NCBI RefSeq assembly: GCF_002980525.1
Contig: NZ_PVBQ01000003.1
Coordinates: 186,001-250,000, forward strand
Source: Sphingobacterium haloxyli
GTDB lineage: Bacteria; Bacteroidota; Bacteroidia; Sphingobacteriales; Sphingobacteriaceae
Reading direction: 5' to 3'
Length of the DNA stretch: 64,000 bases
Below the pieces are notes generated by a model that was given only the letters and a program-made list of their open reading frames with translations, ran no database searches and was not told where the DNA came from. Below, piece by piece: positions 1 through 64,000 of this stretch (within the stretch, counting starts at the first letter, position 1; every line of letters begins with the position of its first letter). The position numbers and the translations under genes are program-made.

Positions 1-78
1 AGGCTTTTCAATTTCTGTGTAAAGAAGATTTTCAACACCTCCAAAATTTTTCAATACGATTGCTTTCATTTTGTTCAT
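1..78 (-). CDS. Zinc-type alcohol dehydrogenase / NADPH:quinone oxidoreductase, N-terminal part
   Basis: The reverse strand reads MNKMKAIVLKNFGGVENL and continues off the left edge of the window. This is the typical first beta strand of the MDR (zinc-type alcohol dehydrogenase-like, quinone oxidoreductase) superfamily, N-terminal GroES-like domain. Two in-frame ATGs lie at 78 and 69; the second gives the usual MKAIVLKNFGG start. It is transcribed divergently from the AraC-type regulator that follows, the usual layout for a regulator and its target. Only about 25 residues are visible, so the enzyme subtype cannot be given. Confidence 0.6.
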   Translation of the reverse strand, partial: MNKMKAIVLKNFGGVENLLYTEIEKP

Positions 79-141
79 TTAATTTGACAAAAATAGACCG
101 GAAACAAGATTAAAAACAGGTACATTTAAAGTATGTTTAGG

Positions 142-149
142 TATCTTTG
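142..149 (+). promoter_or_regulatory. -7 promoter box TATCTTTG, leaderless start
   Basis: TATCTTTG matches the Bacteroidota -7 consensus TAnnTTTG. It ends exactly four bases before the ATG at 154, so the A of that ATG would be near +1. This argues that translation of the AraC-type gene starts at 154 on a leaderless mRNA and not at the ATG at 133, which lies upstream of the promoter box. Confidence 0.5.
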
Positions 150-153
150 CCGT

Positions 154-990
154 ATGGCAAGGGAAAACATCTATCAATCACTTGAAGTGTTCTACGAAGA
201 GGTAAACGAATGTCCTTTACGTGACAGACAATTCAATTTTTTCGAATTGGTTTACGTGATCTCCGGCACTGGTCACCATGTTGTCAATGGAAATAAGTTT
301 GCTTATTTTGCCGGAGATTTGTTCCTTATAACGCCAAAAGACTGTCACCAATTTGATTTGGAGGGTATATGTGAGTTTATGGTAATACGTTTCGGTGAAG
401 GATATGTACGGGAATACCAATGGAAAAGCATAGACCATATGGAGTGTCTCTTATATTATGCTTCCCATTTGTCGGGTTCTGTGCTCGTAAATAACGACGA
501 CAAACATATGGTAGGATCATTGATGGCGAGTTTACGACAGGCTATTGAACATGAATCGGTGTATTCGGAAGACCTCGTTCGTCATTTGGTAAATGCCATA
601 ATTGTTATTGCAGCTAGAAATTTAGCCATCATTAAACCACAAAACATTATACCCCATGCAGACATTCGTTTGTTGCAAATATTGGATTATATACAAGAAC
701 ATATCCGCCGACCCGAACTTTTAAGACTTGCAGTAATAGCCGAAAATTTTGGATTGGCTCCAACCTACCTCGGTAGTTATTTCCGCAAGCAATGCAATGA
801 ATCGATACAACAATATATATCCTCTTATAGGATTCGATTAATTGAACACCGACTGCGTTTCAGTGACAAAAGGATTTATGAAATAGCCGACGAATTTGGG
901 TTTGCGGACGAGAGCCATATCAATAAATTTTTCAAAAGACATAAAGGAATGAGTTTAAAGGGGTATAGGCATATTCTGTCTCCCGCTTAA
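154..990 (+). CDS. AraC family transcriptional regulator
   Basis: The protein has an N-terminal cupin-like sensing domain (FELVYVISGTGHHVVNG and AGDLFLITPKDCHQF) and a C-terminal double helix-turn-helix of the AraC/XylS type (LAVIAENFGLAPTYLGSYFRK, then IYEIADEFGFADESHINKFF). Length of about 278 residues is normal for the family. The start at 154 is chosen because the -7 box at 142-149 excludes the ATG at 133. It is divergent from the quinone-oxidoreductase-like gene and 16 bases upstream of a Crp/Fnr gene, so it probably controls the divergent gene. The ligand cannot be read from the sequence. Confidence 0.88.
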   Translation: MARENIYQSLEVFYEEVNECPLRDRQFNFFELVYVISGTGHHVVNGNKFAYFAGDLFLITPKDCHQFDLEGICEFMVIRFGEGYVREYQWKSIDHMECLLYYASHLSGSVLVNNDDKHMVGSLMASLRQAIEHESVYSEDLVRHLVNAIIVIAARNLAIIKPQNIIPHADIRLLQILDYIQEHIRRPELLRLAVIAENFGLAPTYLGSYFRKQCNESIQQYISSYRIRLIEHRLRFSDKRIYEIADEFGFADESHINKFFKRHKGMSLKGYRHILSPA

Positions 991-1006
991 TTTTTCATAA
1001 TCACCT

Positions 1007-1570
1007 ATGCACAACGAGCTAAGACGTCATATAGAAGAAATTGTTTCACTTACAGATGATGAATATTCATTGATCACATCACATTTTACCCTCCAAAAAT
1101 TCAAGAAAAATGATTTTTTGATTCGGCAAGGAGAAAGCGTAAAATATACCTATTTCGTTATTTCCGGTCTTTTAAAACTCGTCTACTATGATGAATCTGG
1201 AAAAGAACATATTTTGTCTTTTGCCATGGAAGATTGGTGGGAAACCGATTATCAAGCTTTTTATTCTACATCCGATGCGACTATGTCTCTGCAGTGCCTA
1301 GAAAACACCACGGTTCTACGCATTACGTTGAAAGACTACCATCATTTGTGTGCTATTTTACCAAAAATTGTTTTATTCTTCCTTAAAAAAGCGACATCCG
1401 GACACGTTGCATCCCAACAACGTTTACTATCCCTCCTAAGCTCGAGCGCACAGGATCGATATGAGCAATTGCTTCATCGTTATCCTTCTTTATTTCAACG
1501 CGTATCTAAAACGCTACTTGCGTCGTATCTTGGTGTTTCAAGAGAAACACTTAGCAGACTTACCCTATAA
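1007..1570 (+). CDS. Crp/Fnr family transcriptional regulator
   Basis: A cyclic-nucleotide-binding-type beta barrel covers roughly residues 25-115 (FLIRQGESVKYTYFVISGLLKLVYY) and the C terminus carries the recognition helix LGVSRETLSRL. The R-E-x-x-S-R pattern matches the residues by which E. coli Crp reads GTGA half-sites. No Fnr-type cysteine cluster is visible and the barrel lacks a clear cAMP phosphate-binding cassette, so the ligand is unknown. The 187 residues are full length for Bacteroidota members of this group. A matching GTGA-N6-TCAC palindrome lies 21 bases after the stop, upstream of ridA, suggesting that this protein controls ridA. Confidence 0.87.
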   Translation: MHNELRRHIEEIVSLTDDEYSLITSHFTLQKFKKNDFLIRQGESVKYTYFVISGLLKLVYYDESGKEHILSFAMEDWWETDYQAFYSTSDATMSLQCLENTTVLRITLKDYHHLCAILPKIVLFFLKKATSGHVASQQRLLSLLSSSAQDRYEQLLHRYPSLFQRVSKTLLASYLGVSRETLSRLTL

Positions 1571-1590
1571 ACATTTAGCTTATGTAAATA

Positions 1591-1635
1591 GTGATGTATG
1601 TCACAGCATCTTCGCACCAAATCTCTTCATCTTTG
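1591..1635 (+). promoter_or_regulatory. Crp-type operator and promoter of ridA-like gene
   Basis: GTGATGTATGTCAC at 1591-1604 is a GTGA-N6-TCAC palindrome, the geometry bound by Crp-type regulators with an R-E-x-x-x-R recognition helix. A near-consensus -7 box CATCTTTG follows at 1628-1635. The palindrome centre is 30.5 bp upstream of the first base of the box, which puts it near -40 and fits a class II activator site. Binding itself is inferred. Confidence 0.5.
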
Positions 1636-1667
1636 CAGTATCATTAATAATTTAAATAAAAGTAGAA

Positions 1668-2060
1668 ATGCAAAAACGAATCATTAATCCTTGGACATGG
1701 TCAGAAGACCGCGGATACGCACAATCGGTAGAAGTGAAACAAGTAGAAAGCACATTGTATTGCGCGGGACAGGCCGCAGTGCTCGCTGATGGAACATCTA
1801 GCGATGCAGACATGAAAACGCAAATGAATATAGCGTTGCAAAATTTGGAAAAAGTCATTTCCGAGGCAGGTTACGCGTGTAAAAACATCGTTCGTTTAAA
1901 CATTTATTCAACATCAACAGATGAACTTTTATCGACCTGTTTTGATGTTTATGTAAACTGGGCTAGAAAGAATAATGTGGAGACTGCACTTACCGTTATG
2001 GAAGTAAACGCCCTCTATGAAACACTTAACATTGAGTTCGAGGCGACCCTCGTCAAATAA
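1668..2060 (+). CDS. RidA family protein (reactive enamine/imine deaminase family)
   Basis: The 130-residue protein shows the YjgF/YER057c/UK114 (RidA) fold pattern: an early strand with LYCAGQAAVLADG, the helix MNIALQNLEKVISEAG, and the later strand VRLNIYSTS. RidA enzymes hydrolyse reactive 2-aminoacrylate-type enamines in the cytoplasm and often act as homotrimers. The subgroup cannot be fixed here; the usual catalytic Arg region near the C terminus is replaced by ALTVMEVNALYETLNIEFEA, which suggests a paralogue and not canonical RidA. It is downstream of the Crp/Fnr gene and has its own promoter with a Crp-like operator. Confidence 0.82.
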   Translation: MQKRIINPWTWSEDRGYAQSVEVKQVESTLYCAGQAAVLADGTSSDADMKTQMNIALQNLEKVISEAGYACKNIVRLNIYSTSTDELLSTCFDVYVNWARKNNVETALTVMEVNALYETLNIEFEATLVK

Positions 2061-2185
2061 AAGGATAATTTTACCAAAAAGTTCAGGGCGGCCGCCTGGT
2101 TCTTGCCGTGCTTAATCCGAGGGAGTGCGTCAGATAGGTTATACAACTTACGACATTATTTTTTGTTGAAATTAAAATGAATTTT

Positions 2186-2193
2186 TATTTTTG
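2186..2193 (+). promoter_or_regulatory. -7 promoter box TATTTTTG upstream of the phosphotransferase gene
   Basis: TATTTTTG fits TAnnTTTG and is followed by four bases and an ATG at 2198. Transcription from here would give a leader of about 170 bases before the phosphotransferase start at 2371. The rest of the 2061-2370 interval has a GC-rich inverted repeat around CGGCCG near 2090 and no other gene that I can see. Confidence 0.4.
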
Positions 2194-2197
2194 CCTC

Positions 2198-2245
2198 ATG
2201 CTATACACAAAAGACAATACAATTGCAAAACCTTGGGTTATTTAA
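2198..2245 (+). CDS. Possible 15-codon leader peptide
   Basis: A short reading frame MLYTKDNTIAKPWVI starts at the predicted transcription start and ends 125 bases before the macrolide phosphotransferase-like gene. Leader peptides control many macrolide resistance genes by ribosome stalling, so the position is suggestive. A weak hairpin (CGTTTAAAAACG) lies between the two. The ATG may simply be a purine start site followed by TG by chance, so confidence is low. Confidence 0.2.
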   Translation: MLYTKDNTIAKPWVI

Positions 2246-2370
2246 TCCCATGCAATCGTATACCCGCCGTTTAAAAACGTTTTCATCAATCTTTTAGGAA
2301 AGTGTTCAGCGATTGAGTACTATTGGTTTTTCCTGAAGAGGTTATTCACGAACATTTCAAATCTATTAAG

Positions 2371-3255
2371 ATGACTACCAAAGACATTCAAAACCTGACT
2401 GAAGCCCATGGGCTCAAGATAACTGGCGATATAAAATTCAATGATATGGGCATAGACTTTAGGGTCTGTATCGTATCAGATATTAATGGACATCAATGGG
2501 TACTTCGCATTCCCAGACGGGATAATATGGCAGATCAAATCAAAGAAGAAAAACAAATATTGAATTTGGTCAAAAAACATCTTTCGGTCGAAGTTCCAGA
2601 CTGGAAAATTGCAAGCCATGATTTAGTAGCTTATCCGCTACTTAAAGATAAACCAGCCTTGACCTACGACGGCATTACTTATGAAGTCACTTGGAATATG
2701 GATAAGGATAGTCCTAATTATGTTCCGTCCTTGGCAAAAGTATTAGTGGAACTTCATAGTATTCCAGCATCTGAGGTTAGCGTAAACAATCTGAAAATAA
2801 AGACCACTACAGATTTAAAAAAAGAAATAGAAAATCAACTACGATTGGTTAAATCAGAAATTGGCCTTTCAGAAGAATTGGAAGCTAGGTATAAAACTTG
2901 GTTGGATAACGATTCCCTGTGGCCTAAGTTCACAAAGTTTATCCATGCTGATCTTTATGCTGGTCATATTTTGGCCGACAACAATAACGAAATTTCAGGA
3001 ATTATTGATTGGACGACTGCGCACATTGGTGATCCAGCAATGGACTTTGCTGGCCATCTCAATGTATTCGGGGAAGAAAGTCTGAAACAATTGATTGATG
3101 AATATGAGAAGCGAGGAGGACAGATTTGGGATAGGATTTTCGAACAATCCGTCGAAAGAGCGGCTGCCTCTGCCTTAGCCTATGGTTTTTTTGCAGTGGA
3201 AACCAAAAGTGATCTTCATATCAAAGGTGCTAAAGCGATGTTGGGCGTTAGGTGA
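2371..3255 (+). CDS. Macrolide 2'-phosphotransferase-like kinase (Mph family)
   Basis: The 294-residue protein matches the Mph branch of the aminoglycoside phosphotransferase-like kinases. Residues around 30-60 form the nucleotide-binding lobe (INGHQWVLRIPRR). The catalytic loop is FIHADLYAGHILADN and the metal-binding motif is ISGIIDW, followed by HIGDPAMDFAGH. These enzymes use a nucleoside triphosphate to phosphorylate the desosamine 2'-hydroxyl of macrolides in the cytoplasm. The ATG at 2371 is preferred over an upstream TTG at 2323 because MTTKDIQNLTEAHGL aligns with the usual Mph start. The catalytic His-Ala-Asp replaces the more common His-Gly-Asp, so the substrate range is uncertain. 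Confidence 0.8.
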   Translation: MTTKDIQNLTEAHGLKITGDIKFNDMGIDFRVCIVSDINGHQWVLRIPRRDNMADQIKEEKQILNLVKKHLSVEVPDWKIASHDLVAYPLLKDKPALTYDGITYEVTWNMDKDSPNYVPSLAKVLVELHSIPASEVSVNNLKIKTTTDLKKEIENQLRLVKSEIGLSEELEARYKTWLDNDSLWPKFTKFIHADLYAGHILADNNNEISGIIDWTTAHIGDPAMDFAGHLNVFGEESLKQLIDEYEKRGGQIWDRIFEQSVERAAASALAYGFFAVETKSDLHIKGAKAMLGVR

Positions 3256-3289
3256 ATAATAAATAATCAAAGGTTAGGTTGACAAGTCG

Positions 3290-3297
3290 TAAATTTG
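3290..3297 (+). promoter_or_regulatory. -7 promoter box TAAATTTG, leaderless start of WYL regulator
   Basis: TAAATTTG is a perfect TAnnTTTG match ending four bases before the ATG at 3302. The spacing is the same as at 142-149, 4778-4785 and 33301-33308 and predicts a leaderless transcript. Confidence 0.5.
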
Positions 3298-3301
3298 ACG
3301 A

Positions 3302-3991
3302 ATGAACGGGAACGACATAAAACGGCTTTCGCGGCTGATCGCAATTCTTACACAATTGCAGACGAAGCGGCTTTTGACCGCCACGCAACTGGCGGATAAG
3401 TTTTCGGTTAGTATCAGAACAATTTACAGAGACATCAGGGCGTTAGAACAGGCGGGCGTTCCCATTATTACAGAAGACGGCAAAGGTTACACGCTTATGG
3501 AAGGCTACCGAGTTCCTCCTGTAATGTTCACCGAGGCGCAAGCCAATGCTCTGATTACCGCAGAGCAATTGGTTCTAAAAAACAAAGATGCTTCATTCAT
3601 CAAAGACTACACGGAGGCCGTAGATAAAATAAAAGCAGTTCTGAAATACAGCGTACAGGACAAAGCCAACTTACTTGCCGAACGAACTCGATTCTACCAA
3701 AACATAAACAGAGAAAGAAATAGCAATAATTTGTCGGATTTACAGTTTGCCCTGACAAATTTCCGTCTTAGCAAAATTGAATACACCAACGAACAACACG
3801 AAACCACAATCCGACACATTGAACCGTTTGCATTACTAAGCACGGAAAACTGGTTGCTGGTTGCGTATTGTCGCTTAAGAAAAGAATTTCGCTTTTTTCG
3901 CTTGGACAGAATTACAAAGGTGGAAGTGCTTTCCGACAAATTTGAACCGCACGGGATGACCTTGCAAGAGTATTTTGACAAGTATCATTAG
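3302..3991 (+). CDS. YafY-type HTH and WYL-domain transcriptional regulator
   Basis: An N-terminal DeoR/HTH_11-like winged helix (LTATQLADKFSVSIRTIYRD, then LEQAGVPIITEDGKGYTL) is joined to a WYL sensing domain near residues 135-210, with the segment LLSTENWLLVAYCRLRKEFR and the FFRLDRI motif. The length of 229 residues is typical for YafY proteins. WYL domains bind nucleic acids or small ligands and often repress stress or detoxification genes. A TGACA-N6-TGTC palindrome precedes the next gene (4006-4020) and also the gene ending at 10312, making these its likely targets. Confidence 0.88.
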   Translation: MNGNDIKRLSRLIAILTQLQTKRLLTATQLADKFSVSIRTIYRDIRALEQAGVPIITEDGKGYTLMEGYRVPPVMFTEAQANALITAEQLVLKNKDASFIKDYTEAVDKIKAVLKYSVQDKANLLAERTRFYQNINRERNSNNLSDLQFALTNFRLSKIEYTNEQHETTIRHIEPFALLSTENWLLVAYCRLRKEFRFFRLDRITKVEVLSDKFEPHGMTLQEYFDKYH

Positions 3992-4005
3992 CTTTTCTAA
4001 ACCCC

Positions 4006-4040
4006 TGACATAAGGCTGTCGTAACCCCCTTTTAGTTTTG
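4006..4040 (+). promoter_or_regulatory. Palindromic operator and promoter of YdeI-like gene
   Basis: TGACATAAGGCTGTC (4006-4020) is a TGACA-N6-TGTC palindrome, and a perfect -7 box TAGTTTTG lies at 4033-4040. The first T of the operator is 27 bases from the first T of the box. The same operator, spacing and box occur on the other strand at 11280-11246. The WYL gene directly upstream is the obvious candidate regulator. Confidence 0.6.
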
Positions 4041-4089
4041 CGTCATGTTTAACAAGTAAAACAAGATTAAATACGGTGGTAATGTAACT

Positions 4090-4662
4090 ATGAACGAAAT
4101 AGAAATATTTTATCCGGCAAGCCAAGCAGCGTGGCGACAATGGTTGGAAACAAACCATTTGTCGAAACAATCTGTTTGGCTTGTTTTTTATTCCAAATCA
4201 TCGGAGCGACCATCTATTAGCTGGAGCGAGGCCGTTGATGTGGCGCTTTGTTTCGGCTGGATAGACAGCAAGAAAATTAAAATAGACGATCATACAGCAC
4301 ACCAGTTTTTCAGTAAACGAAAACCACAAGGTACCTGGAGTAAAATCAACAAAGAAAAAGTACGGAAACTCATTGAGGAAGGGTTAATGACACAAGCGGG
4401 TTTGGACGTTATTGAAGCCGCCAAAGAAAATGGTTCGTGGACAATTTTGGACGAAGTAGAAGAATTAATCATCCCAAACGATTTAGAGAAAGCGTTCAAA
4501 AAACACAAAGGTTCAAAAGACTATTTTTTAAGTTTGAGCAAAACGGTCCGGAAAATGATGCTGACCTCACTCGTTCTTGCTAGAAAGCCCAAAACTAGGC
4601 AAAAACGCATAGACGAAATTGCCGAACTCGCAGGACAGAAAAAGAAACCTAAACAGTTTTGA
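4090..4662 (+). CDS. YdeI/OmpD-associated family protein
   Basis: The 190-residue protein matches the YdeI/OmpD-associated (bacteriocin-protection) family: an N-terminal segment WLETNHLSKQSVWLVFYSK, the conserved block ALCFGWIDSKK, the central block FFSKRKPQGTWSKINKEKV, and a basic C-terminal tail MLTSLVLARKPKTRQKRIDEI. The biochemical role of the family is not well defined; some members affect resistance to polymyxin or bacteriocins. It is cytoplasmic with no signal peptide. The palindromic operator in its promoter suggests control by the WYL protein encoded upstream. Confidence 0.83.
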   Translation: MNEIEIFYPASQAAWRQWLETNHLSKQSVWLVFYSKSSERPSISWSEAVDVALCFGWIDSKKIKIDDHTAHQFFSKRKPQGTWSKINKEKVRKLIEEGLMTQAGLDVIEAAKENGSWTILDEVEELIIPNDLEKAFKKHKGSKDYFLSLSKTVRKMMLTSLVLARKPKTRQKRIDEIAELAGQKKKPKQF

Positions 4663-4777
4663 GGAAAAAAATAACAATACCTTGCGTAACGGTAAAGTTT
4701 CTCGTTAACCAATGGCTGGTCTACCGCCAAGGAGAAGGCACTCCATAAAGTTAGACGTACGATAATTTTGTATTATG

Positions 4778-4785
4778 TAATTTTG
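4778..4785 (+). promoter_or_regulatory. -7 promoter box TAATTTTG, leaderless start
   Basis: Two copies of TAATTTTG occur at 4763-4770 and 4778-4785. The second ends four bases before the ATG at 4790, predicting a leaderless mRNA for the amidohydrolase gene; the first would give a leader of about 15 bases. Confidence 0.45.
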
Positions 4786-4789
4786 GGCC

Positions 4790-6136
4790 ATGAAAAGGTC
4801 GGCGATATCACGTAAAGATTTTTTTAAAAAATCAGGGTTAGGGCTTATAGGAACAATCTTTATTCCAGAGCTAATCGGAACAGAGCGTATTTTAGCGCAG
4901 GAAATGGTTAATGAGAAAAAAATATCAACAATGGGTGATTGCATTTTAAAGAACGTTTTATTAGAAACAGGGTTTGAATATGAAGGTGACGAAATCGTCC
5001 GTACTAAAACAGGTTTGTTTTGTGTTGTCATTCGTGAAGGAAACATCAAAAGTGTAACACCTAATAAGCCAAACGATCCAAATGCTATTGATGCAAAAGG
5101 ATTACTAATGTTGCCTGCATTTAAAGATATGCATATTCATCTAGACAAAACTTTTTATGGTGGCGACTGGCAAGCCGTCCGAAGCAGAACTGGTGGAGTC
5201 AAAGGAATGATTGAATTAGAGAAAAAGATCTTGCCGGAAATGTTAAAGACCTCTACCGATCGTGCGGAGAAATTGATTGAATTGTTGCAATCGAAAGGTA
5301 CTTCTTATGCCAGAAGCCATGTCAATATCGATCCCACATCAAAACTGCAATCGCTTAAAAATCTTCAAAAAGCATTAGCGAACAAGAAGAAAGGTTTTGG
5401 TGCAGAGCTGGTTGCATTCCCACAACACGGTGTTTTCTACACCGACTCAGCTCCATATCTCAAAGAAGCTGCAAAAATGGATATTGATTTTATTGGAGGT
5501 GTTGATCCCTATTCGATAGACGGTGCTATCGAAAAAACAATGGATTTTACCGTGCAGCTTGCTTTAGATAACGATAAGGGAATCGACATTCATCTGCATG
5601 AATCTGGTGAATCCGGACTTAAAACAGTAGAATACCTCATCGAAAAAGTAAACGAAAATCCAGTTTTAAAAAACAAAACCTACTTGAGCCACGCCTTTGT
5701 GTTGGGAAGATTGGATTCATCAAAACAAGAAGAAATCGCCGAGAAATTAGGCGACGCCGGTATTGGAGTCGTATCAACGATCCCATTCGGCAGATTGATT
5801 ATGCCAATTCCTACATTGTACAAACACAATGTAACGGTAATGACAGGTAACGACAGCATCATTGACCATTGGAATACCTGGGGAAGTGGTAGTGTATTAC
5901 AAAAAGCAAATGTAATGGCTCAACTTTACGGTTATGGGACAGAATTCCTGTTGTCCAGAAGTTTGAAATTGGCGACCGGAAATATATTGCCGCTAGATGA
6001 TAAAGGGAACCAACAATGGCCAAAGGTAGGTGATGCTGCAAACGTAGTCCTTATCGATGCAAGCTGCTCGGCTGAGGCTGTATCCCGTATTTCTCCAGTG
6101 AAGTCCCTTATTCACGAAGGCAATATCGTATATTGA
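4790..6136 (+). CDS. Exported amidohydrolase, cytosine deaminase-like
   Basis: Residues 1-37 resemble a twin-arginine signal (SRKDFFKKSGLGLIG, then a hydrophobic stretch ending near ILAQ), with RK in place of RR. The mature part is an amidohydrolase TIM barrel: metal-binding DMHIHLDKTF, a second His in ARSHVNIDP, IDIHLHESGE, TYLSHAF and the C-terminal TGNDSIIDHW. The HLDK signature is typical of cytosine deaminase/isoguanine deaminase-type metal-dependent hydrolases. The protein is 448 residues, full length for the family. The substrate cannot be named, and periplasmic export by Tat is inferred from the leader only. Confidence 0.8.
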   Translation: MKRSAISRKDFFKKSGLGLIGTIFIPELIGTERILAQEMVNEKKISTMGDCILKNVLLETGFEYEGDEIVRTKTGLFCVVIREGNIKSVTPNKPNDPNAIDAKGLLMLPAFKDMHIHLDKTFYGGDWQAVRSRTGGVKGMIELEKKILPEMLKTSTDRAEKLIELLQSKGTSYARSHVNIDPTSKLQSLKNLQKALANKKKGFGAELVAFPQHGVFYTDSAPYLKEAAKMDIDFIGGVDPYSIDGAIEKTMDFTVQLALDNDKGIDIHLHESGESGLKTVEYLIEKVNENPVLKNKTYLSHAFVLGRLDSSKQEEIAEKLGDAGIGVVSTIPFGRLIMPIPTLYKHNVTVMTGNDSIIDHWNTWGSGSVLQKANVMAQLYGYGTEFLLSRSLKLATGNILPLDDKGNQQWPKVGDAANVVLIDASCSAEAVSRISPVKSLIHEGNIVY

Positions 6137-6218
6137 TAAGTAACCGTTCAAACAAGGAAAAGCCCATTCACCACTTTACATAAGTGAAGAATGTATTACA
6201 AACGTTAAATCTAGTATA

Positions 6219-6992
6219 ATGACACAATTACAGATGATTGATGCCACCAAATCAATAGCGCGGAGAGATGAAAATGTTTCCGCAGTTTTGATGTACGGTT
6301 CATTTACAAAAAATGAGGGAGACCAATATTCCGATATAGAATTTTATATCTTTCTGAAAAGCAAAGAAAATTTTTCCGCCGAACAGTGGGTAAATCAGAT
6401 TTCTCCAACGGCTTTGTATTTTACGAATGAATACGGAAGTGAAGTTGCGATTTTTGCAAACCTCATCAGAGGAGAATTCCATTTTTTAACCGTGAATGAT
6501 ATTGAAATTATAAAATCGTGGGAGGGTTTTGTGTCTTTCAGTGATTTTAGCGAAATGAATATCATTGACAAAGACGGTCTTTTGACGAAAACACTTCATC
6601 AGATCAAAACAATATCGCCCGACCGAACAACAAATGAAAACATCCTTTTTCTAAGTAGATCATTACTAAATGTCTTATTGATAACAAGCAATTTGATAAA
6701 AAGGCAAGAACACGCGCACGCTTACCAAAGCCTTTTCAACGTGCAAAAGTATTTGCTTTGGTTAATCCGGATAGCGACAAATCAAACCAATCATTGGGAA
6801 AGCCCCACAAAACGCTTAGAGAAAGACATTGATCAAGATTGGTATTCAGCATTCAGATTGACAACATCTGATTTGGACGCCGACAATTTAAGAGCCGCTT
6901 TTCAACATGCGTCGGACTTATCAAAAAAGCTGTTTGATGCATTAAGCATTCCAGCTGATTTAAAACGATTGTTAAATCAAATCGGATATTAG
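6219..6992 (+). CDS. Lincosamide nucleotidyltransferase-like protein (Lnu(B)/(F)/(H) type)
   Basis: The N-terminal nucleotidyltransferase motif VSAVLMYGSFTKNEGDQYSD, followed by IEFYIF, is very close to the Lnu(B)/Lnu(F)/Lnu(H) group, with GS and DxE metal and nucleotide ligands. The segments FTNEYGSEVAIFANLIRGEF and VQKYLLWLIRIATN also follow that family, and 257 residues is about the normal length. Such enzymes transfer a nucleotide to the 3-hydroxyl of lincomycin or clindamycin in the cytoplasm. Activity is inferred. It stands alone between an amidohydrolase and a VOC gene with no mobile element visible nearby. Confidence 0.8.
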   Translation: MTQLQMIDATKSIARRDENVSAVLMYGSFTKNEGDQYSDIEFYIFLKSKENFSAEQWVNQISPTALYFTNEYGSEVAIFANLIRGEFHFLTVNDIEIIKSWEGFVSFSDFSEMNIIDKDGLLTKTLHQIKTISPDRTTNENILFLSRSLLNVLLITSNLIKRQEHAHAYQSLFNVQKYLLWLIRIATNQTNHWESPTKRLEKDIDQDWYSAFRLTTSDLDADNLRAAFQHASDLSKKLFDALSIPADLKRLLNQIGY

Positions 6993-7018
6993 TCGCTGCA
7001 TTTTTACCATACACATTA

Positions 7019-7378
7019 ATGAAGTCTATGAAAGTCAAAAGAATAGTCGCTAATGTAAGTACACAGCAAATTGACGCCGCGAATCGGTTTTATGGCGAGG
7101 TATTAGGCCTAGATATCTTGATGGATCATGGTTGGATAACCAGTTATGGCAATACGGAAAACATGCGCGTCCAGATCGCTTTTGCTACGGAAGGAGGGGG
7201 CGGGACCGATGTTCCTGACCTGTCTATCGAAGTAGACGATATCGAGGTTGCATATGGCCGCGTGAAAGAGCATGGATACCAGGTGGAATATGGGCCGACC
7301 GATGAACCGTGGGGTGTGCGCCGGTTTTATGTAAGAGATCCTTTTGGAAAGTTGGTCAATATCCTGATGCATTTATAA
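7019..7378 (+). CDS. VOC (glyoxalase/bleomycin resistance) family protein
   Basis: The 119-residue protein is a single vicinal-oxygen-chelate module. The N-terminal strand and helix VSTQQIDAANRFYGEVLGL, the centre VQIAFATEG and the C-terminal VRRFYVRDPFGKLVNILMHL are typical. The second ATG at 7028 (MKVKRIVAN) is equally possible as start. VOC proteins sequester drugs or catalyse metal-dependent isomerisation or ring opening; no specific function can be given. It follows the lnu-like gene by 26 bases and may share its transcript. Confidence 0.82.
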   Translation: MKSMKVKRIVANVSTQQIDAANRFYGEVLGLDILMDHGWITSYGNTENMRVQIAFATEGGGGTDVPDLSIEVDDIEVAYGRVKEHGYQVEYGPTDEPWGVRRFYVRDPFGKLVNILMHL

Positions 7379-7392
7379 TAAAATGCAAATAA

Positions 7393-7533
7393 AGTGGCGC
7401 TATTATTCATATTGCTTCTATTCAGGCAAGACTGCCATTGTACGATTCCACTTTGCCTTATGCCGCAGCCAAAGCGGGATTATTAAACTATAGCAAAAGT
7501 TTGACGCTTTGGCTTACTTTGATCGAGTTTTAA
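7393..7533 (+). pseudogene. Remnant of a short-chain dehydrogenase/reductase
   Basis: The frame starting at 7393 reads [20 protein letters not shown] followed by [17 protein letters not shown], then ends at a TAA. This is the catalytic S...YxxxK region of an SDR enzyme of the type with the RLPLYDST motif. The Rossmann half is absent and nothing upstream within the gap restores it, so it is a gene fragment. It lies between the VOC gene and the next AraC-type gene. Confidence 0.7.
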
Positions 7534-7553
7534 AATCGTATATTGCCATGGGC

Positions 7554-7591
7554 CTTCGTATTTGAGAAGTGCAATATAAGGACATACGAAG
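7554..7591 (+). promoter_or_regulatory. Inverted repeat upstream of AraC-type gene
   Basis: CTTCGTAT (7554-7561) and ATACGAAG (7584-7591) are perfect 8-bp arms 22 bases apart, ending 15 bases before the AraC-type start codon. A spaced pair like this could be an autoregulatory site or a hairpin in the leader. Confidence 0.35.
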
Positions 7592-7606
7592 CTCAGTAAT
7601 GAAGCA

Positions 7607-8383
7607 ATGAATTTTCAAAGCATAATGCCAGACAAATCCATTTCATTGTTCGTGAAGAACATATGGGTATTTGAAAGCAAGGACAGAAATTTGAAGACAA
7701 GTTTGCCTTTTTTCGCAGACGGCTATCCCGGGGTAATGTTCCAGCAGACCGATAATAGCCTGATAGTACGCCCGCACGATAAAAAGATGCCCGACGTCTT
7801 TCTTTATGGACAGACTATTAAACCGATCGAACTGGAAATTTCGGGAGCATACCTGCTCATCATTTTTCAATTATACCCCTTTGTTTTGAGGACGTTTTTT
7901 AATCTCGTTCCGCAAAGCATAAACGATAACTGTTACTATTTGGACGACATGATGGCGGACGACGGCGTAATGGCGCTTGCCAACGAACTACAAGCTTCCG
8001 ATTCTATTGAGGATAAGATTGAAGTCATCACTAGTCTGCTGCTGTCATTCTTAGAAAGGAAAAAGCAAGATCTTGACGATAAAATACGGGAAGCCGTTAT
8101 ACGGATTATCAGGACAAAAGGACAGGAAAGCATTCTTGCCATTGCTGCAATCTGTAATTTAACCATGCGTACTTTTGAAAGGCGTTTCCGCAATGAAACC
8201 GGGCTTTCGCCCAAACAATTCTCCCAAATTATCCAATTCCAGGCTTCTATGGAGCAACTTACGGTAAAAGACTATAGCAAGCTATCGGATATTGTTTATC
8301 AAAATGGTTTCGCCGACCAGTCCCATTTCATACGTGTTTTCAAAGCGTTTACAGGTAAGACACCTAAAGCATTCAAAAAATAA
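7607..8383 (+). CDS. AraC family transcriptional regulator (DUF6597-type sensor)
   Basis: The N-terminal part (MPDKSISLFVKNIWVFES, then LPFFADGYPGVMFQQ) matches the DUF6597 sensory domain found in many Bacteroidota AraC proteins. The C-terminal HTH pair is LAIAAICNLTMRTFERRFRN and LSDIVYQNGFADQSHFIRVF. Length of 258 residues is complete. It is followed after 76 bases by an NAD(P)-binding oxidoreductase on the same strand, the likely target. The motif TTGTCGTTTTTA lies 7 bases after its stop, and a similar TTGTCGCATTTTTA follows the AraC gene at 12315-13049. Confidence 0.88.
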   Translation: MNFQSIMPDKSISLFVKNIWVFESKDRNLKTSLPFFADGYPGVMFQQTDNSLIVRPHDKKMPDVFLYGQTIKPIELEISGAYLLIIFQLYPFVLRTFFNLVPQSINDNCYYLDDMMADDGVMALANELQASDSIEDKIEVITSLLLSFLERKKQDLDDKIREAVIRIIRTKGQESILAIAAICNLTMRTFERRFRNETGLSPKQFSQIIQFQASMEQLTVKDYSKLSDIVYQNGFADQSHFIRVFKAFTGKTPKAFKK

Positions 8384-8459
8384 GCAAGCGTTGTCGTTTT
8401 TATTCTATTTTCTAGGCATTATATGCTGCAATTTTGCCAAGTAGACTAAAAGAAAAAAA

Positions 8460-9083
8460 ATGAAAATAATTGTTTTTGGTGCAACGGGCACCGTAGGTAC
8501 AGAAATTGTAAAGCAAGCATTGGAAAAAGGATATAGGGTTACAGTCTTCGTGCGTAACTCTGCAAAAATAATAGCGACAAACCCCAATCTTCATGTGTAT
8601 ACCGGAGATGTCTCCAATGCAGACGATGTGATGCGCGCGGTGAAAGATCACGATGCGATTTTTTGTGCGTTAGGGGATGGACGAGTTGGTAAAATACGGG
8701 CGATGGGAACATTAAATATCATCGATGCCATGAACAGCGCTGCGGTAAGGAAGTTGATATGTTTATCGACCCTTGGCATAGGCGAAAGCTATGGAAATCT
8801 AAATTTTGTCTGGAAGCACATCATGTTTGGCATGTTACTCAAAAGAGCGTTCAACGACCACAAATTGCAGGAAGAGTATATACGCAACAGCAAATTGGAT
8901 TTTACGATAGTACGACCAAGCGCATTGACAAATGGAGCAATAACCAACGGTTATAAAATAGGTTTTGACGGAAAATATAAAAAACTTAACCTTAAAATAT
9001 CACGAGCAGATGTCGCAGACTTTATGTTGCGTCAGTTGCATAGTGAAAACAATATACGGAAAGCCGTAAGTATATCGAATTAA
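8460..9083 (+). CDS. NAD(P)-binding atypical SDR (NmrA/BVR-B-like) protein
   Basis: The N terminus KIIVFGATGTVGTEIVKQAL is a GxxGxxG Rossmann motif of the atypical/extended SDR group, followed by the NADP-contacting region TVFVRNSAKI and the segment HVYTGDVSNADDVMRAV. The later LICLSTLGIGESYGN and FTIVRPSALTNG are typical of NAD(P)H-binding NmrA/flavin reductase-like proteins. The 207 residues are full length. Activity is unknown; related proteins are quinone or flavin reductases or redox sensors. Confidence 0.85.
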   Translation: MKIIVFGATGTVGTEIVKQALEKGYRVTVFVRNSAKIIATNPNLHVYTGDVSNADDVMRAVKDHDAIFCALGDGRVGKIRAMGTLNIIDAMNSAAVRKLICLSTLGIGESYGNLNFVWKHIMFGMLLKRAFNDHKLQEEYIRNSKLDFTIVRPSALTNGAITNGYKIGFDGKYKKLNLKISRADVADFMLRQLHSENNIRKAVSISN

Positions 9084-9149
9084 TATTTCTTCCTAGTCAT
9101 CAAACATACGAACTGTAGGTGTTTGGAGTCATTGTACAGAGACGAAACT

Positions 9150-9184
9150 TGACCTTGAAGTCGCAAATTGCCACTTCAAGGTCA
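9150..9184. repeat. 35-bp near-perfect palindrome
   Basis: The arms TGACCTTGAAGTCGCAA and TTGCCACTTCAAGGTCA (17 bp, one mismatched pair) flank a single central A. It lies between convergent genes and includes the stop codon of the aldo/keto reductase gene. There is no T-run on either side, so it is a poor classical terminator. The core GTCGCA-AAT-TGCCAC resembles the palindrome inside the ORF6N gene at 36301-36329. Confidence 0.7.
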
Positions 9185-10171
9185 TCTTGGAGTCTGGGCG
9201 TTTTCGTATATAAGACCTTCCGATTTCAGCTCTTGCCAAAAACCAACCGGTATTTCAGATTTCCAGGATTTCACATTGCTTTTAACCTGATCGGTTGAAC
9301 TTACGCCGGGAATAATAGCTACAAACTCCTCACTTGCCAGTACAAAATGTATTGCTGCGGTAATGATGTCGGTATCATATTTCTTAGCAATTTCCTCGAT
9401 TTTATTCCGTTTTTCGGTCATTCCTTTCGGGATTACGTCTTTGTAATTGTAGCGGTCTCTCCCAGCAATAAATCCGGAATTATAACCTGCCCCAGAAACC
9501 AATTTTACGCCTGCTTTTTTAACGGCAGGAAGCAGGCGGTCCACCGCGTCTTCATGTTCTAATATGGAGTATTGCGTAGCCGACAGACAGATGTCAGGAT
9601 CGGCAGCTTCTATACAATCTAAGATCGGTTCGATCTTATTCACGCCCATTCCCCAAGCTTTAATCACTCCTTCATCACGGAGTTTTGATAACACTTTAAA
9701 AGCACCTTCTTTGGCTTGTTTCATGTAATAATCATAGCGATCGCCCACCTGATCCTCCGATAAATCGTGGATGTAAACAATATCAATATAATCGAGCTGA
9801 GTGCGTTCTAGACTGTCTTCAATGGATTTTTTTACCGCATCGGCTGTGTACATATGTTTGAAATCAAAACTCAGCGGATTTCTCCACATCGTTGGCGGCA
9901 CTTCCGATTCGGGAACCGGCGTAAACAAACGCCCGACTTTGGTAGAGAAAACAAAATCTTCACGGTTTTTGTTCTTCAGAAATTCGCCAAACCTTCTTTC
10001 ACTTTTCGTGAGCCCATACCAAGGTGAAGTATCGTAATGGCGGATACCCAGATCCCAAGCTTCCTGCAAAATTTTCTGTGACTGATCGTCGGTAATATCT
10101 TCGAACGCCGTGCCGATCGGTACCCCACCAAGACCTAGTTCGTGTTCTTTTTTTAAAACTATATGGCTCAT
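9182..10171 (-). CDS. Aldo/keto reductase
   Basis: The protein has the AKR catalytic set: Asp and Tyr in HYDTSPWYGLTKSERRFG, Lys in VFSTKVGR, His in IDIVYIHDLSED, and a C-terminal NADP-binding stretch FVAIIPGVSSTDQV. The DTSPWYG form is typical of the D-threo-aldose 1-dehydrogenase/L-fucose dehydrogenase-like and pyridoxal dehydrogenase-like branch. At 329 residues it is full length. It is a cytoplasmic NAD(P)-dependent oxidoreductase acting on sugars or carbonyls; the exact substrate is not readable. Confidence 0.87.
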   Translation of the reverse strand: MSHIVLKKEHELGLGGVPIGTAFEDITDDQSQKILQEAWDLGIRHYDTSPWYGLTKSERRFGEFLKNKNREDFVFSTKVGRLFTPVPESEVPPTMWRNPLSFDFKHMYTADAVKKSIEDSLERTQLDYIDIVYIHDLSEDQVGDRYDYYMKQAKEGAFKVLSKLRDEGVIKAWGMGVNKIEPILDCIEAADPDICLSATQYSILEHEDAVDRLLPAVKKAGVKLVSGAGYNSGFIAGRDRYNYKDVIPKGMTEKRNKIEEIAKKYDTDIITAAIHFVLASEEFVAIIPGVSSTDQVKSNVKSWKSEIPVGFWQELKSEGLIYENAQTPR

Positions 10172-10311
10172 TTTTTATATTTTTAATTTACTGCTGACTT
10201 GGGTTTTTGTTTATCAGATTAACAATAAATATCAGGAACTGTTTAAAAATTCGATAAAAGTTCTTGCCAGTTAAGTAACCCCGAACTAACTTTACAGTTT
10301 TGAAAGACGTG

Positions 10312-11178
10312 TTAAGAGTTCGCCTCCGTACATGCTTTCAAATAATCGGTCAGCGTCGTAGGGAGTTTAATGATATTGTTCGGATATTCTGGAACGGCTA
10401 GATTGTCAATAACAGCTTGTGTCATGTCCGCTAGATTACGTGCCGCGTTAACTGTAAAACCAACCGACAACAGAGTTTCCTGCCATTTGTCTCTTTTGAT
10501 GGATTGCACAGTTACATCCTTGTTAAGCACCTTCGAAAAGGTATCGGCCACGTCCCTTGAACTGTATTTTTCTTCTCCGGTAAGTTCATAGATTTTTCGC
10601 TTTTCCGAAGATGATGTGTCTGTTATTACTTTAGCTGCGAATTTAGCTAAGTCGATCGGTGAATGCATCTCTATTCGTAACTCCTCAGGAAAAAAAGTTG
10701 GTAAGACACCGTGTTGATCAACGGTTTCCATATAGGCCAACCAATTACTGAAATAATAAGAAGGCCTGATATAAACCCGCTCTATATCCAGCTCGTCCAG
10801 TCCCTGTTCTAAAATCCGCGACATCAGAATGTTGCCGGTTTCGCCGTTGATATGTGCTCCTACACAGGACAGAGCGACGACTTTTTTAATTCCGGTCGCT
10901 TGGATAGCGGCCTTATAATTTTCGACAATACGTTTGGTATCCCCGATGACGTCGTTGGACATCGGATTTTCGGGTGTCAAAACAAATGCAGTAGTTCCGC
11001 CTTGAAACGCTTTCATCAGTTTTTCAACATCGAATAGGTCGACTTCCCGGGATTCAACGGTTTTATCAGAAAGTTTTTGGAGATTTCTGACCAGCGCCAT
11101 AACTGGGACGTTCTGCTGTTTTAATTCTTGGATGAGATATGAGCCTACCTGTCCTGTGGCTCCTACAATGATGTTCAT
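10312..11178 (-). CDS. NmrA-like NAD(P)-binding (quinone oxidoreductase 2-like) protein
   Basis: The start IIVGATGQVGSYLIQEL is a Rossmann motif of the NmrA/HSCARG group, followed by MALVRNLQKL, AFQGGTTAFVLTPENP and VVALSCVGAH. The C-terminal domain carries REVADTF-like helix SSRDVADTFSKVLN and VTVQSIKRDKWQETLL. The length of 288 residues fits QOR2-type NADPH:quinone oxidoreductases or azoreductase-like proteins. Its promoter carries the same operator arrangement as the YdeI-like gene at 4090, so both may be controlled by the WYL regulator. Confidence 0.85.
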   Translation of the reverse strand: MNIIVGATGQVGSYLIQELKQQNVPVMALVRNLQKLSDKTVESREVDLFDVEKLMKAFQGGTTAFVLTPENPMSNDVIGDTKRIVENYKAAIQATGIKKVVALSCVGAHINGETGNILMSRILEQGLDELDIERVYIRPSYYFSNWLAYMETVDQHGVLPTFFPEELRIEMHSPIDLAKFAAKVITDTSSSEKRKIYELTGEEKYSSRDVADTFSKVLNKDVTVQSIKRDKWQETLLSVGFTVNAARNLADMTQAVIDNLAVPEYPNNIIKLPTTLTDYLKACTEANS

Positions 11179-11245
11179 ATATTTTTAGTTTTGCGAGTAA
11201 GAAAGTCTGTTATTACGTTATCCATTTTATTTTAAATATATGAAA

Positions 11246-11280
11246 CAAAGATAAAAGCGGCTAGTGACAGCAGTATGTCA
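11246..11280 (-). promoter_or_regulatory. Palindromic operator and promoter of NmrA-like gene
   Basis: On the reverse strand TGACATACTGCTGTCA (11280-11265) is a perfect TGACA-N6-TGTCA palindrome, followed by a perfect -7 box TATCTTTG (11253-11246). Operator to box distance is 27 bases, identical to the site at 4006-4040; about 26 of 35 positions match between the two. The operator also contains the stop codon of the methyltransferase gene upstream. Confidence 0.6.
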
Positions 11281-12003
11281 GGGGTGGTACTCCTCTGTTT
11301 TAAAAGCTACAAAGGAAGCGAAGCAGAGGTTTTTATGCAAAACATCCGTTTTCTTAAAACCAACTTTCTCCAATAAATTTAACTGATACATCAAACTACG
11401 CGGTGTATCCTCCCGATCGATATAGGCAAAAACGTGATCTCTATAGTCCTCATCCCTCAAACCTGTCAAATACTCCCCATAAAGTTCTTGATAGATATAT
11501 TGCTGTAATGCTGTATCAGACTGGCGAACCAAGTCGAATATCCAAATGCTACCGCCCTCTTTTAACAATCCAAAGAATTTGTTAAACACTGTTTCCCAAT
11601 CGTTATCATCTCGCAAATGATGTAGCACAGCCGTTGCAATAATAACATCAAACTTTTCCGTGCCGAAATCAATCGACCTAAAATCACCTTTACGGACATC
11701 AACCTTCCCCTGTGTCACTGCTCCAACTCTCTCTAATGCCTTATCTAACATGGGTTGGCTCAAATCGACTAACGTGACGTCAATATCTGTTTTTTTCTGT
11801 GATAATTTTACCGAATAATTACCAGCACCACAACCAATATCCAATACAGACTTAAGTGTGGGATGATGACGGACTATACCTTCTGTTATGAGCTCCATAT
11901 TAAATGTTGCATCCAAGGTTGTTTGTTGACCCGTTTCCAGTTTAGAAAACCGTTCCACATCATTATCAAAGCGTTCCTCAATTTCTTTTATCGTAGATTT
12001 CAT
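11278..12003 (-). CDS. Class I SAM-dependent methyltransferase
   Basis: Motif I is VLDIGCGAGNYSVKLSQ, followed by the acidic loop VTLVDLSQPMLDKAL, motif DVRKGDFRSIDFG and FDVIIATAVLHHLRDD, the normal order for a class I SAM-binding Rossmann fold. The protein has 241 residues with an N-terminal helix (IKEIEERFDNDVERFSKL). The substrate is unknown. It is transcribed divergently from the AraC-type gene at 12315. Confidence 0.86.
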   Translation of the reverse strand: MKSTIKEIEERFDNDVERFSKLETGQQTTLDATFNMELITEGIVRHHPTLKSVLDIGCGAGNYSVKLSQKKTDIDVTLVDLSQPMLDKALERVGAVTQGKVDVRKGDFRSIDFGTEKFDVIIATAVLHHLRDDNDWETVFNKFFGLLKEGGSIWIFDLVRQSDTALQQYIYQELYGEYLTGLRDEDYRDHVFAYIDREDTPRSLMYQLNLLEKVGFKKTDVLHKNLCFASFVAFKTEEYHP

Positions 12004-12314
12004 AAATTCAATTTTTTTCGAGTAGTAGTAATGATTAATAAATTTAAGCCAAATATCCTAGATTTCAAACCGGCGATCTTTGTCCTTTAAGCGAGCAAAT
12101 CCTTAATATATGGTTGTGGGCCGTGTTAAAAATATACACGGGCAATGAATTAAAGTCTGACGCGATATAGTCGTGAAGTTGTTCTCTTTAGAATATTCAA
12201 CCGTTTACAGAAAATATTGTCATTTGAACAATATTCAGAAGGAATATATTTTATAAATTTGATGAAAATAACCGTATCGAGAAGCCGTTGTATTGAACTA
12301 TCACGAAGAAACGA
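12004..12314. promoter_or_regulatory. Divergent promoter region between methyltransferase and AraC genes
   Basis: No gene is seen. A perfect -7 box TAAATTTG for the AraC-type gene lies at 12254-12261. An inverted repeat CCGTGT-N9-ACACGG lies at 12121-12141. The rest is AT-rich with no recognised element. Confidence 0.45.
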
Positions 12315-13049
12315 ATGGGGTATAAAAAAATAAAACCTTACAAAGAACTAGAACCCTTTATTCATTTCTATTGGGAACTGAAAGGAACCGAAATGGAAAC
12401 ACAGTGGGAGAGGGTTTTTCCAGATGGTTGCGCTGGCGTGGTGATGAATATAGGAGAAAGTTGTGTGACGGATAACGGCTCGGTTTTAATGCAGTTCGGG
12501 AAGACCTATGTAGTTGGTGCAATGACCTCATTTAAAGATAGCTTCATTGATATGAGCACACATTTAATAGGGGTATGCCTCAAACCGGCGACTTTCGCTA
12601 ATTTCTATAGTTTTGCTTCACAAAATGAGTTGACCAACGACACTGTTCAACTTGAAAAATCCAATTCATTTAACATTGATAAAATATTTGATAGTCCATT
12701 CAATTATTTTGACTATTTCTTTTCAGAGAGGATAAAAAGCAAAAACAACCAACTGCGCTCAGTGCTCAGCGATATACATTCAGTAAACGGAACAGTCAGC
12801 ATTTGCGAGTTGGCAAAAAGAAATTGTACGACCGTAAGACAACTGGAACGGGATTTTAAAAAGCTCATCGGATTATCCCCGAAAGAATACGCAAATATTA
12901 TTCGTTTTCAGTATGCCCTGCGTCTAATCAAAAATTCAAATCAAAATCGGAGTTTAGCAGATATTGCATTTGAATGTGGCTATTATGACCATTCGCATCT
13001 TAGCAACGAAATCAAGCGAAATACAGGACTTTCACCATCATTGCTTTAA
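12315..13049 (+). CDS. AraC family transcriptional regulator (DUF6597-type sensor)
   Basis: The N terminus YKELEPFIHFYWELKG, then ERVFPDGCAGVVMNIG, matches the DUF6597 sensory domain. The C-terminal HTH pair is ICELAKRNCTTVRQLERDFK and LADIAFECGYYDHSHLSNEI, with LSPKEYANIIRFQYAL between them. At 244 residues it is complete. It is followed by a DHFR-like gene on the same strand, with a TTGTCGCATTTTTA motif just after its stop that is shared with the AraC gene at 7607-8383. Confidence 0.87.
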   Translation: MGYKKIKPYKELEPFIHFYWELKGTEMETQWERVFPDGCAGVVMNIGESCVTDNGSVLMQFGKTYVVGAMTSFKDSFIDMSTHLIGVCLKPATFANFYSFASQNELTNDTVQLEKSNSFNIDKIFDSPFNYFDYFFSERIKSKNNQLRSVLSDIHSVNGTVSICELAKRNCTTVRQLERDFKKLIGLSPKEYANIIRFQYALRLIKNSNQNRSLADIAFECGYYDHSHLSNEIKRNTGLSPSLL

Positions 13050-13089
13050 TTTGTCGCATTTTTACAAAGCGCAAGTAATAGTTTAAAAG

Positions 13090-13097
13090 TAGATTTG
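13090..13097 (+). promoter_or_regulatory. -7 promoter box TAGATTTG of DHFR-like gene
   Basis: TAGATTTG is a perfect TAnnTTTG match 24 bases before the start codon at 13122. The motif TTGTCGCATTTTTACAA sits at 13051-13067 upstream and may be the binding site of the neighbouring AraC protein. Confidence 0.45.
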
Positions 13098-13121
13098 CAG
13101 AAGTAATTAAATTCAAAACAA

Positions 13122-13655
13122 ATGCGAAAACTATCACTTTTCATAGCCATGAGCTTAGATGGCTATATTGCGAAACCAAATGACGATTTAAGCTTTTTGA
13201 AAGTTGTAGAAAAAGAAGGGGAAGACTATGGTTATAGAGAATTTACATCCCAAATCGATACCATAATTATTGGAAGAAGAACCTACGATTACGTAGTAAA
13301 AGAAATAGGAGCATCTCATTACGACAACGGACAAAGAGATATCTATGTCATAACAAAAACCGAAAGACCGCAGGTAGGTAGAACGATTTTCTATTCAGGA
13401 AATTTAACCGAACTGGTTGATCGTCTGAAATCTGAAAGCGGTAAGCATATCTATTGTGATGGCGGTGCAGAAGTAATCAATGAGCTATTGAAGCACGACT
13501 TAATAGACGAGTTGATAATCTCGGTTATCCCCGTTTTGTTAGGTAGTGGAACAAGACTTTTTAAAGACGGAAGACCTGAGCAAACACTAGAATTCGTTAA
13601 AGCAAAAACATTTGAAACCGGATTGATGCAGCTACAGTACAAACGAAAAAAGTAA
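13122..13655 (+). CDS. Dihydrofolate reductase family protein (RibD C-terminal type)
   Basis: The start LSLFIAMSLDGYIAKPNDD is the signature of the bifunctional deaminase-reductase C-terminal (DHFR-like) family. Further marks are TIIIGRRTYDYV, IYVITKTERP, IYCDGGAEVINELL and VIPVLLGSGTRLF. The length of 177 residues is normal. Members are NADPH-dependent reductases of unknown substrate; few have true dihydrofolate reductase activity. It likely depends on the AraC gene directly upstream. Confidence 0.87.
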   Translation: MRKLSLFIAMSLDGYIAKPNDDLSFLKVVEKEGEDYGYREFTSQIDTIIIGRRTYDYVVKEIGASHYDNGQRDIYVITKTERPQVGRTIFYSGNLTELVDRLKSESGKHIYCDGGAEVINELLKHDLIDELIISVIPVLLGSGTRLFKDGRPEQTLEFVKAKTFETGLMQLQYKRKK

Positions 13656-13725
13656 ACAGCGAACCAACTGGCGGAAAAACAGTGCAACCCATAGGAGAGG
13701 TCTGCTGTGGTATCGGAAGCGAGCC

Positions 13726-15285
13726 TTATGAGCTGCATGACAACATCGAGCAGCCAGCCTGCTGTGTGGCCCAACCCGGGCGTATCTTAAAGAATTCATC
13801 ATGATTTTTTGAATACGGATCTTTAAGAGCATGCTGTAATTTTAAAAAGAGGTTGTTTTCGCCTCTTTGTAATTCTTCTATGGCCGTATGAAGCAGGTAA
13901 TTCCTTAAAATAAACCTAGGATTGGCTTTTCGCATCCGCAGTAGGCTGTCCTCCCTTGTGCAGCTGTTCGCTCTTAAACGCGCTTGGTAGTTTGTGACGA
14001 ACGCGTAAAGTTGGGTGACATCCGTTGGTTCAGGATCGCCATACAGACTGCTTCGAAAGAAGTTAAGCATGTCCTCCTCTGTGGCTAGATCTGTCGGCAG
14101 ATCAATCAGTAGCTGATAAAATATCGTCATATCCGGCTGGATAGCTGTCAATACTTTCGTTAGTTCGCCCACGAGCTTTACGTCATCCTCGTTGTTTATA
14201 CCGTCCATACCCAGCTTATTTGCCATCATCGCGTAGTACTTACTCCAATAAAAGTCTTCATATCTTCTCAGTTGGCTTTCTAATTGCCCCGTGTCAGAAA
14301 TCATTGGTACTAAAGCATTCGCCAGCCGGCTCAGATTCCAGTAAGCTATATTCGCTTGCTTACCGAAAGCATACCGTTTGCCTGGCAAGTCGGTGGTATT
14401 CGGCGTAAAATCCGGGTCGTAGTTGTCTAGAAAAGAGTAAGGCCCATAGTCAATCGTCAGACCAAGCACAGACATATTATCGGTGTTCATCACCCCATGG
14501 ACAAAACCTACCCTCAGCCACTCAACAATCATGGTTGCTGTACGTTCCACTACTTCTCCAAACCAGTGGAGTACCTTTTCGTCACCTTCAATATGCGGAT
14601 AGAAGCGCTCGATCGTCCAGTTCACCAGCTGCGTGAGGTTATCGATCTCGTTCCTAGCGGCAAGCATTTCAAAGTTTCCGAAACGTAAAAAGCTTGGTGC
14701 TGTACGCATCACAATGGCGCCAGGCTCATCCGCAGGACGCCCATCATAAAACATGTCGCGCGTCACCATGTCACCCGTGGTAACGAGCGCTAATGCCCGC
14801 GTAGTAGGGATATTCAAGTAATGCATCGCTTCACTCATCAGGTATTCGCGTACCGATGAGCGTAAAACTGCCCTGCCATCGGCTCTCCGCGAATACGCGG
14901 TGGGGCCCGCGCCCTTCAACTGTAGCTCCGAAGTATTTCCATGGTGGCTCTCCCATTCGCCTAGCGTGATCGCCCGACCGTCACCAAGCTGCCCTGCCCA
15001 GTTGCCAAATTGATGGCCCGCATAGCAGGCTGCATAGGGGTACATCGTCGGGGTGACAAGGTTGCCGCCTAGAATTTGTATGTCGTCCGGATTAGGTTTC
15101 GCAATTCCCAAGCTATCTGCTAGCTCGGCGGACCACGCGACAAGTTCGGGTTTTCGTACAGGTGTAGGTCTTGCCTTGCTGTATAAAACTCCTGGCGTTT
15201 GACGAGGGTGCAGATCACCACTGTCATCCCCTGGGAACGTGTCCACAAAATCCCTTTTGAACCGCTTAGAACTTAAATTTTCCAT
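13726..15285 (-). CDS. selO: Protein adenylyltransferase SelO (YdiU/UPF0061 family)
   Basis: The 519-residue protein has the pseudokinase fold of SelO: YAACYAGHQFGNWAGQLGDG near the nucleotide site, LKGAGPTAYSRRADGRAVLR, VREYLMSEAMHYLNIPTTRA, and the metal-binding FVHGVMNTDNMSVLGLTIDY. It ends in SCSS, the position where eukaryotic SelO carries selenocysteine. SelO transfers AMP from ATP to Ser, Thr or Tyr of target proteins, with a role in redox stress in bacteria. It is convergent with the DHFR-like gene and stands alone. Confidence 0.93.
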   Translation of the reverse strand: MENLSSKRFKRDFVDTFPGDDSGDLHPRQTPGVLYSKARPTPVRKPELVAWSAELADSLGIAKPNPDDIQILGGNLVTPTMYPYAACYAGHQFGNWAGQLGDGRAITLGEWESHHGNTSELQLKGAGPTAYSRRADGRAVLRSSVREYLMSEAMHYLNIPTTRALALVTTGDMVTRDMFYDGRPADEPGAIVMRTAPSFLRFGNFEMLAARNEIDNLTQLVNWTIERFYPHIEGDEKVLHWFGEVVERTATMIVEWLRVGFVHGVMNTDNMSVLGLTIDYGPYSFLDNYDPDFTPNTTDLPGKRYAFGKQANIAYWNLSRLANALVPMISDTGQLESQLRRYEDFYWSKYYAMMANKLGMDGINNEDDVKLVGELTKVLTAIQPDMTIFYQLLIDLPTDLATEEDMLNFFRSSLYGDPEPTDVTQLYAFVTNYQARLRANSCTREDSLLRMRKANPRFILRNYLLHTAIEELQRGENNLFLKLQHALKDPYSKNHDEFFKIRPGWATQQAGCSMLSCSS

Positions 15286-15944
15286 ATCGTACTACGTTAA
15301 ATGTCTAGAAAGCATTCTTGTTCAGCCTTCTATATTCAAAAAGTTCAGCAATCTGGGTAATTTCTTCCCGATCGAAGAAGCCCAAAGACTGAAAGTAAGC
15401 AGCTATCATAGAAATCAAACTTAGCTAAATTGCGCTAACAACGCAACATGAAACTAGTCGAAAATCAAAAAAGCAACAGAAAACCAGTTATCTTGCGCTT
15501 AAATATTGAATCACACTAATTCGCAGTATTCATTCCGTCTATAAGGCTTTCAATCAGATCTTGCGCATTATGGTATTTTAAAAGCGGTGCCGCCTGCCCA
15601 TCCCAAAAAGATTTCAGCTCAGGGTTTACTTCTGTGTTGGTAGGATAGGACCCTAGCTTACCGACGATCTGTCCCTGTAAGGCATATGGCGCAAAAGAGT
15701 CTTGAAGCGCCCTTAATTCTTCCGTTAGCCTATTTTTAATACCCCTTGAACATCTGCCGGTAGATTTTTATTTGTAAAGCAACGAATCTCCCGTTTTTTG
15801 CATGCACCTGCACAGAAATGCCGAGTAGATAGAAATACTGGTTTTCCGTTATTGTCATAAGCCTTTTATCTATATTACTTTGTATTATTAATACATTGGT
15901 AAGAGATGGAAGGTAGAGAATTTTAAACGTAAGCTATATTTGTT
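15286..15944. other. Long interval with gene remnants
   Basis: No intact gene is seen. A nitronate monooxygenase C-terminal remnant lies at 15516-15767 on the reverse strand. From about 15768 to 15840 there is sequence similar to 36603-36690 (shared stretch around GTAAAGCAAyGAATCTC and TGCATGCAC), read on the reverse strand as VHAKNGRFVALQ and VHAQNERFIALQ, which looks like the tail of one unidentified gene family. Confidence 0.5.
15516..15767 (-). pseudogene. C-terminal remnant of a nitronate monooxygenase (2-nitropropane dioxygenase)
   Basis: The reverse strand reads STGRCSRGIKNRLTEELRAL and ends LKSFWDGQAAPLLKYHNAQ plus a short tail before TAG. TGRxxRGIxNR and the SLWxGQAAPL-type block are C-terminal signatures of the FMN-dependent nitronate monooxygenase TIM barrel. 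An in-frame TAA lies at 15768-15770 and the FMN-binding three quarters of the protein are missing, so this is a fragment of about 82 codons. Confidence 0.68.
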
Positions 15945-16901
15945 ATGAAAAATGTCAATATGTCGTTTCTATTATCAGTTGCACTTTTTTTTAATATGAC
16001 GGGATGTTCGAAGAATGATGGCTCCGCAGCGCTCCCGGTAGATGAAGAATTCAGCGGCATATTGTTATATGATTCAGGAGAACATACCTACAAACTAGAT
16101 CTGAGCTCCAAGGTTCGAAGTATATATTTCGACCGAAACACGTATTCCCTAAACGGTTGGGATGTCAGTTGGGATGCAAGTATCAGGCTTGAGTCGGAAA
16201 TTGTTGCCGGAGAATTCGACGACATTAAGTTTAAACTCATCAATACAGCCGACAACAGTGTAGTTAAAGAGTTTGTTTATGATAGCCCAAACGGCGAAGA
16301 CCGCCAAATCAGCGGTTTGCTATCTCCGGATAAGTCCCTAATCCTAATACAGCCCGATTTTGAGCATGGTATCGTTATTATTGACACTGAAGGTCAAGTA
16401 AAGCATCACTTGCCTAAGGTAAATAACACCAAACTTACACTTGGAGACGAGGTGATATGGTCGTCAAATAATAGCATCCTATTTACGTTTGAAGAGTTTA
16501 TACTTAGAAGTGATCCTCCATATACATCGATAACGACTGTTAAGGAATTAAACTATTCGGACTGGGGCAATATCCATACAAGTGCCGATGGAAGCAAAAT
16601 ATCGCTCCGTATCGATAAGCACATTTACTTAATGAATGCCGACGGAACAGATCTGGTACAGGTGACGGAAAGCGACCGTGAAGAACGAGAAGCAGTTTTT
16701 TCGCCAGATGGGCGCTACCTCTTGGTGGCAGCCGATTATTATCCAAGCACTTTTCATCCCGGAAGATGGGATCTCAATATTATACCTGCGGATGGCAGCA
16801 AGTACAAAGTAGGGAAAAGCCGTGGGAACGGTGTTCTTGAGATTCGTCGAAGCGATTCCAAAAATGTGGAAACAGCATCGAATCAGATGTTATGGCGATA
16901 A
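15945..16901 (+). CDS. Lipoprotein with TolB-like beta-propeller (PD40) repeats
   Basis: The N terminus has a lipoprotein signal with the lipobox NMTGC around residue 21, so the protein is probably anchored to a membrane facing the periplasm or outside. The body contains PD40/WD40-like strands: SADGSKISLRIDKHIYLMNA, then DGTDLVQVTESDREE, and AVFSPDGRYLLVAADYY. Such propellers bind proteins or glycans. The start at 15945 is taken; the ATG at 15960 would shorten the signal by five residues. No specific function can be assigned. Confidence 0.75.
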   Translation: MKNVNMSFLLSVALFFNMTGCSKNDGSAALPVDEEFSGILLYDSGEHTYKLDLSSKVRSIYFDRNTYSLNGWDVSWDASIRLESEIVAGEFDDIKFKLINTADNSVVKEFVYDSPNGEDRQISGLLSPDKSLILIQPDFEHGIVIIDTEGQVKHHLPKVNNTKLTLGDEVIWSSNNSILFTFEEFILRSDPPYTSITTVKELNYSDWGNIHTSADGSKISLRIDKHIYLMNADGTDLVQVTESDREEREAVFSPDGRYLLVAADYYPSTFHPGRWDLNIIPADGSKYKVGKSRGNGVLEIRRSDSKNVETASNQMLWR

Positions 16902-16953
16902 TCCATTCTTTGCATTTTCACGATCTTTATATCCAACGTCCATTATATTGCTG

Positions 16954-16961
16954 TATCTTTG
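16954..16961 (+). promoter_or_regulatory. -7 promoter box TATCTTTG of ABC-F copy 1
   Basis: A perfect TAnnTTTG match 28 bases before the GTG start. The same box occurs in the second copy at 24910-24917. Confidence 0.55.
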
Positions 16962-16989
16962 CGGCTGTTTTTTTAAATAGACTCATATC

Positions 16990-18627
16990 GTGATAGACGT
17001 AAATAATATCTCCGTATCCTTCGGTGGAACAACCCTTTTCAGTGATGTATCGTTTTCCATCAATGAAAATGACAAGATCGCCCTGATGGGAAAGAATGGT
17101 GCAGGAAAATCCACCTTATTAAAGATCATTGCCGGCGTAGGGAAACCCACTACCGGCCATATCAGCGGACCGAAGGAAGCGGTGATCGCTTACCTTCCTC
17201 AGCACCTGTTGACGGAGGATAACATGACGGTTTTTGAGGAGACCTCTAAAGCTTTTGACGAAGTCTACCGGATGCGTGATGAACTTGAAGCGCTCAACGA
17301 ACAACTGAACATCCGTACCGATTATGACTCGGACGAGTACATGAAATTAATCGAGCAGGTTTCCGAGCTGAGCGAAAAGTTCTATTCCATCGAAGAGACC
17401 AACTATGATGCAGAAGTTGAAAAAGTATTAAAAGGCTTGGGTTTCGAACGGCGGGATTTTAGCCGCCAGACAGCTGAGTTTTCAGGTGGATGGCGCATGC
17501 GTATCGAACTCGCCAAAATTCTGTTAAAAAAACCCGATTTAATACTTCTTGATGAGCCTACCAACCACATGGATATAGAAAGTATTGAGTGGCTAGAGGG
17601 TTTTCTGGTCAATTCGGCCAAAGCGGTTATCGTTATCTCCCATGACCGCGCGTTTGTCGATAATATCACCAACCGTACAATCGAGGTAACGATGGGGCGT
17701 ATATACGACTATAAAGCAAAATACTCGCACTACCTGCAGTTGCGTCAAGAACGACGCCAGCACCAATTGAAGGCTTACGAAGAACAACAACGTTTTATTG
17801 CCGATACGCAAGAATTTATAGACCGTTTTAAAGGTACTTATTCCAAAACATTGCAGGTGCAATCCCGCGTTAAGATGTTGGAAAAGCTGGACATCATCGA
17901 AGTAGACGAGGTAGATACCTCTGCTCTACGTCTAAAATTCCCGCCATCTCCGCGTTCGGGACAATATCCTGTTATCGTTGAAGAACTTACCAAAGCCTAT
18001 GGAGAGCACGTCGTGTTCGAAAAAGCCTCGATGGTTATCGAACGAGGCGAGAAAGTAGCTTTCGTCGGTAGAAATGGAGAAGGGAAATCAACCATGATTA
18101 AAGCGATCATGGGTGAGATTGATTACGAAGGATCTCTCAAAGTGGGGCATAATGCCCAAATTGGATATTTTGCCCAAAATCAGGCCTCATTGCTGGACGA
18201 AGAACTTACTGTGTTCGAAACCATCGACCAAATTGCCGTAGGCGACGTACGTGTCAAAATCAAAGATCTCTTGGGGGCATTCATGTTTAGCGGCGACGAT
18301 ACGACCAAAAAGGTGAAAGTACTCTCCGGAGGAGAAAAAACACGTCTGGCCATGATCAAGCTATTGTTAGAGCCCGTGAATGTACTCATCCTCGATGAAC
18401 CTACCAACCACCTGGATATGAAAACCAAAGATATTATTAAAGATGCCCTACAAGAATTTGATGGTACGCTGATTTTGGTGTCGCACGATAGAGACTTCCT
18501 CGATGGATTGGCAACGAAAGTCTTTGAGTTTGGCAACAAGCGTGTGAGAGAACACTTCACAGATATCAAGGGCTTCTTGGAATATAAGAAAATGAACAAC
18601 CTTAATGATATAGAAAGGGTGGGATAG
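16990..18627 (+). CDS. ABC-F family ATPase, copy 1
   Basis: Two ABC ATPase domains occur in one chain without membrane segments: Walker A GKNGAGKST and GRNGEGKST, signature AEFSGGWRMR and VLSGGEKTR, Walker B LILLDEPTNHMD and VLILDEPTNHLD. The inter-domain linker (about residues 235-310, QLRQERRQHQLKAYEEQQ) is the ABC-F P-site tRNA interaction motif. At 545 residues and with these linkers it resembles the housekeeping YbiT/Uup-like ABC-F factors that act on stalled ribosomes. The start is GTG. It differs from the second copy (24945-26582) at two residues: Glu versus Gln in LLDEELTVFE and Asn versus Ser in KKMNNLND. Confidence 0.93.
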   Translation: MIDVNNISVSFGGTTLFSDVSFSINENDKIALMGKNGAGKSTLLKIIAGVGKPTTGHISGPKEAVIAYLPQHLLTEDNMTVFEETSKAFDEVYRMRDELEALNEQLNIRTDYDSDEYMKLIEQVSELSEKFYSIEETNYDAEVEKVLKGLGFERRDFSRQTAEFSGGWRMRIELAKILLKKPDLILLDEPTNHMDIESIEWLEGFLVNSAKAVIVISHDRAFVDNITNRTIEVTMGRIYDYKAKYSHYLQLRQERRQHQLKAYEEQQRFIADTQEFIDRFKGTYSKTLQVQSRVKMLEKLDIIEVDEVDTSALRLKFPPSPRSGQYPVIVEELTKAYGEHVVFEKASMVIERGEKVAFVGRNGEGKSTMIKAIMGEIDYEGSLKVGHNAQIGYFAQNQASLLDEELTVFETIDQIAVGDVRVKIKDLLGAFMFSGDDTTKKVKVLSGGEKTRLAMIKLLLEPVNVLILDEPTNHLDMKTKDIIKDALQEFDGTLILVSHDRDFLDGLATKVFEFGNKRVREHFTDIKGFLEYKKMNNLNDIERVG

Positions 18628-18751
18628 CAAGCTGGCGCAAGTCAAAGAGCTCGACGACCATTTTCAACGACCCCTTATGGGTGTTGGCGATCTAAAAGAT
18701 AAATTCATTCATTATTACAAGGTATAAAAATATACTATATCAATTATAATT

Positions 18752-18767
18752 AGTATGTTTGTATACT
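18752..18767 (+). promoter_or_regulatory. Inverted repeat over the -7 box of the carotenoid operon
   Basis: AGTAT-GTTTGT-ATACT is a perfect inverted repeat that contains the -7 box TATGTTTG (18754-18761). A repressor bound here would block the operon promoter; the MarR-type protein encoded first in the operon is the obvious candidate. The box also rules out the ATG at 18755 as the translation start. Confidence 0.5.
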
Positions 18768-18781
18768 TAGTTGATTGTGTT

Positions 18782-19444
18782 ATGAATTATACTTTGATTA
18801 AAGATATAGTCGATTTGGTTGCGGAATTTGAAGATCAAAATACCGGTTTGAATAAGTCGGCAGTTACTATCGATGATTTCAAAAAGTGGATTATTATAAA
18901 TTATGATGCCCAGAACTTAACTACCGAGCCCAATTGGGAAGGGAAAGAGAGCGGTCGAAGCCCAGAAAGTGTTATAAATACGCTAATCGTGCATATGAAC
19001 CGCTACGCTAAAAGCTATTCAAGATCGGCAATTTTCGGCTCCGATTTTTCTTCGCAGGAAGATTTTATTTATCTCATCAATCTAAAAGCCTTTGGCGAGA
19101 TGACAAAAATGGATCTGATAAAAAGGAACGTCCACGAAAAACCTGTCGGAATACAGATTATCAATCGCTTAATTTCAAAAGGATGGGTAAACCAAGCAGC
19201 TTCGGAGATAGATAAAAGAAGTAAGGTTTTGAAAATTACTGACAAAGGTATTCAGGTTTTGGACAAGCAAATGGATAAAATCAGAAAAGCAACTAAAATT
19301 GTCACAGGAGATTTAACCAAAAATGAGAAAATGGAGCTAATCCGCTTGCTCAATAAGCTCAATGACTTTCATAAGCCGATTTACGACAAACACATAGAAC
19401 CCGAGTATTTGTTGGAAAAAGCCTTAAAGAATACAAAATTATGA
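18782..19444 (+). CDS. MarR family transcriptional regulator of the carotenoid operon
   Basis: A MarR-type winged helix lies in the centre (LINLKAFGEMTKMDLIKRNV, VGIQIINRLISKGWVNQAAS, then KRSKVLKITDKGIQVLDKQM) with an N-terminal extension of about 60 residues, so the protein is longer (220 residues) than ordinary MarR. The start at 18782 (MNYTLIKDIVDL) is chosen because the upstream ATG at 18755 is inside the promoter. Its stop overlaps the crtI start (ATGA). This coupling and the palindrome over the promoter suggest autoregulation of pigment and photolyase genes. The ligand is unknown. Confidence 0.83.
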   Translation: MNYTLIKDIVDLVAEFEDQNTGLNKSAVTIDDFKKWIIINYDAQNLTTEPNWEGKESGRSPESVINTLIVHMNRYAKSYSRSAIFGSDFSSQEDFIYLINLKAFGEMTKMDLIKRNVHEKPVGIQIINRLISKGWVNQAASEIDKRSKVLKITDKGIQVLDKQMDKIRKATKIVTGDLTKNEKMELIRLLNKLNDFHKPIYDKHIEPEYLLEKALKNTKL

Positions 19445-20913
19445 AAAAGAAAATAGCTGTTATCGGTTCGGGGTTTTCGGGTCTATCGGCTGCTGCTTAT
19501 CTGGCAAAAGCAGGAAATGAAGTACACGTTTTCGAAAAACACGACCAGCCAGGCGGCCGAGCAAGGCAATTTACTACCGAACAAGGTTACGTGTTTGATA
19601 TGGGGCCCAGTTGGTATTGGATGCCTGATATTATAGAGCGTTTCTTTGCCGATTTCGGTTGTAACGCGGCTGATTTCTTTGAGTTGGTCTCTTTAAATCC
19701 ACAGTTTGAGATGATTTTTTCTGATGAGAAAATTGATGTGCCTGAAAATTTAGCAGAATTAAAAACCGTCTTTGAAAAAATCGAAAACGGTGCAGCATTG
19801 CAACTGGAAAAATTTATGCAATCGGCAAAATTCAAATATGAAATCGGAATGAAAGATTTTGTGAATAAACCTTGCCATAACTGGGTGGAATTTATTTCTC
19901 CCAAAATAGCGAAAAGCGCCTTAAAGTTGGATCTGCTGACCAGCTTCAGTACTTATGTTGCCCGATATTTTAAAAGTCAAAAGTTAAGAACGCTGATGGA
20001 ATTTCCCGTGATTTTCTTGGGCGCCTCTCCCAAAAATATTCCGGCAATGTACAGCCTGATGAACTACGGAGGGTATGCTTTGGGCACGCATTATCCTTTG
20101 GGTGGCTTTTATCAACTGGTGCTGGCCATGAAAAGTGTAGCCGAAAAGCAAGGTGCAAATTTTCATTTTAATAAAACCGTCGAACGCATTATTACACAAC
20201 ACGGCGTGGTGAAATGCTTAATTATCAATGGCGAAAACTATGAATTTGACGCCGTTATTGCTTCTTCGGATTATCACCATACCGAAACACTTTTAGATGC
20301 AGCGTATAGAAATTATAGTGAGGCCTATTGGAAGAAAAAAACATTTGCACCATCGAGCCTCATTTTCTATTTGGGTATCAATGAAGTCATTCCCAATCTG
20401 AAACACCATACGCTTTTCTTTGAGAATGAATTGGATGGACATATTGACTGTATCTATAAAGAAAAGAAGTGGCCGGAAAAACCTTTGTTTTACGCTTGTT
20501 GTTCTTCAAAAACTGACGGTAGCGTTGCTCCCGAAGGAAAAGAAAATTTGTTTTTGCTGATGCCTTTGGCTATCGGAATAAACGATGAGGAATGTATCAG
20601 AGAAAAGTACTTAACAGAAATGCTTTCAAGAATCGAAAAGTACACAGGCATAAGCGATTTACAGTCTAAAATTGAGTACAAAAGAAGTTATTGCATCAGC
20701 GATTTTATGACTGATTACAATGCGTATGGCGGAAATGCTTACGGACTGGCAAACACGCTTGATCAAACTGCCGTTTTGAAACCTAAAATCAGCAATAAAA
20801 AATTGAAAAACTTATTCTACACAGGTCAGCTTACGGTTCCGGGACCTGGCGTTCCGCCGTCAATCATATCGGGAAAAATTGTAGCCAACGAAGTAAACAA
20901 AATAAAAAACTGA
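19441..20913 (+). CDS. crtI: Phytoene desaturase
   Basis: The N-terminal FAD-binding motif is VIGSGFSGLSAAAYLAKAG followed by VFEKHDQPGGRAR, and the C-terminal signature is FYTGQLTVPGPGVPPSIISG, both typical of CrtI-type amine-oxidase-fold desaturases. At 490 residues it is full length. It converts phytoene to lycopene at the membrane in four FAD-dependent steps. The start overlaps the stop of the MarR gene by ATGA and the phytoene synthase gene follows 5 bases later, showing one operon. Confidence 0.95.
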   Translation: MKKKIAVIGSGFSGLSAAAYLAKAGNEVHVFEKHDQPGGRARQFTTEQGYVFDMGPSWYWMPDIIERFFADFGCNAADFFELVSLNPQFEMIFSDEKIDVPENLAELKTVFEKIENGAALQLEKFMQSAKFKYEIGMKDFVNKPCHNWVEFISPKIAKSALKLDLLTSFSTYVARYFKSQKLRTLMEFPVIFLGASPKNIPAMYSLMNYGGYALGTHYPLGGFYQLVLAMKSVAEKQGANFHFNKTVERIITQHGVVKCLIINGENYEFDAVIASSDYHHTETLLDAAYRNYSEAYWKKKTFAPSSLIFYLGINEVIPNLKHHTLFFENELDGHIDCIYKEKKWPEKPLFYACCSSKTDGSVAPEGKENLFLLMPLAIGINDEECIREKYLTEMLSRIEKYTGISDLQSKIEYKRSYCISDFMTDYNAYGGNAYGLANTLDQTAVLKPKISNKKLKNLFYTGQLTVPGPGVPPSIISGKIVANEVNKIKN

Positions 20914-20918
20914 GTAAT

Positions 20919-21755
20919 ATGAAACAGCTATTTGACGAACTTTCTTACTCGGTAAGTAAGATGACCACCCAAAAATACAGCACAAGTTTTTCTTTGGGTA
21001 TTTTGGCGCTAAATCCCGCTATTCGTACGGCTATCTATGCAATTTACGGTTATGTGCGGCTGGCAGACGAAATCGTGGACAGCTTTCACGATTATGATAA
21101 AAGCAAACTGCTGAATCGTTTGAAAATTGAAACTGAAAACGCTTTATCAGAAAAAATTTCACTGAATCCTATTTTACAGTCCTTTCAGGGAACGGTGCAT
21201 AAGTACGCTATTCCCAAAAGCCTGATTGACCAGTTTTTGCACAGTATGGAAATGGATTTACAGCCGATAGATTACAATTGTGAATTGTACAAAGAGTATA
21301 TTTTCGGTTCGGCAGAAGTGGTTGGCTTAATGTGTTTGCAGGTTTTTACCAATGGAAATAAAGAGAAATACGAAGAGCTGAAACCTTATGCCATGAAGCT
21401 GGGTTCGGCTTTTCAGAAAATCAATTTTTTGAGAGATTTGAAAGATGATTATCAGATTTTGGGCCGCACTTATTTTCCGAATATTGATATGGACGTATTT
21501 GACAATGCCGTGAAATGCGAAATTGAAACAGAAATTGAAGAAGAATTTAAAGAAGCTCTAGTCGGTATTAAAAGGCTCCCAAGTTCTTCCACCTTTGGGG
21601 TGTATCTGGCTTATAAATATTATTGGGCTTTATTTCAAAAAATAAAACGAAAATCATCAATGGAGATACTGAATAGTAGGGTACGTATTCCCAATTCCGA
21701 AAAAGCATATGTAGCGTTCAAAAGTTATGTAAGGTATAAAACGGCTTTTTTGTAA
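20919..21755 (+). CDS. crtB: Phytoene synthase
   Basis: The protein belongs to the squalene/phytoene synthase family: first Asp-rich motif LADEIVDSFHDYD, second motif FQKINFLRDLKDDY, and the substrate-pocket helix YIFGSAEVVGLMCLQVF. At 278 residues it has the usual size for Bacteroidota CrtB. It condenses two geranylgeranyl diphosphate molecules to phytoene with Mg2+. It is the third gene of the operon. Confidence 0.94.
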   Translation: MKQLFDELSYSVSKMTTQKYSTSFSLGILALNPAIRTAIYAIYGYVRLADEIVDSFHDYDKSKLLNRLKIETENALSEKISLNPILQSFQGTVHKYAIPKSLIDQFLHSMEMDLQPIDYNCELYKEYIFGSAEVVGLMCLQVFTNGNKEKYEELKPYAMKLGSAFQKINFLRDLKDDYQILGRTYFPNIDMDVFDNAVKCEIETEIEEEFKEALVGIKRLPSSSTFGVYLAYKYYWALFQKIKRKSSMEILNSRVRIPNSEKAYVAFKSYVRYKTAFL

Positions 21756-21788
21756 GGCTTTATAACAACAATTTTAAATAATTTCGGC

Positions 21789-22247
21789 ATGAATGTATTA
21801 ATCACATTGCTCACATTTATAACGATGGAAGGAGCAACTTGGATTATCCACAAATATGTGATGCATGGCTTTCTGTGGTTTCTGCACAAAGACCACCACG
21901 ATCATAGTAATGAGGGCATTTTTGAAAAGAATGATTATTTCTTTGTGATATTTGCCTTACCAACGATTGCCTTGATGTATTTTGGCTCGTTAAAAGAGTT
22001 TAATTATTTATTCTATATCGGCTTGGGCATTATGCTGTACGGAATGGCCTATTTTTTTGTACACGATATCTTTATTCATCAACGACTTAGATATTTCACA
22101 AACAGCAGAAACCCTTATTTCTTGGCGCTTCGGAGGGCCCATAAGCAACATCATAAGCATATAGGAAAAGAAGATGGCGAATGTTTCGGATTTCTGTACG
22201 TGCCTTTCAAATATTTCAGGATGTTTTTTAAAACCGCTAAAAGATGA
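21789..22247 (+). CDS. crtZ: Beta-carotene hydroxylase
   Basis: The 152-residue membrane di-iron hydroxylase shows the histidine boxes HKYVMHG, HKDHHDHSN, HDIFIHQR and RRAHKQHHKH with about four hydrophobic segments. This is the fatty acid hydroxylase superfamily, CrtZ type, adding 3-hydroxyl groups to the beta rings of beta-carotene to give zeaxanthin. The stop overlaps the start of the cyclase gene (ATGA). Confidence 0.93.
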   Translation: MNVLITLLTFITMEGATWIIHKYVMHGFLWFLHKDHHDHSNEGIFEKNDYFFVIFALPTIALMYFGSLKEFNYLFYIGLGIMLYGMAYFFVHDIFIHQRLRYFTNSRNPYFLALRRAHKQHHKHIGKEDGECFGFLYVPFKYFRMFFKTAKR

Positions 22248-22966
22248 AAGCATATACGTACGCATTGATATTATTGTTCACAGTCATCATTTGCCTCATC
22301 GCATCTTTTGACAAGCGGATACGGTTTAACCGCTATTTCGGAACATTTCTGAAATCGGCAATTTTGGTGGCCATTCCGTTCATCGCTTGGGATATCTGGT
22401 TTACAGCAAGGGGAGTTTGGTGGTTTAATACCGATTATACGCTCGGAATAGTCATCGCCGGATTACCGCTAGAAGAATGGCTGTTTTTCATCTGTATTCC
22501 CTTTTCCTGCGTGTTTACTTATTTCTGTTTTGATAAATTTTTCAAGTTGGATTGGCTTTCGGGAATGAATAACTTGATAGTATTTGTGAGCGTAATTGTG
22601 TGTTCGGTGATGGCTCTACTGCATCACGATAAAATTTATACACTGGTAACAGCTATAGCCACGATAGTCACCTTGATTTATCTGCATTTTATTGTCCGTG
22701 CACACTGGATTGGCAAGGCATCACTCGTTTTTACGGTGTTGATGCTAGGTTTCTTTCCTGTAAATGGCGTCTTGACAGGAACAGGATTGGAAACGCCTAT
22801 CGTGAATTACAATCCGGATTGTTTTCTTGGGATACGAATGCTCACGATACCCGTAGAAGATGCCGTATACGGCTATACACAATTTCTTTTAGTGCTGTAT
22901 TTTTTTAAACGATTTAGCCATTCTTTCGATGAAAATAAAAAATACAAAGGCAGCTATGAACTTTGA
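22244..22966 (+). CDS. crtYcd: Lycopene beta-cyclase, fused CrtYc-CrtYd type
   Basis: The 240-residue integral membrane protein has about seven hydrophobic segments arranged as two halves, each with the lycopene cyclase motif: PLEEWLFFICIPFSC in the first and PVEDAVYGYTQFLLV in the second. This is the fused heterodimeric-type cyclase found in Bacteroidota, unrelated to FAD-dependent CrtY. It closes both ends of lycopene to give beta-carotene. It overlaps crtZ by four bases. Confidence 0.9.
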   Translation: MKAYTYALILLFTVIICLIASFDKRIRFNRYFGTFLKSAILVAIPFIAWDIWFTARGVWWFNTDYTLGIVIAGLPLEEWLFFICIPFSCVFTYFCFDKFFKLDWLSGMNNLIVFVSVIVCSVMALLHHDKIYTLVTAIATIVTLIYLHFIVRAHWIGKASLVFTVLMLGFFPVNGVLTGTGLETPIVNYNPDCFLGIRMLTIPVEDAVYGYTQFLLVLYFFKRFSHSFDENKKYKGSYEL

Positions 22967-23000
22967 TGTGGACAAATATTGAAAGGATAATCCAGTTTGA

Positions 23001-24305
23001 ATGAAAAGTAAAGTTTCCGTTTTTTGGTTTCGCAGAGATTTGCGCTTAGAAGACAATGCCGGTTTATCACAGGCGTTAGCTTCGGAATATCCTGTTTTGC
23101 CAATTTTTATTTTCGATACGAGTATTTTGAAAAACGTTGAGGATAAGAAAGATCGAAGAGTGGATTACATTCATCAGGCACTCACAAAAATAAATACAGA
23201 ACTAAGATCGTCAAATACAAGGCTGAATACATTCTACGGAAATCCGGCAGAAATTTTCAACATGCTTTCTGAAAAATATGCTGTTCAATCCATTTTTTGT
23301 AATCGGGATTACGAACCCCAAGCCATTAAAAGAGATACTGAAATTTATCATTTTTTCAAAGAACAGAGCATTCCTTTTAGCGCATTCAAAGACCAAGCAA
23401 TTTTTGATAAAAGCGACTTGCTGAAAAATGATGGAACGCCTTATACGGTTTATACGCCATATGCCAAAAAATGGAAAGAACGATTAACAGAAGACCATTG
23501 TAAGCCATATCAGATGGATTTTACAAATTTCCTAAAGCAAGATTTTAAAGAGATTCACTCTTTAAAAGAAATTGGATTTGAAAAAACGAATGTGACTTTT
23601 GAAACGCCCAAACTGGACGCTTCGATAATTGATGAATACGGAAAATATCGTGATTATCCCGCATTGCAACGAACTACCCAGCTAGGTATTGCTTTGCGTT
23701 TTGGTACAATTAGCATTCGGAAATGTGTTGCTTTTGCTTTGGAGCATAATCAAATTTGGTTGAGCGAGCTAATATGGCGTGAGTTTTTTATGCAGATATT
23801 GTATCATTTCCCCAAAGTGGTCAATCAAGCCTTCAAAACTAAATATGACGCAATCCAGTGGCGAAATGATGAGCAGGAATTTGAACAATGGTGTGCGGGA
23901 AAAACGGGCTATCCGATCGTCGATGCAGGAATGCGGCAACTGAACGAGACAGGCTATATGCACAATCGTGTTCGGATGATTACAGCGAGCTTTTTGTGCA
24001 AACATTTATTGATAGACTGGCGATGGGGGGAGGCTTATTTTGCTCAAAAACTCAATGATTACGATTTGTCAGCCAATAATGGGAACTGGCAATGGGCGGC
24101 AGGTTCGGGCTGTGACGCCGCCCCGTATTTCCGGGTTTTTAATCCGACTACACAGACCGAAAAATTCGATAAAGATTTAGCATACATCAAGAAATGGGTT
24201 CCTGAATTTGGTGCCGAAAATTATCCCAAACCTATGGTTGAACATAGCGTCGCGCGGGAAAGAGCTTTGAAAGTATATAAAGATGCTGTAAAAGAAAATA
24301 CGTAA
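23001..24305 (+). CDS. phrB: Deoxyribodipyrimidine photolyase
   Basis: The N-terminal antenna domain starts VFWFRRDLRLEDNAGLSQAL. The FAD-binding part has LSELIWREFFMQILY, GKTGYPIVDAGMRQL, NETGYMHNRVRMITASFL, DWRWGEAYFAQKL and NNGNWQWAAGSGCDAAPYFR, which are class I CPD photolyase signatures. The 434 residues are full length. It repairs UV-induced cyclobutane dimers with blue light. Its place in the pigment operon links light protection with carotenoid synthesis. Confidence 0.94.
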   Translation: MKSKVSVFWFRRDLRLEDNAGLSQALASEYPVLPIFIFDTSILKNVEDKKDRRVDYIHQALTKINTELRSSNTRLNTFYGNPAEIFNMLSEKYAVQSIFCNRDYEPQAIKRDTEIYHFFKEQSIPFSAFKDQAIFDKSDLLKNDGTPYTVYTPYAKKWKERLTEDHCKPYQMDFTNFLKQDFKEIHSLKEIGFEKTNVTFETPKLDASIIDEYGKYRDYPALQRTTQLGIALRFGTISIRKCVAFALEHNQIWLSELIWREFFMQILYHFPKVVNQAFKTKYDAIQWRNDEQEFEQWCAGKTGYPIVDAGMRQLNETGYMHNRVRMITASFLCKHLLIDWRWGEAYFAQKLNDYDLSANNGNWQWAAGSGCDAAPYFRVFNPTTQTEKFDKDLAYIKKWVPEFGAENYPKPMVEHSVARERALKVYKDAVKENT

Positions 24306-24307
24306 AT

Positions 24308-24826
24308 ATGGAAAGAAATAAAGTCGTCCTCGTAGATATAGAAGATAATGCCATCGGCGAGATGGAAAAGCTGCTTGCTCATCAGCAAGGGGAGCTCCAC
24401 AGGGCATTTTCGGTGTTTATTTTTAATGACGAGGGAGCGTTGCTTTTGCAAAAAAGAGCGGCCCATAAGTATCACGGTGGTGGTTTGTGGACCAATACCT
24501 GTTGTTCCCATCCACAATGGAGTGAGGATATAACGATGAGTGCCATGGAGCGGTTGGATTATGAAATGGGCATAAAGTGTGACTTGAAACTGGTTTATTC
24601 TTTTATATACAATGAGCCTGTTGAAAACAATTTAATCGAGCACGAGCTGGACTATGTTTTTATAGGGCAAACGAACCAAAATCCGGTTTTAAATAAAAAT
24701 GAAGCTTCGGATTATAAATGGATGAAAACCACTGAAATTCTATCGGATATAAATGAGAATCCATCGCATTATACCGTGTGGTTCAGGCAGGCTTTTCCGG
24801 AATTACTTTCAAAAATAGAACCGTGA
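24308..24826 (+). CDS. idi: Isopentenyl-diphosphate delta-isomerase, type I
   Basis: This is a Nudix-fold type I IPP isomerase: HRAFSVFIFNDEGALLLQKR, the catalytic Cys in WTNTCCSHP, and the metal-binding and catalytic Glu region VENNLIEHELDYVFIG. At 172 residues it is complete. It interconverts IPP and DMAPP and so supplies the carotenoid pathway. It begins 2 bases after the photolyase stop and is the last gene of the operon. Confidence 0.93.
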   Translation: MERNKVVLVDIEDNAIGEMEKLLAHQQGELHRAFSVFIFNDEGALLLQKRAAHKYHGGGLWTNTCCSHPQWSEDITMSAMERLDYEMGIKCDLKLVYSFIYNEPVENNLIEHELDYVFIGQTNQNPVLNKNEASDYKWMKTTEILSDINENPSHYTVWFRQAFPELLSKIEP

Positions 24827-24882
24827 AAAAGATACTTATAGCTGGGATCAACGAACGTGCGTATGCGAAATTTTGGAGTTTT

Positions 24883-26587
24883 TTATATCCAAGCTCCGTT
24901 ATATTGCTGTATCTTTGCGGCTGTTTTTTAAATAGACACATATCGTGATAGACGTAAATAATATCTCTGTATCCTTTGGTGGAACGACCCTTTTCAGTGA
25001 CGTGTCGTTTTCCATCAATGAAAATGACAAGATAGCCCTGATGGGAAAGAATGGTGCAGGAAAATCCACCTTATTAAAGATCATTGCCGGCGTAGGGAAA
25101 CCCACTACCGGCCATATCAGCGGACCGAAGGAAGCGGTGATCGCTTACCTTCCTCAGCACCTGTTGACGGAGGATAACATGACGGTTTTTGAGGAGACCT
25201 CTAAAGCTTTTGACGAAGTCTACCGGATGCGTGACGAACTTGAAGCGCTCAACGAACAACTGAACATCCGTACCGATTATGACTCGGACGAGTACATGAA
25301 ATTAATCGAGCAGGTTTCCGAGCTGAGCGAAAAGTTCTATTCTATCGAAGAGACCAACTATGATGCAGAAGTTGAAAAAGTATTAAAAGGCTTGGGTTTC
25401 GAACGGCGGGATTTTAGCCGCCAGACAGCTGAGTTTTCAGGTGGATGGCGCATGCGTATCGAACTCGCCAAAATTCTGTTAAAAAAACCCGATTTAATAC
25501 TTCTTGATGAGCCTACCAACCACATGGATATAGAAAGTATTGAGTGGCTAGAGGGTTTTCTGGTCAATTCGGCCAAAGCGGTTATCGTTATCTCCCATGA
25601 CCGCGCATTTGTTGATAATATCACCAACCGTACAATCGAGGTAACGATGGGGCGTATATACGACTATAAAGCAAAATACTCTCACTACCTGCAGTTGCGT
25701 CAAGAACGACGCCAGCACCAATTGAAGGCTTACGAAGAACAACAACGTTTTATTGCCGATACGCAAGAATTTATAGATCGTTTTAAAGGTACTTATTCCA
25801 AAACATTGCAGGTGCAGTCCCGCGTTAAGATGTTGGAAAAACTGGACATCATCGAAGTAGACGAGGTAGATACCTCTGCGCTACGTCTAAAATTCCCGCC
25901 GTCTCCGCGTTCGGGACAATATCCTGTTATCGTTGAAGAACTTACCAAAGCCTATGGAGAGCACGTCGTGTTCGAAAAAGCCTCAATGGTTATCGAACGA
26001 GGAGAGAAAGTAGCTTTCGTCGGTAGAAATGGAGAAGGTAAATCAACAATGATTAAAGCGATCATGGGTGAGATTGATTACGAAGGCTCTCTCAAAGTGG
26101 GACATAATGCCCAAATCGGATATTTTGCCCAAAATCAGGCCTCGTTGCTGGACCAAGAACTTACCGTGTTCGAAACCATCGACCAAATTGCCGTAGGCGA
26201 CGTACGTGTCAAAATCAAAGATCTCCTGGGTGCATTCATGTTTAGCGGCGACGATACGACCAAAAAGGTGAAAGTACTCTCCGGAGGAGAAAAAACACGT
26301 TTGGCTATGATCAAGCTATTGTTAGAACCCGTAAATGTGCTCATCCTCGATGAGCCTACCAATCACTTGGATATGAAAACCAAAGATATCATTAAAGATG
26401 CCCTGCAAGAATTTGATGGCACGCTGATTTTGGTGTCGCACGATAGAGACTTCCTCGATGGATTGGCAACCAAAGTTTTCGAGTTTGGCAACAAGCGTGT
26501 CAGAGAACACTTTACAGATATCAAGGGCTTCTTGGAATATAAGAAAATGAGCAACCTTAATGATATAGAAAGGGTGGGATAGCAATA
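24883..26587 (+). repeat. Direct repeat copy 2: ABC-F gene with its promoter
   Basis: This is the second copy of the repeat at 16926-18632, in the same orientation, starting around TTTATATCCAA and ending a few bases after the stop codon. Sequence outside these limits is unrelated. No inverted terminal repeats or transposase are present, so it is a gene duplication and not an insertion sequence. Confidence 0.9.
24945..26582 (+). CDS. ABC-F family ATPase, copy 2
   Basis: The domains and motifs are the same as in copy 1 at 16990-18627: two ABC ATPase modules (Walker A GKNGAGKST and GRNGEGKST) with the ABC-F linker, GTG start and the -7 box TATCTTTG at 24910-24917. The 545-residue product differs at only two residues, although the DNA has about 45 changes, nearly all silent. 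Both genes are therefore under selection at the protein level. It is not part of the idi operon because it has its own promoter. Confidence 0.93.
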   Translation: MIDVNNISVSFGGTTLFSDVSFSINENDKIALMGKNGAGKSTLLKIIAGVGKPTTGHISGPKEAVIAYLPQHLLTEDNMTVFEETSKAFDEVYRMRDELEALNEQLNIRTDYDSDEYMKLIEQVSELSEKFYSIEETNYDAEVEKVLKGLGFERRDFSRQTAEFSGGWRMRIELAKILLKKPDLILLDEPTNHMDIESIEWLEGFLVNSAKAVIVISHDRAFVDNITNRTIEVTMGRIYDYKAKYSHYLQLRQERRQHQLKAYEEQQRFIADTQEFIDRFKGTYSKTLQVQSRVKMLEKLDIIEVDEVDTSALRLKFPPSPRSGQYPVIVEELTKAYGEHVVFEKASMVIERGEKVAFVGRNGEGKSTMIKAIMGEIDYEGSLKVGHNAQIGYFAQNQASLLDQELTVFETIDQIAVGDVRVKIKDLLGAFMFSGDDTTKKVKVLSGGEKTRLAMIKLLLEPVNVLILDEPTNHLDMKTKDIIKDALQEFDGTLILVSHDRDFLDGLATKVFEFGNKRVREHFTDIKGFLEYKKMSNLNDIERVG

Positions 26588-26663
26588 AAAATTCCCAGAT
26601 AGGCACCCTTACTACGGTTGCCACGGGCTTCGTCATAGCAGTTGTTGGGTAAGCCTTAGCCTG

Positions 26664-27575
26664 TCAATTGAATGACTTCCGGAATTCCAAAGGAGAAACA
26701 TTCATTTTGTTTCTGAAAAGTTTGCTGAATGACTGTGGATACTCAAAACCCAATAGATAGGCAATTTCGCCAACAGATAGCTCTGTGGTTGTCAAGATGT
26801 CCTTTGCTTTTTCTATCAGTTTTTCGTGAATGATTTGTTGCGTGGTTTGCCCTGTGAGTCGTTTCAGACAATCACTCAGGTACTTGGGAGATACATTTAA
26901 TTGTGAAGCTAAATAAGCCGGGCTTGGTAATTTTTGTTCGTTTGCACTGAGGAAATAGCTGTTCAATATTTTTTCCACTTCATTTAATAGGCCACTGTGC
27001 TGCGTCTTACGGGTAATGAACTGGCGCTTGTAATAACGGTTAAAGTGTGTTAACAATAAATCTATGGCGGAAATCATTACATCCTGACTAAAATCATCGA
27101 TGGGCGACCGGTATTCACTTTCTATTTGTTCAAAAATGGTTTCTATGGATTTTTGCTCATCTTCGGACAGTATTAACGCTTCATTTATTTTATAATCAAA
27201 AAATCCATAGGTCTTGATTTTTTGACTTATAGAATAGGTTCTCAAAAAATCAGGGTGGATATTGATTAGCCAACCCGCTGTTGCAAAGACAAAATCTTTA
27301 TCAATAATACTTACTTGCTTGGGAGCGAAACAGGAAATAATACCTTCATCAAAATCAAATTGGGTTTGCCCGTACTGCATTTTGCAGGGGCATTCTGTCT
27401 TTAGGGTGATTTGATAAAAATCACTGATCAGCTTGGTGCGTTTTACGTTTTCTAATTTGGGTAAATCTTCAAAACGGTAAATGCTGAACTGTGGATGCTT
27501 TGGCTTGGAAATACCAACAACCTGATGCAATTCAGAAATGGTTTTGAAATGAATTGTATATGTATCGGAATTCAT
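26664..27575 (-). CDS. AraC family transcriptional regulator
   Basis: The C-terminal HTH pair reads LASQLNVSPKYLSDCLKRL and VGEIAYLLGFEYPQSFSKLF. The N-terminal ligand-binding half includes GIISCFAPKQVSIIDKDF and AGWLINIHPDFL, an AraC_binding-like region of Bacteroidota regulators. The start at 27575 (MNSDTYTIHFKTI) is preferred over one at 27641, because the longer form would overlap the upstream SDR gene and add 22 atypical residues. It lies 32 bases after the SDR gene on the same strand and probably regulates it. Confidence 0.86.
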   Translation of the reverse strand: MNSDTYTIHFKTISELHQVVGISKPKHPQFSIYRFEDLPKLENVKRTKLISDFYQITLKTECPCKMQYGQTQFDFDEGIISCFAPKQVSIIDKDFVFATAGWLINIHPDFLRTYSISQKIKTYGFFDYKINEALILSEDEQKSIETIFEQIESEYRSPIDDFSQDVMISAIDLLLTHFNRYYKRQFITRKTQHSGLLNEVEKILNSYFLSANEQKLPSPAYLASQLNVSPKYLSDCLKRLTGQTTQQIIHEKLIEKAKDILTTTELSVGEIAYLLGFEYPQSFSKLFRNKMNVSPLEFRKSFN

Positions 27576-27606
27576 AGCTTTCTTATCCTTATGCCAAATG
27601 TATAAA

Positions 27607-28407
27607 TTAATTTCCAAGCTTTTTTCTATACGATCTTGCAAAACTTTTGGCTACAAGAGCATTTGGCAAAAGAGCGACTAATCTTGCAGCCATTCGGTTC
27701 ATTCTGCCCGAAACGATATCGTGTTTTCTTTTATCCAATGCCTTCAATAGTTCATCTGCCACTTGATCGGGAGTCTGGGTTGAGCCGCTATATTCCGCAC
27801 CAAGTCCTTTTGCTATTTCGTTTTCTATGCCGGCGGCGTTGTTGAAATTGGTTTTGGTCAATCCAGGGCTGAGCAACATGACATGTACATTGTAAGGCTT
27901 ACACTCCTGGGTTAATGCCTGGGTAAAATGGCGGACAAACACCTTGCTGGCAGCATAAGTTGTCATATAAGGTATCGGAATAAAGGAAGCCATAGAAGCA
28001 ACGTTGACGATGGTGCCGTTTTTGCGTGCTTTCATCGGTTGCAGGAATAAATGGCTGAGGGCCACCAATGAGGAAACATTAAGCTGCAACATATTCAATT
28101 CCGACTGCAGGGATAAATTGGCAAACTCGCCACCGGAACCTATCCCTGCATTATTGATAAGCATTTCGATTTCCAAATGGCGTGTTTGCGTTTCCTCAAA
28201 AAGCCTTTGTGCCGAACCTACTTTGGACAAATCTGCCGAAATAAATTTCACTGAGATTTGATAGTCCCTGGCCAGTTGTGCAGCCAATAATTTTAGCTTA
28301 GATTCGTTTCTGGCTACCAACAAAAGGTTGTGCTTTCTTTTTGCCAAACGGTTTGCTATCGCTTCTCCTATCCCGCCCGAAGCTCCTGTTATTAAGATTA
28401 CTTTCAT
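27607..28407 (-). CDS. Short-chain dehydrogenase/reductase
   Basis: The cofactor motif is LITGASGGIGEAIANRLA with VARNESKL after it; NNAGIG and the catalytic Ser, Tyr and Lys (VASMASFIPIPYMTTYAASK) follow in the normal classical SDR order, then LLSPGLTKTNF. At 266 residues it is complete. It is similar to DltE/YqjQ-like SDRs; the substrate is unknown. It is co-directional with the AraC gene downstream and divergent from pxpB. Confidence 0.9.
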   Translation of the reverse strand: MKVILITGASGGIGEAIANRLAKRKHNLLLVARNESKLKLLAAQLARDYQISVKFISADLSKVGSAQRLFEETQTRHLEIEMLINNAGIGSGGEFANLSLQSELNMLQLNVSSLVALSHLFLQPMKARKNGTIVNVASMASFIPIPYMTTYAASKVFVRHFTQALTQECKPYNVHVMLLSPGLTKTNFNNAAGIENEIAKGLGAEYSGSTQTPDQVADELLKALDKRKHDIVSGRMNRMAARLVALLPNALVAKSFARSYRKKLGN

Positions 28408-28508
28408 TTTTTGTTATTTTAAATCAACGGTACAAAGTTGGGATAGTGCGTAAACTTAAATGTGTCCAAAAGTCGGAAAGTTGTGTTCAAAATATTAACT
28501 TGTCCATC

Positions 28509-29207
28509 ATGATGAATAAACCGGAAAGTGTATCTTACTACCCTTTGGGCGATTCGGCAGTCGTTGCCGTTTTTAGCGAAACTATTTCGGAAAAGGTCAA
28601 TCATCGGATCCGAATAGTCGGCGCAGGGTTGGACAAGCTGGAAAACCCCGCTATTTTGGAGTACGTGCCTGCCTTTACAACCATTACAGTGTATTATAAT
28701 CCGCTATCCATAGATTTTGCGGAAGTTGTCGAACAAATGCAGCGCATTGTAGCCGCCATACCTGAAGAAACACATTTCAGTTCCGCCGACAAAGTTATCC
28801 CTGTCTGGTACGATGGTCCAGATCTCGACGAAGTCGCGAACTATACAGGACTGAGTAAGCAGGAAGTCATCCGGCTCCATAGTGAAAACGAATATATCGT
28901 GTATATGATTGGATTTGCGCCGGGTTTCGCATACCTTGGGGGTATGAACAGTCGCCTATCCACCCCTCGAAAACCAACGCCACGCCTCAAAATCGACCCG
29001 GGATCTGTAGGGATTGCCGGTGCACAGACCGGAATCTATCCGATAGAAACCCCAGGCGGCTGGCAAATTATTGGAAAAACACCGGTACGTTTATTTGACG
29101 CCAGCAAAGAGATTCCGTCATTTCTAGCCGCGGGAGATCGCCTGCGATTTGATCCGATTAGCGAAGCGGAATACCTGCGCATGAAAGGAGCAGATTATGG
29201 GGATTAG
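28509..29207 (+). CDS. pxpB: 5-oxoprolinase subunit PxpB (KipI)
   Basis: The KipI/PxpB signatures are present: YPLGDSAVVAVFSETI, YMIGFAPGFAYLGGM, STPRKPTPRLKIDPGSVGIAG and TGIYPIETPGGWQIIGKTP. The ATG at 28509 (or the next codon at 28512) gives 232 residues, the usual size. PxpB, with PxpC and PxpA, forms ATP-dependent 5-oxoprolinase, which opens 5-oxoproline to glutamate in the cytoplasm. It overlaps pxpC by 11 bases. Confidence 0.93.
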   Translation: MMNKPESVSYYPLGDSAVVAVFSETISEKVNHRIRIVGAGLDKLENPAILEYVPAFTTITVYYNPLSIDFAEVVEQMQRIVAAIPEETHFSSADKVIPVWYDGPDLDEVANYTGLSKQEVIRLHSENEYIVYMIGFAPGFAYLGGMNSRLSTPRKPTPRLKIDPGSVGIAGAQTGIYPIETPGGWQIIGKTPVRLFDASKEIPSFLAAGDRLRFDPISEAEYLRMKGADYGD

Positions 29208-30156
29208 TGTCATCAAGCCAGGGATGTTGACGACGGTACAAGATCTAGGGCGCTTTGGATTCCAGAAATATGGTATGATAACGAGCGGTGCGATGGATAA
29301 GCTGGCACTTCGACTGGGTAATCTCCTTTTGGGCAATGAAGAGGATACACCTGCAATAGAGTGCACATCAATTGGACCTAGCTTGCTTTTTCATGAGCAG
29401 CAGCTTATCTGTGTCACCGGGGCAGATCTCTCCCCAGCAATCGATCAGCGACCTATTCCTATGTGGAAGCCTGTCGTCGTGCCAGCAGGTGCACAAGTCA
29501 CCTTTGGTAAGCCCAAAAAAGGTTGGCGATCATACCTATGTTTTTACGGTGGACTTGATGTGCCAAAAGTACTTGGCAGCGCTTCTACCTATCTTCGTGG
29601 CGCTATAGGTGGGTGGCAAGGGCGTGCTTTGCAAAAAGGCGACCAACTATCCTTTTGTGCAGCCCGGCCACAGGAAAGTTCATCATTCAAGTGGCGTATG
29701 GCATCTTCATGTTACCGAGATCTTGACAACAACGTGATTCGTGTTATAGCCGGACCGCACTACCCGCTATTCGATAGCGATAGCCAGCGACGACTCACTG
29801 CCGATCTGTTTACGATCAGCAGCAATTCCGATCGAATGGGCTATCGCCTGGAATCAGCGAACTTGTACCTGCGTGAAAAAAAAGAACTTCTCTCTTCGGC
29901 CACCACCTTTGGGACGATACAGGTGCCACCTGACGGGCGACCTATAGTCTTGATGGCTGATCATCCTACAACAGGCGGTTATCCCATTATAGCTCAGGTA
30001 GCGACTGTCGACCTACCGCTGATGGCACAGTTGCCCCCCGGTGCAAAAATTCAGTTTGCATTGATCACGATCAAGGAGGCACAATCCCTATGGAGAGTCC
30101 AGGAAAATGAACTTCATAAATTGAAATTATCTTTAGCATTAAAATATGACGAGTAG
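29197..30156 (+). CDS. pxpC: 5-oxoprolinase subunit PxpC (KipA, biotin-dependent carboxyltransferase-like domain)
   Basis: The protein shows [53 protein letters not shown], and the C-terminal [20 protein letters not shown] typical of the KipA/urea-amidolyase carboxyltransferase-like fold. The length of 319 residues is normal. It is the partner of PxpB in 5-oxoprolinase. It overlaps pxpB at its start and pxpA at its end by 11 bases each, showing translational coupling. Confidence 0.93.
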
Positions 30157-30898
30157 TAAAATGATTGATCTCAATTGTGACCTTGGCGAGAGCTTTGGAC
30201 CATGGAGGATGGGCAATGATGAAACGATATTACCTTTTGTAACCTCGGCAAATATAGCCTGCGGTTTTCATGCAGGTGATCCGTCTACAATGATGAAAAC
30301 CGTTGCACTTGCGGCCAGCCACGATGTGCATATTGGTGCACATCCAGGATTTAAGGATATGGAAGGTTTCGGTCGTCGTCAAATGGCCCTGACGCCCATG
30401 GAAGTATATGACCTGATGCTCTACCAGATCGGTGCGCTTTACGCCTGTACCAAAGCACAGGGCGTATTGCTACACCATGTCAAGCCACATGGCGCACTGT
30501 ACAATATGGCGGCACAAGATAACAAACTAGCCAAGGCGATTGCAGATGCGGTCTATGCATTTGATCCGAATTTGATCCTGTACGGCCTATCAGGAAGTGC
30601 ACTTATTACGGAAGGCGAACAGCGTGGGCTAACCGTGTATAGCGAGGTATTCGCGGATCGTACCTATCAAGCCGATGGTATGCTGACACCCCGAACGATG
30701 GCTAATGCCGTCATAACGGATCATGAACGGGCATTTGCACAGGCCTTATTAATGGCCACAGAAGGAAAAGTGATCACTGCGGACGGCGTAAACATCCCCA
30801 TTAAAGCAGATACGATTTGTATGCATGGTGACAATGCGTCCGCTATTGCGATAGCCCGGAAAGTGCATCGGGCCTTAATATTATCGCGTACACCATAG
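30146..30898 (+). CDS. pxpA: 5-oxoprolinase subunit PxpA (LamB/YcsF family)
   Basis: The family signature [19 protein letters not shown] is followed by [43 protein letters not shown] and [16 protein letters not shown]. At 250 residues it is complete. PxpA acts with PxpBC to hydrolyse 5-oxoproline. The ATG at 30146 overlaps pxpC; the ATG at 30161 is an alternative. The transporter gene starts one base after its stop. Confidence 0.94.
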
Positions 30899-30899
30899 C

Positions 30900-32075
30900 A
30901 TGGCTACAAAGAGATATACCACCTCTGCCTTGATCGCGGCAGCGATGCTCATGGCGATATCAGCCGTCGGGCCAGGTTTTTTGACGCAGACTACCGTCTT
31001 TACCCAATCATTGGGAGCCAGCTTTGGATTCGTTATCCTCCTATCTATCTTTGTTGATATAGGCGTTCAACTCAATATCTGGCGAGTATTAACGGTATCC
31101 GGCAAGCGCGCACAAGATGTAGCCAATCGTGTTCTTCCTGGCTTGGGTACGATTTTGTCCTGTCTCATTGTTATTGGAGGTTTAGCATTTAGCATTGGCA
31201 ATGTCGCTGGAGCGGGGCTCGGTTTAGAGGCATTGGTTGGTGTTGATGTTACCACAGGTTCGGTGCTTGCAGCCGGTATTGCTATTGCCGTTTTTGCCAA
31301 TCGTCAAGCAGGGCAAGTCATGGATCGTTTCACGCAATTAATGGGGTTTATCATGATCCTCGCCATCATCTACATTGCCTTTGTCAGTAAGCCACCTATG
31401 GCTGAAGCTGCTCTCCGCACGATAGCACCATCTGCTATTGATTTTATGGCTATTGTGACCTTAGTAGGTGGTACTGTGGGAGGTTACATCACCTTTGCAG
31501 GTGGTCACCGGCTTATCGATGCCGGTGTAGTAGGGAAGGAGTCCTTACCCGAGGTGAATAGAAGTGCAGTAATGGGGATATCGGTTGCATCGGTGATACG
31601 TATATTTCTTTTCTTGGCGTCACTGGGCATTATCAGTCAGGGTATGGCTATTGACGATAGTAATCCCACGGGATCCATATTCCAATTAGCTGCCGGCGAG
31701 TTTGGTTACCGCTTGTTTGGTTTGGTCATGTTTGCGGCAGCAGTTACCTCGGTGATCGGTTCCGCCTATACGTCTGTTTCGTTTGTCAAATCGTTCAGCC
31801 CATTCATTCAACGGAACGAGAATTGGGTCATTATTGCTTTTATTATCATCTCCATATGTGTTTTCGCGGTGGTCGGCAAGCCTGTCAATCTTTTGATCAT
31901 GGCAGGCGCGGTAAATGGCATCATTTTACCGATATCACTGAGTGTTATGTTGATCGCTGCGTACAAGAAAGAGATTGTCGGTTCTTATAAGCAGCCCCTC
32001 TTACTTACTTGCATTGGTGTTGTTATCGTTGTTGCCATGACGTGGATGAGCGTACGGATCCTATTGGGGGGATGA
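30900..32075 (+). CDS. NRAMP-fold transporter of the 5-oxoprolinase operon
   Basis: The 391-residue protein has about eleven hydrophobic helices of the NRAMP/LeuT fold and is the counterpart of YcsG, which sits next to the kip genes in Bacillus. In helix 1 the metal-binding DPGN of true NRAMP proteins is replaced by AVGPGFLTQT, and no MPH motif is found in helix 6, where FAGGHRLID appears. These are the manganese and iron ligands in metal transporters, so metal transport is unlikely. Uptake of 5-oxoproline or a related compound is inferred from the operon. Confidence 0.8.
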   Translation: MATKRYTTSALIAAAMLMAISAVGPGFLTQTTVFTQSLGASFGFVILLSIFVDIGVQLNIWRVLTVSGKRAQDVANRVLPGLGTILSCLIVIGGLAFSIGNVAGAGLGLEALVGVDVTTGSVLAAGIAIAVFANRQAGQVMDRFTQLMGFIMILAIIYIAFVSKPPMAEAALRTIAPSAIDFMAIVTLVGGTVGGYITFAGGHRLIDAGVVGKESLPEVNRSAVMGISVASVIRIFLFLASLGIISQGMAIDDSNPTGSIFQLAAGEFGYRLFGLVMFAAAVTSVIGSAYTSVSFVKSFSPFIQRNENWVIIAFIIISICVFAVVGKPVNLLIMAGAVNGIILPISLSVMLIAAYKKEIVGSYKQPLLLTCIGVVIVVAMTWMSVRILLGG

Positions 32076-32228
32076 TGCGGCTTAAGTTATACTTTTGTTT
32101 GAAATAACAATCATTTTTAAAACAACTTGTGTTACCAAAGTTTCAAATAATATTGTAAGTTGACTGTTAACCACTCGATACTTTTAACCTCGTCGTCGCT
32201 GAAATGTCTTCCCCTAGATTTCAAGATT

Positions 32229-32571
32229 TCAGAATTGTTTAATTGACCAAGGAACGGATTTCAATCGTTTTTGCACCATTTTTAAGGTTTTTAATATATC
32301 TTCTTCTTTTGGAAATTCACCATAGACTAATGGTCTAAAATCACTTAAGTAAGTTGGAATAAGATCCTTCCAAACGATCTCTAAGTCCTTAAAAATTATT
32401 GCGTTATTAGGGTGATGAGACAACCATTTGTTGTTGTTTTTGAAACTTAGGATATCATCATTGGCAACTTTCAGTAGCATTTCATCAAACGCAGGGGATT
32501 TGAGAAACTCGGAGTTGCGCAGTAAACCTAATAGCATCCCTGTAAAGGTTTATGTTTTGATGTAGCTTCAT
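32229..32571 (-). pseudogene. AbiEii-type toxin, internally deleted
   Basis: The reading frame begins at an ATG overlapping the antitoxin stop (ATGA) with MKLHQNINLYRDAIRFTAQ, the usual start of AbiEii nucleotidyltransferases, then the frame breaks within about 20 codons. A second frame carries only the C-terminal end (LRNSEFLKSPAFDEMLL ... LSDFRPLVYGEFPKEED ... RLKSVPW). The whole nucleotidyltransferase core with its GS and DxD motifs is missing. The toxin of this type IV toxin-antitoxin locus must be inactive, while the antitoxin gene upstream is intact. Confidence 0.72.
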
Positions 32572-33296
32572 TCGATATACCAGTTGTTTTTTGTGGGTAG
32601 CTCGGATTGTTCCAAGTCCAGTTTTATGATAGTAAGTGGATTTAGGCTGTCTTTTAACTTCTCCAATCCTTTTCCTTGATAACGGTTGTTTTGCAACACA
32701 GCCCCTACCAATGCTCTCACTCTTGAGGGATACAGAAGAGCATATCTAATCAATGATTCGATTTGGTTTGGGGTTAGTTCCTTCAAAACAATGCTCAATC
32801 TCCAGATTGTTTGGGACACAGAACTATCCGGAATACGTTTGATATCTTTAAACGCATCCAGTAACCCCAGAATGGCATAATTACTATCGCTCACTTCGGC
32901 ATAGCTTTTTACAGCATCGGCCTTCAGGGCTTTTCTATCAATATTGATGCGCTTACTCCGGCTGGCTATTTTGGTACGGAAAGCCATTTGCGTGGTCAAC
33001 CCTAAACGATTGTATAATGTTATGCCAGTTTCATAAGCTACACGTTTACCATTTTCAAACAGATAGGGGCGTAGTAGTTCATTATAATCTGGCTCTAACT
33101 CACCGAAAACAGTTTTTTCAGGTTTGTAAAACACCCCTTTAGAAACTTTTTTTATTAAGTGTTCCTTTTGCAGGCGTTCCAACGCTTTGGCCGCTGAGGT
33201 ATATCTCTCTTTAGGAATGCGCAAATCGTCATATCCAAATGTCTTTCCATTTGGTAACCGTTTAATTATATTACGTATTTGTGCCGATAAGCTCAT
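32568..33296 (-). CDS. AbiEi-type antitoxin (DUF6088), type IV toxin-antitoxin system
   Basis: The N-terminal winged helix (IRNIIKRLPNGKTFGYDDLR, then RLQKEHLIKKVSKGVFYKP) is joined to the AbiEi C-terminal antitoxin domain (RVAYETGITLYNRLGLTTQM, TIWRLSIVLKELTPNQIESL). The start at 33296 (MSLSAQIRN) is chosen because a -7 box TATCTTTG ends exactly four bases upstream, making the longer frame from 33329 unlikely. AbiEi represses its own promoter and counters AbiEii. An 11-bp inverted repeat upstream (33325-33352) is a fitting operator. Confidence 0.82.
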   Translation of the reverse strand: MSLSAQIRNIIKRLPNGKTFGYDDLRIPKERYTSAAKALERLQKEHLIKKVSKGVFYKPEKTVFGELEPDYNELLRPYLFENGKRVAYETGITLYNRLGLTTQMAFRTKIASRSKRINIDRKALKADAVKSYAEVSDSNYAILGLLDAFKDIKRIPDSSVSQTIWRLSIVLKELTPNQIESLIRYALLYPSRVRALVGAVLQNNRYQGKGLEKLKDSLNPLTIIKLDLEQSELPTKNNWYIE

Positions 33297-33300
33297 TGTG

Positions 33301-33352
33301 CAAAGATACGCATTTTTTGTTAATGTCAAGTTTTTGGTGTTAAAAACTTGAC
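33301..33352 (-). promoter_or_regulatory. AbiE promoter and inverted-repeat operator
   Basis: On the reverse strand a perfect -7 box TATCTTTG (33308-33301) lies four bases before the ATG. Upstream, GTCAAGTTTTT and AAAAACTTGAC (33325-33352) are perfect 11-bp arms with a 6-base spacer. Known AbiEi antitoxins bind inverted repeats in their own promoter, so this is the likely autoregulatory site. Confidence 0.6.
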
Positions 33353-33530
33353 GTGTAATTGCTAAAACAAGCCGTTCCAGAAAAGAATTTCTATTGCTTT
33401 AAAGCAGTGTGTAGCATTTCCAGACAACTGAATACTATAATCAAAACTCTACAACAAGATGGGTTGATGGACTATGCCGAAGGTGCCAAAGGGTCAAGCT
33501 TTCTTAGAAAGGTACAGTGTAAACTACCTT
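33353..33530. other. Interval with no confident gene
   Basis: A forward reading frame with an early GLMDYAEGAKGSSFLRKVQ stretch is open but matches no family I recognise, overlaps the next reverse gene and has no promoter box. It may be a remnant. Confidence 0.3.
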
Positions 33531-33773
33531 TTACTTCCCCTCAGAACCCTCCCTATAATCAATAAGCTCAAACTGCACTACGTCGCCCTGTTTGATGGTT
33601 ATTTTGGTTCCGGAAGGTGTGTATTCTCCTGTTATACATGCTTCGTCAGCACCTAGCGGCTCCATATCTAAGTTCACGTCGTCGTGCTTTTCAAGCAGTT
33701 CTAACAAATCCGCGCGTAGGTTATCGAAGTACTCGTTAACCAGTTTTAGATTTTTTTCTTTTGTTTCGTCCAT
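33531..33773 (-). CDS. Small acidic protein of unknown function
   Basis: An 80-residue reading frame begins MDETKEKNLKLVNEYFDN, has a helical N-terminal half rich in Leu and Glu and a beta-like C-terminal half (ACITGEYTPSGTKITIKQG, then VVQFELIDYREG). There is no signal peptide or membrane segment. Composition is protein-like and the frame has a clear ATG, but I do not recognise a family. It lies in a region of remnants between the AbiE locus and ORF6N fragments. Confidence 0.5.
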   Translation of the reverse strand: MDETKEKNLKLVNEYFDNLRADLLELLEKHDDVNLDMEPLGADEACITGEYTPSGTKITIKQGDVVQFELIDYREGSEGK

Positions 33774-33939
33774 GGTTTAAATATAACTAAAAATAGAAAT
33801 ATCTAAGCGAACTGCAACCTCAGCCGCCTTGCGATTGGAAGATATTATAAAGTCCTTCATTTTTAAACAATATTTTACCAATCTGGACACTGGACCAGCC
33901 CTCTTTAAGTTGGTAACTAAATTGGAGAAGTCGTGGTAA

Positions 33940-34167
33940 ATGACGAAATTTGGTCAAGAATATATGCAGACTATTATGGTAACGGATAAAGACGATATTA
34001 CCACACTTCCCTTTGCCGAGCGTGTGCGGTTAGGCGTACAAAAAGCTTTACGTAAGCTCGCGGAAGAAAGTGCCCTAAAAGGCGAAAGTCTAGTGGTCAA
34101 GATAGACGGAGAGGTGAAAGAAGTTCCAGCCAAAGACCTGCTTGCAAATATGCCAAAGGCAAAGTAA
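33940..34167 (+). CDS. Small protein of unknown function
   Basis: A 75-residue frame with MVTDKDDITTLPFAERVRLG and KALRKLAEESALKGESLVVK, followed by a KIDGEVKEVPAKDLL hairpin-like end. Several ATGs are possible (33940, 33964, 33976); MVTDKDD at 33976 would be the most compact. The helix-then-beta-hairpin pattern looks like a real small cytoplasmic protein, but no family is recognised. It ends just before an ORF6N fragment on the opposite strand. Confidence 0.45.
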   Translation: MTKFGQEYMQTIMVTDKDDITTLPFAERVRLGVQKALRKLAEESALKGESLVVKIDGEVKEVPAKDLLANMPKAK

Positions 34168-34174
34168 ACCGTCC

Positions 34175-34250
34175 AACTTGATGTTCCATTTTGGAGTATC
34201 AAGTTTTGGAATTCATCCTCGCTTAGCTGACACTTTTCTAAAAATCCTAT
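34175..34250 (-). pseudogene. ORF6N fragment ending at the palindrome
   Basis: The reverse strand reads LSEDEFQNLILQNGTSSW, the same as the N-terminal ORF6N fragment at 46458-46673, and stops being homologous right after the palindrome AACTTGATGTTCCA-TTT-TGGAGTATCAAGTT (34175-34205). The upstream part of the gene decays after about 25 codons. It is one of several ORF6N remnants in this window. Confidence 0.6.
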
Positions 34251-34347
34251 TTCAAATGTAATAGTGTCAAGGCTACATAGTCGCTACATAAGATAAAATT
34301 CTTCCGCCATTTTTCGTGTTTATTTGACGTGGCGCAGAAGTATCCTC

Positions 34348-34381
34348 GCATTCCCTATCACTTCCGGCCACTAATGCCCGT
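34348..34381. repeat. 34-bp repeat copy 1 in a stem-loop
   Basis: The 34 bases around CTTCCGGCCACTAATGCCCG recur at 35167-35200 with one mismatch. This copy lies between 8-bp arms GCGCAGAA (34332-34339) and TTCTGCGC (34388-34395). The wider interval 34251-34438 has no gene that I can see. Confidence 0.65.
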
Positions 34382-34438
34382 TTCGAATTCTGCGCTACGG
34401 AGCTTTTCTTGCATTAGCATTAGAGATCCTTAGCATTC

Positions 34439-35059
34439 TTAGAGCCAATTCTGGTTATAACGATCTATGACGTCTTTTAGATCAATTGACTTATTTTCAG
34501 AATTTTTTAGCTCTTCATACAGTTGGGGGAAGTCCGCTATAAGCTTCAAAATAATTTCTTTTCTTTCCTTGTAGCGTACGTGAACCGGCATGTTTTCTTT
34601 GAAAAGGAAAGGATAGGTTGCTTTTGCTGATTCGTTAGGCGAACCAGTGCCTACAGATGCATAATAATGATATAAATTGATTTTTCCGGAAGAGATTACC
34701 TGAACAAAATCTTGCGTTACTTTAAAGTTGAAAACATGATGAAAGTGAAGGTCTTTTGCGGTTGTGAAGGTATCTTGTCCTATTACAAAACTTACGATTT
34801 CCTTGGTTGTTAATTTTACTTTTTTTGCTTTTTTGTTTTCCTTGAATGTGATCGAGGAGGTACCATAGGGTTTTGGTTGATACGGAGTAGGAGTATAGTT
34901 AAATTTAAGAAGGCCAGTTATTTTCTCCCCATCGATCGTATAATAATGTCCAGGAGTATATTTTTTAAAGAGTTCCTGACTCATTAAATTTTTGCAAAAT
35001 AATAGCAAAAATAGAACGGATGTGGTTCGTAGTTGTAATTGGAGTGATGGAAATTTCAT
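34439..35059 (-). CDS. Secreted protein of unknown function
   Basis: The 206-residue protein starts with a signal peptide (RTTSVLFLLLFCKNLMSQ) and continues with YTPGHYYTIDGEKITGLLKF, a pattern seen in many uncharacterised Bacteroidota exported proteins that begin with a short beta domain. The later segments VKLTTKEIVSFVIGQDTF and DLHFHHVFNFKVTQDFVQVI are beta-rich. No catalytic motif is seen. It lies between the two copies of the 34-bp repeat. Confidence 0.65.
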   Translation of the reverse strand: MKFPSLQLQLRTTSVLFLLLFCKNLMSQELFKKYTPGHYYTIDGEKITGLLKFNYTPTPYQPKPYGTSSITFKENKKAKKVKLTTKEIVSFVIGQDTFTTAKDLHFHHVFNFKVTQDFVQVISSGKINLYHYYASVGTGSPNESAKATYPFLFKENMPVHVRYKERKEIILKLIADFPQLYEELKNSENKSIDLKDVIDRYNQNWL

Positions 35060-35166
35060 GTTAATATGATTTTTAGCGCGAAGATAATAGTTTCCACTTT
35101 ATCTCCAATTTTTATTATATATTCCCTTAGAAGATTGGGTAGCTGTAGTTTCGGTGCACCGCCGCT

Positions 35167-35200
35167 GCATTCCCTATCGCTTCCGGCCACTAATGCCCGT
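35167..35200. repeat. 34-bp repeat copy 2 at the end of the methyltransferase gene
   Basis: Nearly identical to 34348-34381. It contains the stop codon and the last eight codons (ATGISGRKR) of the methyltransferase gene on the reverse strand, which suggests that the 3' end of that gene was formed by or duplicated into the other site. Confidence 0.65.
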
Positions 35201-35923
35201 CGCACAACCAAAGAAATATTTCTCCTGCGTGACTGTCAAGTTATTCTGCTCAAATATTCGCTTCACCAAATCGCTGTTGCCATATTTTTCCGTATAGATC
35301 CAAAGCATTTTGTAATCGTGCGGGTTTCCTAAAAATATTTTTCCGAGCAATGGTATAACTTTTCCTAAATAGAACCCGTAGAGGGTACATAGAAGTTTTT
35401 TACTCGGTTTTGAGACCTCAACAAAACTGAATTTTCCACCGGGTTTTAGAATTCTATGTATTTCGCTAGCTAAAACTTCCAGCTGTTGCTCATTGAACGT
35501 TTTGAGGCCGTATGCGCAAGAAATAATATCAAAATGGTTAGACTCTAATTTATTTTGAAGAATATTTTCACACAGTAAATTAAGGCCGCCAGCAAACAGT
35601 TTTTTGCTTTTATTACTCGAGCGCGAAACCATTTTGTCAGAAAAATCTAAAGCATAAAAGGTTGAATTCGGAAAATTTCGTTTTAGGAATGTCCAATTTT
35701 CGCCTAGCCCTGAAAGCAGGTCAATTACATGTAGGTGCTGGTTTGACTTTCCAAGTTTTTCTAAGAATTGTCTGCGCCAACGAATGGAAAAGCCGAAGGA
35801 TGTTATATAGTTCATTCGTTCATACGAACTTGACATCCGGTTGAACATTTTTTTGACAAATGCGGGCTCGTAAATATTATCGTGGTGCGACACGACCTTT
35901 TCTATCTTATTAGCTTTGCTCAT
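35174..35923 (-). CDS. UbiE/MenG-like class I SAM-dependent methyltransferase
   Basis: The N-terminal region VKKMFNRMSSSYERMNYITS is typical of the UbiE/COQ5 family, followed by motif I LLSGLGENWTFLKR (with LSGLG where DxGxG is usual), ALDFSDKMVSRSS, and IISCAYGLKTFNEQQLEVLA. The 249 residues are full length. UbiE/MenG methylates demethylmenaquinone; here the degenerate motif I and isolated setting suggest a paralogue with another substrate. The last codons lie in a repeated 34-bp element. Confidence 0.8.
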   Translation of the reverse strand: MSKANKIEKVVSHHDNIYEPAFVKKMFNRMSSSYERMNYITSFGFSIRWRRQFLEKLGKSNQHLHVIDLLSGLGENWTFLKRNFPNSTFYALDFSDKMVSRSSNKSKKLFAGGLNLLCENILQNKLESNHFDIISCAYGLKTFNEQQLEVLASEIHRILKPGGKFSFVEVSKPSKKLLCTLYGFYLGKVIPLLGKIFLGNPHDYKMLWIYTEKYGNSDLVKRIFEQNNLTVTQEKYFFGCATGISGRKR

Positions 35924-35955
35924 ATAGGTTTGTATATATTTACATTCTAATTGCG

Positions 35956-36549
35956 CTAATTGTTCTTCTTGCTCCCAATATCAAACCCCTTTACCACCGT
36001 TACTCCTTTGGAAGAGACATGAGGTGCATTTTCCTGCAAGCGGTCGATGTATTCAAAAAGCAGTTCAATATTCTGGTCATGGCCTTTCTGTTTTTTTGAG
36101 ATTTTCTCTACCGTGTGTTTGATTTCGGCTATTTCCAGTTGCATTTTTGTATTGACATATAACAAGTCTCTAAGCTTTACGAATACATCTATTATACGGA
36201 TGCTCATCCTGATAGCTCGTTCAGTTTTCAAGACATTTGAAAGCATTAATACGCCGTGTTCGGTAAACGCGAAGGGTAGGTATTTGGAATAGCGTCCTTG
36301 TTCTAAGGTCGCATTTTGCGATCTTAGAACGGAGTCATATTCTTCTTTATTTAACTCAAACATAAAATGTTCAGGAAAGCGAATAATATTTCTCCTTACT
36401 TGCTCCTTAAGTCTCCGTGTTTCCACCCCATACAACTCCGCTAGATCACTATCCAACATTATCTTTTGTCCTCTGAACTCGTATATTTTGTTTGCAAGGA
36501 CATCGTCCGCTATGGCTACTGCTTTTAGTTCTGTTTTGGTTTTACTCAT
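35956..36549 (-). CDS. ORF6N domain DNA-binding protein
   Basis: The ORF6N domain covers about residues 17-105: IYEFRGQKIMLDSDLAELYG, VETRRLKEQVRRNIIRFPEH, FMFELNKEEYDSVLRSQ, and LPFAFTEHGVLMLSNVLKTE. A coiled-coil tail follows (LEIAEIKHTVEKISKKQ, then NIELLFEYIDRLQ). ORF6N (with KilA-N) is a DNA-binding module of phages and bacterial genomes, role in bacteria unclear. A 29-bp palindrome lies inside the gene at the codons for LRSQNATLE. At 197 residues it is the only intact member in the window. Confidence 0.85.
   Translation of the reverse strand: MSKTKTELKAVAIADDVLANKIYEFRGQKIMLDSDLAELYGVETRRLKEQVRRNIIRFPEHFMFELNKEEYDSVLRSQNATLEQGRYSKYLPFAFTEHGVLMLSNVLKTERAIRMSIRIIDVFVKLRDLLYVNTKMQLEIAEIKHTVEKISKKQKGHDQNIELLFEYIDRLQENAPHVSSKGVTVVKGFDIGSKKNN
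36301..36329. repeat. 29-bp palindrome inside the ORF6N gene
   Basis: TTCTAAGGTCGCA-TTT-TGCGATCTTAGAA has 13-bp arms with one mismatched pair around a 3-base centre. It encodes part of SVLRSQNATLEQ. The remnants at 34175-34205 and 46481-46511 have a palindrome of different sequence but the same layout at the same codons. Confidence 0.75.
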
Positions 36550-36570
36550 AACTTAATGGTATCGTTCATA

Positions 36571-36623
36571 ATTCATTATACCAATAAAGGTAATAATAAA
36601 CTCTTATTGTAAAGCAATGAATC
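36571..36623 (-). repeat. ORF6N upstream repeat, copy 1
   Basis: About 50 bases upstream of the intact ORF6N gene (including TTATACCAATAAAGGTAAT) recur at 38355-38407, upstream of the C-terminal ORF6N remnant, with only a few differences. This is probably the conserved promoter region of this gene family. Confidence 0.6.
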
Positions 36624-36743
36624 TCTCATTTTGTGCATGCACATAAACAGGAAGAAACACGCCATCGCTGTTTTTCCATATGCCGTCTTCGCACTTCCGT
36701 TCGGGTTAATGGGGAGCTCAACGAAAAGCTGTGAATTTTCTAA

Positions 36744-36938
36744 CGTCTCTTCGAACGCTATTCGGCCTTTGTTTATACACTGTTCGGACTCTGTTCGCCC
36801 AATGAACGATGATTTACCGTGTGTTTACCGTGTATTTAACGTGCGCAACACGGTAAATACACGGTAATTTACCGGTAGAATGCCGGTAATCTTCCGAACA
36901 AGATGCGAACAAGATACGAACAACGTGCGAACAAGGTT
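36744..36938. repeat. Complex inverted and tandem repeat region
   Basis: Between 36803 and 36890 the sequence alternates TTTACCGTGT and CACGGTAAAT-type units that form a long imperfect hairpin; further out TGTTCGGACTCTGTTCGC (36781-36798) faces CCGAACA and GCGAACA units. From 36894 to 36936 an 11-base unit GCGAACAAGAT repeats about four times. The interval 36624-36984 has no gene; the reverse strand near 36603-36690 resembles 15768-15840. Confidence 0.65.
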
Positions 36939-36984
36939 TTAATATAGTCTACGTATGGAGAAGGTGTGTATACTAAGATTCAAG

Positions 36985-37075
36985 TGCTAAGAACTATAAC
37001 ACGATTGCTATTAGGTACTCCCGACAACATCAATACACCATGTTCGGTAAATACCATTGGTGCATACCTCGTATG
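36985..37075 (-). pseudogene. ORF6N fragment, part after the palindrome
   Basis: The reverse strand reads RYAPMVFTEHGVLMLSGV followed by PNSNRVI and a stop. This is the ORF6N segment that directly follows the palindrome position in the intact gene (SKYLPFAFTEHGVLMLSNVL). Nothing of the N-terminal part is attached. Confidence 0.65.
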
Positions 37076-37098
37076 AGCAATGCAATCACTCTTTTCAG

Positions 37099-38226
37099 TT
37101 ATTGTTGCGGCGTCAAAAATAACTTTTCTAATTCCCTATTTAAAAACTCTCCTTTTAGATCTTTCGCGATGACTACTCCGTCCGGATCAATTAGAAAGTT
37201 AGCCGGAATAGACGTTATACCATATTTAAGATACACTTCACCTTTATGTCCTTGTAAATCTGATACCTGTGCCCATGTGATGCCGTCTTTTTCTATGGCT
37301 TCCATCCATTTGTTTTTGTCTGTATCTATAGATACACTCAAAATAGTGAAACCTCTATCTCGATAGTTCTGATAGGCATTAATGAGGTTCGCGTGTTCCT
37401 CCCGACACGGACCGCACCAAGAAGCCCAAAAATCTAAAAGGACATACTTGCCTTCAAATTCGGATAGACTTATTATCTTACCGTCTGTATCCTCCATGCT
37501 GAAATCTATTGCTTTCATGCCGGCCATTACTTGGCTTTTCTTTTTGATTCTTTCTCTAATAGTTTTTCCTTTTTCTGTATTTTTTAGAGACTCTGCAAGT
37601 TTATTGTATACCTTTTCTACCTTGAAAATATAGGTGTTAATTCGTGAGAGCTGATGCAATATGTCTAAGCTCACATACGTGTTAGGGTATTGGTTTGCAA
37701 AAGCTAATTCGATATCTGCTCTTTCGTAAAAAGCTTTATCAAGTTCTCTTCTATTATGATGTAGTAATGCTGTATCCTTTTTTTCTGTTTCATCGAATAA
37801 ATCGGGGTCCTTTATGGATCTCATCCTTTCCCGCACGGTGGCCAGCTGACTGTGTAATAGCTGTAATGTGTCATTTAAGGGCGTTCCGCTTATTTCCGCC
37901 CCTGTTAACGTGTCGGGACTAATAATTTTTATACTACCCGGTTCTAAATATATACTTGCCGATTCCGTAGTAAACCCTGCCAATCCTGGGTCCTCATTCC
38001 TGTAGATGTTCGCCTTTGTCGGGCGTTTAACCTCACCGGTAAAAGAAAAACGCTGGTTTACGGCTGTTGTACTTTCTAAAATATGGTTGCCCTTTTCTAC
38101 GTACGACAGGTATAATGTATCCCCTTCTTGTAATTTCTTTCCGTAACCGGAGATCGTAAAGGTAGTCTGTCCGAACGCGTGCCCAATAGATAATAAAAAA
38201 AATACTAAATATAACCTGTTCTTCAT
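37099..38226 (-). CDS. TlpA-family thiol:disulfide oxidoreductase with DUF4369 domain
   Basis: A signal peptide (RLYLVFFLLSIGHAFG) is followed by a DUF4369 domain (TFTISGYGKKLQEGDTLYLS), a helical linker and a C-terminal thioredoxin domain with the active site DFWASWCGPCREEH and the cis-Pro GITSIPANFLIDPDG. At 375 residues it matches the many Bacteroidota periplasmic TlpA/ResA-like proteins that reduce disulfides in exported proteins. It sits exactly between two ORF6N remnants. Confidence 0.9.
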   Translation of the reverse strand: MKNRLYLVFFLLSIGHAFGQTTFTISGYGKKLQEGDTLYLSYVEKGNHILESTTAVNQRFSFTGEVKRPTKANIYRNEDPGLAGFTTESASIYLEPGSIKIISPDTLTGAEISGTPLNDTLQLLHSQLATVRERMRSIKDPDLFDETEKKDTALLHHNRRELDKAFYERADIELAFANQYPNTYVSLDILHQLSRINTYIFKVEKVYNKLAESLKNTEKGKTIRERIKKKSQVMAGMKAIDFSMEDTDGKIISLSEFEGKYVLLDFWASWCGPCREEHANLINAYQNYRDRGFTILSVSIDTDKNKWMEAIEKDGITWAQVSDLQGHKGEVYLKYGITSIPANFLIDPDGVVIAKDLKGEFLNRELEKLFLTPQQ

Positions 38227-38229
38227 GCT

Positions 38230-38407
38230 TTAGTTGTCTCCTATTCTAAAACCTATTGCTCTTTTTGCTTTTGCCGCGATAGGAGAGGTGTCTTGCTTCT
38301 CCTTGAGTCGGTCAATGTATTCAAAGAGCAGTTCTATATTTTGGTCTCGTTTATATTCATTATACCAATAAAGGTAATCATAAACTTTTATTGTCAAGCA
38401 ATAGAAT
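38230..38407 (-). pseudogene. ORF6N remnant: upstream region joined to the C-terminal tail
   Basis: The reverse strand has the same upstream repeat as the intact ORF6N gene (38407-38355), then directly QNIELLFEYIDRLKEKQD and about 22 more codons to TAA at 38232-38230. The DNA-binding part is deleted, so only the coiled-coil tail remains. The identical NIELLFEYIDRL motif in the intact gene identifies it. Confidence 0.7.
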
Positions 38408-38413
38408 CTTCCA

Positions 38414-38968
38414 TTAACCGGACTTCACGTAATGGAGAGCTATAGATCCAGATTTAAATTTGATGGTATCGACCAGTTCGAGATTAACTTTCCCATGCAG
38501 GCTTCCAGTATCTAACAAATGTCTGCCATTACCCACAATAACAGGATGGATAACAAGAAAAAATTCATCGATAAGGCCTACGGCAATCATTTCGGGAAGC
38601 AGGCTGATACTGTCCATCAGAATGGTTTTTCCGACTTGCTGCTTCAATTTTAGAAGTTCTCCCGCAGGATCGCTACGGACGATACGCACGTTTTGGTCGA
38701 CAACGTCCAACGATCGGGAAATGACAACACTACTAATAGTGCTAAGCTTTTTAGCAAATCGATTTTCTGCGGGGCTGCCAGACTGATCCCTGGCAACTTC
38801 GCGCCAGTACGGAAACATAAGCTGGTACATGATGCGACCAAAGAAAAGCAGGTCAACATCGTCCATCATGGCAGAAAAGTAATCTAAAACCGCTTCATCA
38901 GGACTGAAGGCGGTGTGGTCACAGTAACCGTCAAGGCTCATGTTGATACAAAATCTTACTGTTCTCAT
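38414..38968 (-). CDS. Dihydrofolate reductase family protein (RibD C-terminal type)
   Basis: The start VRFCINMSLDGYCDHTAF, then LLFFGRIMYQLMFPYWREVA, VVISRSLDVVDQNVRIV and FFLVIHPVIVGNGRHLLD are typical of the DHFR-like/RibD C-terminal family, 184 residues. It is related to, but clearly different from, the protein at 13122-13655. It is an NADPH-dependent reductase of unknown substrate. Confidence 0.86.
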   Translation of the reverse strand: MRTVRFCINMSLDGYCDHTAFSPDEAVLDYFSAMMDDVDLLFFGRIMYQLMFPYWREVARDQSGSPAENRFAKKLSTISSVVISRSLDVVDQNVRIVRSDPAGELLKLKQQVGKTILMDSISLLPEMIAVGLIDEFFLVIHPVIVGNGRHLLDTGSLHGKVNLELVDTIKFKSGSIALHYVKSG

Positions 38969-39320
38969 CGTATACGCATAACTGTTATCAGTGCAATAGT
39001 ACGAGAATCGCTTTTAATCGCGCTTCGCCTAAGACAAGAAAAGTATAACAAATCGACCGAAAACTGAGCAGGACTTTATATATACAAATCGTTTAATGCT
39101 TAGTGCGAATACTCTTAAGTGCTTGTGCCCACAATAACACCAGTTCCAACGTCACATTAAGAGACCGTATCTGAAACGGCCTTGGAGCGATCGACTCAAT
39201 TTGCAACACTATAAACCCATTCTGCCACCTTTTGATTTATCCGCATCGGGCGGGTGCTGCCCGTTATTATAGCAATTTTTAGCATATCCGTTTTTTTAAA
39301 TAAGCAGTTCGTTATCAATT
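38969..39320. other. Intergenic interval
   Basis: No gene is seen. A short GC-rich hairpin CGGGC-GGGTGCT-GCCCG near 39245-39262 could end transcription of the SDR gene read on the reverse strand, although it lacks a clear T-run. Confidence 0.3.
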
Positions 39321-39968
39321 CTATAAAAGGACTTCTGTAGTGTGTCTTACTTTATTTAATTTCCAAAATTGATCCGCGATATTTTGGGGATTCCGCAACT
39401 TGCAATTTTCGTCTATTTTTCCGTTAATCAATATTGTTGCGACATAAATACCCCGATCCCTTAAAGTAAAAGACAGGCAGCGCACCATAGACAATAGCCC
39501 TGCACTGGTAATCGATAACGATGCATAATCAGGTTTAGGATGGATGGCGATGCTTCCTCCCGTGGTCAGTATAGTGCCGGTTGATTTCGGTATACAATTC
39601 TTAAGACACCGGACTGCTGTTAACAGTCCGAGCACGTTTACTTTAAAGTCGTAAAGCATATCATTTTCACACACCTTAAGGATGTTCCCATTATTGATAC
39701 TAGCCACGTTGTATAGCATAACATCGATTTTTTTGTAACGACTTTTTATTATCTCCAGCTGATGGGTAAAATCTTCATTGTCAGCAATATCGGTGGGGTA
39801 TATTTCTATTTTGTTGATCCCGTTAGATAATTTCGTTTTTAATTCATCCAATTTGCTAACATTGCGGCTCATTAATAAAAGGTCAAACCCTTCCGTTAAG
39901 AATCTCGAAGCAATAGCTCTTCCCAGGCGTTCACCGGCTCCAATGATCAATATTACTTTTTTGTGCAT
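39321..39968 (-). CDS. Short-chain dehydrogenase/reductase
   Basis: The cofactor motif is LIIGAGERLGRAIASRFLTE with GxGxxLG spacing as in many SDRs lacking the classical TGxxxGIG; LLLMSRNVSKL, MLYNVAS and the active-site region TTGGSIAIHPKPDYASLSIT follow. The usual Tyr-x-x-x-Lys is not conserved (YASLSIT), so catalytic activity may be altered or lost. The 215 residues are slightly short for the family. It follows the SnoaL-like gene by 13 bases and is likely in one operon. Confidence 0.78.
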   Translation of the reverse strand: MHKKVILIIGAGERLGRAIASRFLTEGFDLLLMSRNVSKLDELKTKLSNGINKIEIYPTDIADNEDFTHQLEIIKSRYKKIDVMLYNVASINNGNILKVCENDMLYDFKVNVLGLLTAVRCLKNCIPKSTGTILTTGGSIAIHPKPDYASLSITSAGLLSMVRCLSFTLRDRGIYVATILINGKIDENCKLRNPQNIADQFWKLNKVRHTTEVLL

Positions 39969-39981
39969 GTCATCCCAGGTT

Positions 39982-40380
39982 TTACGATGTGCGTGTATTC
40001 TGTGTCGATCGAATCAGCCATACGCCATCTTCTTTTAACAGCAACATTGTCAATATCCCGGTACGTAGCTCGGTATGCAGATTGTCGATTTTGAAATCCT
40101 CCCACTTCCATGCGGCGTAAACGATAGCAATGTCATCGCGGATTAAACTAATATCCAGAACGTCGAGATGATATTTCATGTTCTGATTTTGCTTCGACAA
40201 AATTTGATGAGCTTTATCATGTTGCTTTATATTTTCTGCATTCGTGGCGTACATTACACCAGACCACGTAATGAACTTCGTGTCTTTCGTAAATAGCTTT
40301 CCCCAATTTTCCATGTCATGGTTATTCCAATAAGTGACATATTTGCTAAATAATTCCTTAATCAATTTTTCCTGTCCCAT
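39982..40380 (-). CDS. SnoaL/NTF2-like protein (SgcJ/EcaC type)
   Basis: The 132-residue protein has the NTF2-like pattern LFSKYVTYWNNHDMENWGKL, FTKDTKFITWSGVMY, DIAIVYAAWKWEDF and a C-terminal TGILTMLLLKEDGVWLIRS. Proteins of this group bind or convert small hydrophobic compounds or stabilise partner enzymes. It is divergent from the Crp/Fnr gene, with a perfect Crp-type palindrome between them, so it and the SDR gene are the likely targets of that regulator. A fragment of a second copy lies at 47731-47790. Confidence 0.8.
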   Translation of the reverse strand: MGQEKLIKELFSKYVTYWNNHDMENWGKLFTKDTKFITWSGVMYATNAENIKQHDKAHQILSKQNQNMKYHLDVLDISLIRDDIAIVYAAWKWEDFKIDNLHTELRTGILTMLLLKEDGVWLIRSTQNTRTS

Positions 40381-40406
40381 AACGATATCATGTTATTCAT
40401 CTCCTG

Positions 40407-40451
40407 CAAAGATATCCGACCTATATGCTGTAACATGTGATTATAATCACA
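40407..40451 (-). promoter_or_regulatory. Crp-type operator and promoter between SnoaL-like and Crp/Fnr genes
   Basis: TGTGATTATAATCACA (40436-40451) is a perfect 16-bp palindrome identical to the Crp consensus TGTGA-N6-TCACA. On the reverse strand a perfect -7 box TATCTTTG lies at 40414-40407. The palindrome centre is 29.5 bp from the first base of the box, close to -40, as expected for class II activation of the SnoaL-like/SDR pair. Confidence 0.7.
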
Positions 40452-40535
40452 ATCCTTTTGCGAGCAATTCGATAAAAAGGTTTGCAAAAAGCTTATCTTT
40501 ATCAGATTAGAATTTAATAGCACCTTAATCAAGCA

Positions 40536-41141
40536 ATGACGGATATGGATGATTCTAAAGTGTTAGATGATTTTTATCAAAAGTTGTCCGAGAAGTTTCC
40601 GTATGTTACCTCCGGGAGCTGGGAAAAGCTGCGGGAGATATCTATCGTAAAATATCTTGAAAAGGACGATATCTTTCTCAGGCATGGAGAACGCTTGCAG
40701 TTTGGAGTATTCGTCGTTACCGGATGGCTAAAACTTTACTATCTGGATGAAAAAGGGGACGAACGGATATCTGCCTTTTGCGGCGGTCTTGAATATATCG
40801 ACAACTGGAACTCGATCCATCAACAGCAGGCATTGCCGTATTCTGTAAGCGCAATAGCTTCAAGCACCATTATATTGTACCCACTTGAAAAGATGGTGAA
40901 GATATTCAGCAAAGAGCCAGATCTACTTCAGTTATGTGTAGACCTTTCTCAAGAAATGATCAGAAAAAAACAGGAGCATTACGAGATACTCACCCTTCGA
41001 TCTCCAGAAGAACGATATCTTCATTTGTTAGCGTCCAAAAAGAACTGGTTACAGGAAATTTCATTAACCAATCTAGCCAAATTTCTGCATGTGAGTAGAG
41101 AGGCGTTAAGCCGGGCGAGAAATCAGGTCTCCTTAAAGTGA
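40536..41141 (+). CDS. Crp/Fnr family transcriptional regulator
   Basis: The sensor barrel is seen in DDIFLRHGERLQFGVFVVTG, WLKLYYLDEKGDERI, and the DNA-binding end is LTNLAKFLHVSREALSRARN, with the R-E-x-x-S-R pattern that reads GTGA. It is 201 residues long, without Fnr cysteines. A perfect TGTGA-N6-TCACA palindrome lies in the divergent promoter region upstream. It probably controls the SnoaL-like and SDR genes opposite and perhaps itself. Confidence 0.87.
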   Translation: MTDMDDSKVLDDFYQKLSEKFPYVTSGSWEKLREISIVKYLEKDDIFLRHGERLQFGVFVVTGWLKLYYLDEKGDERISAFCGGLEYIDNWNSIHQQQALPYSVSAIASSTIILYPLEKMVKIFSKEPDLLQLCVDLSQEMIRKKQEHYEILTLRSPEERYLHLLASKKNWLQEISLTNLAKFLHVSREALSRARNQVSLK

Positions 41142-41228
41142 TAGTGTCCTCTATGCATACACCGGAAGCGTGAGGGCAGTTTAAGTATTCAACGGAAAAA
41201 TGGACATTTAGCGTCTTCCTCCTTTAAA

Positions 41229-42029
41229 TTAATGTTTTTTTGCAACTATAGCATACACCATTGGAATTTTGTTGTCCAAATGTTTTATCCGATATTTTTT
41301 CGGTTCAAATTCAACTGCTTGGTTAAAACAATTATACGGTGAATAATCGTACTCTTGAAAATGTACGAGTTCCATCGAATTGTTTAAAAGGCTAGTTACA
41401 ACCTCACTCATGCTGTGGTTCCAGCTTACGTAAGATTGAGAAATGTCAGCATCTTTATCTGCATAAGTTCCCTTTTCTGTTTCAAAGATCGGTGCTACAT
41501 TAAAATAATGATATCCAATGCTGTCAAAATTCTCGTCAAACATCCATACAACAGGATGGAATTCTACGAAAATGAATCGACCGTTTGGCTTCAGGAAAGT
41601 GGCGATCAGTTTCCCCCATTTCTCTAGATCGGGAAGCCAACCAATAGTTCCATAACTCGTAAAAACGATGTCGAATTTTTTGTCAAGATGTTTGTCCAGA
41701 TCATATACATCACAGCAAATAAATTCAGCGCTGGAATCGGTTTCGTTGGCTAGGTCTTTTGCTGTTTCGATGGCTTTGTCAGAGAGATCGACGCCGGTCA
41801 CTTCTGCGCCAAGTCTACTCAGTGAAATGGAATCTTGCCCGAAATGACATTGTAAATGCAAAATGCTTTTTCCTTTGATATCTCCCAATATCTCCAATTC
41901 GATTGTATTTAAAGATGTTTCTCCCTTTAAAAACCCATCAAGATTATAAAAATCAGATTTTACATGGGTATCCACTCTGTTGTTCCACGAGCGTCGGTTT
42001 ATTTCAATATAATTGTTTTCGGAATTCAT
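41229..42029 (-). CDS. Class I SAM-dependent methyltransferase
   Basis: Motif I is SILHLQCHFGQDSISLSRLG, followed by VTGVDLSDKAIETAKDLA, ICCDVYDL, FDIVFTSYGTIGWLPDLEKW and FLKPNGRFIFVEFHPVVW. LHLQCHFGQDS is a recognisable variant of the glycine-rich motif in a common methyltransferase group. At 266 residues it is complete. The substrate is unknown. Confidence 0.87.
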   Translation of the reverse strand: MNSENNYIEINRRSWNNRVDTHVKSDFYNLDGFLKGETSLNTIELEILGDIKGKSILHLQCHFGQDSISLSRLGAEVTGVDLSDKAIETAKDLANETDSSAEFICCDVYDLDKHLDKKFDIVFTSYGTIGWLPDLEKWGKLIATFLKPNGRFIFVEFHPVVWMFDENFDSIGYHYFNVAPIFETEKGTYADKDADISQSYVSWNHSMSEVVTSLLNNSMELVHFQEYDYSPYNCFNQAVEFEPKKYRIKHLDNKIPMVYAIVAKKH

Positions 42030-42103
42030 GAACTATGTTTATACTAAAGTTAGAATTAATTTCGGTTTTTTCATAATTCGTCTACCTCCACGGCCATCTG
42101 TTT

Positions 42104-42128
42104 TTGAGGTCACAATCTGTGACCTCAA
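42104..42128. repeat. 25-bp perfect palindrome between divergent genes
   Basis: TTGAGGTCACA-ATC-TGTGACCTCAA has perfect 11-bp arms around a 3-base centre. It lies between the methyltransferase gene and the divergent hydrolase gene and has no T-run. Layout and core GTCACA-N3-TGTGAC resemble the palindrome inside the ORF6N gene (36301-36329). Confidence 0.75.
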
Positions 42129-42293
42129 GGAGGGAAGCCTACACCACAGGAGTGTATTGGAGTTTTCTTGACCTTGCATTCGAATAATTTTGTTTTTTTT
42201 GTATATTCGATTATAATAATTAAACGTCGATGGGCAGACCTATAAACGGTTGATTTGCATAGACAACGATGATAATCTTAAACGTATGATACG

Positions 42294-43199
42294 ATGAAAA
42301 TTTTTCTTTTTATGTGTGCATTGGCTGTTATGCAATGGACTGGCGGTATCCTTTTTGCCCAAGAGACATCCGCAGACAAGCTTGTGTCGAGGATAGTGGA
42401 GGACGGTGGATCGGGTGCGTATAGTGCGATAATGCTAGCAGAGCCCTCTTTAGCTACGCATACTGTTTTCCGGCCTCAGGATCTCACAACTTTTAATCAA
42501 AACCGTAAGCTTCCTATTATCGTTTGGGGCAATGGAGCCTGTGCAAACTCACCTTGGGAACATGTTAATTTTTTATCTGAAGTGTCATCCCACGGGTTTT
42601 TAATTGTGGCGATCGGTTTAATGCCGCAAGAGGGAAAGAAAGGAGACGGAAAATCCACATCCAAGCAGTTAACAGACGGTATCGATTGGGCGATCGCGCA
42701 GAATAAGGATCCAAAAAGTCCGTATCACAATAGACTTGATGTTTCAAAAATAGCGGTGAGTGGGATGTCGTGCGGTGGTCTACAGGCGCTTGAAGTGGCT
42801 TCCGATCCAAGAGTAAGCACGGTAGTGATATGCAATAGCGGTATTTTAGATATTCCCGGCAACGGCCGGAGCGCAATGCCAGATCTAAAAAAGGAAAATC
42901 TTAACGAAATCCATACGCCAACACTTTATATGTTAGGGGGCGAAAAGGATATTGCTTACGCGAATGGAATGGACGATTACCGACGTATTAATCATGTTCC
43001 TATTTTTATGGCAAATATGGATGTGGGACACGGAGGGACGTTTAGCCAGCCGCATGGTGGGAAATTTGCTAAAGTGGCCACGGCCTGGTACAAATGGCAA
43101 CTGAAGGGAGATTCGGAAGCTGGTAAAATGTTTTCTGGTGATATGCCTTTGCTTTCGAAGAATGCCCACTGGCGTATAGAGAAGAAAAATATGCCATAA
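42294..43199 (+). CDS. Secreted alpha/beta hydrolase
   Basis: A signal peptide (FLFMCALAVMQWTGGILFAQ) precedes an alpha/beta hydrolase fold of about 280 residues. The oxyanion region is LPIIVWGNGACAN and the nucleophile elbow is VSGMSCGGLQAL (G-x-S-x-G). Later TLYMLGGEKDIAYANG carries the acid region, and NMDVGHGGTF the catalytic His. It is probably a periplasmic esterase or dienelactone hydrolase-like enzyme; the substrate is unknown. A second hydrolase gene follows after 46 bases. Confidence 0.82.
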   Translation: MKIFLFMCALAVMQWTGGILFAQETSADKLVSRIVEDGGSGAYSAIMLAEPSLATHTVFRPQDLTTFNQNRKLPIIVWGNGACANSPWEHVNFLSEVSSHGFLIVAIGLMPQEGKKGDGKSTSKQLTDGIDWAIAQNKDPKSPYHNRLDVSKIAVSGMSCGGLQALEVASDPRVSTVVICNSGILDIPGNGRSAMPDLKKENLNEIHTPTLYMLGGEKDIAYANGMDDYRRINHVPIFMANMDVGHGGTFSQPHGGKFAKVATAWYKWQLKGDSEAGKMFSGDMPLLSKNAHWRIEKKNMP

Positions 43200-43245
43200 T
43201 TTTAACGGTATACACAACTATCTTTAATAATAAACCTCATCCACT

Positions 43246-44196
43246 ATGAATTTTTTCCCGATTATCGGTATCGTCTTATTATTGCCAACATGGTTATTTG
43301 CCCAACAGCCACGTATTCCTGAAGGCTGGTCGGACGGCTACGCGTATGCTAATGGTATCCGGATTCACTATTACCGTGCTGCTCCCCAGCCAGATAAACC
43401 TGTACTGGTAATGGTTCATGGGGTGACCGACAATGGATTATGTTGGACAACGCTTGCACTGAACCTTCAGGGCATGTACGATATTTATATGCTCGATGCA
43501 CGTGGGCACGGCTTGTCTGATCCCTTTATGGCTGGTGATGACGGAGAAACATTGATAAAGGATGTGGTCGCGTTTGTGGGCGCCATGGAATTTCATAACC
43601 CTATTTTAATGGGACATTCTATGGGAGCGGCCACGGTAATGCGACTCGGGGCGGATTATCCGGATATAGCCCGTGCGGTAATCATGCTCGATCCTCTGCT
43701 GGGACGAATCGGCGGCCAAAACCGACCTACCCGGAATAACAGCAAACCCAACACGGATGTATCGTCCAAATCTGCTCCAACAAAACCCAAGATTGCGGTT
43801 AATATGTTTGGTAATCCGGAGGCTCTTGTGACACAAAACAATTATAGTTTCGAAGATCTGATCGCCTTGGGGCGTAGGCAAAACCCGCTATGGGGAGAGA
43901 TGGATATTGCATATTGGGCGCTTTCGAAGAAGCAATATCACGGTCCTTATACGAGCGAGGCCGCTGAAGCGATGACCGGAACGATGAATATCGGGAATGC
44001 GTTGTCTAGAATACAGGTACCCGCTATTATCCTAAAAGCAGACGCTTCTGCCGAAGTTCGTAAAGCTAACGAGGATGCCGCTGCGGCTATGCCGAAGGGT
44101 AAGCTTGTGCATATTGATGGGGGAGGGCATAACCTGCACCACGATCAACTGGAACGAACGACAGCGGTCATCAAAGAATTTTTATCGGCGCTGTAG
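43246..44196 (+). CDS. Secreted alpha/beta hydrolase
   Basis: After a signal peptide (FPIIGIVLLLPTWLFAQ) the canonical alpha/beta hydrolase order is visible: PVLVMVHGVTDNGLCW, MLDARGHGLSDPF, nucleophile elbow LMGHSMGAATVM, acid region IILKADAS and catalytic His HIDGGGHNLHHDQL. At 316 residues it is complete. Similar to epoxide hydrolase/haloperoxidase-like proteins; function not specified. It lies downstream of another secreted hydrolase, probably one operon. Confidence 0.85.
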   Translation: MNFFPIIGIVLLLPTWLFAQQPRIPEGWSDGYAYANGIRIHYYRAAPQPDKPVLVMVHGVTDNGLCWTTLALNLQGMYDIYMLDARGHGLSDPFMAGDDGETLIKDVVAFVGAMEFHNPILMGHSMGAATVMRLGADYPDIARAVIMLDPLLGRIGGQNRPTRNNSKPNTDVSSKSAPTKPKIAVNMFGNPEALVTQNNYSFEDLIALGRRQNPLWGEMDIAYWALSKKQYHGPYTSEAAEAMTGTMNIGNALSRIQVPAIILKADASAEVRKANEDAAAAMPKGKLVHIDGGGHNLHHDQLERTTAVIKEFLSAL

Positions 44197-44301
44197 GGGC
44201 TAGCCTATAAATTTTAGTTATTGGATTATGTTAACACAATTACAATCTATACACGTAGCCTAAGCGCCCGTCCGTATTTGTGCCACAATACATAATGGCT
44301 T

Positions 44302-44309
44302 TATCTTTG
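44302..44309 (+). promoter_or_regulatory. -7 promoter box TATCTTTG of ohrR-ohr
   Basis: A perfect TAnnTTTG match 19 bases before the ATG at 44329. It is the only clear promoter before the ohr gene, so the two genes probably form one transcript. Confidence 0.5.
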
Positions 44310-44328
44310 TACAGTAAACGAGTATAAG

Positions 44329-44748
44329 ATGGATCATTTAAAATTAGAAAATCAAGTTTGCTTCCCAATTTACACTTTGGCAAAAGAGATGGTGAACAAA
44401 TATCGATCCTTGCTAGAAGATTTGGAGTTAACTTATCCACAATATTTGGTGATGCTCGTGCTTTGGGAGAAAGATGAACAATCTGTTTCGGCCATCGGAG
44501 AGAAGTTGAATCTAGACAGTGGTACACTGACCCCCCTTTTAAAGCGGTTAGAACAAAAGGAAATTGTAATGCGGAAGAGAAGTCAGGCAGATGAAAGAAT
44601 AGTAGTCATTTCCCTTACAGCAGCGGGTCATCAATTAAAAACGAAAGCACAAAATGTACCTTCAGCAATGGTTGATGCAATGTCGATACCTGTAGCAGAA
44701 TTAAAACTATTGAAAAATAGTATAGACAAGATATTATCAAATTTATAA
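44329..44748 (+). CDS. ohrR: OhrR organic hydroperoxide sensor, MarR family
   Basis: The N terminus LENQVCFPIYTLAKEMVNKY contains the conserved peroxide-reactive Cys of OhrR. The winged helix reads LTYPQYLVMLVLWEKDEQSV, NLDSGTLTPLLKRLEQKEIV and RSQADERIVVISLTAAG. At 139 residues it is full length. OhrR represses ohr and leaves DNA when its Cys is oxidised by organic peroxides. The ohr gene follows after 10 bases. Confidence 0.92.
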   Translation: MDHLKLENQVCFPIYTLAKEMVNKYRSLLEDLELTYPQYLVMLVLWEKDEQSVSAIGEKLNLDSGTLTPLLKRLEQKEIVMRKRSQADERIVVISLTAAGHQLKTKAQNVPSAMVDAMSIPVAELKLLKNSIDKILSNL

Positions 44749-44758
44749 AAACAGAAAA

Positions 44759-45181
44759 ATGAAAACTTTGTATACAACACGTGTTACCGCTCAAGGAGGA
44801 CGAGACGGACACATTAAAAGTGAAAATGGTGTATTGAATGTAGATGTACGTGCACCGAAAGCATTGGGCGGTAAAAGTGATGACTTTACTAATCCTGAGA
44901 TGTTATTTGCTGGTGGATATGCAGCATGTTTTGATAGCGCTTTGAATTTGGTGATTAAAAAATCACGTATTCAGACAGGAGAAACTACGGTAACCGCTAA
45001 GGTGGGTATCGGACAGTTGGATAATGGTGGTTTTGGTTTGGAGGCCGAGTTAGAGGTTAATATTCCAGGGGTCTCTATAGAAGAAGCCAACAAACTCGTA
45101 GAACAGGCGCATCAAGTTTGTCCTTATTCCAATGCGACACGCGGAAATATAGAAGTAAAATTGGTAGTAACTAACAATTAA
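44759..45181 (+). CDS. ohr: Organic hydroperoxide resistance protein Ohr
   Basis: The Ohr/OsmC fold is seen in LYTTRVTAQGGRDGHIKSEN, with the first catalytic Cys in NPEMLFAGGYAACFDSAL and the second in AHQVCPYSNATRGN. At 140 residues it is full length. It is a thiol peroxidase that reduces organic hydroperoxides in the cytoplasm using lipoylated proteins. It is co-transcribed with ohrR. Confidence 0.94.
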   Translation: MKTLYTTRVTAQGGRDGHIKSENGVLNVDVRAPKALGGKSDDFTNPEMLFAGGYAACFDSALNLVIKKSRIQTGETTVTAKVGIGQLDNGGFGLEAELEVNIPGVSIEEANKLVEQAHQVCPYSNATRGNIEVKLVVTNN

Positions 45182-45187
45182 AAGTAA

Positions 45188-45811
45188 CATAAAAATCCAC
45201 AAATTAAGATTGAATTTTATCAAAAATTAGCAAAAGTTGCTCCGGAGAAAACCGTTTTTGCAACCAACTCGTCTACCTTATTACCGAGTCAATTTGCAGC
45301 GTATACCGGACGTCCGGAAAAATTTGTGGCCCTACACTTTGCCAATGAAATATGGAAACATAATACTGGGGAAGTAATGAAACATCCTGGTACTTCGGAT
45401 GAAGTATTTGAAAGTTTATTAGTATTTGCTAAACAGATCGGCATGGTGCCTTTGGCCATTCATAAAGAACAGCCAGGTTACATTGTCAATTCACTGCTAG
45501 TTCCTCTTTTGAGCGCCGGAATGGACTTGTGGATAAGAGATGTAGCAGATATTGAGACTGTAGATAAGACTTGGATGGTTGCTACAGGTGCTCCATTAGG
45601 TCCTTTTGGTATTTTGGATGTTGTGGGAATTACCACCGCTTATAATATTAATAAAATGGTGGCAGATAAAACAAAAGATCCTGTGAAGCTTAAAATTGCA
45701 GATAAGCTGAAAGCAGAATTTATAGATAAAGGTAAATTGGGTGTAGAGACAGGTGAAGGGTTTTATAAATATCCTAATCCAAGCTTTAAACAAAAAGATT
45801 TTTTAAAATAA
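45188..45811 (+). pseudogene. 3-hydroxyacyl-CoA dehydrogenase lacking its N-terminal NAD-binding motif
   Basis: The open frame begins after a TAA at 45185 with KIEFYQKLAKVAPEKTVFAT, then NSSTLLPSQFAAYTGRPEKF, and runs to the end of the family: PGYIVNSLLVPLLSAGMDLW, GAPLGPFGILDVVGI and GEGFYKYPNPSF. The first 80 or so residues, with the GxGxxG loop, are missing and there is no suitable start codon before the homology (only an internal GTG). The ohr gene ends immediately upstream. It is therefore a decapitated gene, though a truncated protein could still be made. Confidence 0.78.
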
Positions 45812-45817
45812 ATAACA

Positions 45818-46450
45818 ATGTCATTAATAGAAGATTTGAAATGGAGACATGCTGTCAAAGCGTATGATCCGAATAAAAAAGTAAGTCAAGAAGATATTGA
45901 CAAAATAGTAGAAGCAGCGCGTTTAGCACCTACTTCTTCTGGTCTACAACCGTTTAAGGTAATCATAGTACAAGACCAGGAAGTGAAAAACAAATTGGTA
46001 AAAGGTGCGCTGAACCCAGAATGTATGCGCGATGCTTCACACATCATTATTTTTGCAGCTTGGGATAGATATACGGCAGATCGTATAGATCATGTGTATA
46101 ATTTCACAACAGACGAAAGAGGATTGCCACGTGGACGATTTGATTCGTATACCAATATGCTCAAAAATGTTTATCTCAACGAACCTGCCGAACGCAATTT
46201 TGCTCATACAGCACGTCAGACCTATATTGCGCTAGGCATGGCATTGGCTCAAGCGGCTGAATTGCGTGTAGACACTACTCCAGCCGAAGGTTTTAATAAT
46301 GCGATTATAGACGAAGTGCTAGAATTGGAAAAACATGGTCTGAAAAGCGTTTCTTTGATGTATGTAGGTTATGCCGATGTAGAAAAAGATTGGCTTTCGA
46401 CTATGAAAAAAGTACGTGTACCTAAAGAAGATTTTGTATTAACGTACTAA
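45818..46450 (+). CDS. NAD(P)H-dependent nitroreductase family oxidoreductase
   Basis: The protein shows the FMN-binding nitroreductase fold: DLKWRHAVKAYDPNKKVSQE, AARLAPTSSGLQPFKVIIVQ, ARQTYIALGMALAQAAELRV, and a C-terminal LGL-like segment KSVSLMYVGYADVEKDWLS. Length of 210 residues is right for NfsB-like enzymes. It uses FMN and NAD(P)H to reduce nitro compounds or quinones. It follows the truncated dehydrogenase by 6 bases. Confidence 0.9.
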   Translation: MSLIEDLKWRHAVKAYDPNKKVSQEDIDKIVEAARLAPTSSGLQPFKVIIVQDQEVKNKLVKGALNPECMRDASHIIIFAAWDRYTADRIDHVYNFTTDERGLPRGRFDSYTNMLKNVYLNEPAERNFAHTARQTYIALGMALAQAAELRVDTTPAEGFNNAIIDEVLELEKHGLKSVSLMYVGYADVEKDWLSTMKKVRVPKEDFVLTY

Positions 46451-46457
46451 AATTTTG

Positions 46458-46673
46458 CTAATCTTTTTTCGTACCACCCCAACTTGATGTTCCATTTTGG
46501 AATATCAAGTTTTTGAGTTCATCTTCGCTTAGCTGAAACATAAAATCCTCAGGGAAACGTTTGATGTTACGCTTAACAGCCTTGTTTAGATTTCCAGTGG
46601 TAACTCCGTATAACTCCGCCAGATCTTGATCAAGCATCACTTTATGATCTCGAAAAACGTAAATCCTACTCAT
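46458..46673 (-). pseudogene. N-terminal half of an ORF6N protein, cut after the palindrome
   Basis: The 71 codons encode RIYVFRDHKVMLDQDLAELY, GVTTGNLNKAVKRNIKRFPE, DFMFQLSEDELKNLIFQ and NGTSSWGGTKKD and then stop, where intact relatives continue into the FTEHG/FTEQG part. The palindrome AACTTGATGTTCCA-TTT-TGGAATATCAAGTT (46481-46511) lies at the codons for NLIFQNGTSS, just before the break. It may still give a small protein. Confidence 0.7.
46481..46511. repeat. 31-bp palindrome inside the ORF6N remnant
   Basis: The arms are AACTTGATGTTCCA and TGGAATATCAAGTT around TTT, with one mismatched pair. The same palindrome with one more change is at 34175-34205. The position in the coding frame matches the palindrome at 36301-36329. 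Confidence 0.75.
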
Positions 46674-46721
46674 CAGTACCTCGTCTGGGAGTGTTGTATT
46701 GGAGGAACGAGCCTAAGATTA

Positions 46722-47648
46722 CTACTGGGAGAACTTAAAGGATGAATTAACCTTTAAGGTCATGTTTCCAAATCGTATCTTTAATTCTTCCATCACACTA
46801 CTTTTATCTTCTGACAGATATCCAGTCTGTAGGTATCGGAAAATCAAGCGCCAATCATTGTCTATCAGCGTGTAAGTTTTTCCACCTTGCTGAACATTAA
46901 GCTGTAATAATGCACCATCCTCCGTTCCTCTTGTCGTCATAAAAGTGGGGATAAAATGGTCTAATCCCGAGAGATTAAATTTGATACCTGTTGTTCCTTG
47001 TCTCAGACCTTTGATCGTTTCAGATGTGAATATAGGTTCTTCACCGTTCTCCATATCTGTGTTACTGCTGTAAACCGAAACAAAAGCGTCCACTGGAGCA
47101 TCTCTGTCTAGTTCCCAATTTAGGTATGGGCTATGAAACGATAAGGTGTCGACAGTGATCGAATCAATTTGTTTCACATTGACAAATTCGATACTCTTCG
47201 AGATAGAATCTAGTGGGTACATGGAGTTTTTTCTGTTCTCCGCACTTGAATAAACATACTGGAAAAGCTTGTATTTTCCCGGATCAAAAATCTGCAATTT
47301 TAAATCTTCAGTTGTATCTGTTCTTACCCATTTGTCATTTGCTAGGTTTAAGAGCTTCCATTGTAAAAAGATGCCCTGCATTGTATTAAGTTTTTGACCG
47401 GACTTAGTTTCCCAGTGAGTCTCATTTACAAAGTTAGCACCCCCGTATGTTTTATATGGACTATCTACATTTATAGCGAAACCATATGTCGGTAAAATCA
47501 GTGTAGAGTCCGGAAGAGTTTTTCCCTGAGGATTAACGTACGAAAATTTACTCCTTATACGTTTATCCTTGGTGTCGTCATTATAATCTTCATTTTTTTT
47601 ACAACCAAAAGCCAGAAGTAAAAGTGTCAAAACTACGAGTTGGCGCAT
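46722..47648 (-). CDS. Lipoprotein of unknown function (DUF5007-like)
   Basis: The protein has a lipoprotein signal with lipobox LLAFGCKKN and 308 residues in all. The mature part is beta-rich (KTLPDSTLILPTYGFAINVD, IFLQWKLLNLANDKWV, DRDAPVDAFVSVYSS). No catalytic motif is visible. The pattern fits the uncharacterised outer-membrane lipoproteins common in Bacteroidota, and DUF5007 is only a tentative label. It stands alone on the reverse strand. Confidence 0.6.
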   Translation of the reverse strand: MRQLVVLTLLLLAFGCKKNEDYNDDTKDKRIRSKFSYVNPQGKTLPDSTLILPTYGFAINVDSPYKTYGGANFVNETHWETKSGQKLNTMQGIFLQWKLLNLANDKWVRTDTTEDLKLQIFDPGKYKLFQYVYSSAENRKNSMYPLDSISKSIEFVNVKQIDSITVDTLSFHSPYLNWELDRDAPVDAFVSVYSSNTDMENGEEPIFTSETIKGLRQGTTGIKFNLSGLDHFIPTFMTTRGTEDGALLQLNVQQGGKTYTLIDNDWRLIFRYLQTGYLSEDKSSVMEELKIRFGNMTLKVNSSFKFSQ

Positions 47649-47730
47649 ATATCTATAATTGTATATTTATACTAAGGTAATTGAATTTTTTGATTTAAAA
47701 AATTAGTGCTATGGGACAACATATCCTAGA

Positions 47731-47790
47731 CAAAATTTGATGAGCTTTATCATGTTGCGCTAGATTTTCTGTCGTCCGCGTAATCTGCAA
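47731..47790 (-). pseudogene. Fragment of a SnoaL-like gene
   Basis: On the reverse strand ENLAQHDKAHQILS is nearly the same as ENIKQHDKAHQILS in the intact gene at 39982-40380, and the DNA is also alike (GATGAGCTTTATCATGTTGC). Only about 20 codons are recognisable. Confidence 0.55.
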
Positions 47791-47801
47791 GGCTGCCGGC
47801 C

Positions 47802-48083
47802 ATGTTGGGCCCCGTGATCGAGACGACCTGCTTGCTCAACGACACGGTACTAAAAAAGATTTTTGCAGTATTCATCCCCATCGCGTTCTGTATTTGCGTA
47901 ACGCTAGGTGTGTACTTTGTTAGTCGTTATAGGTACCAAGCAATTGCTAAATTGGGAGGTCCTATCCCTAGAAACCCGGGACTGATTAGCAATTCGATAA
48001 AATTCGGGTCATCTTTTAACTGGCACAATTCGAACCGTAAAAATAGATGGATCGACAATACACTTTTAGGGATAACTCGGTAA
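47802..48083 (+). CDS. Uncertain small membrane protein
   Basis: A 93-codon frame holds one clear membrane helix (FAVFIPIAFCICVTLGVYFV) followed by a basic stretch SRYRYQAIAKLGG and a low-complexity end. The helix-plus-basic tail recalls the single-pass DUF6249-like proteins, possibly with a frameshift near GSSFNW. There is no promoter box and the N-terminal codons lie in atypical GC-rich DNA, so it may be a remnant. Confidence 0.3.
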   Translation: MLGPVIETTCLLNDTVLKKIFAVFIPIAFCICVTLGVYFVSRYRYQAIAKLGGPIPRNPGLISNSIKFGSSFNWHNSNRKNRWIDNTLLGITR

Positions 48084-48148
48084 AAAAACGCGGAGCATAT
48101 TGATAGCATTAGAATATTAGTTAAATTTAACAGATAAACTAAATTGCG

Positions 48149-48826
48149 ATGAGAAACTACTGCATAATCTTCGGCATCTTATTCCTTACCTATATTTTAG
48201 GATGTCGCTCATATCAACCTATTGCCGGAGACACAAAAACTGAAATACAGAACAACTTGCTGGAGATGGTCAAGATAGATCAAATTGCAGCCTTCCCAAA
48301 GAAAGGTATATATAGCGATTACACAGACGAGCAGTGGCAAGCCTTTAAAGATAGCGTTTTTCAGACCAATCAAAAGACCATTGCTGGCTATTTCAAGACC
48401 TATGGGTATCTTGGCTACAATGAAGTGGGGAAAGAAGGATCGAATCATTTCTGGTTATTGGTCCAGCATTGTGATCACGATCCCAAGTTTCAAAAGCAGG
48501 TATTGAAAGAGATGGAAATTCAGGTCAAAAAGAATAACGCCGACCCAAAGAATTACGCTTATCTTTTTGATCGCGTTCAGGTAAATGCCGGGAAAAAACA
48601 GCTATTCGGGACACAAGTAGATTATCTAGTTGAATCTACAGGCCGCGCCATACCTCGAAATGGTCTGATTGATTCCGCCAATATAGATACGCGAAGAACC
48701 GAATATGGCCTATCACCATTATCCGAATATCTAAACGATATGACTACTATGCACTTCGAGATGAATAAAGCGGCCTATATCCAAAGTGGGTACACCGAGC
48801 CCGATTTATACAAGGAAGCTGAATAG
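48149..48826 (+). CDS. Lipoprotein, DUF6624 family
   Basis: A lipoprotein signal with lipobox TYILGCRS precedes a DUF6624-type domain: DYTDEQWQAFKDSVFQTN, IAGYFKTYGYLGYNEVGKEG, SNHFWLLVQHCDHDPKFQ, and YAYLFDRVQVNAGKKQLFGT. The protein has 225 residues. The family has no known function; the conserved HCDHD and GTQ motifs suggest a catalytic or binding site. It is probably an outer-membrane lipoprotein. Confidence 0.75.
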   Translation: MRNYCIIFGILFLTYILGCRSYQPIAGDTKTEIQNNLLEMVKIDQIAAFPKKGIYSDYTDEQWQAFKDSVFQTNQKTIAGYFKTYGYLGYNEVGKEGSNHFWLLVQHCDHDPKFQKQVLKEMEIQVKKNNADPKNYAYLFDRVQVNAGKKQLFGTQVDYLVESTGRAIPRNGLIDSANIDTRRTEYGLSPLSEYLNDMTTMHFEMNKAAYIQSGYTEPDLYKEAE

Positions 48827-48869
48827 GTGATTAGTGTTTTAAGTTAGAACCTCATGGAGACGGACTTGT

Positions 48870-49562
48870 TTACTTGCAAACAGCTTTAGCAATTACGATT
48901 AACAAAGCTCCAGTTCCCACTATTCCATCTAGTATGTGGACATTAATATATTTTTCAAACACGACAATGATGCGGGACGAAATAAAAAGAATTGAGTATA
49001 TCATTAAATACATTGGGACGGCAATAATAAAACCACCGATGTAAAACATAGTAATGATGCCGACAGCCCATAGGATCTGGAGATATAAAATGCTCATAGG
49101 TAGTATTTTAAAAATAAACATCTCTTCAATTGGCGAGCTTTTTATAACACCTTGTATTTCTAGGAAATGTAATATTAACGGTAAGAACACAATACTTAAA
49201 AACGGTAGGTTTAAAAAATTATCTTTAACAGACTTGCCGTGCTGATGTATCCATTTTAACGAGAACACCAAGCCCATGAGCGTGATAAATATTGGATACA
49301 GAAATATTCCAAAGACTTCTGCAATCTTTTTGGGGAAAATAAGAGTCAAACAGATCGCAATAGTAATGTAAACGAGAAACCTAGTCCCAACCTTTAGAAG
49401 TCCATCTGTCGATTCTGAAATGCTACGCTTTTTATACTTGGCGAGGATTTCGTTAATCTTTACATAAAAATTATCGAAGTGTGTTCTAATCGGATCGTTT
49501 TTGAGAACCTTTCTCGTAAAACCATAAAAACCAAAAATAACACCTAATATTTCAATAATCAT
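48870..49562 (-). CDS. Multi-pass membrane protein, partner of the reverse transcriptase
   Basis: The 230-residue protein has about five hydrophobic helices (TRFLVYITIAICLTLIFP, FGIFLYPIFITLMGLVFSL, FLNLPFLSIVFLPLILHFL, SILYLQILWAVGIITMFYIG, IIAVPMYLMIYSILFISS) and a cytoplasmic-looking basic region between the first and second (YVKINEILAKYKKRSISES). I do not recognise a family. It starts 33 bases after the stop of the reverse transcriptase gene on the same strand, so the two are probably co-expressed. In abortive systems a membrane partner often acts as effector; here that is inference. Confidence 0.65.
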   Translation of the reverse strand: MIIEILGVIFGFYGFTRKVLKNDPIRTHFDNFYVKINEILAKYKKRSISESTDGLLKVGTRFLVYITIAICLTLIFPKKIAEVFGIFLYPIFITLMGLVFSLKWIHQHGKSVKDNFLNLPFLSIVFLPLILHFLEIQGVIKSSPIEEMFIFKILPMSILYLQILWAVGIITMFYIGGFIIAVPMYLMIYSILFISSRIIVVFEKYINVHILDGIVGTGALLIVIAKAVCK

Positions 49563-49595
49563 AATTTGTTATTATATAAATCTTTGTACGTCATC

Positions 49596-51215
49596 TCACC
49601 AACTCTTTCTCACCAGATGCTTATTTATAGCCTGGCCAATGATCTGTTTCTTCTTTTTTAGTTGTCGAGAAAAGGAATTCGAGCCGAATTGTCTTTTACA
49701 ACGTTTGATATAAGAAAGATAATTCGATTGCTGTTTTATCGGTACATCAAAATGGTCAAATATAAAATCTCCCCGGTCATCGATGGTTAACGAATATCGA
49801 CGGCGGAACACCTGTTTGTTCTCCACTTTATTAGCATACTTAATTGGAGCATTATAAAGCTTTTTTACCTGGTTAAGATATACGGCGCGCGGTATGGTTG
49901 GGTTATGAGATGATAGCCGTATAACTCTTCTTGAACGCCGTTTTATAATCTCGATTACCCTGCGGTAGTATTTTGCAATATTCGTAGACTTGATCAGCGT
50001 ATTGTAACCTCTAAATTCAAATCCCAAATAGTTGAGAGGACTATCTATTACACATCTGTCACCCTCAATAATCTTAATCGCAGTTATCCGTTTGTCGCCA
50101 TTTTTATTGTACACCATGTTCCTAAAAAGAAACCGTTCCGTTTTCTCTGTACTGATCTTGACATGAAACTTCTTTATCAGTTCGTTAACATAGTCATCTA
50201 TATCTTTCATTTGCGCCGGCTTGCATAAGATCAAGATATCGTCTGAATATCTTCGGTAATGTGCACCCAACTTACGCGACAGATCATTGATGATAGTTCG
50301 ATCGAAATCAATAAGGTAGAGATTCGCTAGAACGGCACTAATGGGAAGTCCTTGGGGTATACCGATTCGCTCTTTTTTGCTGTCTTCATCTTTGTCGCTG
50401 AAGAAAGGATTTTTATATACTGGGAGTCGCCCTTCCTTAATTGCTTTCCGGAAATCCGCATTCGATTCGAAGAAACATTTGAAACCCTTCGTCTTTCTGA
50501 TTTTTGCTAATCGCGATTCGTCAAAGTGACGTTTACCTTTCTTCTTTAGGTCATTGTACAATACGTAGCTAAAATTGGTACAGGATCTGAATACGTTCAG
50601 ATGGTCCTTCGGTAACTCATCTTCGCCGAGTGCATAAGCCCATATTTTATAGAGGGTAGGATGATGCAAGGTGGAGAAAAAGCTTTTTAGATCGATGGCC
50701 AGTACTGCCACTTCACCCTCTGTATCCACTCTTTTGTTGATCTCCTCAAATACCTCGTGTGCAAAGTGAATATTGCTTTTACCTTTTTTGTTTTCTTCGC
50801 TTATTGGAATGGTGCGATAGGCCAACACGGCTTTGTCGAGCTCTGGATCTTCTTTTAATTTAGCTTCATATTTCTTACCTAGTTCATGCGCGTAGTACGC
50901 ATAGATCAAGGCATCGAAGTGGCTTGCGTAATGTAGCGGTCTTTGCTTGACTGTTTTGACAGTTCCTGAACCATCAAGTTTTTTGTGACTATGCGCTCTG
51001 CTCTTTCCGGCTTTGATATGGTGTTTTTTCGGATCAGGCTTTTTGTATTTTCGATCCGAAAGGATGCGGTGTATCAACGGGAAGAAAGCGTAGGTCTCCA
51101 TATATTTTTTAGAAGTTATTTTGTGATAATAATCTTCCCAATTACGCTCCATACTTAGTGATGGTGTAATATGCATATAGCCTTTGCTCTGTAGCCAGTC
51201 TGGTTTTCTTTTCAT
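49596..51215 (-). CDS. Reverse transcriptase of unassigned (defence-type) group
   Basis: A 539-residue RNA-directed DNA polymerase: catalytic motif A VLAIDLKSFFSTL (Asp near 175), motif B GIPQGLPISAVLANLYL (near 285-301), motif C YRRYSDDILIL (YSDD near 323-326) and motif D-like IKKFHVKISTEKTERF. The N-terminal LHYASHFDALIYAYYAHEL and AYRTIPISEENKKGKSNIHF are seen in UG/Abi-type reverse transcriptases. There is no maturase, endonuclease or integrase domain and no group II intron structure was noticed. The basic C terminus could bind RNA. It is a likely defence-associated reverse transcriptase, but its exact family cannot be set. Confidence 0.85.
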   Translation of the reverse strand: MKRKPDWLQSKGYMHITPSLSMERNWEDYYHKITSKKYMETYAFFPLIHRILSDRKYKKPDPKKHHIKAGKSRAHSHKKLDGSGTVKTVKQRPLHYASHFDALIYAYYAHELGKKYEAKLKEDPELDKAVLAYRTIPISEENKKGKSNIHFAHEVFEEINKRVDTEGEVAVLAIDLKSFFSTLHHPTLYKIWAYALGEDELPKDHLNVFRSCTNFSYVLYNDLKKKGKRHFDESRLAKIRKTKGFKCFFESNADFRKAIKEGRLPVYKNPFFSDKDEDSKKERIGIPQGLPISAVLANLYLIDFDRTIINDLSRKLGAHYRRYSDDILILCKPAQMKDIDDYVNELIKKFHVKISTEKTERFLFRNMVYNKNGDKRITAIKIIEGDRCVIDSPLNYLGFEFRGYNTLIKSTNIAKYYRRVIEIIKRRSRRVIRLSSHNPTIPRAVYLNQVKKLYNAPIKYANKVENKQVFRRRYSLTIDDRGDFIFDHFDVPIKQQSNYLSYIKRCKRQFGSNSFSRQLKKKKQIIGQAINKHLVRKSW

Positions 51216-51623
51216 AATTTAAATAAGCTTACACAATGGACTCTCAATAATGTATTATTGTTTACATACCACCTTGCGGTGCGGACCAGGACCCAATAAC
51301 TGAGTCATTGTAATTTCGATAAACTAGATGAGATAATATCAAAGCGTATGAAGAAATTGTTTAAATTTGCAACATTAGCTCTGCTGCTTCAGTTTGACCT
51401 GATAGCGGCATCAGACCTCATCCTAGAAGTTGTTTCAACTGATGCTCTCGGATTGCTCGAGACACCGTTGTATAAACACTCAACCTATTATTTCTAATAG
51501 TAAAGCATAAATTTTAAATAATCTAGAGGCTCTATAATCCTACCTAATTGTAAACTACTGTTTATCCCATTGCATAAGCTGTCCGAATTTACTAAATTGC
51601 GAACACAATTAATAATTTATATT
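51216..51623. other. Interval between the reverse transcriptase and the next unit
   Basis: It holds a short hairpin CACC-TTGC-GGTG near 51270 and a small forward frame (51348-51497). An RNA partner of the reverse transcriptase, if it exists, could lie here or in the 33-base gap and flanks downstream; nothing in the sequence proves it. Confidence 0.3.
51348..51497 (+). CDS. Possible 49-residue exported peptide
   Basis: The frame begins MKKLFKFATLALLLQFDLIA, with a basic N terminus and hydrophobic core like a signal peptide, and ends TPLYKHSTYYF before TAA. The upstream bases TAGATGAGATAATATC offer no clear ribosome site. It could be a real small protein or the relic of an exported protein gene. 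Confidence 0.3.
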   Translation: MKKLFKFATLALLLQFDLIAASDLILEVVSTDALGLLETPLYKHSTYYF

Positions 51624-52877
51624 ATGAATAATGAAGAAATAAGTGCAAATTGTTATATAAGTAATATCGAACAAAGCGCTTTCAGTAATGACACATTTAA
51701 ACTAGGCGATATAGTAGCCTTAAAGAGCCATCCTTACCAAACCAACTATTTCGAGCCAAAGATCGGAGCTTATGCAAGATTTACTCCACCACTGATGATC
51801 GTAATAGAGATATTAAACAAAACTACACACGATACGTTTACAGGAGTTAAGGATTCTAATCAGTACAAGTGCCTTTTTTATTCAACAAAAGAGGGGAAAT
51901 TCGAGAAACTTTGGTTTAAAAGTGAGGAATTAAAGTACATAGGAAACTATGTAAAGGAAGATCATGGAATTAGCTCTTTCGATATCACTGATTGGAAAAA
52001 GGAATTGCTTGGAAAAGAGGTAGTTCTGCAGACGGTAGATTTAGAGTTAGGCAAGAAAAAGACTTTTTTAGATACGGTTGATGGTCGTTCAAAAATGAAA
52101 GTCAGTAACTTGTTAGATTATCTTCCTCCCGTGGCATCTATTATGGATGTCAAATATGAGGATGATCATACGAAACACAATGATAAGGGCAAAGTGACTT
52201 CAAAAAAACATCAATTGCATGCAAAGCTAAAATGGCTCAATAATGAATCTGGAAAATTCAGTGAGGAAGCTGTTCCACTAGAATGCTTGAAGTTGGTTAA
52301 GTTTAATGAAAACCCTGTTATTTACAATGAGAAGAAAACTTATCTCTTGTCGTTAAAGGTACCTAAGCAGTTGGAGGACAATACCGATGTATATATGAAA
52401 TCGATTCCTGTCTTACTCACTTCAACAACGTTTAATCACTATTATTATGTCTACGATGGGATGAATGTATTTACAAATAAGTCTCGCTCTTATTCCCACA
52501 CTTTTCCAGTAAGATCTTATGTCGATTTAAAAAAAATGTTGAGGTCTGGTAAAGATCTAGGCGATAAAAGCAATATACAGAAATATTTAAGTGAAGAGAA
52601 TAAGACAGATGTAAAGGATAAATGGTTCAAGATTTCCTATATCGATAGTAATGGTGTCAGTACGGAAAGAATTGTGTACGTTCAAGATTTTGTTCCTAAA
52701 CCTGAAGCTATTCCGGAAGATGAGTCAAAATCTACTCTCAAGTGCAATTGCTTACTACGAGGTGGTGATGTTAGACATTTTTTGGTAGAGAGGATTCAAA
52801 AGTGTATAGCTTTACCCAAAGAGTTTGAAGGCATCTTTTTTGAGCGTGTAAAACCGATCACTACAGCTAAGCAATAA
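51624..52877 (+). CDS. Protein of unknown function in a two-gene unit with an AlbA_2/ATPase-like protein
   Basis: The 417-residue protein starts MNNEEISANCYISNIEQS; an upstream TTG (51570) is unlikely as start. Near residue 23 FKLGDIVALKSHPYQ resembles the FKIGDEIFHKSNPS segment of the small protein at 54773-54991, so both may share a small SH3-like module. Basic and charged stretches follow (LGKKKTFLDTVDGRSKMKV, LHAKLKWLNNESGKFSEE). Its stop is directly followed by the ATG of the AlbA_2 gene, with no gap. I do not recognise the family. Confidence 0.7.
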   Translation: MNNEEISANCYISNIEQSAFSNDTFKLGDIVALKSHPYQTNYFEPKIGAYARFTPPLMIVIEILNKTTHDTFTGVKDSNQYKCLFYSTKEGKFEKLWFKSEELKYIGNYVKEDHGISSFDITDWKKELLGKEVVLQTVDLELGKKKTFLDTVDGRSKMKVSNLLDYLPPVASIMDVKYEDDHTKHNDKGKVTSKKHQLHAKLKWLNNESGKFSEEAVPLECLKLVKFNENPVIYNEKKTYLLSLKVPKQLEDNTDVYMKSIPVLLTSTTFNHYYYVYDGMNVFTNKSRSYSHTFPVRSYVDLKKMLRSGKDLGDKSNIQKYLSEENKTDVKDKWFKISYIDSNGVSTERIVYVQDFVPKPEAIPEDESKSTLKCNCLLRGGDVRHFLVERIQKCIALPKEFEGIFFERVKPITTAKQ

Positions 52878-54518
52878 ATGAATCCCCAATCCAAATTAGA
52901 AGAACTACTGAAACTCGAAGCCGAAAATGAAATCGTCGAGTTCAAGGAAGCGAAAACCCAATTCGATAAAGATAAATTAGGTAAGTATTTTTCTGCGTTA
53001 AGCAATGAGGCGAATCTCAAAGGTAGAGCTAGTGCGTGGCTCGTATTAGGAGTAAACGATTCTAGGAAGATCGTAGGGACGAAGATAACCGATAGACAGC
53101 TCAATGAGTACAAGCAGGAAATCAGTAAGCACACATCGCCTAAATGCAACTTTCTGCAAGATCATCGAATTAGTACAACGAATGGTGAGGTTATTTTACT
53201 CGAGATACCTGCAGCATCCAAAGGTTACCCCGTCTCTTGGAAGGGACATTGGTATGGGAGGGACGGCGAAGCCTTAGTAGCATTACACGATTTTGAGTAT
53301 GAAAGAATAAAGAAACAGCTTGATACGGAAGACTGGAGTGCAAAGACTGTAGCTTCAGCAACGGTGGAAGATCTATCGCCAGAGGCTATCGCTTTTGCCC
53401 GGGAAGAATTTAAAGAAAAGCACCCCAGACTAAAAGATGAAATTAGCCGATGGAGCGATTCCGTTTTCTTAGATAAAGCCAAGTTGACGATCAAAGGTAA
53501 GGTTACCAATACGGCAATCCTTCTTTTGGGAAAGCCGGAGTCTGAACATTTAATCAGTCCTGCTGTTGCCCGGGTTACGTGGATTCTGAAAGATCGCGAT
53601 AATGTAGAAAAAGATTATGAGCATTTCTATTGCCCTTTTGTCACTGCGGTAGAAGAGGTGAGTACCAAGATTCGTAATCTAAAGTATCGGTATATAGCTG
53701 GTAATACTCTGTTTCCGGAAGAGGTGGATCAATACGACCCTTACATTATCCGAGAGGCACTCAACAATTGTATCGCGCATCAAGACTATACGATGGGAGG
53801 GAAGATTGTCGTCGTAGAAAGTGAAGACGGTTGGTTGTCTTTTACCAATGTTGGTAAGTTTATTCCGAATAGCGTGGAAGAAGTTGTCATCCAAGATTCC
53901 CCAGAACCAACATATCGAAATAGTTTTCTTGTTGCCGCTATGGTCAATCTGAATATGATTGATACCATCGGCAGCGGTATCAAGAAAATGTTTAATATAC
54001 AGCGGCATAAATTTTTTCCTTTGCCAGACTATGATCTTTCTGACGATAAGGTGAAAGCGGTTTTCTTTGGTAAACTGATCGATGTTAATTATGCCAAGAA
54101 ATTAGCAGAGTTGCCGGAATTGTCATTGGAAGAGATTATGCTGTTGGATAAGGTGGCTAAACAAAAGCAATTGTCTAGTGAGGCAATACGAGGCTTGCGG
54201 TCAAAGGGTCTAATTGAAGGACGTAAACCCAACTATCATATTTCTTCAGATATCGCTAAGGCGACTAAGCAGGAGGATGATTACATCAAGCTTCGTGGTA
54301 TAGATAATGGTTATATCCAAAAGATTATTATTGATTACTTATCAAAATTTGGCGGAACCTTACGCAAGGATTTAGAAGTTGTGTTAATGCCGAAGCTTTC
54401 TGAAGGTTTAAGTGATGTTCAAAAGCGAGATAAGATAAAGAACCAATTACAAGAGCTTAAACACAAAAAAGTAATCTATGTAGAGGGTAAGGAGTGGCGA
54501 TTGGTAAAAAATAAGTAG
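52878..54518 (+). CDS. AlbA_2 (Schlafen-like) domain protein with ATP-binding and winged-helix parts
   Basis: The N-terminal AlbA_2/divergent AAA-4 domain (about residues 10-125) has ENEIVEFKEAKTQFDKDKLG, WLVLGVNDSRKIVGT and GHWYGRDGEALVAL. The middle part matches the HATPase_c_4 region (YIIREALNNCIAHQDYTMGG, DSPEPTYRNSFLVAAMVNLN, IDTIGSGIKKMF). A winged helix lies near LSSEAIRGLRSKGLIEG, and another at the C-terminal end. Such RecG-like/Schlafen AlbA_2 proteins are common in defence islands and as regulators. It begins right after the preceding stop. Confidence 0.83.
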   Translation: MNPQSKLEELLKLEAENEIVEFKEAKTQFDKDKLGKYFSALSNEANLKGRASAWLVLGVNDSRKIVGTKITDRQLNEYKQEISKHTSPKCNFLQDHRISTTNGEVILLEIPAASKGYPVSWKGHWYGRDGEALVALHDFEYERIKKQLDTEDWSAKTVASATVEDLSPEAIAFAREEFKEKHPRLKDEISRWSDSVFLDKAKLTIKGKVTNTAILLLGKPESEHLISPAVARVTWILKDRDNVEKDYEHFYCPFVTAVEEVSTKIRNLKYRYIAGNTLFPEEVDQYDPYIIREALNNCIAHQDYTMGGKIVVVESEDGWLSFTNVGKFIPNSVEEVVIQDSPEPTYRNSFLVAAMVNLNMIDTIGSGIKKMFNIQRHKFFPLPDYDLSDDKVKAVFFGKLIDVNYAKKLAELPELSLEEIMLLDKVAKQKQLSSEAIRGLRSKGLIEGRKPNYHISSDIAKATKQEDDYIKLRGIDNGYIQKIIIDYLSKFGGTLRKDLEVVLMPKLSEGLSDVQKRDKIKNQLQELKHKKVIYVEGKEWRLVKNK

Positions 54519-54523
54519 TTGGA

Positions 54524-54658
54524 TTTTAGACATTTTTATGTGCTTTTTAGACGTTTTTTAGCAATATTTTTTTTGTTAAAAATCTGTTTTTCAGTTTTTT
54601 ATTTTGTTTTTCTCATAGACATTTTAGACATTTTTAAGTTATAGTTTTAGACATTTTT
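54524..54658 (+). repeat. Four direct repeats of TTTTAGACATTTTT
   Basis: Copies lie at 54524-54537, 54545-54558 (one change), 54622-54635 and 54645-54658, plus a half copy at 54614-54624. Spacings are 21, 77 and 23 bases, so the copies form two pairs about two helical turns apart. They follow the AlbA_2 gene. They could be binding sites; the region is also very T-rich, so chance is not excluded. Confidence 0.6.
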
Positions 54659-54772
54659 GTGGCTTTATCTAAATATAGATAGTACAGATACAGGCGGGTG
54701 GCTCCAGTTCCGTAATAATTGGACCAGTGACCTCCGTTATAGACAAGTTATGTAGTTTAATGTAAAATCTGT

Positions 54773-54991
54773 CTACCAATAATTATCTCTTTTATTAATG
54801 TTTATAAAAGTTGTTTTAGGATCAGCACACTTCTTAATAGATGTCGTTACAAAAACCTCTTTCCTTTGTTCAAGTGTTTCTTTTAGTACTGTAGAACACG
54901 CTACTTGTTCGCCATCAATACTTTCAATGACCCATTTTACCGACGGGTTTGATTTGTGAAAAATCTCATCTCCAATTTTAAATTCTTCCAT
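54773..54991 (-). CDS. Small protein with YodC/DUF2158-like fold
   Basis: The 72-residue protein reads FKIGDEIFHKSNPSVKWVIE and VFVTTSIKKCADPKTTF. Its beta-barrel-like start resembles the YodC-type DUF2158 proteins (GDxVxLKSGGPxMTV) and also the segment at the N terminus of the protein at 51624-52877. Function unknown. It lies 13 bases after the RteC-AbiH gene on the same strand. Confidence 0.6.
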   Translation of the reverse strand: MEEFKIGDEIFHKSNPSVKWVIESIDGEQVACSTVLKETLEQRKEVFVTTSIKKCADPKTTFININKRDNYW

Positions 54992-55004
54992 ATTATTTAT
55001 TTGA

Positions 55005-57335
55005 TTAGTATATATTTACTCCGTCCGAAGCTGTTCTACTCCGTATTACGAAATTCAATTCCTTTTCTAACTTTTCTGAGTTACAATGAGTAAATGTCAG
55101 TTGCCCTTTCCGTTGTTTGTACAGTACGTCCTCACTTCCTCTAATTTCAATAAGGTTTTTAATTATGTTAAACTTCGATGATTTACTGTGATAAATTACT
55201 ATAATTCTACCTTCTGCACGCCCCTTCTCTAAATTTCCTACCCGGTCAAAGATTTCATTAATATATAAGGAATCTGATTTATCGAGAGAATGTCCCCAAA
55301 AAAAGAATTGATAAAGACTATCTCGAGACTGCACCTCATTTATAAACTTGAGATCGATACCGAAATTCAACTTCTGAAAGTATTTTGTAAATGGTATTAA
55401 ATTCGATCCGTCGTCTCCTATGTTTTCCCAGTCATTAATGCCTAAAACGATGTTGTTATCACCTCCCAATTCTCCATGAATAAAAGAGGTTAAGGGCGTG
55501 TGTGAAACTAGTTTATTAAAGGTTGGGGTATAGTTGAATGTGAAATGATGAGTAATATTTTTTAGCAAAATGCTTCTATCGTCATTATTTAATATTTCAT
55601 ACAGTGGGGTGACTATATGGTTTAAATATTCTGAAAAAATATTTCGGAAATCATCTAAATCTTCTAGTATCGCAGTGAATAATTTGTCTCTTTCAAAGTC
55701 GACGTAATATTCATTAACTGACTTCAAGTAATGGGGGTTTAGCTGTGGTTTAAAGCCTTCTTTCACCATAAATATTTTAAAATCTATTAATGTCAGATAT
55801 GCCTCGTATTTTTTTTGATCAAATCCCGATTTGTAATAAATATTTTTATTTTTAGAATATCTTCCACTTTCGATAAAAGTCTCCGTTCTAATTTGATCAA
55901 GGTGGATTAAGATGGCTTCTAAAGCTTTTTCAATATGTTTTTCAAAATCTATCCATGTGTTGATCGTATATTCTCGTGATAGATATTTAAACCAAGTACT
56001 TTCGCTTAGGCATGTTTTGAAACCTTCAAAATCATCGAATGAGGAGGATGGGACGATATTTGAGTTTTGTAAAGCTAAGATATCCTCTTTTAAATCTTCC
56101 CAATTAAACTCAGAGCATGTCTGTAGTTTTTTACAAATATTTATAAAATCCGAATAAGCGGTTGGAAGACCAAAACTTAGATCAAAACCATTTCCCGTGA
56201 TTAATATTTTAGGCATTCCAATAGTATTAAATTCTCTTTCGATAAAATGGAGCATGAGTTTGACTTTTTTCCTACTGCTGTTTGCCGCCGGTTCAAGTGC
56301 TGGTCTGTCGAATTTTACCAATGTTTTGTAGGATATCTTTCGGCCGGTCTTGGATCGGATGTTTGTGGCAAATGATTTGGCTGCCTCGCGTTTTGTGGAA
56401 TGCGGGAATAGATTAGCATGATAGGTCGCATGGAAGATAACACACATTTCATCGGCACTGAGCGTGCTGAGAAGCACTTCTTCGTCGAGCAAAGGGTTCT
56501 CTTCGATGGCGGTTTGTATAGATACTATGGTTGCGCGTACATGTTCTGACATGTAAGACGCGAGTGATGGACGAAGCGGGTCGTAGCTGTAGGTGGGTAC
56601 GGGGATATGTAGTCGCAGATCATCTTCCTGCTGCCGGAGTAACCTGATATGATCTTGGTGGCTATGTTTCTCGGAGAGAAGTTTAGCTTGCAACTCTTTC
56701 CATCGATTGAAGAAACCCATATGATTAAAATTGTAATTAATAAGGATATGTAGAAAGCGTGTTGCCCAGTCTTTCTTTCTGCTATCAGCTGCCATCTCTT
56801 CTAGTGCTGTTAAGAATACAGATAGGTAATGCCGATGGCTGAATTTCAGCTCAGGCAGCTTACCAGCGGTGAAAAGACTGTTGATCGCGGACGACAGTTC
56901 GGCGAGGTATACTGCCGGGATATTCTTTTTTCGTAAAGAGGGGAGCACGTTCTTCAAGCGTAGTAGGACGGCTTCGCGAAGTTCTTTTTCTGCATAGCGT
57001 GATAGGGTAGAGGTATGCAGGAGATAAGATTCGTAGGAAAGCTCATATTGCTCGATCATCGCCGCCAATAGCTCGAGAAGCATGCTGTCTGCTGGACGTT
57101 CTTCATGAAGGGTGTTATGCATATTTGTCAACAAGCGATGGCAATGTTGAACAGCGTGTTCAGCGAGCTGATGCTCGGTATATTGGCGGTAAAGGTTGTT
57201 GATCTCGGTTAGGGTTTGTTCACAGGCATGCTGCAAGGCCAACTGTAGGCTTTCAGCGCTTTCCGCACTTTCCGCTGCGAACCATTGTTTGTAATGGTTT
57301 ACGGCCTCCTGCAATATGTGGAGTGCATTAATCAT
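55005..57335 (-). CDS. Fusion of an RteC domain and an AbiH abortive infection domain
   Basis: Residues 1-370 match RteC, the regulator of tetracycline-induced excision in Bacteroides conjugative transposons: a helical N-terminal part (YNFNHMGFFNRWKELQAKLL) and a C-terminal helix-turn-helix part (LLSTLSADEMCVIFHATYHA, KREAAKSFATNIRSKTGRKI). Residues 374-776 match the AbiH phage abortive-infection family: the start MPKILITGNGFDLSFGLPTA, then FTFNYTPTFNKL, FIHGELGGDNNIVLGINDWE and FFWGHSLDKSD. The Met at 374 (56216) is where a free-standing AbiH would begin, so an internal start is possible. The total of 776 residues is about the sum of both families. Confidence 0.83.
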   Translation of the reverse strand: MINALHILQEAVNHYKQWFAAESAESAESLQLALQHACEQTLTEINNLYRQYTEHQLAEHAVQHCHRLLTNMHNTLHEERPADSMLLELLAAMIEQYELSYESYLLHTSTLSRYAEKELREAVLLRLKNVLPSLRKKNIPAVYLAELSSAINSLFTAGKLPELKFSHRHYLSVFLTALEEMAADSRKKDWATRFLHILINYNFNHMGFFNRWKELQAKLLSEKHSHQDHIRLLRQQEDDLRLHIPVPTYSYDPLRPSLASYMSEHVRATIVSIQTAIEENPLLDEEVLLSTLSADEMCVIFHATYHANLFPHSTKREAAKSFATNIRSKTGRKISYKTLVKFDRPALEPAANSSRKKVKLMLHFIEREFNTIGMPKILITGNGFDLSFGLPTAYSDFINICKKLQTCSEFNWEDLKEDILALQNSNIVPSSSFDDFEGFKTCLSESTWFKYLSREYTINTWIDFEKHIEKALEAILIHLDQIRTETFIESGRYSKNKNIYYKSGFDQKKYEAYLTLIDFKIFMVKEGFKPQLNPHYLKSVNEYYVDFERDKLFTAILEDLDDFRNIFSEYLNHIVTPLYEILNNDDRSILLKNITHHFTFNYTPTFNKLVSHTPLTSFIHGELGGDNNIVLGINDWENIGDDGSNLIPFTKYFQKLNFGIDLKFINEVQSRDSLYQFFFWGHSLDKSDSLYINEIFDRVGNLEKGRAEGRIIVIYHSKSSKFNIIKNLIEIRGSEDVLYKQRKGQLTFTHCNSEKLEKELNFVIRSRTASDGVNIY

Positions 57336-58308
57336 AATAGCGCTTACTGATATGATCGTGATACCATGGCCAGCCTAATCTTCCGGTATGTAAATGTAGC
57401 TTGATCGTATCGCCCTCTTGTACACGATGGAATAGCTTCGGGTGCACTTCAATGACGGCATATTTTTCTTTTCCATTTTTTTGATATTTCAAATGCAGAT
57501 CGTGAATCGGGCATTTGAGATGCACAGTCGCGCGGTAGTTTTCGCCACCGGTTCGTGGAGCGAAATGGCAGTTGATCGTGAGCAGGACGGTCTGGAAGTA
57601 GATGCAAAAGAGTACGGCGGTCATGATCGTTAAGGGAACCATCCACGACTCTTTTGAAGGTCTTTTCTTATCGATTACATAAAACCGCCGATGCCGAAAG
57701 GCCATGGAGGCTGCAAAGAAGAAACTGATGCAAAACGATAATACCCGTGGGGTAGAATTACCCAGTAGGCTATAGTTTTGCAAAGAGGTAAGTTTGACGT
57801 TGAAACAGAAAAGAAGTAGGACAAGGATAGCAAGCGTAGTGATGCCATTTTTTATGTTGTGGCGCGCTTCCACCAGATAGATCAATAGAAGGATAGCGAT
57901 GCTGCAGATCAGAATGACCATAGTCGAAGCTTGTAGAAACAGGGCATAGAACGTGGTCGGTAAGGCAATGAGCAGCACGTACGTATTACGTATGGATACA
58001 CCGAAATCGAAAGCTTGCCGAAGGTTGGGGGCATCAAGGACGTAGGATAGCGGTCCTTTCTTTGGAATGGGTAGGCCGCAAACTTTAGCATACAGCAGAT
58101 AGACGATACCAAGCAAGGCAACAATTAGGCTGGTATTAGCTAAAAGTAGGATGCTTTTCCAGAGTATAAAAGAGCCGGCTGTTTCGTGCAGAAGTGCTTC
58201 CAGCTCGGTGGTAAAATTGCGGACAAGGTGGACAATGGCTACACCAATGAGTGTCATCATCACGAATAGGAGGAGCGTATATGGCCAGGGTTGCTTTGTC
58301 TTTTTCAT
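57328..58308 (-). CDS. Multi-pass membrane protein upstream of RteC-AbiH
   Basis: The 326-residue protein has about eight hydrophobic helices, e.g. TLLLFVMMTLIGVAIVHLV, LANTSLIVALLGIVYLLYA, TTFYALFLQASTMVILICSI and FCISFFFAASMAFRHR, then an extracytoplasmic-like C-terminal domain with two Cys (INCHF and HLKCPIHDLHLKY). Its stop overlaps the start of the RteC-AbiH gene by 8 bases, so they are translationally coupled. I do not recognise the family. Confidence 0.7.
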   Translation of the reverse strand: MKKTKQPWPYTLLLFVMMTLIGVAIVHLVRNFTTELEALLHETAGSFILWKSILLLANTSLIVALLGIVYLLYAKVCGLPIPKKGPLSYVLDAPNLRQAFDFGVSIRNTYVLLIALPTTFYALFLQASTMVILICSIAILLLIYLVEARHNIKNGITTLAILVLLLFCFNVKLTSLQNYSLLGNSTPRVLSFCISFFFAASMAFRHRRFYVIDKKRPSKESWMVPLTIMTAVLFCIYFQTVLLTINCHFAPRTGGENYRATVHLKCPIHDLHLKYQKNGKEKYAVIEVHPKLFHRVQEGDTIKLHLHTGRLGWPWYHDHISKRYYD

Positions 58309-58581
58309 AACAATCTACATTAGTGTTTTATAAAAATAAGCATGCGTGAGGCGAAGACGAGGTGATGAGGGCTGTTTTTTTATTGAAATCGGAAAATCGG
58401 AGGTCGAAACCGGGAATATAGCAGGCGAATCCGGTATGGTAGGTGTTCAAAGGCTGCCTGACAGGCGTTCACACGCTATGAGCCAGGGATTTCACCTAGC
58501 GGTCACTTGGGACTTATTCTTTTTATTTGTAACTTAATCTTGAATTAACAACCCGAAGATAAACATTGCCATTGTTGGTTT

Positions 58582-59625
58582 ATGAAGAAAGTACCACCAA
58601 TATCCGCTAAGGAGAAGGCGGAGCCGTCTCCCAATCGCTACCGCGATTTCTGGCCGATAATGTTCGCTAGTGTGGTATTTAGTGGAATTTTATGTAATTA
58701 CGGATACAGGGGAGGTATTCTAGAATCGGCGACGCATCGCGAATTCTTAGATATTTGGTTGCGGTATTTTCTGGCTTGCTCCGTTGTGTTGTTTGCTATC
58801 TCCATAGTTACTAAACGCTTAGATGAAAAATGGCCATGGGATATTAACTTTTATCAACGAGCGGTATGGCAGGTTTTCTGCTGTTTGTTTTTACCGTCTA
58901 TGACCATATTGGGTGTTTTTGTCCTGTTTTCTTTTATCCTTCCGCTTTCATTACGCGAATCCACATTCTTGCATATTGATATATACATTGTCGTCTTGCT
59001 GTTGTTTGCTGTAAATACCTGTTACATAATCGCTTTTTATATGAAGGAAGCGGATTTACTCCGTGAACAATTGCGTTCGGAAAGAAGTGCTTGGGAGGAA
59101 GACGGTGAACGCAAGAATGCGGCGTTTGGCCAAATAGCTGCTGAAGATAAAAAGAAAATTCAAAGTTTGAAAGAAGATCTTGTGGTGTTACAAACAAAAT
59201 TTGATACCTATAAAGATGCTATGACGGTGAAAGCTTCAGCTGATACAGCTGCTGAAGAGGACAAGGTATACTTACACAAGCTTGGTGCTACCACGAGACG
59301 GATCCGACACCGCGAGATAGCACTTTTCTTTATGCGAGATGGAGTACCTTGGTTTGGACTGAAAAATGGAGAGGAATACATTGCAACGGAAAAGACCTTG
59401 ACGGAAGTACATAAAGCGGTCGGGGATCGTTTTTTCGTTGTACGGCGGTCTTTTCTGATAAATGATAGCGCTATTGAACGTTGCGTAAGGAGAAAAGATA
59501 AGAGGCTCGTGCTGTATTTGCGCGATAAAAATAACACAGAGATTTTTGGACCGGTAGAACCGGATGAAAACTTGGAAAAGCGCATTTTAAATGTTGTTGA
59601 CATTGTGGCTGAAAGAAAAACTTAA
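58582..59625 (+). CDS. Membrane-anchored LytTR transcriptional regulator
   Basis: Four hydrophobic helices (about residues 25-155; e.g. FLACSVVLFAISIVTKRL, IYIVVLLLFAVNTCYIIAFY) are followed by a coiled coil (MKEADLLREQLRSERSAWEE) and a C-terminal LytTR DNA-binding domain with IRHREIALFFMRDGVPWFGL, VGDRFFVVRRSFLINDSAIE. The 347-residue layout of membrane helices plus LytTR is common in Bacteroidota and has no receiver domain. It could sense envelope signals. It lies divergent from the membrane/RteC-AbiH operon. Confidence 0.85.
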   Translation: MKKVPPISAKEKAEPSPNRYRDFWPIMFASVVFSGILCNYGYRGGILESATHREFLDIWLRYFLACSVVLFAISIVTKRLDEKWPWDINFYQRAVWQVFCCLFLPSMTILGVFVLFSFILPLSLRESTFLHIDIYIVVLLLFAVNTCYIIAFYMKEADLLREQLRSERSAWEEDGERKNAAFGQIAAEDKKKIQSLKEDLVVLQTKFDTYKDAMTVKASADTAAEEDKVYLHKLGATTRRIRHREIALFFMRDGVPWFGLKNGEEYIATEKTLTEVHKAVGDRFFVVRRSFLINDSAIERCVRRKDKRLVLYLRDKNNTEIFGPVEPDENLEKRILNVVDIVAERKT

Positions 59626-59645
59626 TAAAGTATTTTAAGATGTAG

Positions 59646-59654
59646 AAAGGAGGT
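59646..59654 (+). promoter_or_regulatory. Strong Shine-Dalgarno sequence AAAGGAGGT
   Basis: A near-perfect Shine-Dalgarno sequence lies 5 bases before the ATG at 59659. Bacteroidota genes rarely carry such sites, and I saw no other in this window. It fixes the start of the small basic protein and suggests special translational control or foreign origin. Confidence 0.7.
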
Positions 59655-59658
59655 TATC

Positions 59659-59982
59659 ATGAAACGTAAGAAACGAGGATCCATGACAGATAAGTTGATG
59701 GCACAGGTTGAAATTAATCAGATTGAGAGAACGAAATGCCGGGGCAGTGGAAAGGTGAGTTTCAGAAGCTACGCCGAAGCGAAATTTTTTATGTACTGGA
59801 TGAAATGGCGTTACAGCAGGAGGTCGAAATCAAGGAAGAGCTTTCGGTTGGACAAGCCGAAGGTGCGCTACATTTATGCCTGCGAACTTTGTGATGGATA
59901 TCATTTGACGAAGATTCATCCCGCTGAGCACGAAAAGAATAGGAAAAAGTGGGAAGCGAAATATTTTAATATGGCGTACTGA
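59659..59982 (+). CDS. Small basic zinc-ribbon-like protein
   Basis: The 107-residue protein is strongly basic (MKWRYSRRSKSRKSFRLDKP) with a C-terminal YACELCDGYHLTKIHPAEHE, a CxxC followed by two His, typical of small zinc-binding proteins that occur in Bacteroidota mobile elements. The helix SYAEAKFFMYWMKWRYS precedes it. It probably binds nucleic acid. The AAAGGAGGT ribosome site is unusual here. It follows the LytTR gene by 33 bases. Confidence 0.7.
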   Translation: MKRKKRGSMTDKLMAQVEINQIERTKCRGSGKVSFRSYAEAKFFMYWMKWRYSRRSKSRKSFRLDKPKVRYIYACELCDGYHLTKIHPAEHEKNRKKWEAKYFNMAY

Positions 59983-60024
59983 GTCAAGTTTGATTTACTT
60001 ACCCAGCACGCCGATAAAAGGGTG

Positions 60025-60462
60025 TTATTTCACCGTCCGCTTGGTGCTTATCGCAATCCTATTCCACGCATTTATCGTGGCAACGGCCATGATGATCTGC
60101 GCAATGTAATGCTCGTCAAAAAGCTTCGCAGCATGCGCATAGGTAGCATCTGTTAACCCGTGTTGATTAATTAGGGTTACTTCTTCGGTGATGGCCAAAA
60201 CCACTTTTTCTTCTTCGGTAAATAATTCGGTCTCTCTCCAGGCGTTGAGCAAGAAAATACGTTGCGCCGTTTCACCCTGCTTTAAGGCGTCCTTCGTATG
60301 CATATCGATGCAAAAAGCACAGCCGTTGATCTGGGAGGCTCGTATCTTGATAAGCTCTAAATGTGTCTTCGACAGTTGCGCGTTTTGTAGGTAGTTTTCT
60401 AAAGCAAACATCGCTTTGAAGCCATCGGGCTCCGTCTGTTGCATATCGAATCTGTTTTCCAT
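60025..60462 (-). CDS. Carboxymuconolactone decarboxylase / AhpD-like protein
   Basis: The AhpD-type motif is LIKIRASQINGCAFCIDMH, with the CxxC pair and a His three residues after it, within the carboxymuconolactone decarboxylase fold (VLAITEEVTLINQHGLTDAT). The length is 145 residues. It is a likely alkylhydroperoxidase-type antioxidant enzyme. Confidence 0.9.
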   Translation of the reverse strand: MENRFDMQQTEPDGFKAMFALENYLQNAQLSKTHLELIKIRASQINGCAFCIDMHTKDALKQGETAQRIFLLNAWRETELFTEEEKVVLAITEEVTLINQHGLTDATYAHAAKLFDEHYIAQIIMAVATINAWNRIAISTKRTVK

Positions 60463-60507
60463 GTGGTGTTACCTTGTAAGTTTATACTTTAATGATGCTG
60501 CACTAAA

Positions 60508-61125
60508 TTAATCAAATTTTTCCTTTAGCTCATCTAGAACGCTTTTGATCTGTGTTAAATATTTTCCGTAGAAAATTTTGGTCCAGATGGGGACGGCTGT
60601 TATAAATAGTGCTGACACGACGAGTGTCACTATAATCCCGGTTGGTTTAAGGTACGCTGCTATCGTAACCATATCTGTTCCTTGTTCGATCCAGCGGCTA
60701 CAGATTATCAATCCTACAACCATGAGCACGTAGGGCAGCAGCAAAAAGCTGAAAGCGTGATACCGCGCGATATTTAAGCGGAAATTGTAATAGATGTCGT
60801 TCAGGCTGTCTTTGGTTTCGGCAGTATAGTGGATAAGTTCCTGATAGAATTTTCTGAACAGGTTCAGATAGTATATCGATACGATAATCAGCATGCCGTA
60901 CATCGCGTAATATAGGGCATGCAAATCGGGGTGTATATTTAGAAATTGCGGGGCGAAGCATAAAGCGATAATGGATACGAGCTGCATATACCATTCGTTT
61001 CGCATATTCCGTTTGAGTTTATCGAGTGGGTGCTGTGCCCGTCTAAGCTTTTCTAGTGTGTCGGGGATATTTACATCGTTCGTATTAGCATTATCCCATG
61101 CAGATTTTATTTTATCAAAGTTCAT
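60508..61125 (-). CDS. Membrane protein linked to the ECF sigma factor
   Basis: The 205-residue protein has four hydrophobic helices in two pairs (MQLVSIIALCFAPQFLNIHP, YYAMYGMLIIVSIYYLNLF, FSFLLLPYVLMVVGLIICSR, GIIVTLVVSALFITAVPIW). The cytoplasmic N terminus (FDKIKSAWDNANTNDVNIPD, then RRAQHPLDKLKRNMRNEW) could bind the sigma factor. It overlaps the sigma gene by 11 bases, so it is probably its membrane anti-sigma factor, without a recognised anti-sigma domain. Confidence 0.7.
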   Translation of the reverse strand: MNFDKIKSAWDNANTNDVNIPDTLEKLRRAQHPLDKLKRNMRNEWYMQLVSIIALCFAPQFLNIHPDLHALYYAMYGMLIIVSIYYLNLFRKFYQELIHYTAETKDSLNDIYYNFRLNIARYHAFSFLLLPYVLMVVGLIICSRWIEQGTDMVTIAAYLKPTGIIVTLVVSALFITAVPIWTKIFYGKYLTQIKSVLDELKEKFD

Positions 61126-61618
61126 CGTTGTATTTTTTTGTAATGGTTTGTAATTTTTCTTTTGTTCTGTTCAGCTTTACGCGGGCGTTCCCTTCGGTGA
61201 TACCTAGCTGTAGGCCGATTTCTCGGTGTGAAAGCCCCTCCATAAAGTAAAGGATAATGGCTTTTTCTACCGGGCTTAAGTGTTGTACGGCGCGGTAAAA
61301 CAATTCGAGCTGCTCGTCCGCTTTTGGGTCGTACGGTTCACTTTCGGGTTCGGCTACCGTATCAATGGCGATTGTATTACCGTGCCGTTTTTCCTTCTTG
61401 AAATATGATATTGCTGTATTGACGGCAACGCGGTACATCCAGGAGGAAAACGCACTTTGGCCTTGAAACTTATCGTAGGATTTCCAAAGTTGGATGATAA
61501 TTTCTTGGTGAAGATCTTTCCGATCTTCTATGTCATCCACGTATATCCTGCCAACCTTGTGTAGAATGCCTTTGTGTGCTTCTATCTGTGTTAAAAATGC
61601 GCGTTCTTTTGGTTCCAC
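61115..61618 (-). CDS. RNA polymerase ECF sigma factor
   Basis: Region 2 is seen in IYVDDIEDRKDLHQEIIIQL, WKSYDKFQGQSAFSSWMYRV and AVNTAISYFKKEKRH; region 4 in LSPVEKAIILYFMEGLSHRE and IGLQLGITEGNARVKLNRTK. At 167 residues it has the usual ECF size. It starts the operon with the membrane partner that follows. Such pairs respond to envelope stress in Bacteroidota. Confidence 0.92.
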   Translation of the reverse strand: MEPKERAFLTQIEAHKGILHKVGRIYVDDIEDRKDLHQEIIIQLWKSYDKFQGQSAFSSWMYRVAVNTAISYFKKEKRHGNTIAIDTVAEPESEPYDPKADEQLELFYRAVQHLSPVEKAIILYFMEGLSHREIGLQLGITEGNARVKLNRTKEKLQTITKKYNDEL

Positions 61619-62097
61619 TTGTATTCGTTTTAGCTAACGTGTGCTTCAGGGTAGCGCCGTTGGCTGCTAAAAATAATTCCGAATACGTTTGCTGTTGTTT
61701 CGGCCTTTTGCGAAAGTTGCTGTCGTCGTTTGTTCTTTGTCTTCATCTGTTTTTAATTGAATGTGTTTCTAACTATTTGAACAGTAAGTATCAGTTCAAT
61801 CGCTTTTGTTACACAAAAAAAAGAAAAAGAAGCGCAAAAGTGGGTAACCGGTTCACGATTAGGTGTTATACATCTGTATCAGTTGGTTTTGAAGTTCCGT
61901 AGGTGTTTCGCGTCTTTCGCACCATAAATTGCTCCTCCAGCGACCGCGACTGTTGCGCCTGCAGCACCAACGTCTTTGATGCTATTTAAATTAACACCGC
62001 CTGCTACCGAAAAGGGTATGGAGGTGCCTTAGCTCCTTCGTTATACAAACAGGACTATATGTTATAGATTTGATCCTTGTTTAGACGGTGGATGTGT
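61619..62097. other. Intergenic interval with a gene remnant
   Basis: Apart from the remnant at 61879-62028 no gene is seen. An A-run AAAAAAAAGAAAAAGAAG lies near 61816. Confidence 0.35.
61879..62028 (-). pseudogene. C-terminal remnant of a hexulose-phosphate synthase / OMP decarboxylase-like enzyme
   Basis: The reverse strand reads GTSIPFSVAGGVNLNSIKDV and GAAGATVAVAGGAIYGAKDA before a divergent end and TGA. VAGGxNLxxI and VVGGAIxxAxD are the phosphate-binding loops at the end of the HPS/KGPDC/OMPDC barrel. An in-frame stop at 62029-62031 cuts it from any upstream part, so only about 49 codons remain. Confidence 0.62.
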
Positions 62098-62919
62098 CTA
62101 TTGGTACAGTTCTAGAGAATCCTCACACACAGTATGGAAAATAGTGGATTTCGCAAAATGCGTGGGTGTTGAGGGTTCGTTACTGTTTTTTTGCCGAAGT
62201 ACTTTATCGTACTGAAGTTGTGTTTCAACATCAATGTAGGAGTTTTCCCGATAGGTCGTCGCCTGTTCGTGTTGCGCTTTAAATTGCAAGATCTCTTCCC
62301 ACTCCTTATCTTCTTCTTGCTTTAGGTATCCATTGTCACCCCCATAGTTAGAGAGCTTGAGCACGTTGTCTTCGAGTCGGCCTACAAAATCATGTTGTTC
62401 GTCGCTTATCTTATTATAAACCAATACAAAATCATTGTATGCGGCTGTATTTGCGAAATGAAATGTTTTGAATGTGGACGAGCCTTCGGCCTGATCCCTT
62501 AGGGTAATATGTTCTACAAGCTGCGTTCGGTTGGTGATATAGGGGTAGGTAAAGCAATTCGCGTCTACATTGAAAACTCTATGGATAGAATCCTGATCGA
62601 ACTGGGCAAATGTTGCGCCTTCTTCAAATCCGATAAATTGCCAGCGAGACTGCTCTCCTTCAATTTGTGGATTGCGGTGGCCGTATACTTCAAATAAATC
62701 CCGTCTGGCTGGATAAAATAGGATCTTGTCGCCATTTTTGGTGTACCGACCAAATACGGCAGTAGCATATCCGTAAAGCAGAAATTGTCCATCGTCGAAT
62801 AGGCACACCCCCTCATAATGGCCATATCGGCCTATATATTGTTTTTCGTTAGTCTGCCCTTGTGCAACGCCAATGTGCATGGTGAGGTAGTAGAGTAATA
62901 TTAAACCGACTTGTTTCAT
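62098..62919 (-). CDS. Secreted protein of unknown function
   Basis: The 273-residue protein starts with a signal peptide (VGLILLYYLTMHIGVAQG). The mature part reads IGRYGHYEGVCLFDDGQFLL, YGYATAVFGRYTKNGDKILF, then mainly charged beta-rich sequence with few hydrophobic stretches. The FDDGQFLLYGYAT segment recalls small lipid-binding or copper-resistance-like exported beta domains, but I do not recognise a family. Confidence 0.62.
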   Translation of the reverse strand: MKQVGLILLYYLTMHIGVAQGQTNEKQYIGRYGHYEGVCLFDDGQFLLYGYATAVFGRYTKNGDKILFYPARRDLFEVYGHRNPQIEGEQSRWQFIGFEEGATFAQFDQDSIHRVFNVDANCFTYPYITNRTQLVEHITLRDQAEGSSTFKTFHFANTAAYNDFVLVYNKISDEQHDFVGRLEDNVLKLSNYGGDNGYLKQEEDKEWEEILQFKAQHEQATTYRENSYIDVETQLQYDKVLRQKNSNEPSTPTHFAKSTIFHTVCEDSLELYQ

Positions 62920-62944
62920 GAGCGATAAATATAAGACTTTCTGA

Positions 62945-63307
62945 TTATAGCGGTTTTCCGACGATCACTTTTCGATGCTCGACGCCCCAGTCGGTAAGGT
63001 TGTTGATGATGGTTCTAAGCGTTAGACCATGGTCTGTGAGTTGATACTCAACGGTTATAGGTTGTGTTTCTAAAACGGTTCGTTTGATCAATTGATTGAT
63101 TTCTAGCTCCTTTAACTCCTTGCTCAACATTCTGTTGGATATGCCATCAATATCATTCAAAATATCGGAAAAACGCCTCTTGTTGTAGTAGCAGATGGAT
63201 GAGATAATAGGGATTTTCCATTTTCCACTCAACACATCCATAGAATCTTGAACGGCGCGCATTTCTCTTTTATGCTCCTGCCCGAAATTAGTTTTATTAC
63301 ACTCCAT
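62945..63307 (-). CDS. HxlR family winged-helix regulator
   Basis: The typical HxlR pattern is seen: VLSGKWKIPIISSICYYNKR, RFSDILNDIDGISNRMLSKE, LKELEINQLIKRTVLETQPI and EYQLTDHGLTLRTIINNLTD. At 120 residues it is complete. It is divergent from an SDR gene (63412 onward), with several GTTAC repeats between them. HxlR-type proteins often sense reactive electrophiles or aldehydes and control the divergent gene. Confidence 0.92.
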   Translation of the reverse strand: MECNKTNFGQEHKREMRAVQDSMDVLSGKWKIPIISSICYYNKRRFSDILNDIDGISNRMLSKELKELEINQLIKRTVLETQPITVEYQLTDHGLTLRTIINNLTDWGVEHRKVIVGKPL

Positions 63308-63308
63308 T

Positions 63309-63384
63309 GTTACCTTGTTACACCGATGTTACTATTACTTTTGGATACAAAGTTACTTAAAATAACCGCGATAACATACCTTTG
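63309..63384. promoter_or_regulatory. Divergent promoter with GTTAC repeats
   Basis: GTTAC occurs at 63309, 63317, 63328 and 63352. -7 boxes are TAACTTTG on the reverse strand (63355-63348) for the HxlR gene and TACCTTTG (63377-63384) for the SDR gene. The repeats overlap the HxlR promoter and are possible binding sites of HxlR. Confidence 0.5.
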
Positions 63385-63411
63385 TCTCATGTTAAACATA
63401 AAATAATTAAA

Positions 63412-64000
63412 ATGGATTTCACAAACAAAAATGTAGTCATTACGGGTGGCACCACTGGAATAGGGTTTGCTACGGCAAAAGCTTTTATAAACGCAGGCGC
63501 TAACGTGCTCATAACCGGTAGAAATGCGGATAATCTGCAAAAGGCAGCAGCAGGAATTAATAGTCCGAGATTGAAAACGGTTGTTGCGGATACGTCAAAT
63601 CTCACGGATATTTCGGTTTTAGAGCAGGCAGTTGTTGAACATGGAAGTAAGTTGGATGTTCTTTTTCTCAATGCTGGAATTGCTTCGTTTGCACCGATTG
63701 AACATACGACAGAAGCTGACTTTGATCGACAATTTAATACGAACGTGAAAGGATCGTTCTTTACACTACAAAAACTGATTCCGCATTTGGCAGATGGGGC
63801 ATCGGTGTTATTTACTTCGTCCACGGTAGCGACAGCTTCGGGTGTAAATACGAGTGTGTATTCGGCAACCAAAGGTGCGGTAAACAAAGTTGCCCAGATC
63901 GCAGCAAACGAATTGGCGCCAAGAAAAATAAGAGTTAACATCGTAAGTCCCGGACCTACGCAAACCGAAGGTCTTGACGGAGTCGCATCGGCCGAGGCCA
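63412..64000 (+). CDS. Short-chain dehydrogenase/reductase, C-terminal end outside the window
   Basis: The frame begins MDFTNKNVVITGGTTGIGFA, the classical SDR cofactor motif TGGxxGIG, followed by VLITGRNADNLQKAA, VLFLNAGIA (NAG), FTSSTVATASGVNTSVYSAT plus K (catalytic Ser, Tyr, Lys), and VNIVSPGPTQTE. It is open to the right edge (about 196 codons visible of a typical 240-250). It is likely controlled by the divergent HxlR regulator and may act on a small aldehyde or ketone. Confidence 0.92.
   Translation, partial: MDFTNKNVVITGGTTGIGFATAKAFINAGANVLITGRNADNLQKAAAGINSPRLKTVVADTSNLTDISVLEQAVVEHGSKLDVLFLNAGIASFAPIEHTTEADFDRQFNTNVKGSFFTLQKLIPHLADGASVLFTSSTVATASGVNTSVYSATKGAVNKVAQIAANELAPRKIRVNIVSPGPTQTEGLDGVASAEA

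Follow-up and report, generated by a model that had tools for sequence, protein, structure and literature searches.

Rickettsia palindromic elements are palindromes that lie inside the reading frame and are found in many unrelated genes. Palindromes of the kind described here also sit in reading frames; in contrast, they occupy one place per gene family and are matched to the encoded protein. Another parallel is the O protein of phage lambda, a DNA-binding protein whose dyad targets lie within its own coding sequence (PMC5043065). For the ORF6N, KilA-N, Bro-N and RhuM families, the literature listings that we searched included no account of a target carried by the gene itself. Here we show that genes of ORF6N, a widespread family of bacterial DNA-binding proteins, contain a palindrome of conserved symmetry whose letters, under selection at the DNA level, obey a code that also succeeds in hold-out genes. 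The palindrome letters match the DNA-reading helix of the protein, and therefore the gene appears to carry its own docking site.

The ORF6N gene, remnants and relics of the window

The DNA analysed, termed the window, is a stretch of 64,000 nucleotides from Sphingobacterium haloxyli. It contains an intact ORF6N gene (35956-36549, minus strand), whose 197-aa product, P0001, is a clear member of the family (PF10543, E 2.5e-34; 117.8 bits against a curated cut-off of 27.8) and matches the PADLOC candidate profile PDC-S05 (E 6.8e-59). Above curated cut-offs, Pfam gives ORF6N alone for this protein, with no nuclease or recombinase domain. Drt2 and AbiE genes are also present in the window, as detected by PADLOC. 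No solved structure matched the sequence at E below 0.1, Foldseek gave no match at E of 0.001 or less, and the matches from VIA were all at Z under 7. In the AF2 model, the predicted recognition helix, TRRLKEQVRR, spans codons 44-53 (36391-36420, minus strand; block mean pLDDT 93-94). The residues of the code described below sit in this modelled helix, the co-varying columns -4, -3, 0 and +4 being R45, R46, E49 and R53. The codon of E49, which is residue X and predicts G at base 4 of the palindrome, lies at 36403-36405 (minus strand).

The proposed target site of this protein is the intragenic palindrome GTTCTAAGGTCGCA-TTT-TGCGATCTTAGAAC (plus strand) at 36300-36330, with 14-bp arms, one mismatch and its centre on codons Q78/N79. 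Its codons (about 74-84) extend into a modelled loop (80-86) with pLDDT below 50. No palindrome was found upstream of the intact gene. The 5' half of another ORF6N gene remains at 46461-46673 (minus strand; PF10543, 1.5e-26; profile positions 2-70, from its translation), with the helix TTGNLNKAVKRN, in which X is Lys. Its palindrome at 46481-46511, namely AACTTGATGTTCCA-TTT-TGGAATATCAAGTT, has one mismatch and the core TTCCA-TTT-TGGAA, in agreement with the Lys-C rule for this helix. A profile search placed a 3' fragment (profile positions 65-86) at 37016-37081 (minus strand), and these two pieces look like one ORF6N gene of presumed single origin, split by about 9.4 kb. Repeat comparison revealed a 61-nt relic at 34173-34233 (minus strand), 92% identical to 46479-46539, which contains a palindrome at 34175-34205 reading ...TGGAGTATCAAGTT. 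A further relic at 38239-38402 (minus strand; repeats D3 and D4, and tblastn) consists of an ORF6N 3' end adjoining 48 nt that are repeated ahead of the intact gene, on its upstream side.

The three palindromes of the preliminary description are thus all present, with some corrections. The one in the intact gene, given there as 36301-36329, is one base longer on each side. A palindrome does occupy 34175-34205, but it is not identical to that at 46481-46511, as had been stated, and its right core breaks the GTnnCA-N3-TGnnAY pattern ascribed to all copies.

Palindromes exceed chance at a fixed position of ORF6N genes

We scored palindromes as matches minus 2 per mismatch. We examined 108 distinct full ORF6N genes, of which 103 scored at least 9 at this spot, against a codon-shuffled mean of 3.9, and other stretches of the same genes reached 9 in 2 of 368 cases. 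None of 200 codon shuffles reached the observed score in 96 of the 108 genes, and p was 0.05 or less in 106, such that the fixed position and the palindromic excess, for which a codon-shuffled null had been proposed, are both upheld. The set of 108 includes some genes fetched by the palindrome core; in the 84-gene subset without them, found by protein or HMM search, 80 score at least 9. Paired bases covary at distances 4, 5 and 8-13 (90-99% paired), arms reach 22 bp, and a 1-base centre is common. One palindrome per gene is usual, with two found in L184 and L185. The sites that relatives carry outside ORF6N genes comprise relics, upstream sites and a few palindromes between genes, the last with no recognisable ORF6N gene. 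The palindromes in ORF6N genes are real and far above chance.

A helix-to-base code links ORF6N proteins to their palindromes

Base 4 of the dyad follows from residue X of the putative recognition helix, Glu going with G, Gln with A, and Arg or Lys with C. Both half-sites fit this code in most training genes (Glu-G 63/65, Gln-A 50/51, Arg-C 9/10, Lys-C 2/2), and in 82 of the 84 hold-out genes whose palindrome is clear (Glu-G 31/32, Gln-A 37/38, Arg-C 5/5, Lys-C 9/9). A new residue, Leu with T, fitted in both halves in two of three hold-out genes and also in L350. Training and hold-out genes belong to the same phylum, Bacteroidota, the latter being drawn from the best-scoring places listed for its other families; duplicates were dropped, as were hits gapped at the helix columns or devoid of an FTE.G-like motif. 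Nine of 96 hold-out genes, one with Glu and eight with Arg, lacked a score-8 palindrome and were left out. Among these, the Glu gene (L291) fits, three Arg genes (L232, L253 and L258) fit in both halves, four in a shifted frame (L263, L294, L304 and L308) fit in the right half alone, and L275 has no palindrome. The exceptions to the code are L025, L031 and L237, with no fit, and a set in which just one half-site agrees, made up of L026, L063, L244, an Arg gene from the training set and a Leu gene from the hold-out set.

This relationship was also recovered from a mutual information scan, which, like the tree test below, took in the 216 of 231 genes with a palindrome score of 8 or more. With symmetric bases, and with protein columns ending immediately ahead of the palindrome, MI/H was 0.93 for base 4 with X, 1.0 for base 5 with X and 0.74 for base 7 with column -4, for column medians of 0.05-0.15. 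Base 3 with column +4 also gave 1.0, although this base is other than C in just 4 of 215 cases; by residue, the pairs are Arg-C 211/211, Asn-A 4/4 and His-A 1/1. On a FastTree phylogeny, Glu/Gln switches recur in nine independent pairs on supported branches (median p 0.004), of which on average 8.6 change the same way and 0.0 the other way. Two further tests did not reach significance, namely Arg/Lys with C (p 0.125, although all four pairs agree in direction) and column -4 with base 7 (seven pairs, 4.0 the same way and 3.0 with no difference, median p 0.125).

Covariation between amino acids, that is, of X with an Ala or Val encoded in the palindrome, was considered as the sole cause. It is excluded by a synonymous Ser codon that tracks the helix (TCG in 86 and TCA in 2 of 88 Glu genes, TCA in 79/79 Gln genes, AGC in 7/7 Arg genes), and by genes in which the same DNA core occurs in a second reading frame, since the code also holds in the Glu and Gln genes of the shifted frame. 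The code, mutual information, tree and Ser codon all indicate a dyad within the gene that matches the recognition residues of its own protein. Thus, the co-evolution of protein and gene-borne site put forward in the preliminary description gains strong support from the hold-out test, the tree-based pairs and the synonymous codons. Helix and site change together, and therefore paralogs that share a genome tend to differ in address; one genome has six paralogs, each with its own helix and its own site.

Upstream sites and related families

Palindromes are also enriched upstream of ORF6N genes: 28 of 194 genes have such sites, 32 in all, compared with four core-type and four other sites in a control region. 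These sites fit the code of their own gene at chance level (15 yes, 3 half, 14 no), which speaks against simple promoter autorepression, and this candidate was rejected; a promoter-proximal site of the gene's own specificity is not a regular feature of these 194 genes. Some of those genomes, but not all, have a paralog that suits the odd upstream site, as judged by eye.

In many RhuM, Bro-N and KilA-N genes other palindromes occur, at a location particular to the family, and dinD of E. coli K-12 has one as well, at codon 63. The returned loci included 30 RhuM, 26/27 Bro-N and 20/21 KilA-N ORFs, some nearly identical, and the correspondence of places across families was judged by eye from motifs, not from a cross-family alignment. 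In RhuM, base 4 goes with Glu-G in 6/6, Gln-A in 2/2 and Lys-C in 2/3 cases. The weak palindrome of L379 (score 8) does not fit, 4 of 30 RhuM ORFs had no score-8 palindrome in the stretch searched, and the sole score-10 palindrome of L370 is located elsewhere in the ORF. A search for viral relatives gave two pattern matches in viral contigs, none of them confirmed. Four phage records were found.

The palindrome as the protein's probable own target, and other explanations

The best explanation, to which we assign a probability of roughly 0.65, is that the palindrome is the predicted DNA target of the protein encoded around it, read by a dimer and likely with an autoregulatory role. That the protein physically binds its palindrome is very probable. 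A dimer of this winged-helix protein would read the two half-sites through its recognition helices, with column -4 paired with base 7, X with bases 4 and 5, and column +4 with base 3. The site falls in the part of the gene that encodes a flexible segment linking two strands of the wing region; many peptides are tolerated there, which we propose allows one DNA core to persist in either of two reading frames. Negative autoregulation seems the likeliest mode, in that the protein, sitting some 230 bp inside its own gene, would block transcription, and such an intragenic operator would move along with the gene upon transfer. Whether autorepression is the purpose of the palindrome is, in our estimate, an even bet.

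Mobility of the palindrome itself must be weighed, all the more so as the preliminary description suggested a possible selfish, homing-like or phase-control system. A palindromic element of REP or Rickettsia type, or a hot spot at which ORF6N genes are split, would suit the relics centred on the palindrome, the gene apparently split just after it, the core seen in two reading frames and the few intergenic palindromes. Nevertheless, the break points of 52 ORF6N fragments (partial hits) are not concentrated at the palindrome, on which ground a recombination or homing site was rejected. Pfam shows no nuclease domain in P0001, as expected of a homing endonuclease, and the site is intact inside the gene. 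Recurrence elsewhere in the genome was not borne out: the intact-type core occurs exactly once, and the remnant type, allowing up to three mismatches, only at its two known places. With one mismatch the intact-type core has 37 places (31 for a control pattern), and a looser 13-base pattern has 5 (against 3); given no extra copies and near-control counts, we discarded a REP-like or regulon role. Copies in many unrelated genes or intergenic places, typical of Rickettsia or REP elements, were not seen in these scans of the window's own genome. Among the 25 of 31 inverted repeats listed for 32000-48500, no pair of inverted sites flanks a segment. The element stays at one place in the gene and follows the helix of that protein, and the code holds in new genes. 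The selfish, homing-like or phase-control proposal finds no support in these data, and we consider a mobile or recombining palindrome highly improbable. Hardly more credible is an RNA hairpin in the mRNA, read by the protein or another factor. The long, strongly covarying arms would agree with it, but the sense-strand arm mismatches (A.C 22, A.A 10, G.T 10) have no G-U bias, for which reason it was set aside; the frequent 1-base centre also counts against it, as does the helix-base pairing, which is that of the classical code for duplex DNA.

Two further alternatives both seem unlikely to us. In one, the protein acts in replication or partition, in the manner of lambda O, and the palindrome serves a mobile element as its origin or centromere. 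ORF6N is indeed one of only two annotated genes on Segatella plasmids of 2955 and 4140 bp, and the AF2 model shows a weak likeness to the winged helices of ParA and to RacA (Z about 5). However, these plasmids each have their own Rep protein already, many ORF6N genes are on contigs above 1 Mb, and the usual single palindrome is not the iteron array found inside the gene at ori-lambda. In the other, a resident protein would recognize the palindrome in incoming relatives of the same type, as a like-versus-like immunity. The listing of the family as a phage-defence candidate (PDC-S05), its company of Drt2 and AbiE genes, the different addresses of paralogs and the upstream sites that often suit another specificity are in keeping with such a predicted activity. 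Yet PDCs are described as unvalidated (PMC12988326), and it weighs against this reading that a paralog matching the odd upstream site was seen, by eye, in only some of those genomes.

Returning to the palindrome as the protein's own target, this reading provides a family that has scarcely been written about with a lead on function, a target sequence and a protein-DNA code that can be read. Since each gene names its own target, many genes become natural protein-DNA pairs for studying the evolution of recognition. It is tempting to extend this to the whole superfamily (ORF6N, RhuM, Bro-N/DinD and KilA-N; in bacteria, archaea and mobile elements), albeit with odds that we place at about one in three. 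Each gene would then hold the recognition sequence of its product soon after the helix, selected at the DNA level and changing in step with it. Such a one-gene lock-and-key would be an identity tag, allowing paralogs to be regulated in cis only and perhaps elements to exert like-versus-like immunity on one another.

Comparison with known systems

Many relatives in the families at hand (PF10543, PF04383, PF02498 and PF13310) also have intragenic palindromes. Autoregulated repressors of winged-helix or MerR-like fold, such as RacA and HiNmlR, resemble the ORF6N model weakly in fold, with a recognition helix and a wing (Z 5.3 and 5.0, respectively), and share with its predicted binding a palindromic target at their own gene; unlike theirs, the proposed ORF6N target falls among the very codons that specify the DNA-binding domain. 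With lambda O and ori-lambda, ORF6N would share a dyad target inside the gene of a DNA-binding protein, its binding being predicted. Lambda, however, has several iterons and a role in replication, whereas ORF6N genes usually have one dyad, and the ORF6N domain superfamily spans phyla and has a legible helix-to-base code.

Palindromes at one place in ORF6N genes

ORF6N genes were gathered in two ways, by protein and profile search and by search for the palindrome core, and palindromes were scored as matches minus 2 per mismatch. In the segment between FMF and FTE.G, 103 of 108 distinct full genes have a palindrome with a score of at least 9, against a mean of 3.9 for codon-shuffled versions, and in 96/108 genes the observed score was unreached by any of 200 shuffles. 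The excess of symmetry over a codon-shuffled null at this fixed position, for which the preliminary description had proposed a test, is borne out. Other stretches of the same 108 genes attained score 9 in 2/368 cases, and among genes collected without use of the palindrome, 80/84 score at least 9. Among 121 genomes from the host's family, 43 contain the 15-base core and 4 its reversed control.

The palindrome arms reach up to 22 bp. Paired bases 4, 5 and 8-13 positions out from the centre vary in letter while complementarity is kept in 90-99% of genes, and those at 2 and 3 are invariantly A and C (105 genes tabulated). The same core lies one reading frame off in 15 of 216 ORF6N genes; therefore, it is the DNA, and not the peptide, that is kept.

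ORF6N genes and remnants in the window

The sole intact ORF6N gene of the window lies at 35956-36549 (minus strand); judged by its protein, the nearest named relatives of the host genome (4.69 Mb) are Sphingobacterium. The three palindromes reported earlier for this gene and two remnants are all in place, with two amendments: the palindrome of the intact gene runs from 36300 to 36330, and the copy at 34175 departs by a single base from the core that all three had been said to share. Among the remnants, a 5' half (46461-46673) and a 3' fragment (37016-37081) apparently represent one gene split by ~9.4 kb, within which TlpA-like, RibD-like, methyltransferase, MarR, OsmC and nitroreductase genes were recognized by eye; smaller ORF6N relics are also present. 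In the relic at 38239-38402, an ORF6N 3' end is fused to a copy of a 48-nt stretch found upstream of the intact gene (repeats D3 and D4), a junction that looks as it would after deletion of an ORF6N gene body. Other repeats include a 27-nt inverted repeat (I1, 36807-36874; 85% complementary, ACCGTGT-rich) ~260 bp upstream of the intact gene, a 34-nt direct repeat (D6, 34348-34381 and 35167-35200; 97% identical, spacing 819 bp), and a 43-nt direct repeat (D5, 40196-40238 and 47729-47771; 93%), in which a piece of an NTF2-like gene, identified by eye, is repeated 7.5 kb off. In loci L009, L041, L047, L059, L065 and L103, fragments of other ORF6N genes directly adjoin ORF6N genes, as if one place had been used repeatedly.

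A code between helix residue and palindrome base

Sorting the genes by core suggested the rule that residue X of L-[NKR]-X-[QAS], in a putative helix, sets base 4, counted from the palindrome centre. With the rule fixed beforehand, a hold-out of 96 full genes, all new to the analysis and belonging to other families of Bacteroidota, was examined, and the 87 with a palindrome score of at least 8 were scored. Both half-sites agreed for Glu-G in 31/32, Gln-A in 37/38, Arg-C in 5/5 and Lys-C in 9/9. Leu, which lies outside the rule, goes with T in three hold-out genes (both halves in two, one half in one) and in one further Leu gene. Of the nine hold-out genes left unscored, the single Glu gene fits. 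The other eight have Arg: both halves agree in three, the right half alone agrees in four, and the last lacks a palindrome. Glutamine classically contacts adenine, arginine and lysine guanine, and glutamate cytosine; read on one or other of the two strands, the pairings match these contacts.

In 216 genes, mutual information (column medians 0.05-0.15) picked X for bases 4 (0.93) and 5 (1.0), with column -3 next (0.76 and 0.72), column -4 for base 7 (0.74), and column +4 for base 3 (1.0, with few variants behind it: Arg-C 211/211, Asn-A 4/4, His-A in one). As a separate observation, the ORF6N gene of locus L143 has no internal palindrome and carries two just upstream (near 1453-1520), both with the core that its Glu predicts.

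Shared ancestry alone does not account for the code; this was addressed with a tree made without the helix and palindrome columns. On supported branches, a mean of 8.6 of 9 independent Glu/Gln versus G/A pairs agree and 0.0 oppose (median p 0.004); on all branches there are 35 such pairs. The four Arg/Lys pairs with C are all concordant (p 0.125), and column -4 with base 7 gives 4.0 concordant of 7 pairs (median p 0.125), both suggestive and not significant. Where X is Glu, the Ser codon right before the glutamine is TCG (86/88 genes); where X is Gln, it is TCA (79/79). The choice is synonymous, and a residue ~28 codons upstream predicts it. Paralogs in one genome, six of them in one Pedobacter genome, mostly have distinct helices and matching palindromes; in some pairs the core is the same and the arms alone differ, and the genome to which locus L007 belongs has two almost identical copies. 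The co-evolution of the protein with its gene-borne site, proposed in the preliminary description, is strongly supported at the sequence level by the hold-out code, the tree-based pairs and the synonymous Ser codon. The evidence says that each ORF6N protein would be built to read the palindrome within its own gene.

Structural model

In the window protein, columns -4, -3, 0 and +4 correspond to R45, R46, E49 and R53, all within modelled helix 44-53, which looks like the second helix of a helix-turn-helix. The palindrome codes for residues 74-84, overlapping a stretch (80-86; model confidence below 50) that separates helix 68-78 from strand 93-95. Weak structural matches (Z 5-7) include winged-helix-type DNA-binding domains (Ski/Dachshund, Mbp1, RacA and MerR-like proteins), and the palindrome-coded segment may be an enlarged wing.

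Related families and other phyla

For RhuM, with the prediction set beforehand from a peptide motif, 22/30 ORFs have a palindrome score of at least 10, 21 of these at one motif. Base 4 follows the helix residue as Glu-G (6/6), Gln-A (2/2), Lys-C (2/3), Leu-A (5/5), Met-A (3/3), Tyr-G (6/6) and Asp-A (in one); since Leu pairs with A in RhuM and with T in ORF6N, the codes are not identical. Palindromes also occur in 15/26 Bro-N ORFs, at several motifs, and in 13/20 KilA-N ORFs, with a GAATTC-like centre in most. The other ORFs of the RhuM and Bro-N loci (100 ORFs, 93.4 kb) contain 13 such palindromes. In the host genome, one is present in each of the KilA-N and RhuM genes. Escherichia coli K-12 dinD (locus L445, 3261-4085) carries TGACCATTTCGAGGA-ga-TCCTCGATATGGTCA at codon 63, at a motif common to Bacteroidota Bro-N genes; its five neighbouring genes score 9 at most. 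A second palindrome, upstream of dinD, resembles a LexA box.

A palindrome is also found in ORF6N genes of Treponema, Sulfuricurvum, Butyrivibrio, Segatella and Bacteroides plasmids; in Haliovirga, no palindrome at the expected place of the ORF6N gene reaches score 9. On two Segatella copri plasmids (L198 and L199; 2955 and 4140 bp), Rep and ORF6N are the sole annotated genes, and on a Treponema saccharophilum plasmid (L195, 1492-2388) the ORF6N gene lies in a restriction locus, flanked by methyltransferase and specificity-subunit genes.

Possible roles and comparison with known systems

The simplest use of the palindrome would be autoregulation, in which a dimer bound to it would obstruct RNA polymerase, and an operator inside the gene would travel along with the gene. 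The region just upstream of ORF6N genes also shows an excess of palindromes, with 32 sites in 28/194 genes against 4 of the core type in a control window. Their fit to the gene's own code is at chance level (yes 15, half 3, no 14), which counts against a simple promoter model; these sites may serve paralogs. A role in immunity is possible, because the window protein also matches the phage-defence candidate profile PDC-S05 and Drt2 and AbiE genes lie in the same window. The Drt2-type defence reverse transcriptase gene (49596-51215, minus; PADLOC E about 1e-119) falls under the NCBIfam Drt2 cut-off. At 32229-33329 (minus) the AbiE pair is broken: after the AbiEi gene, AbiEii is reduced to its C-terminal end (profile 205-282 of 283).

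Among the matches listed, mostly open-access literature, there was no report of gene-borne palindromes in ORF6N, KilA-N, Bro-N or RhuM, or as intragenic operators. Proteins whose target lies in their own gene are already known, and we have not seen a helix-to-base code across families described. The nearest precedent is lambda O, whose gene contains the replication origin (PMC5043065), a target in the protein's own gene as proposed here for ORF6N.
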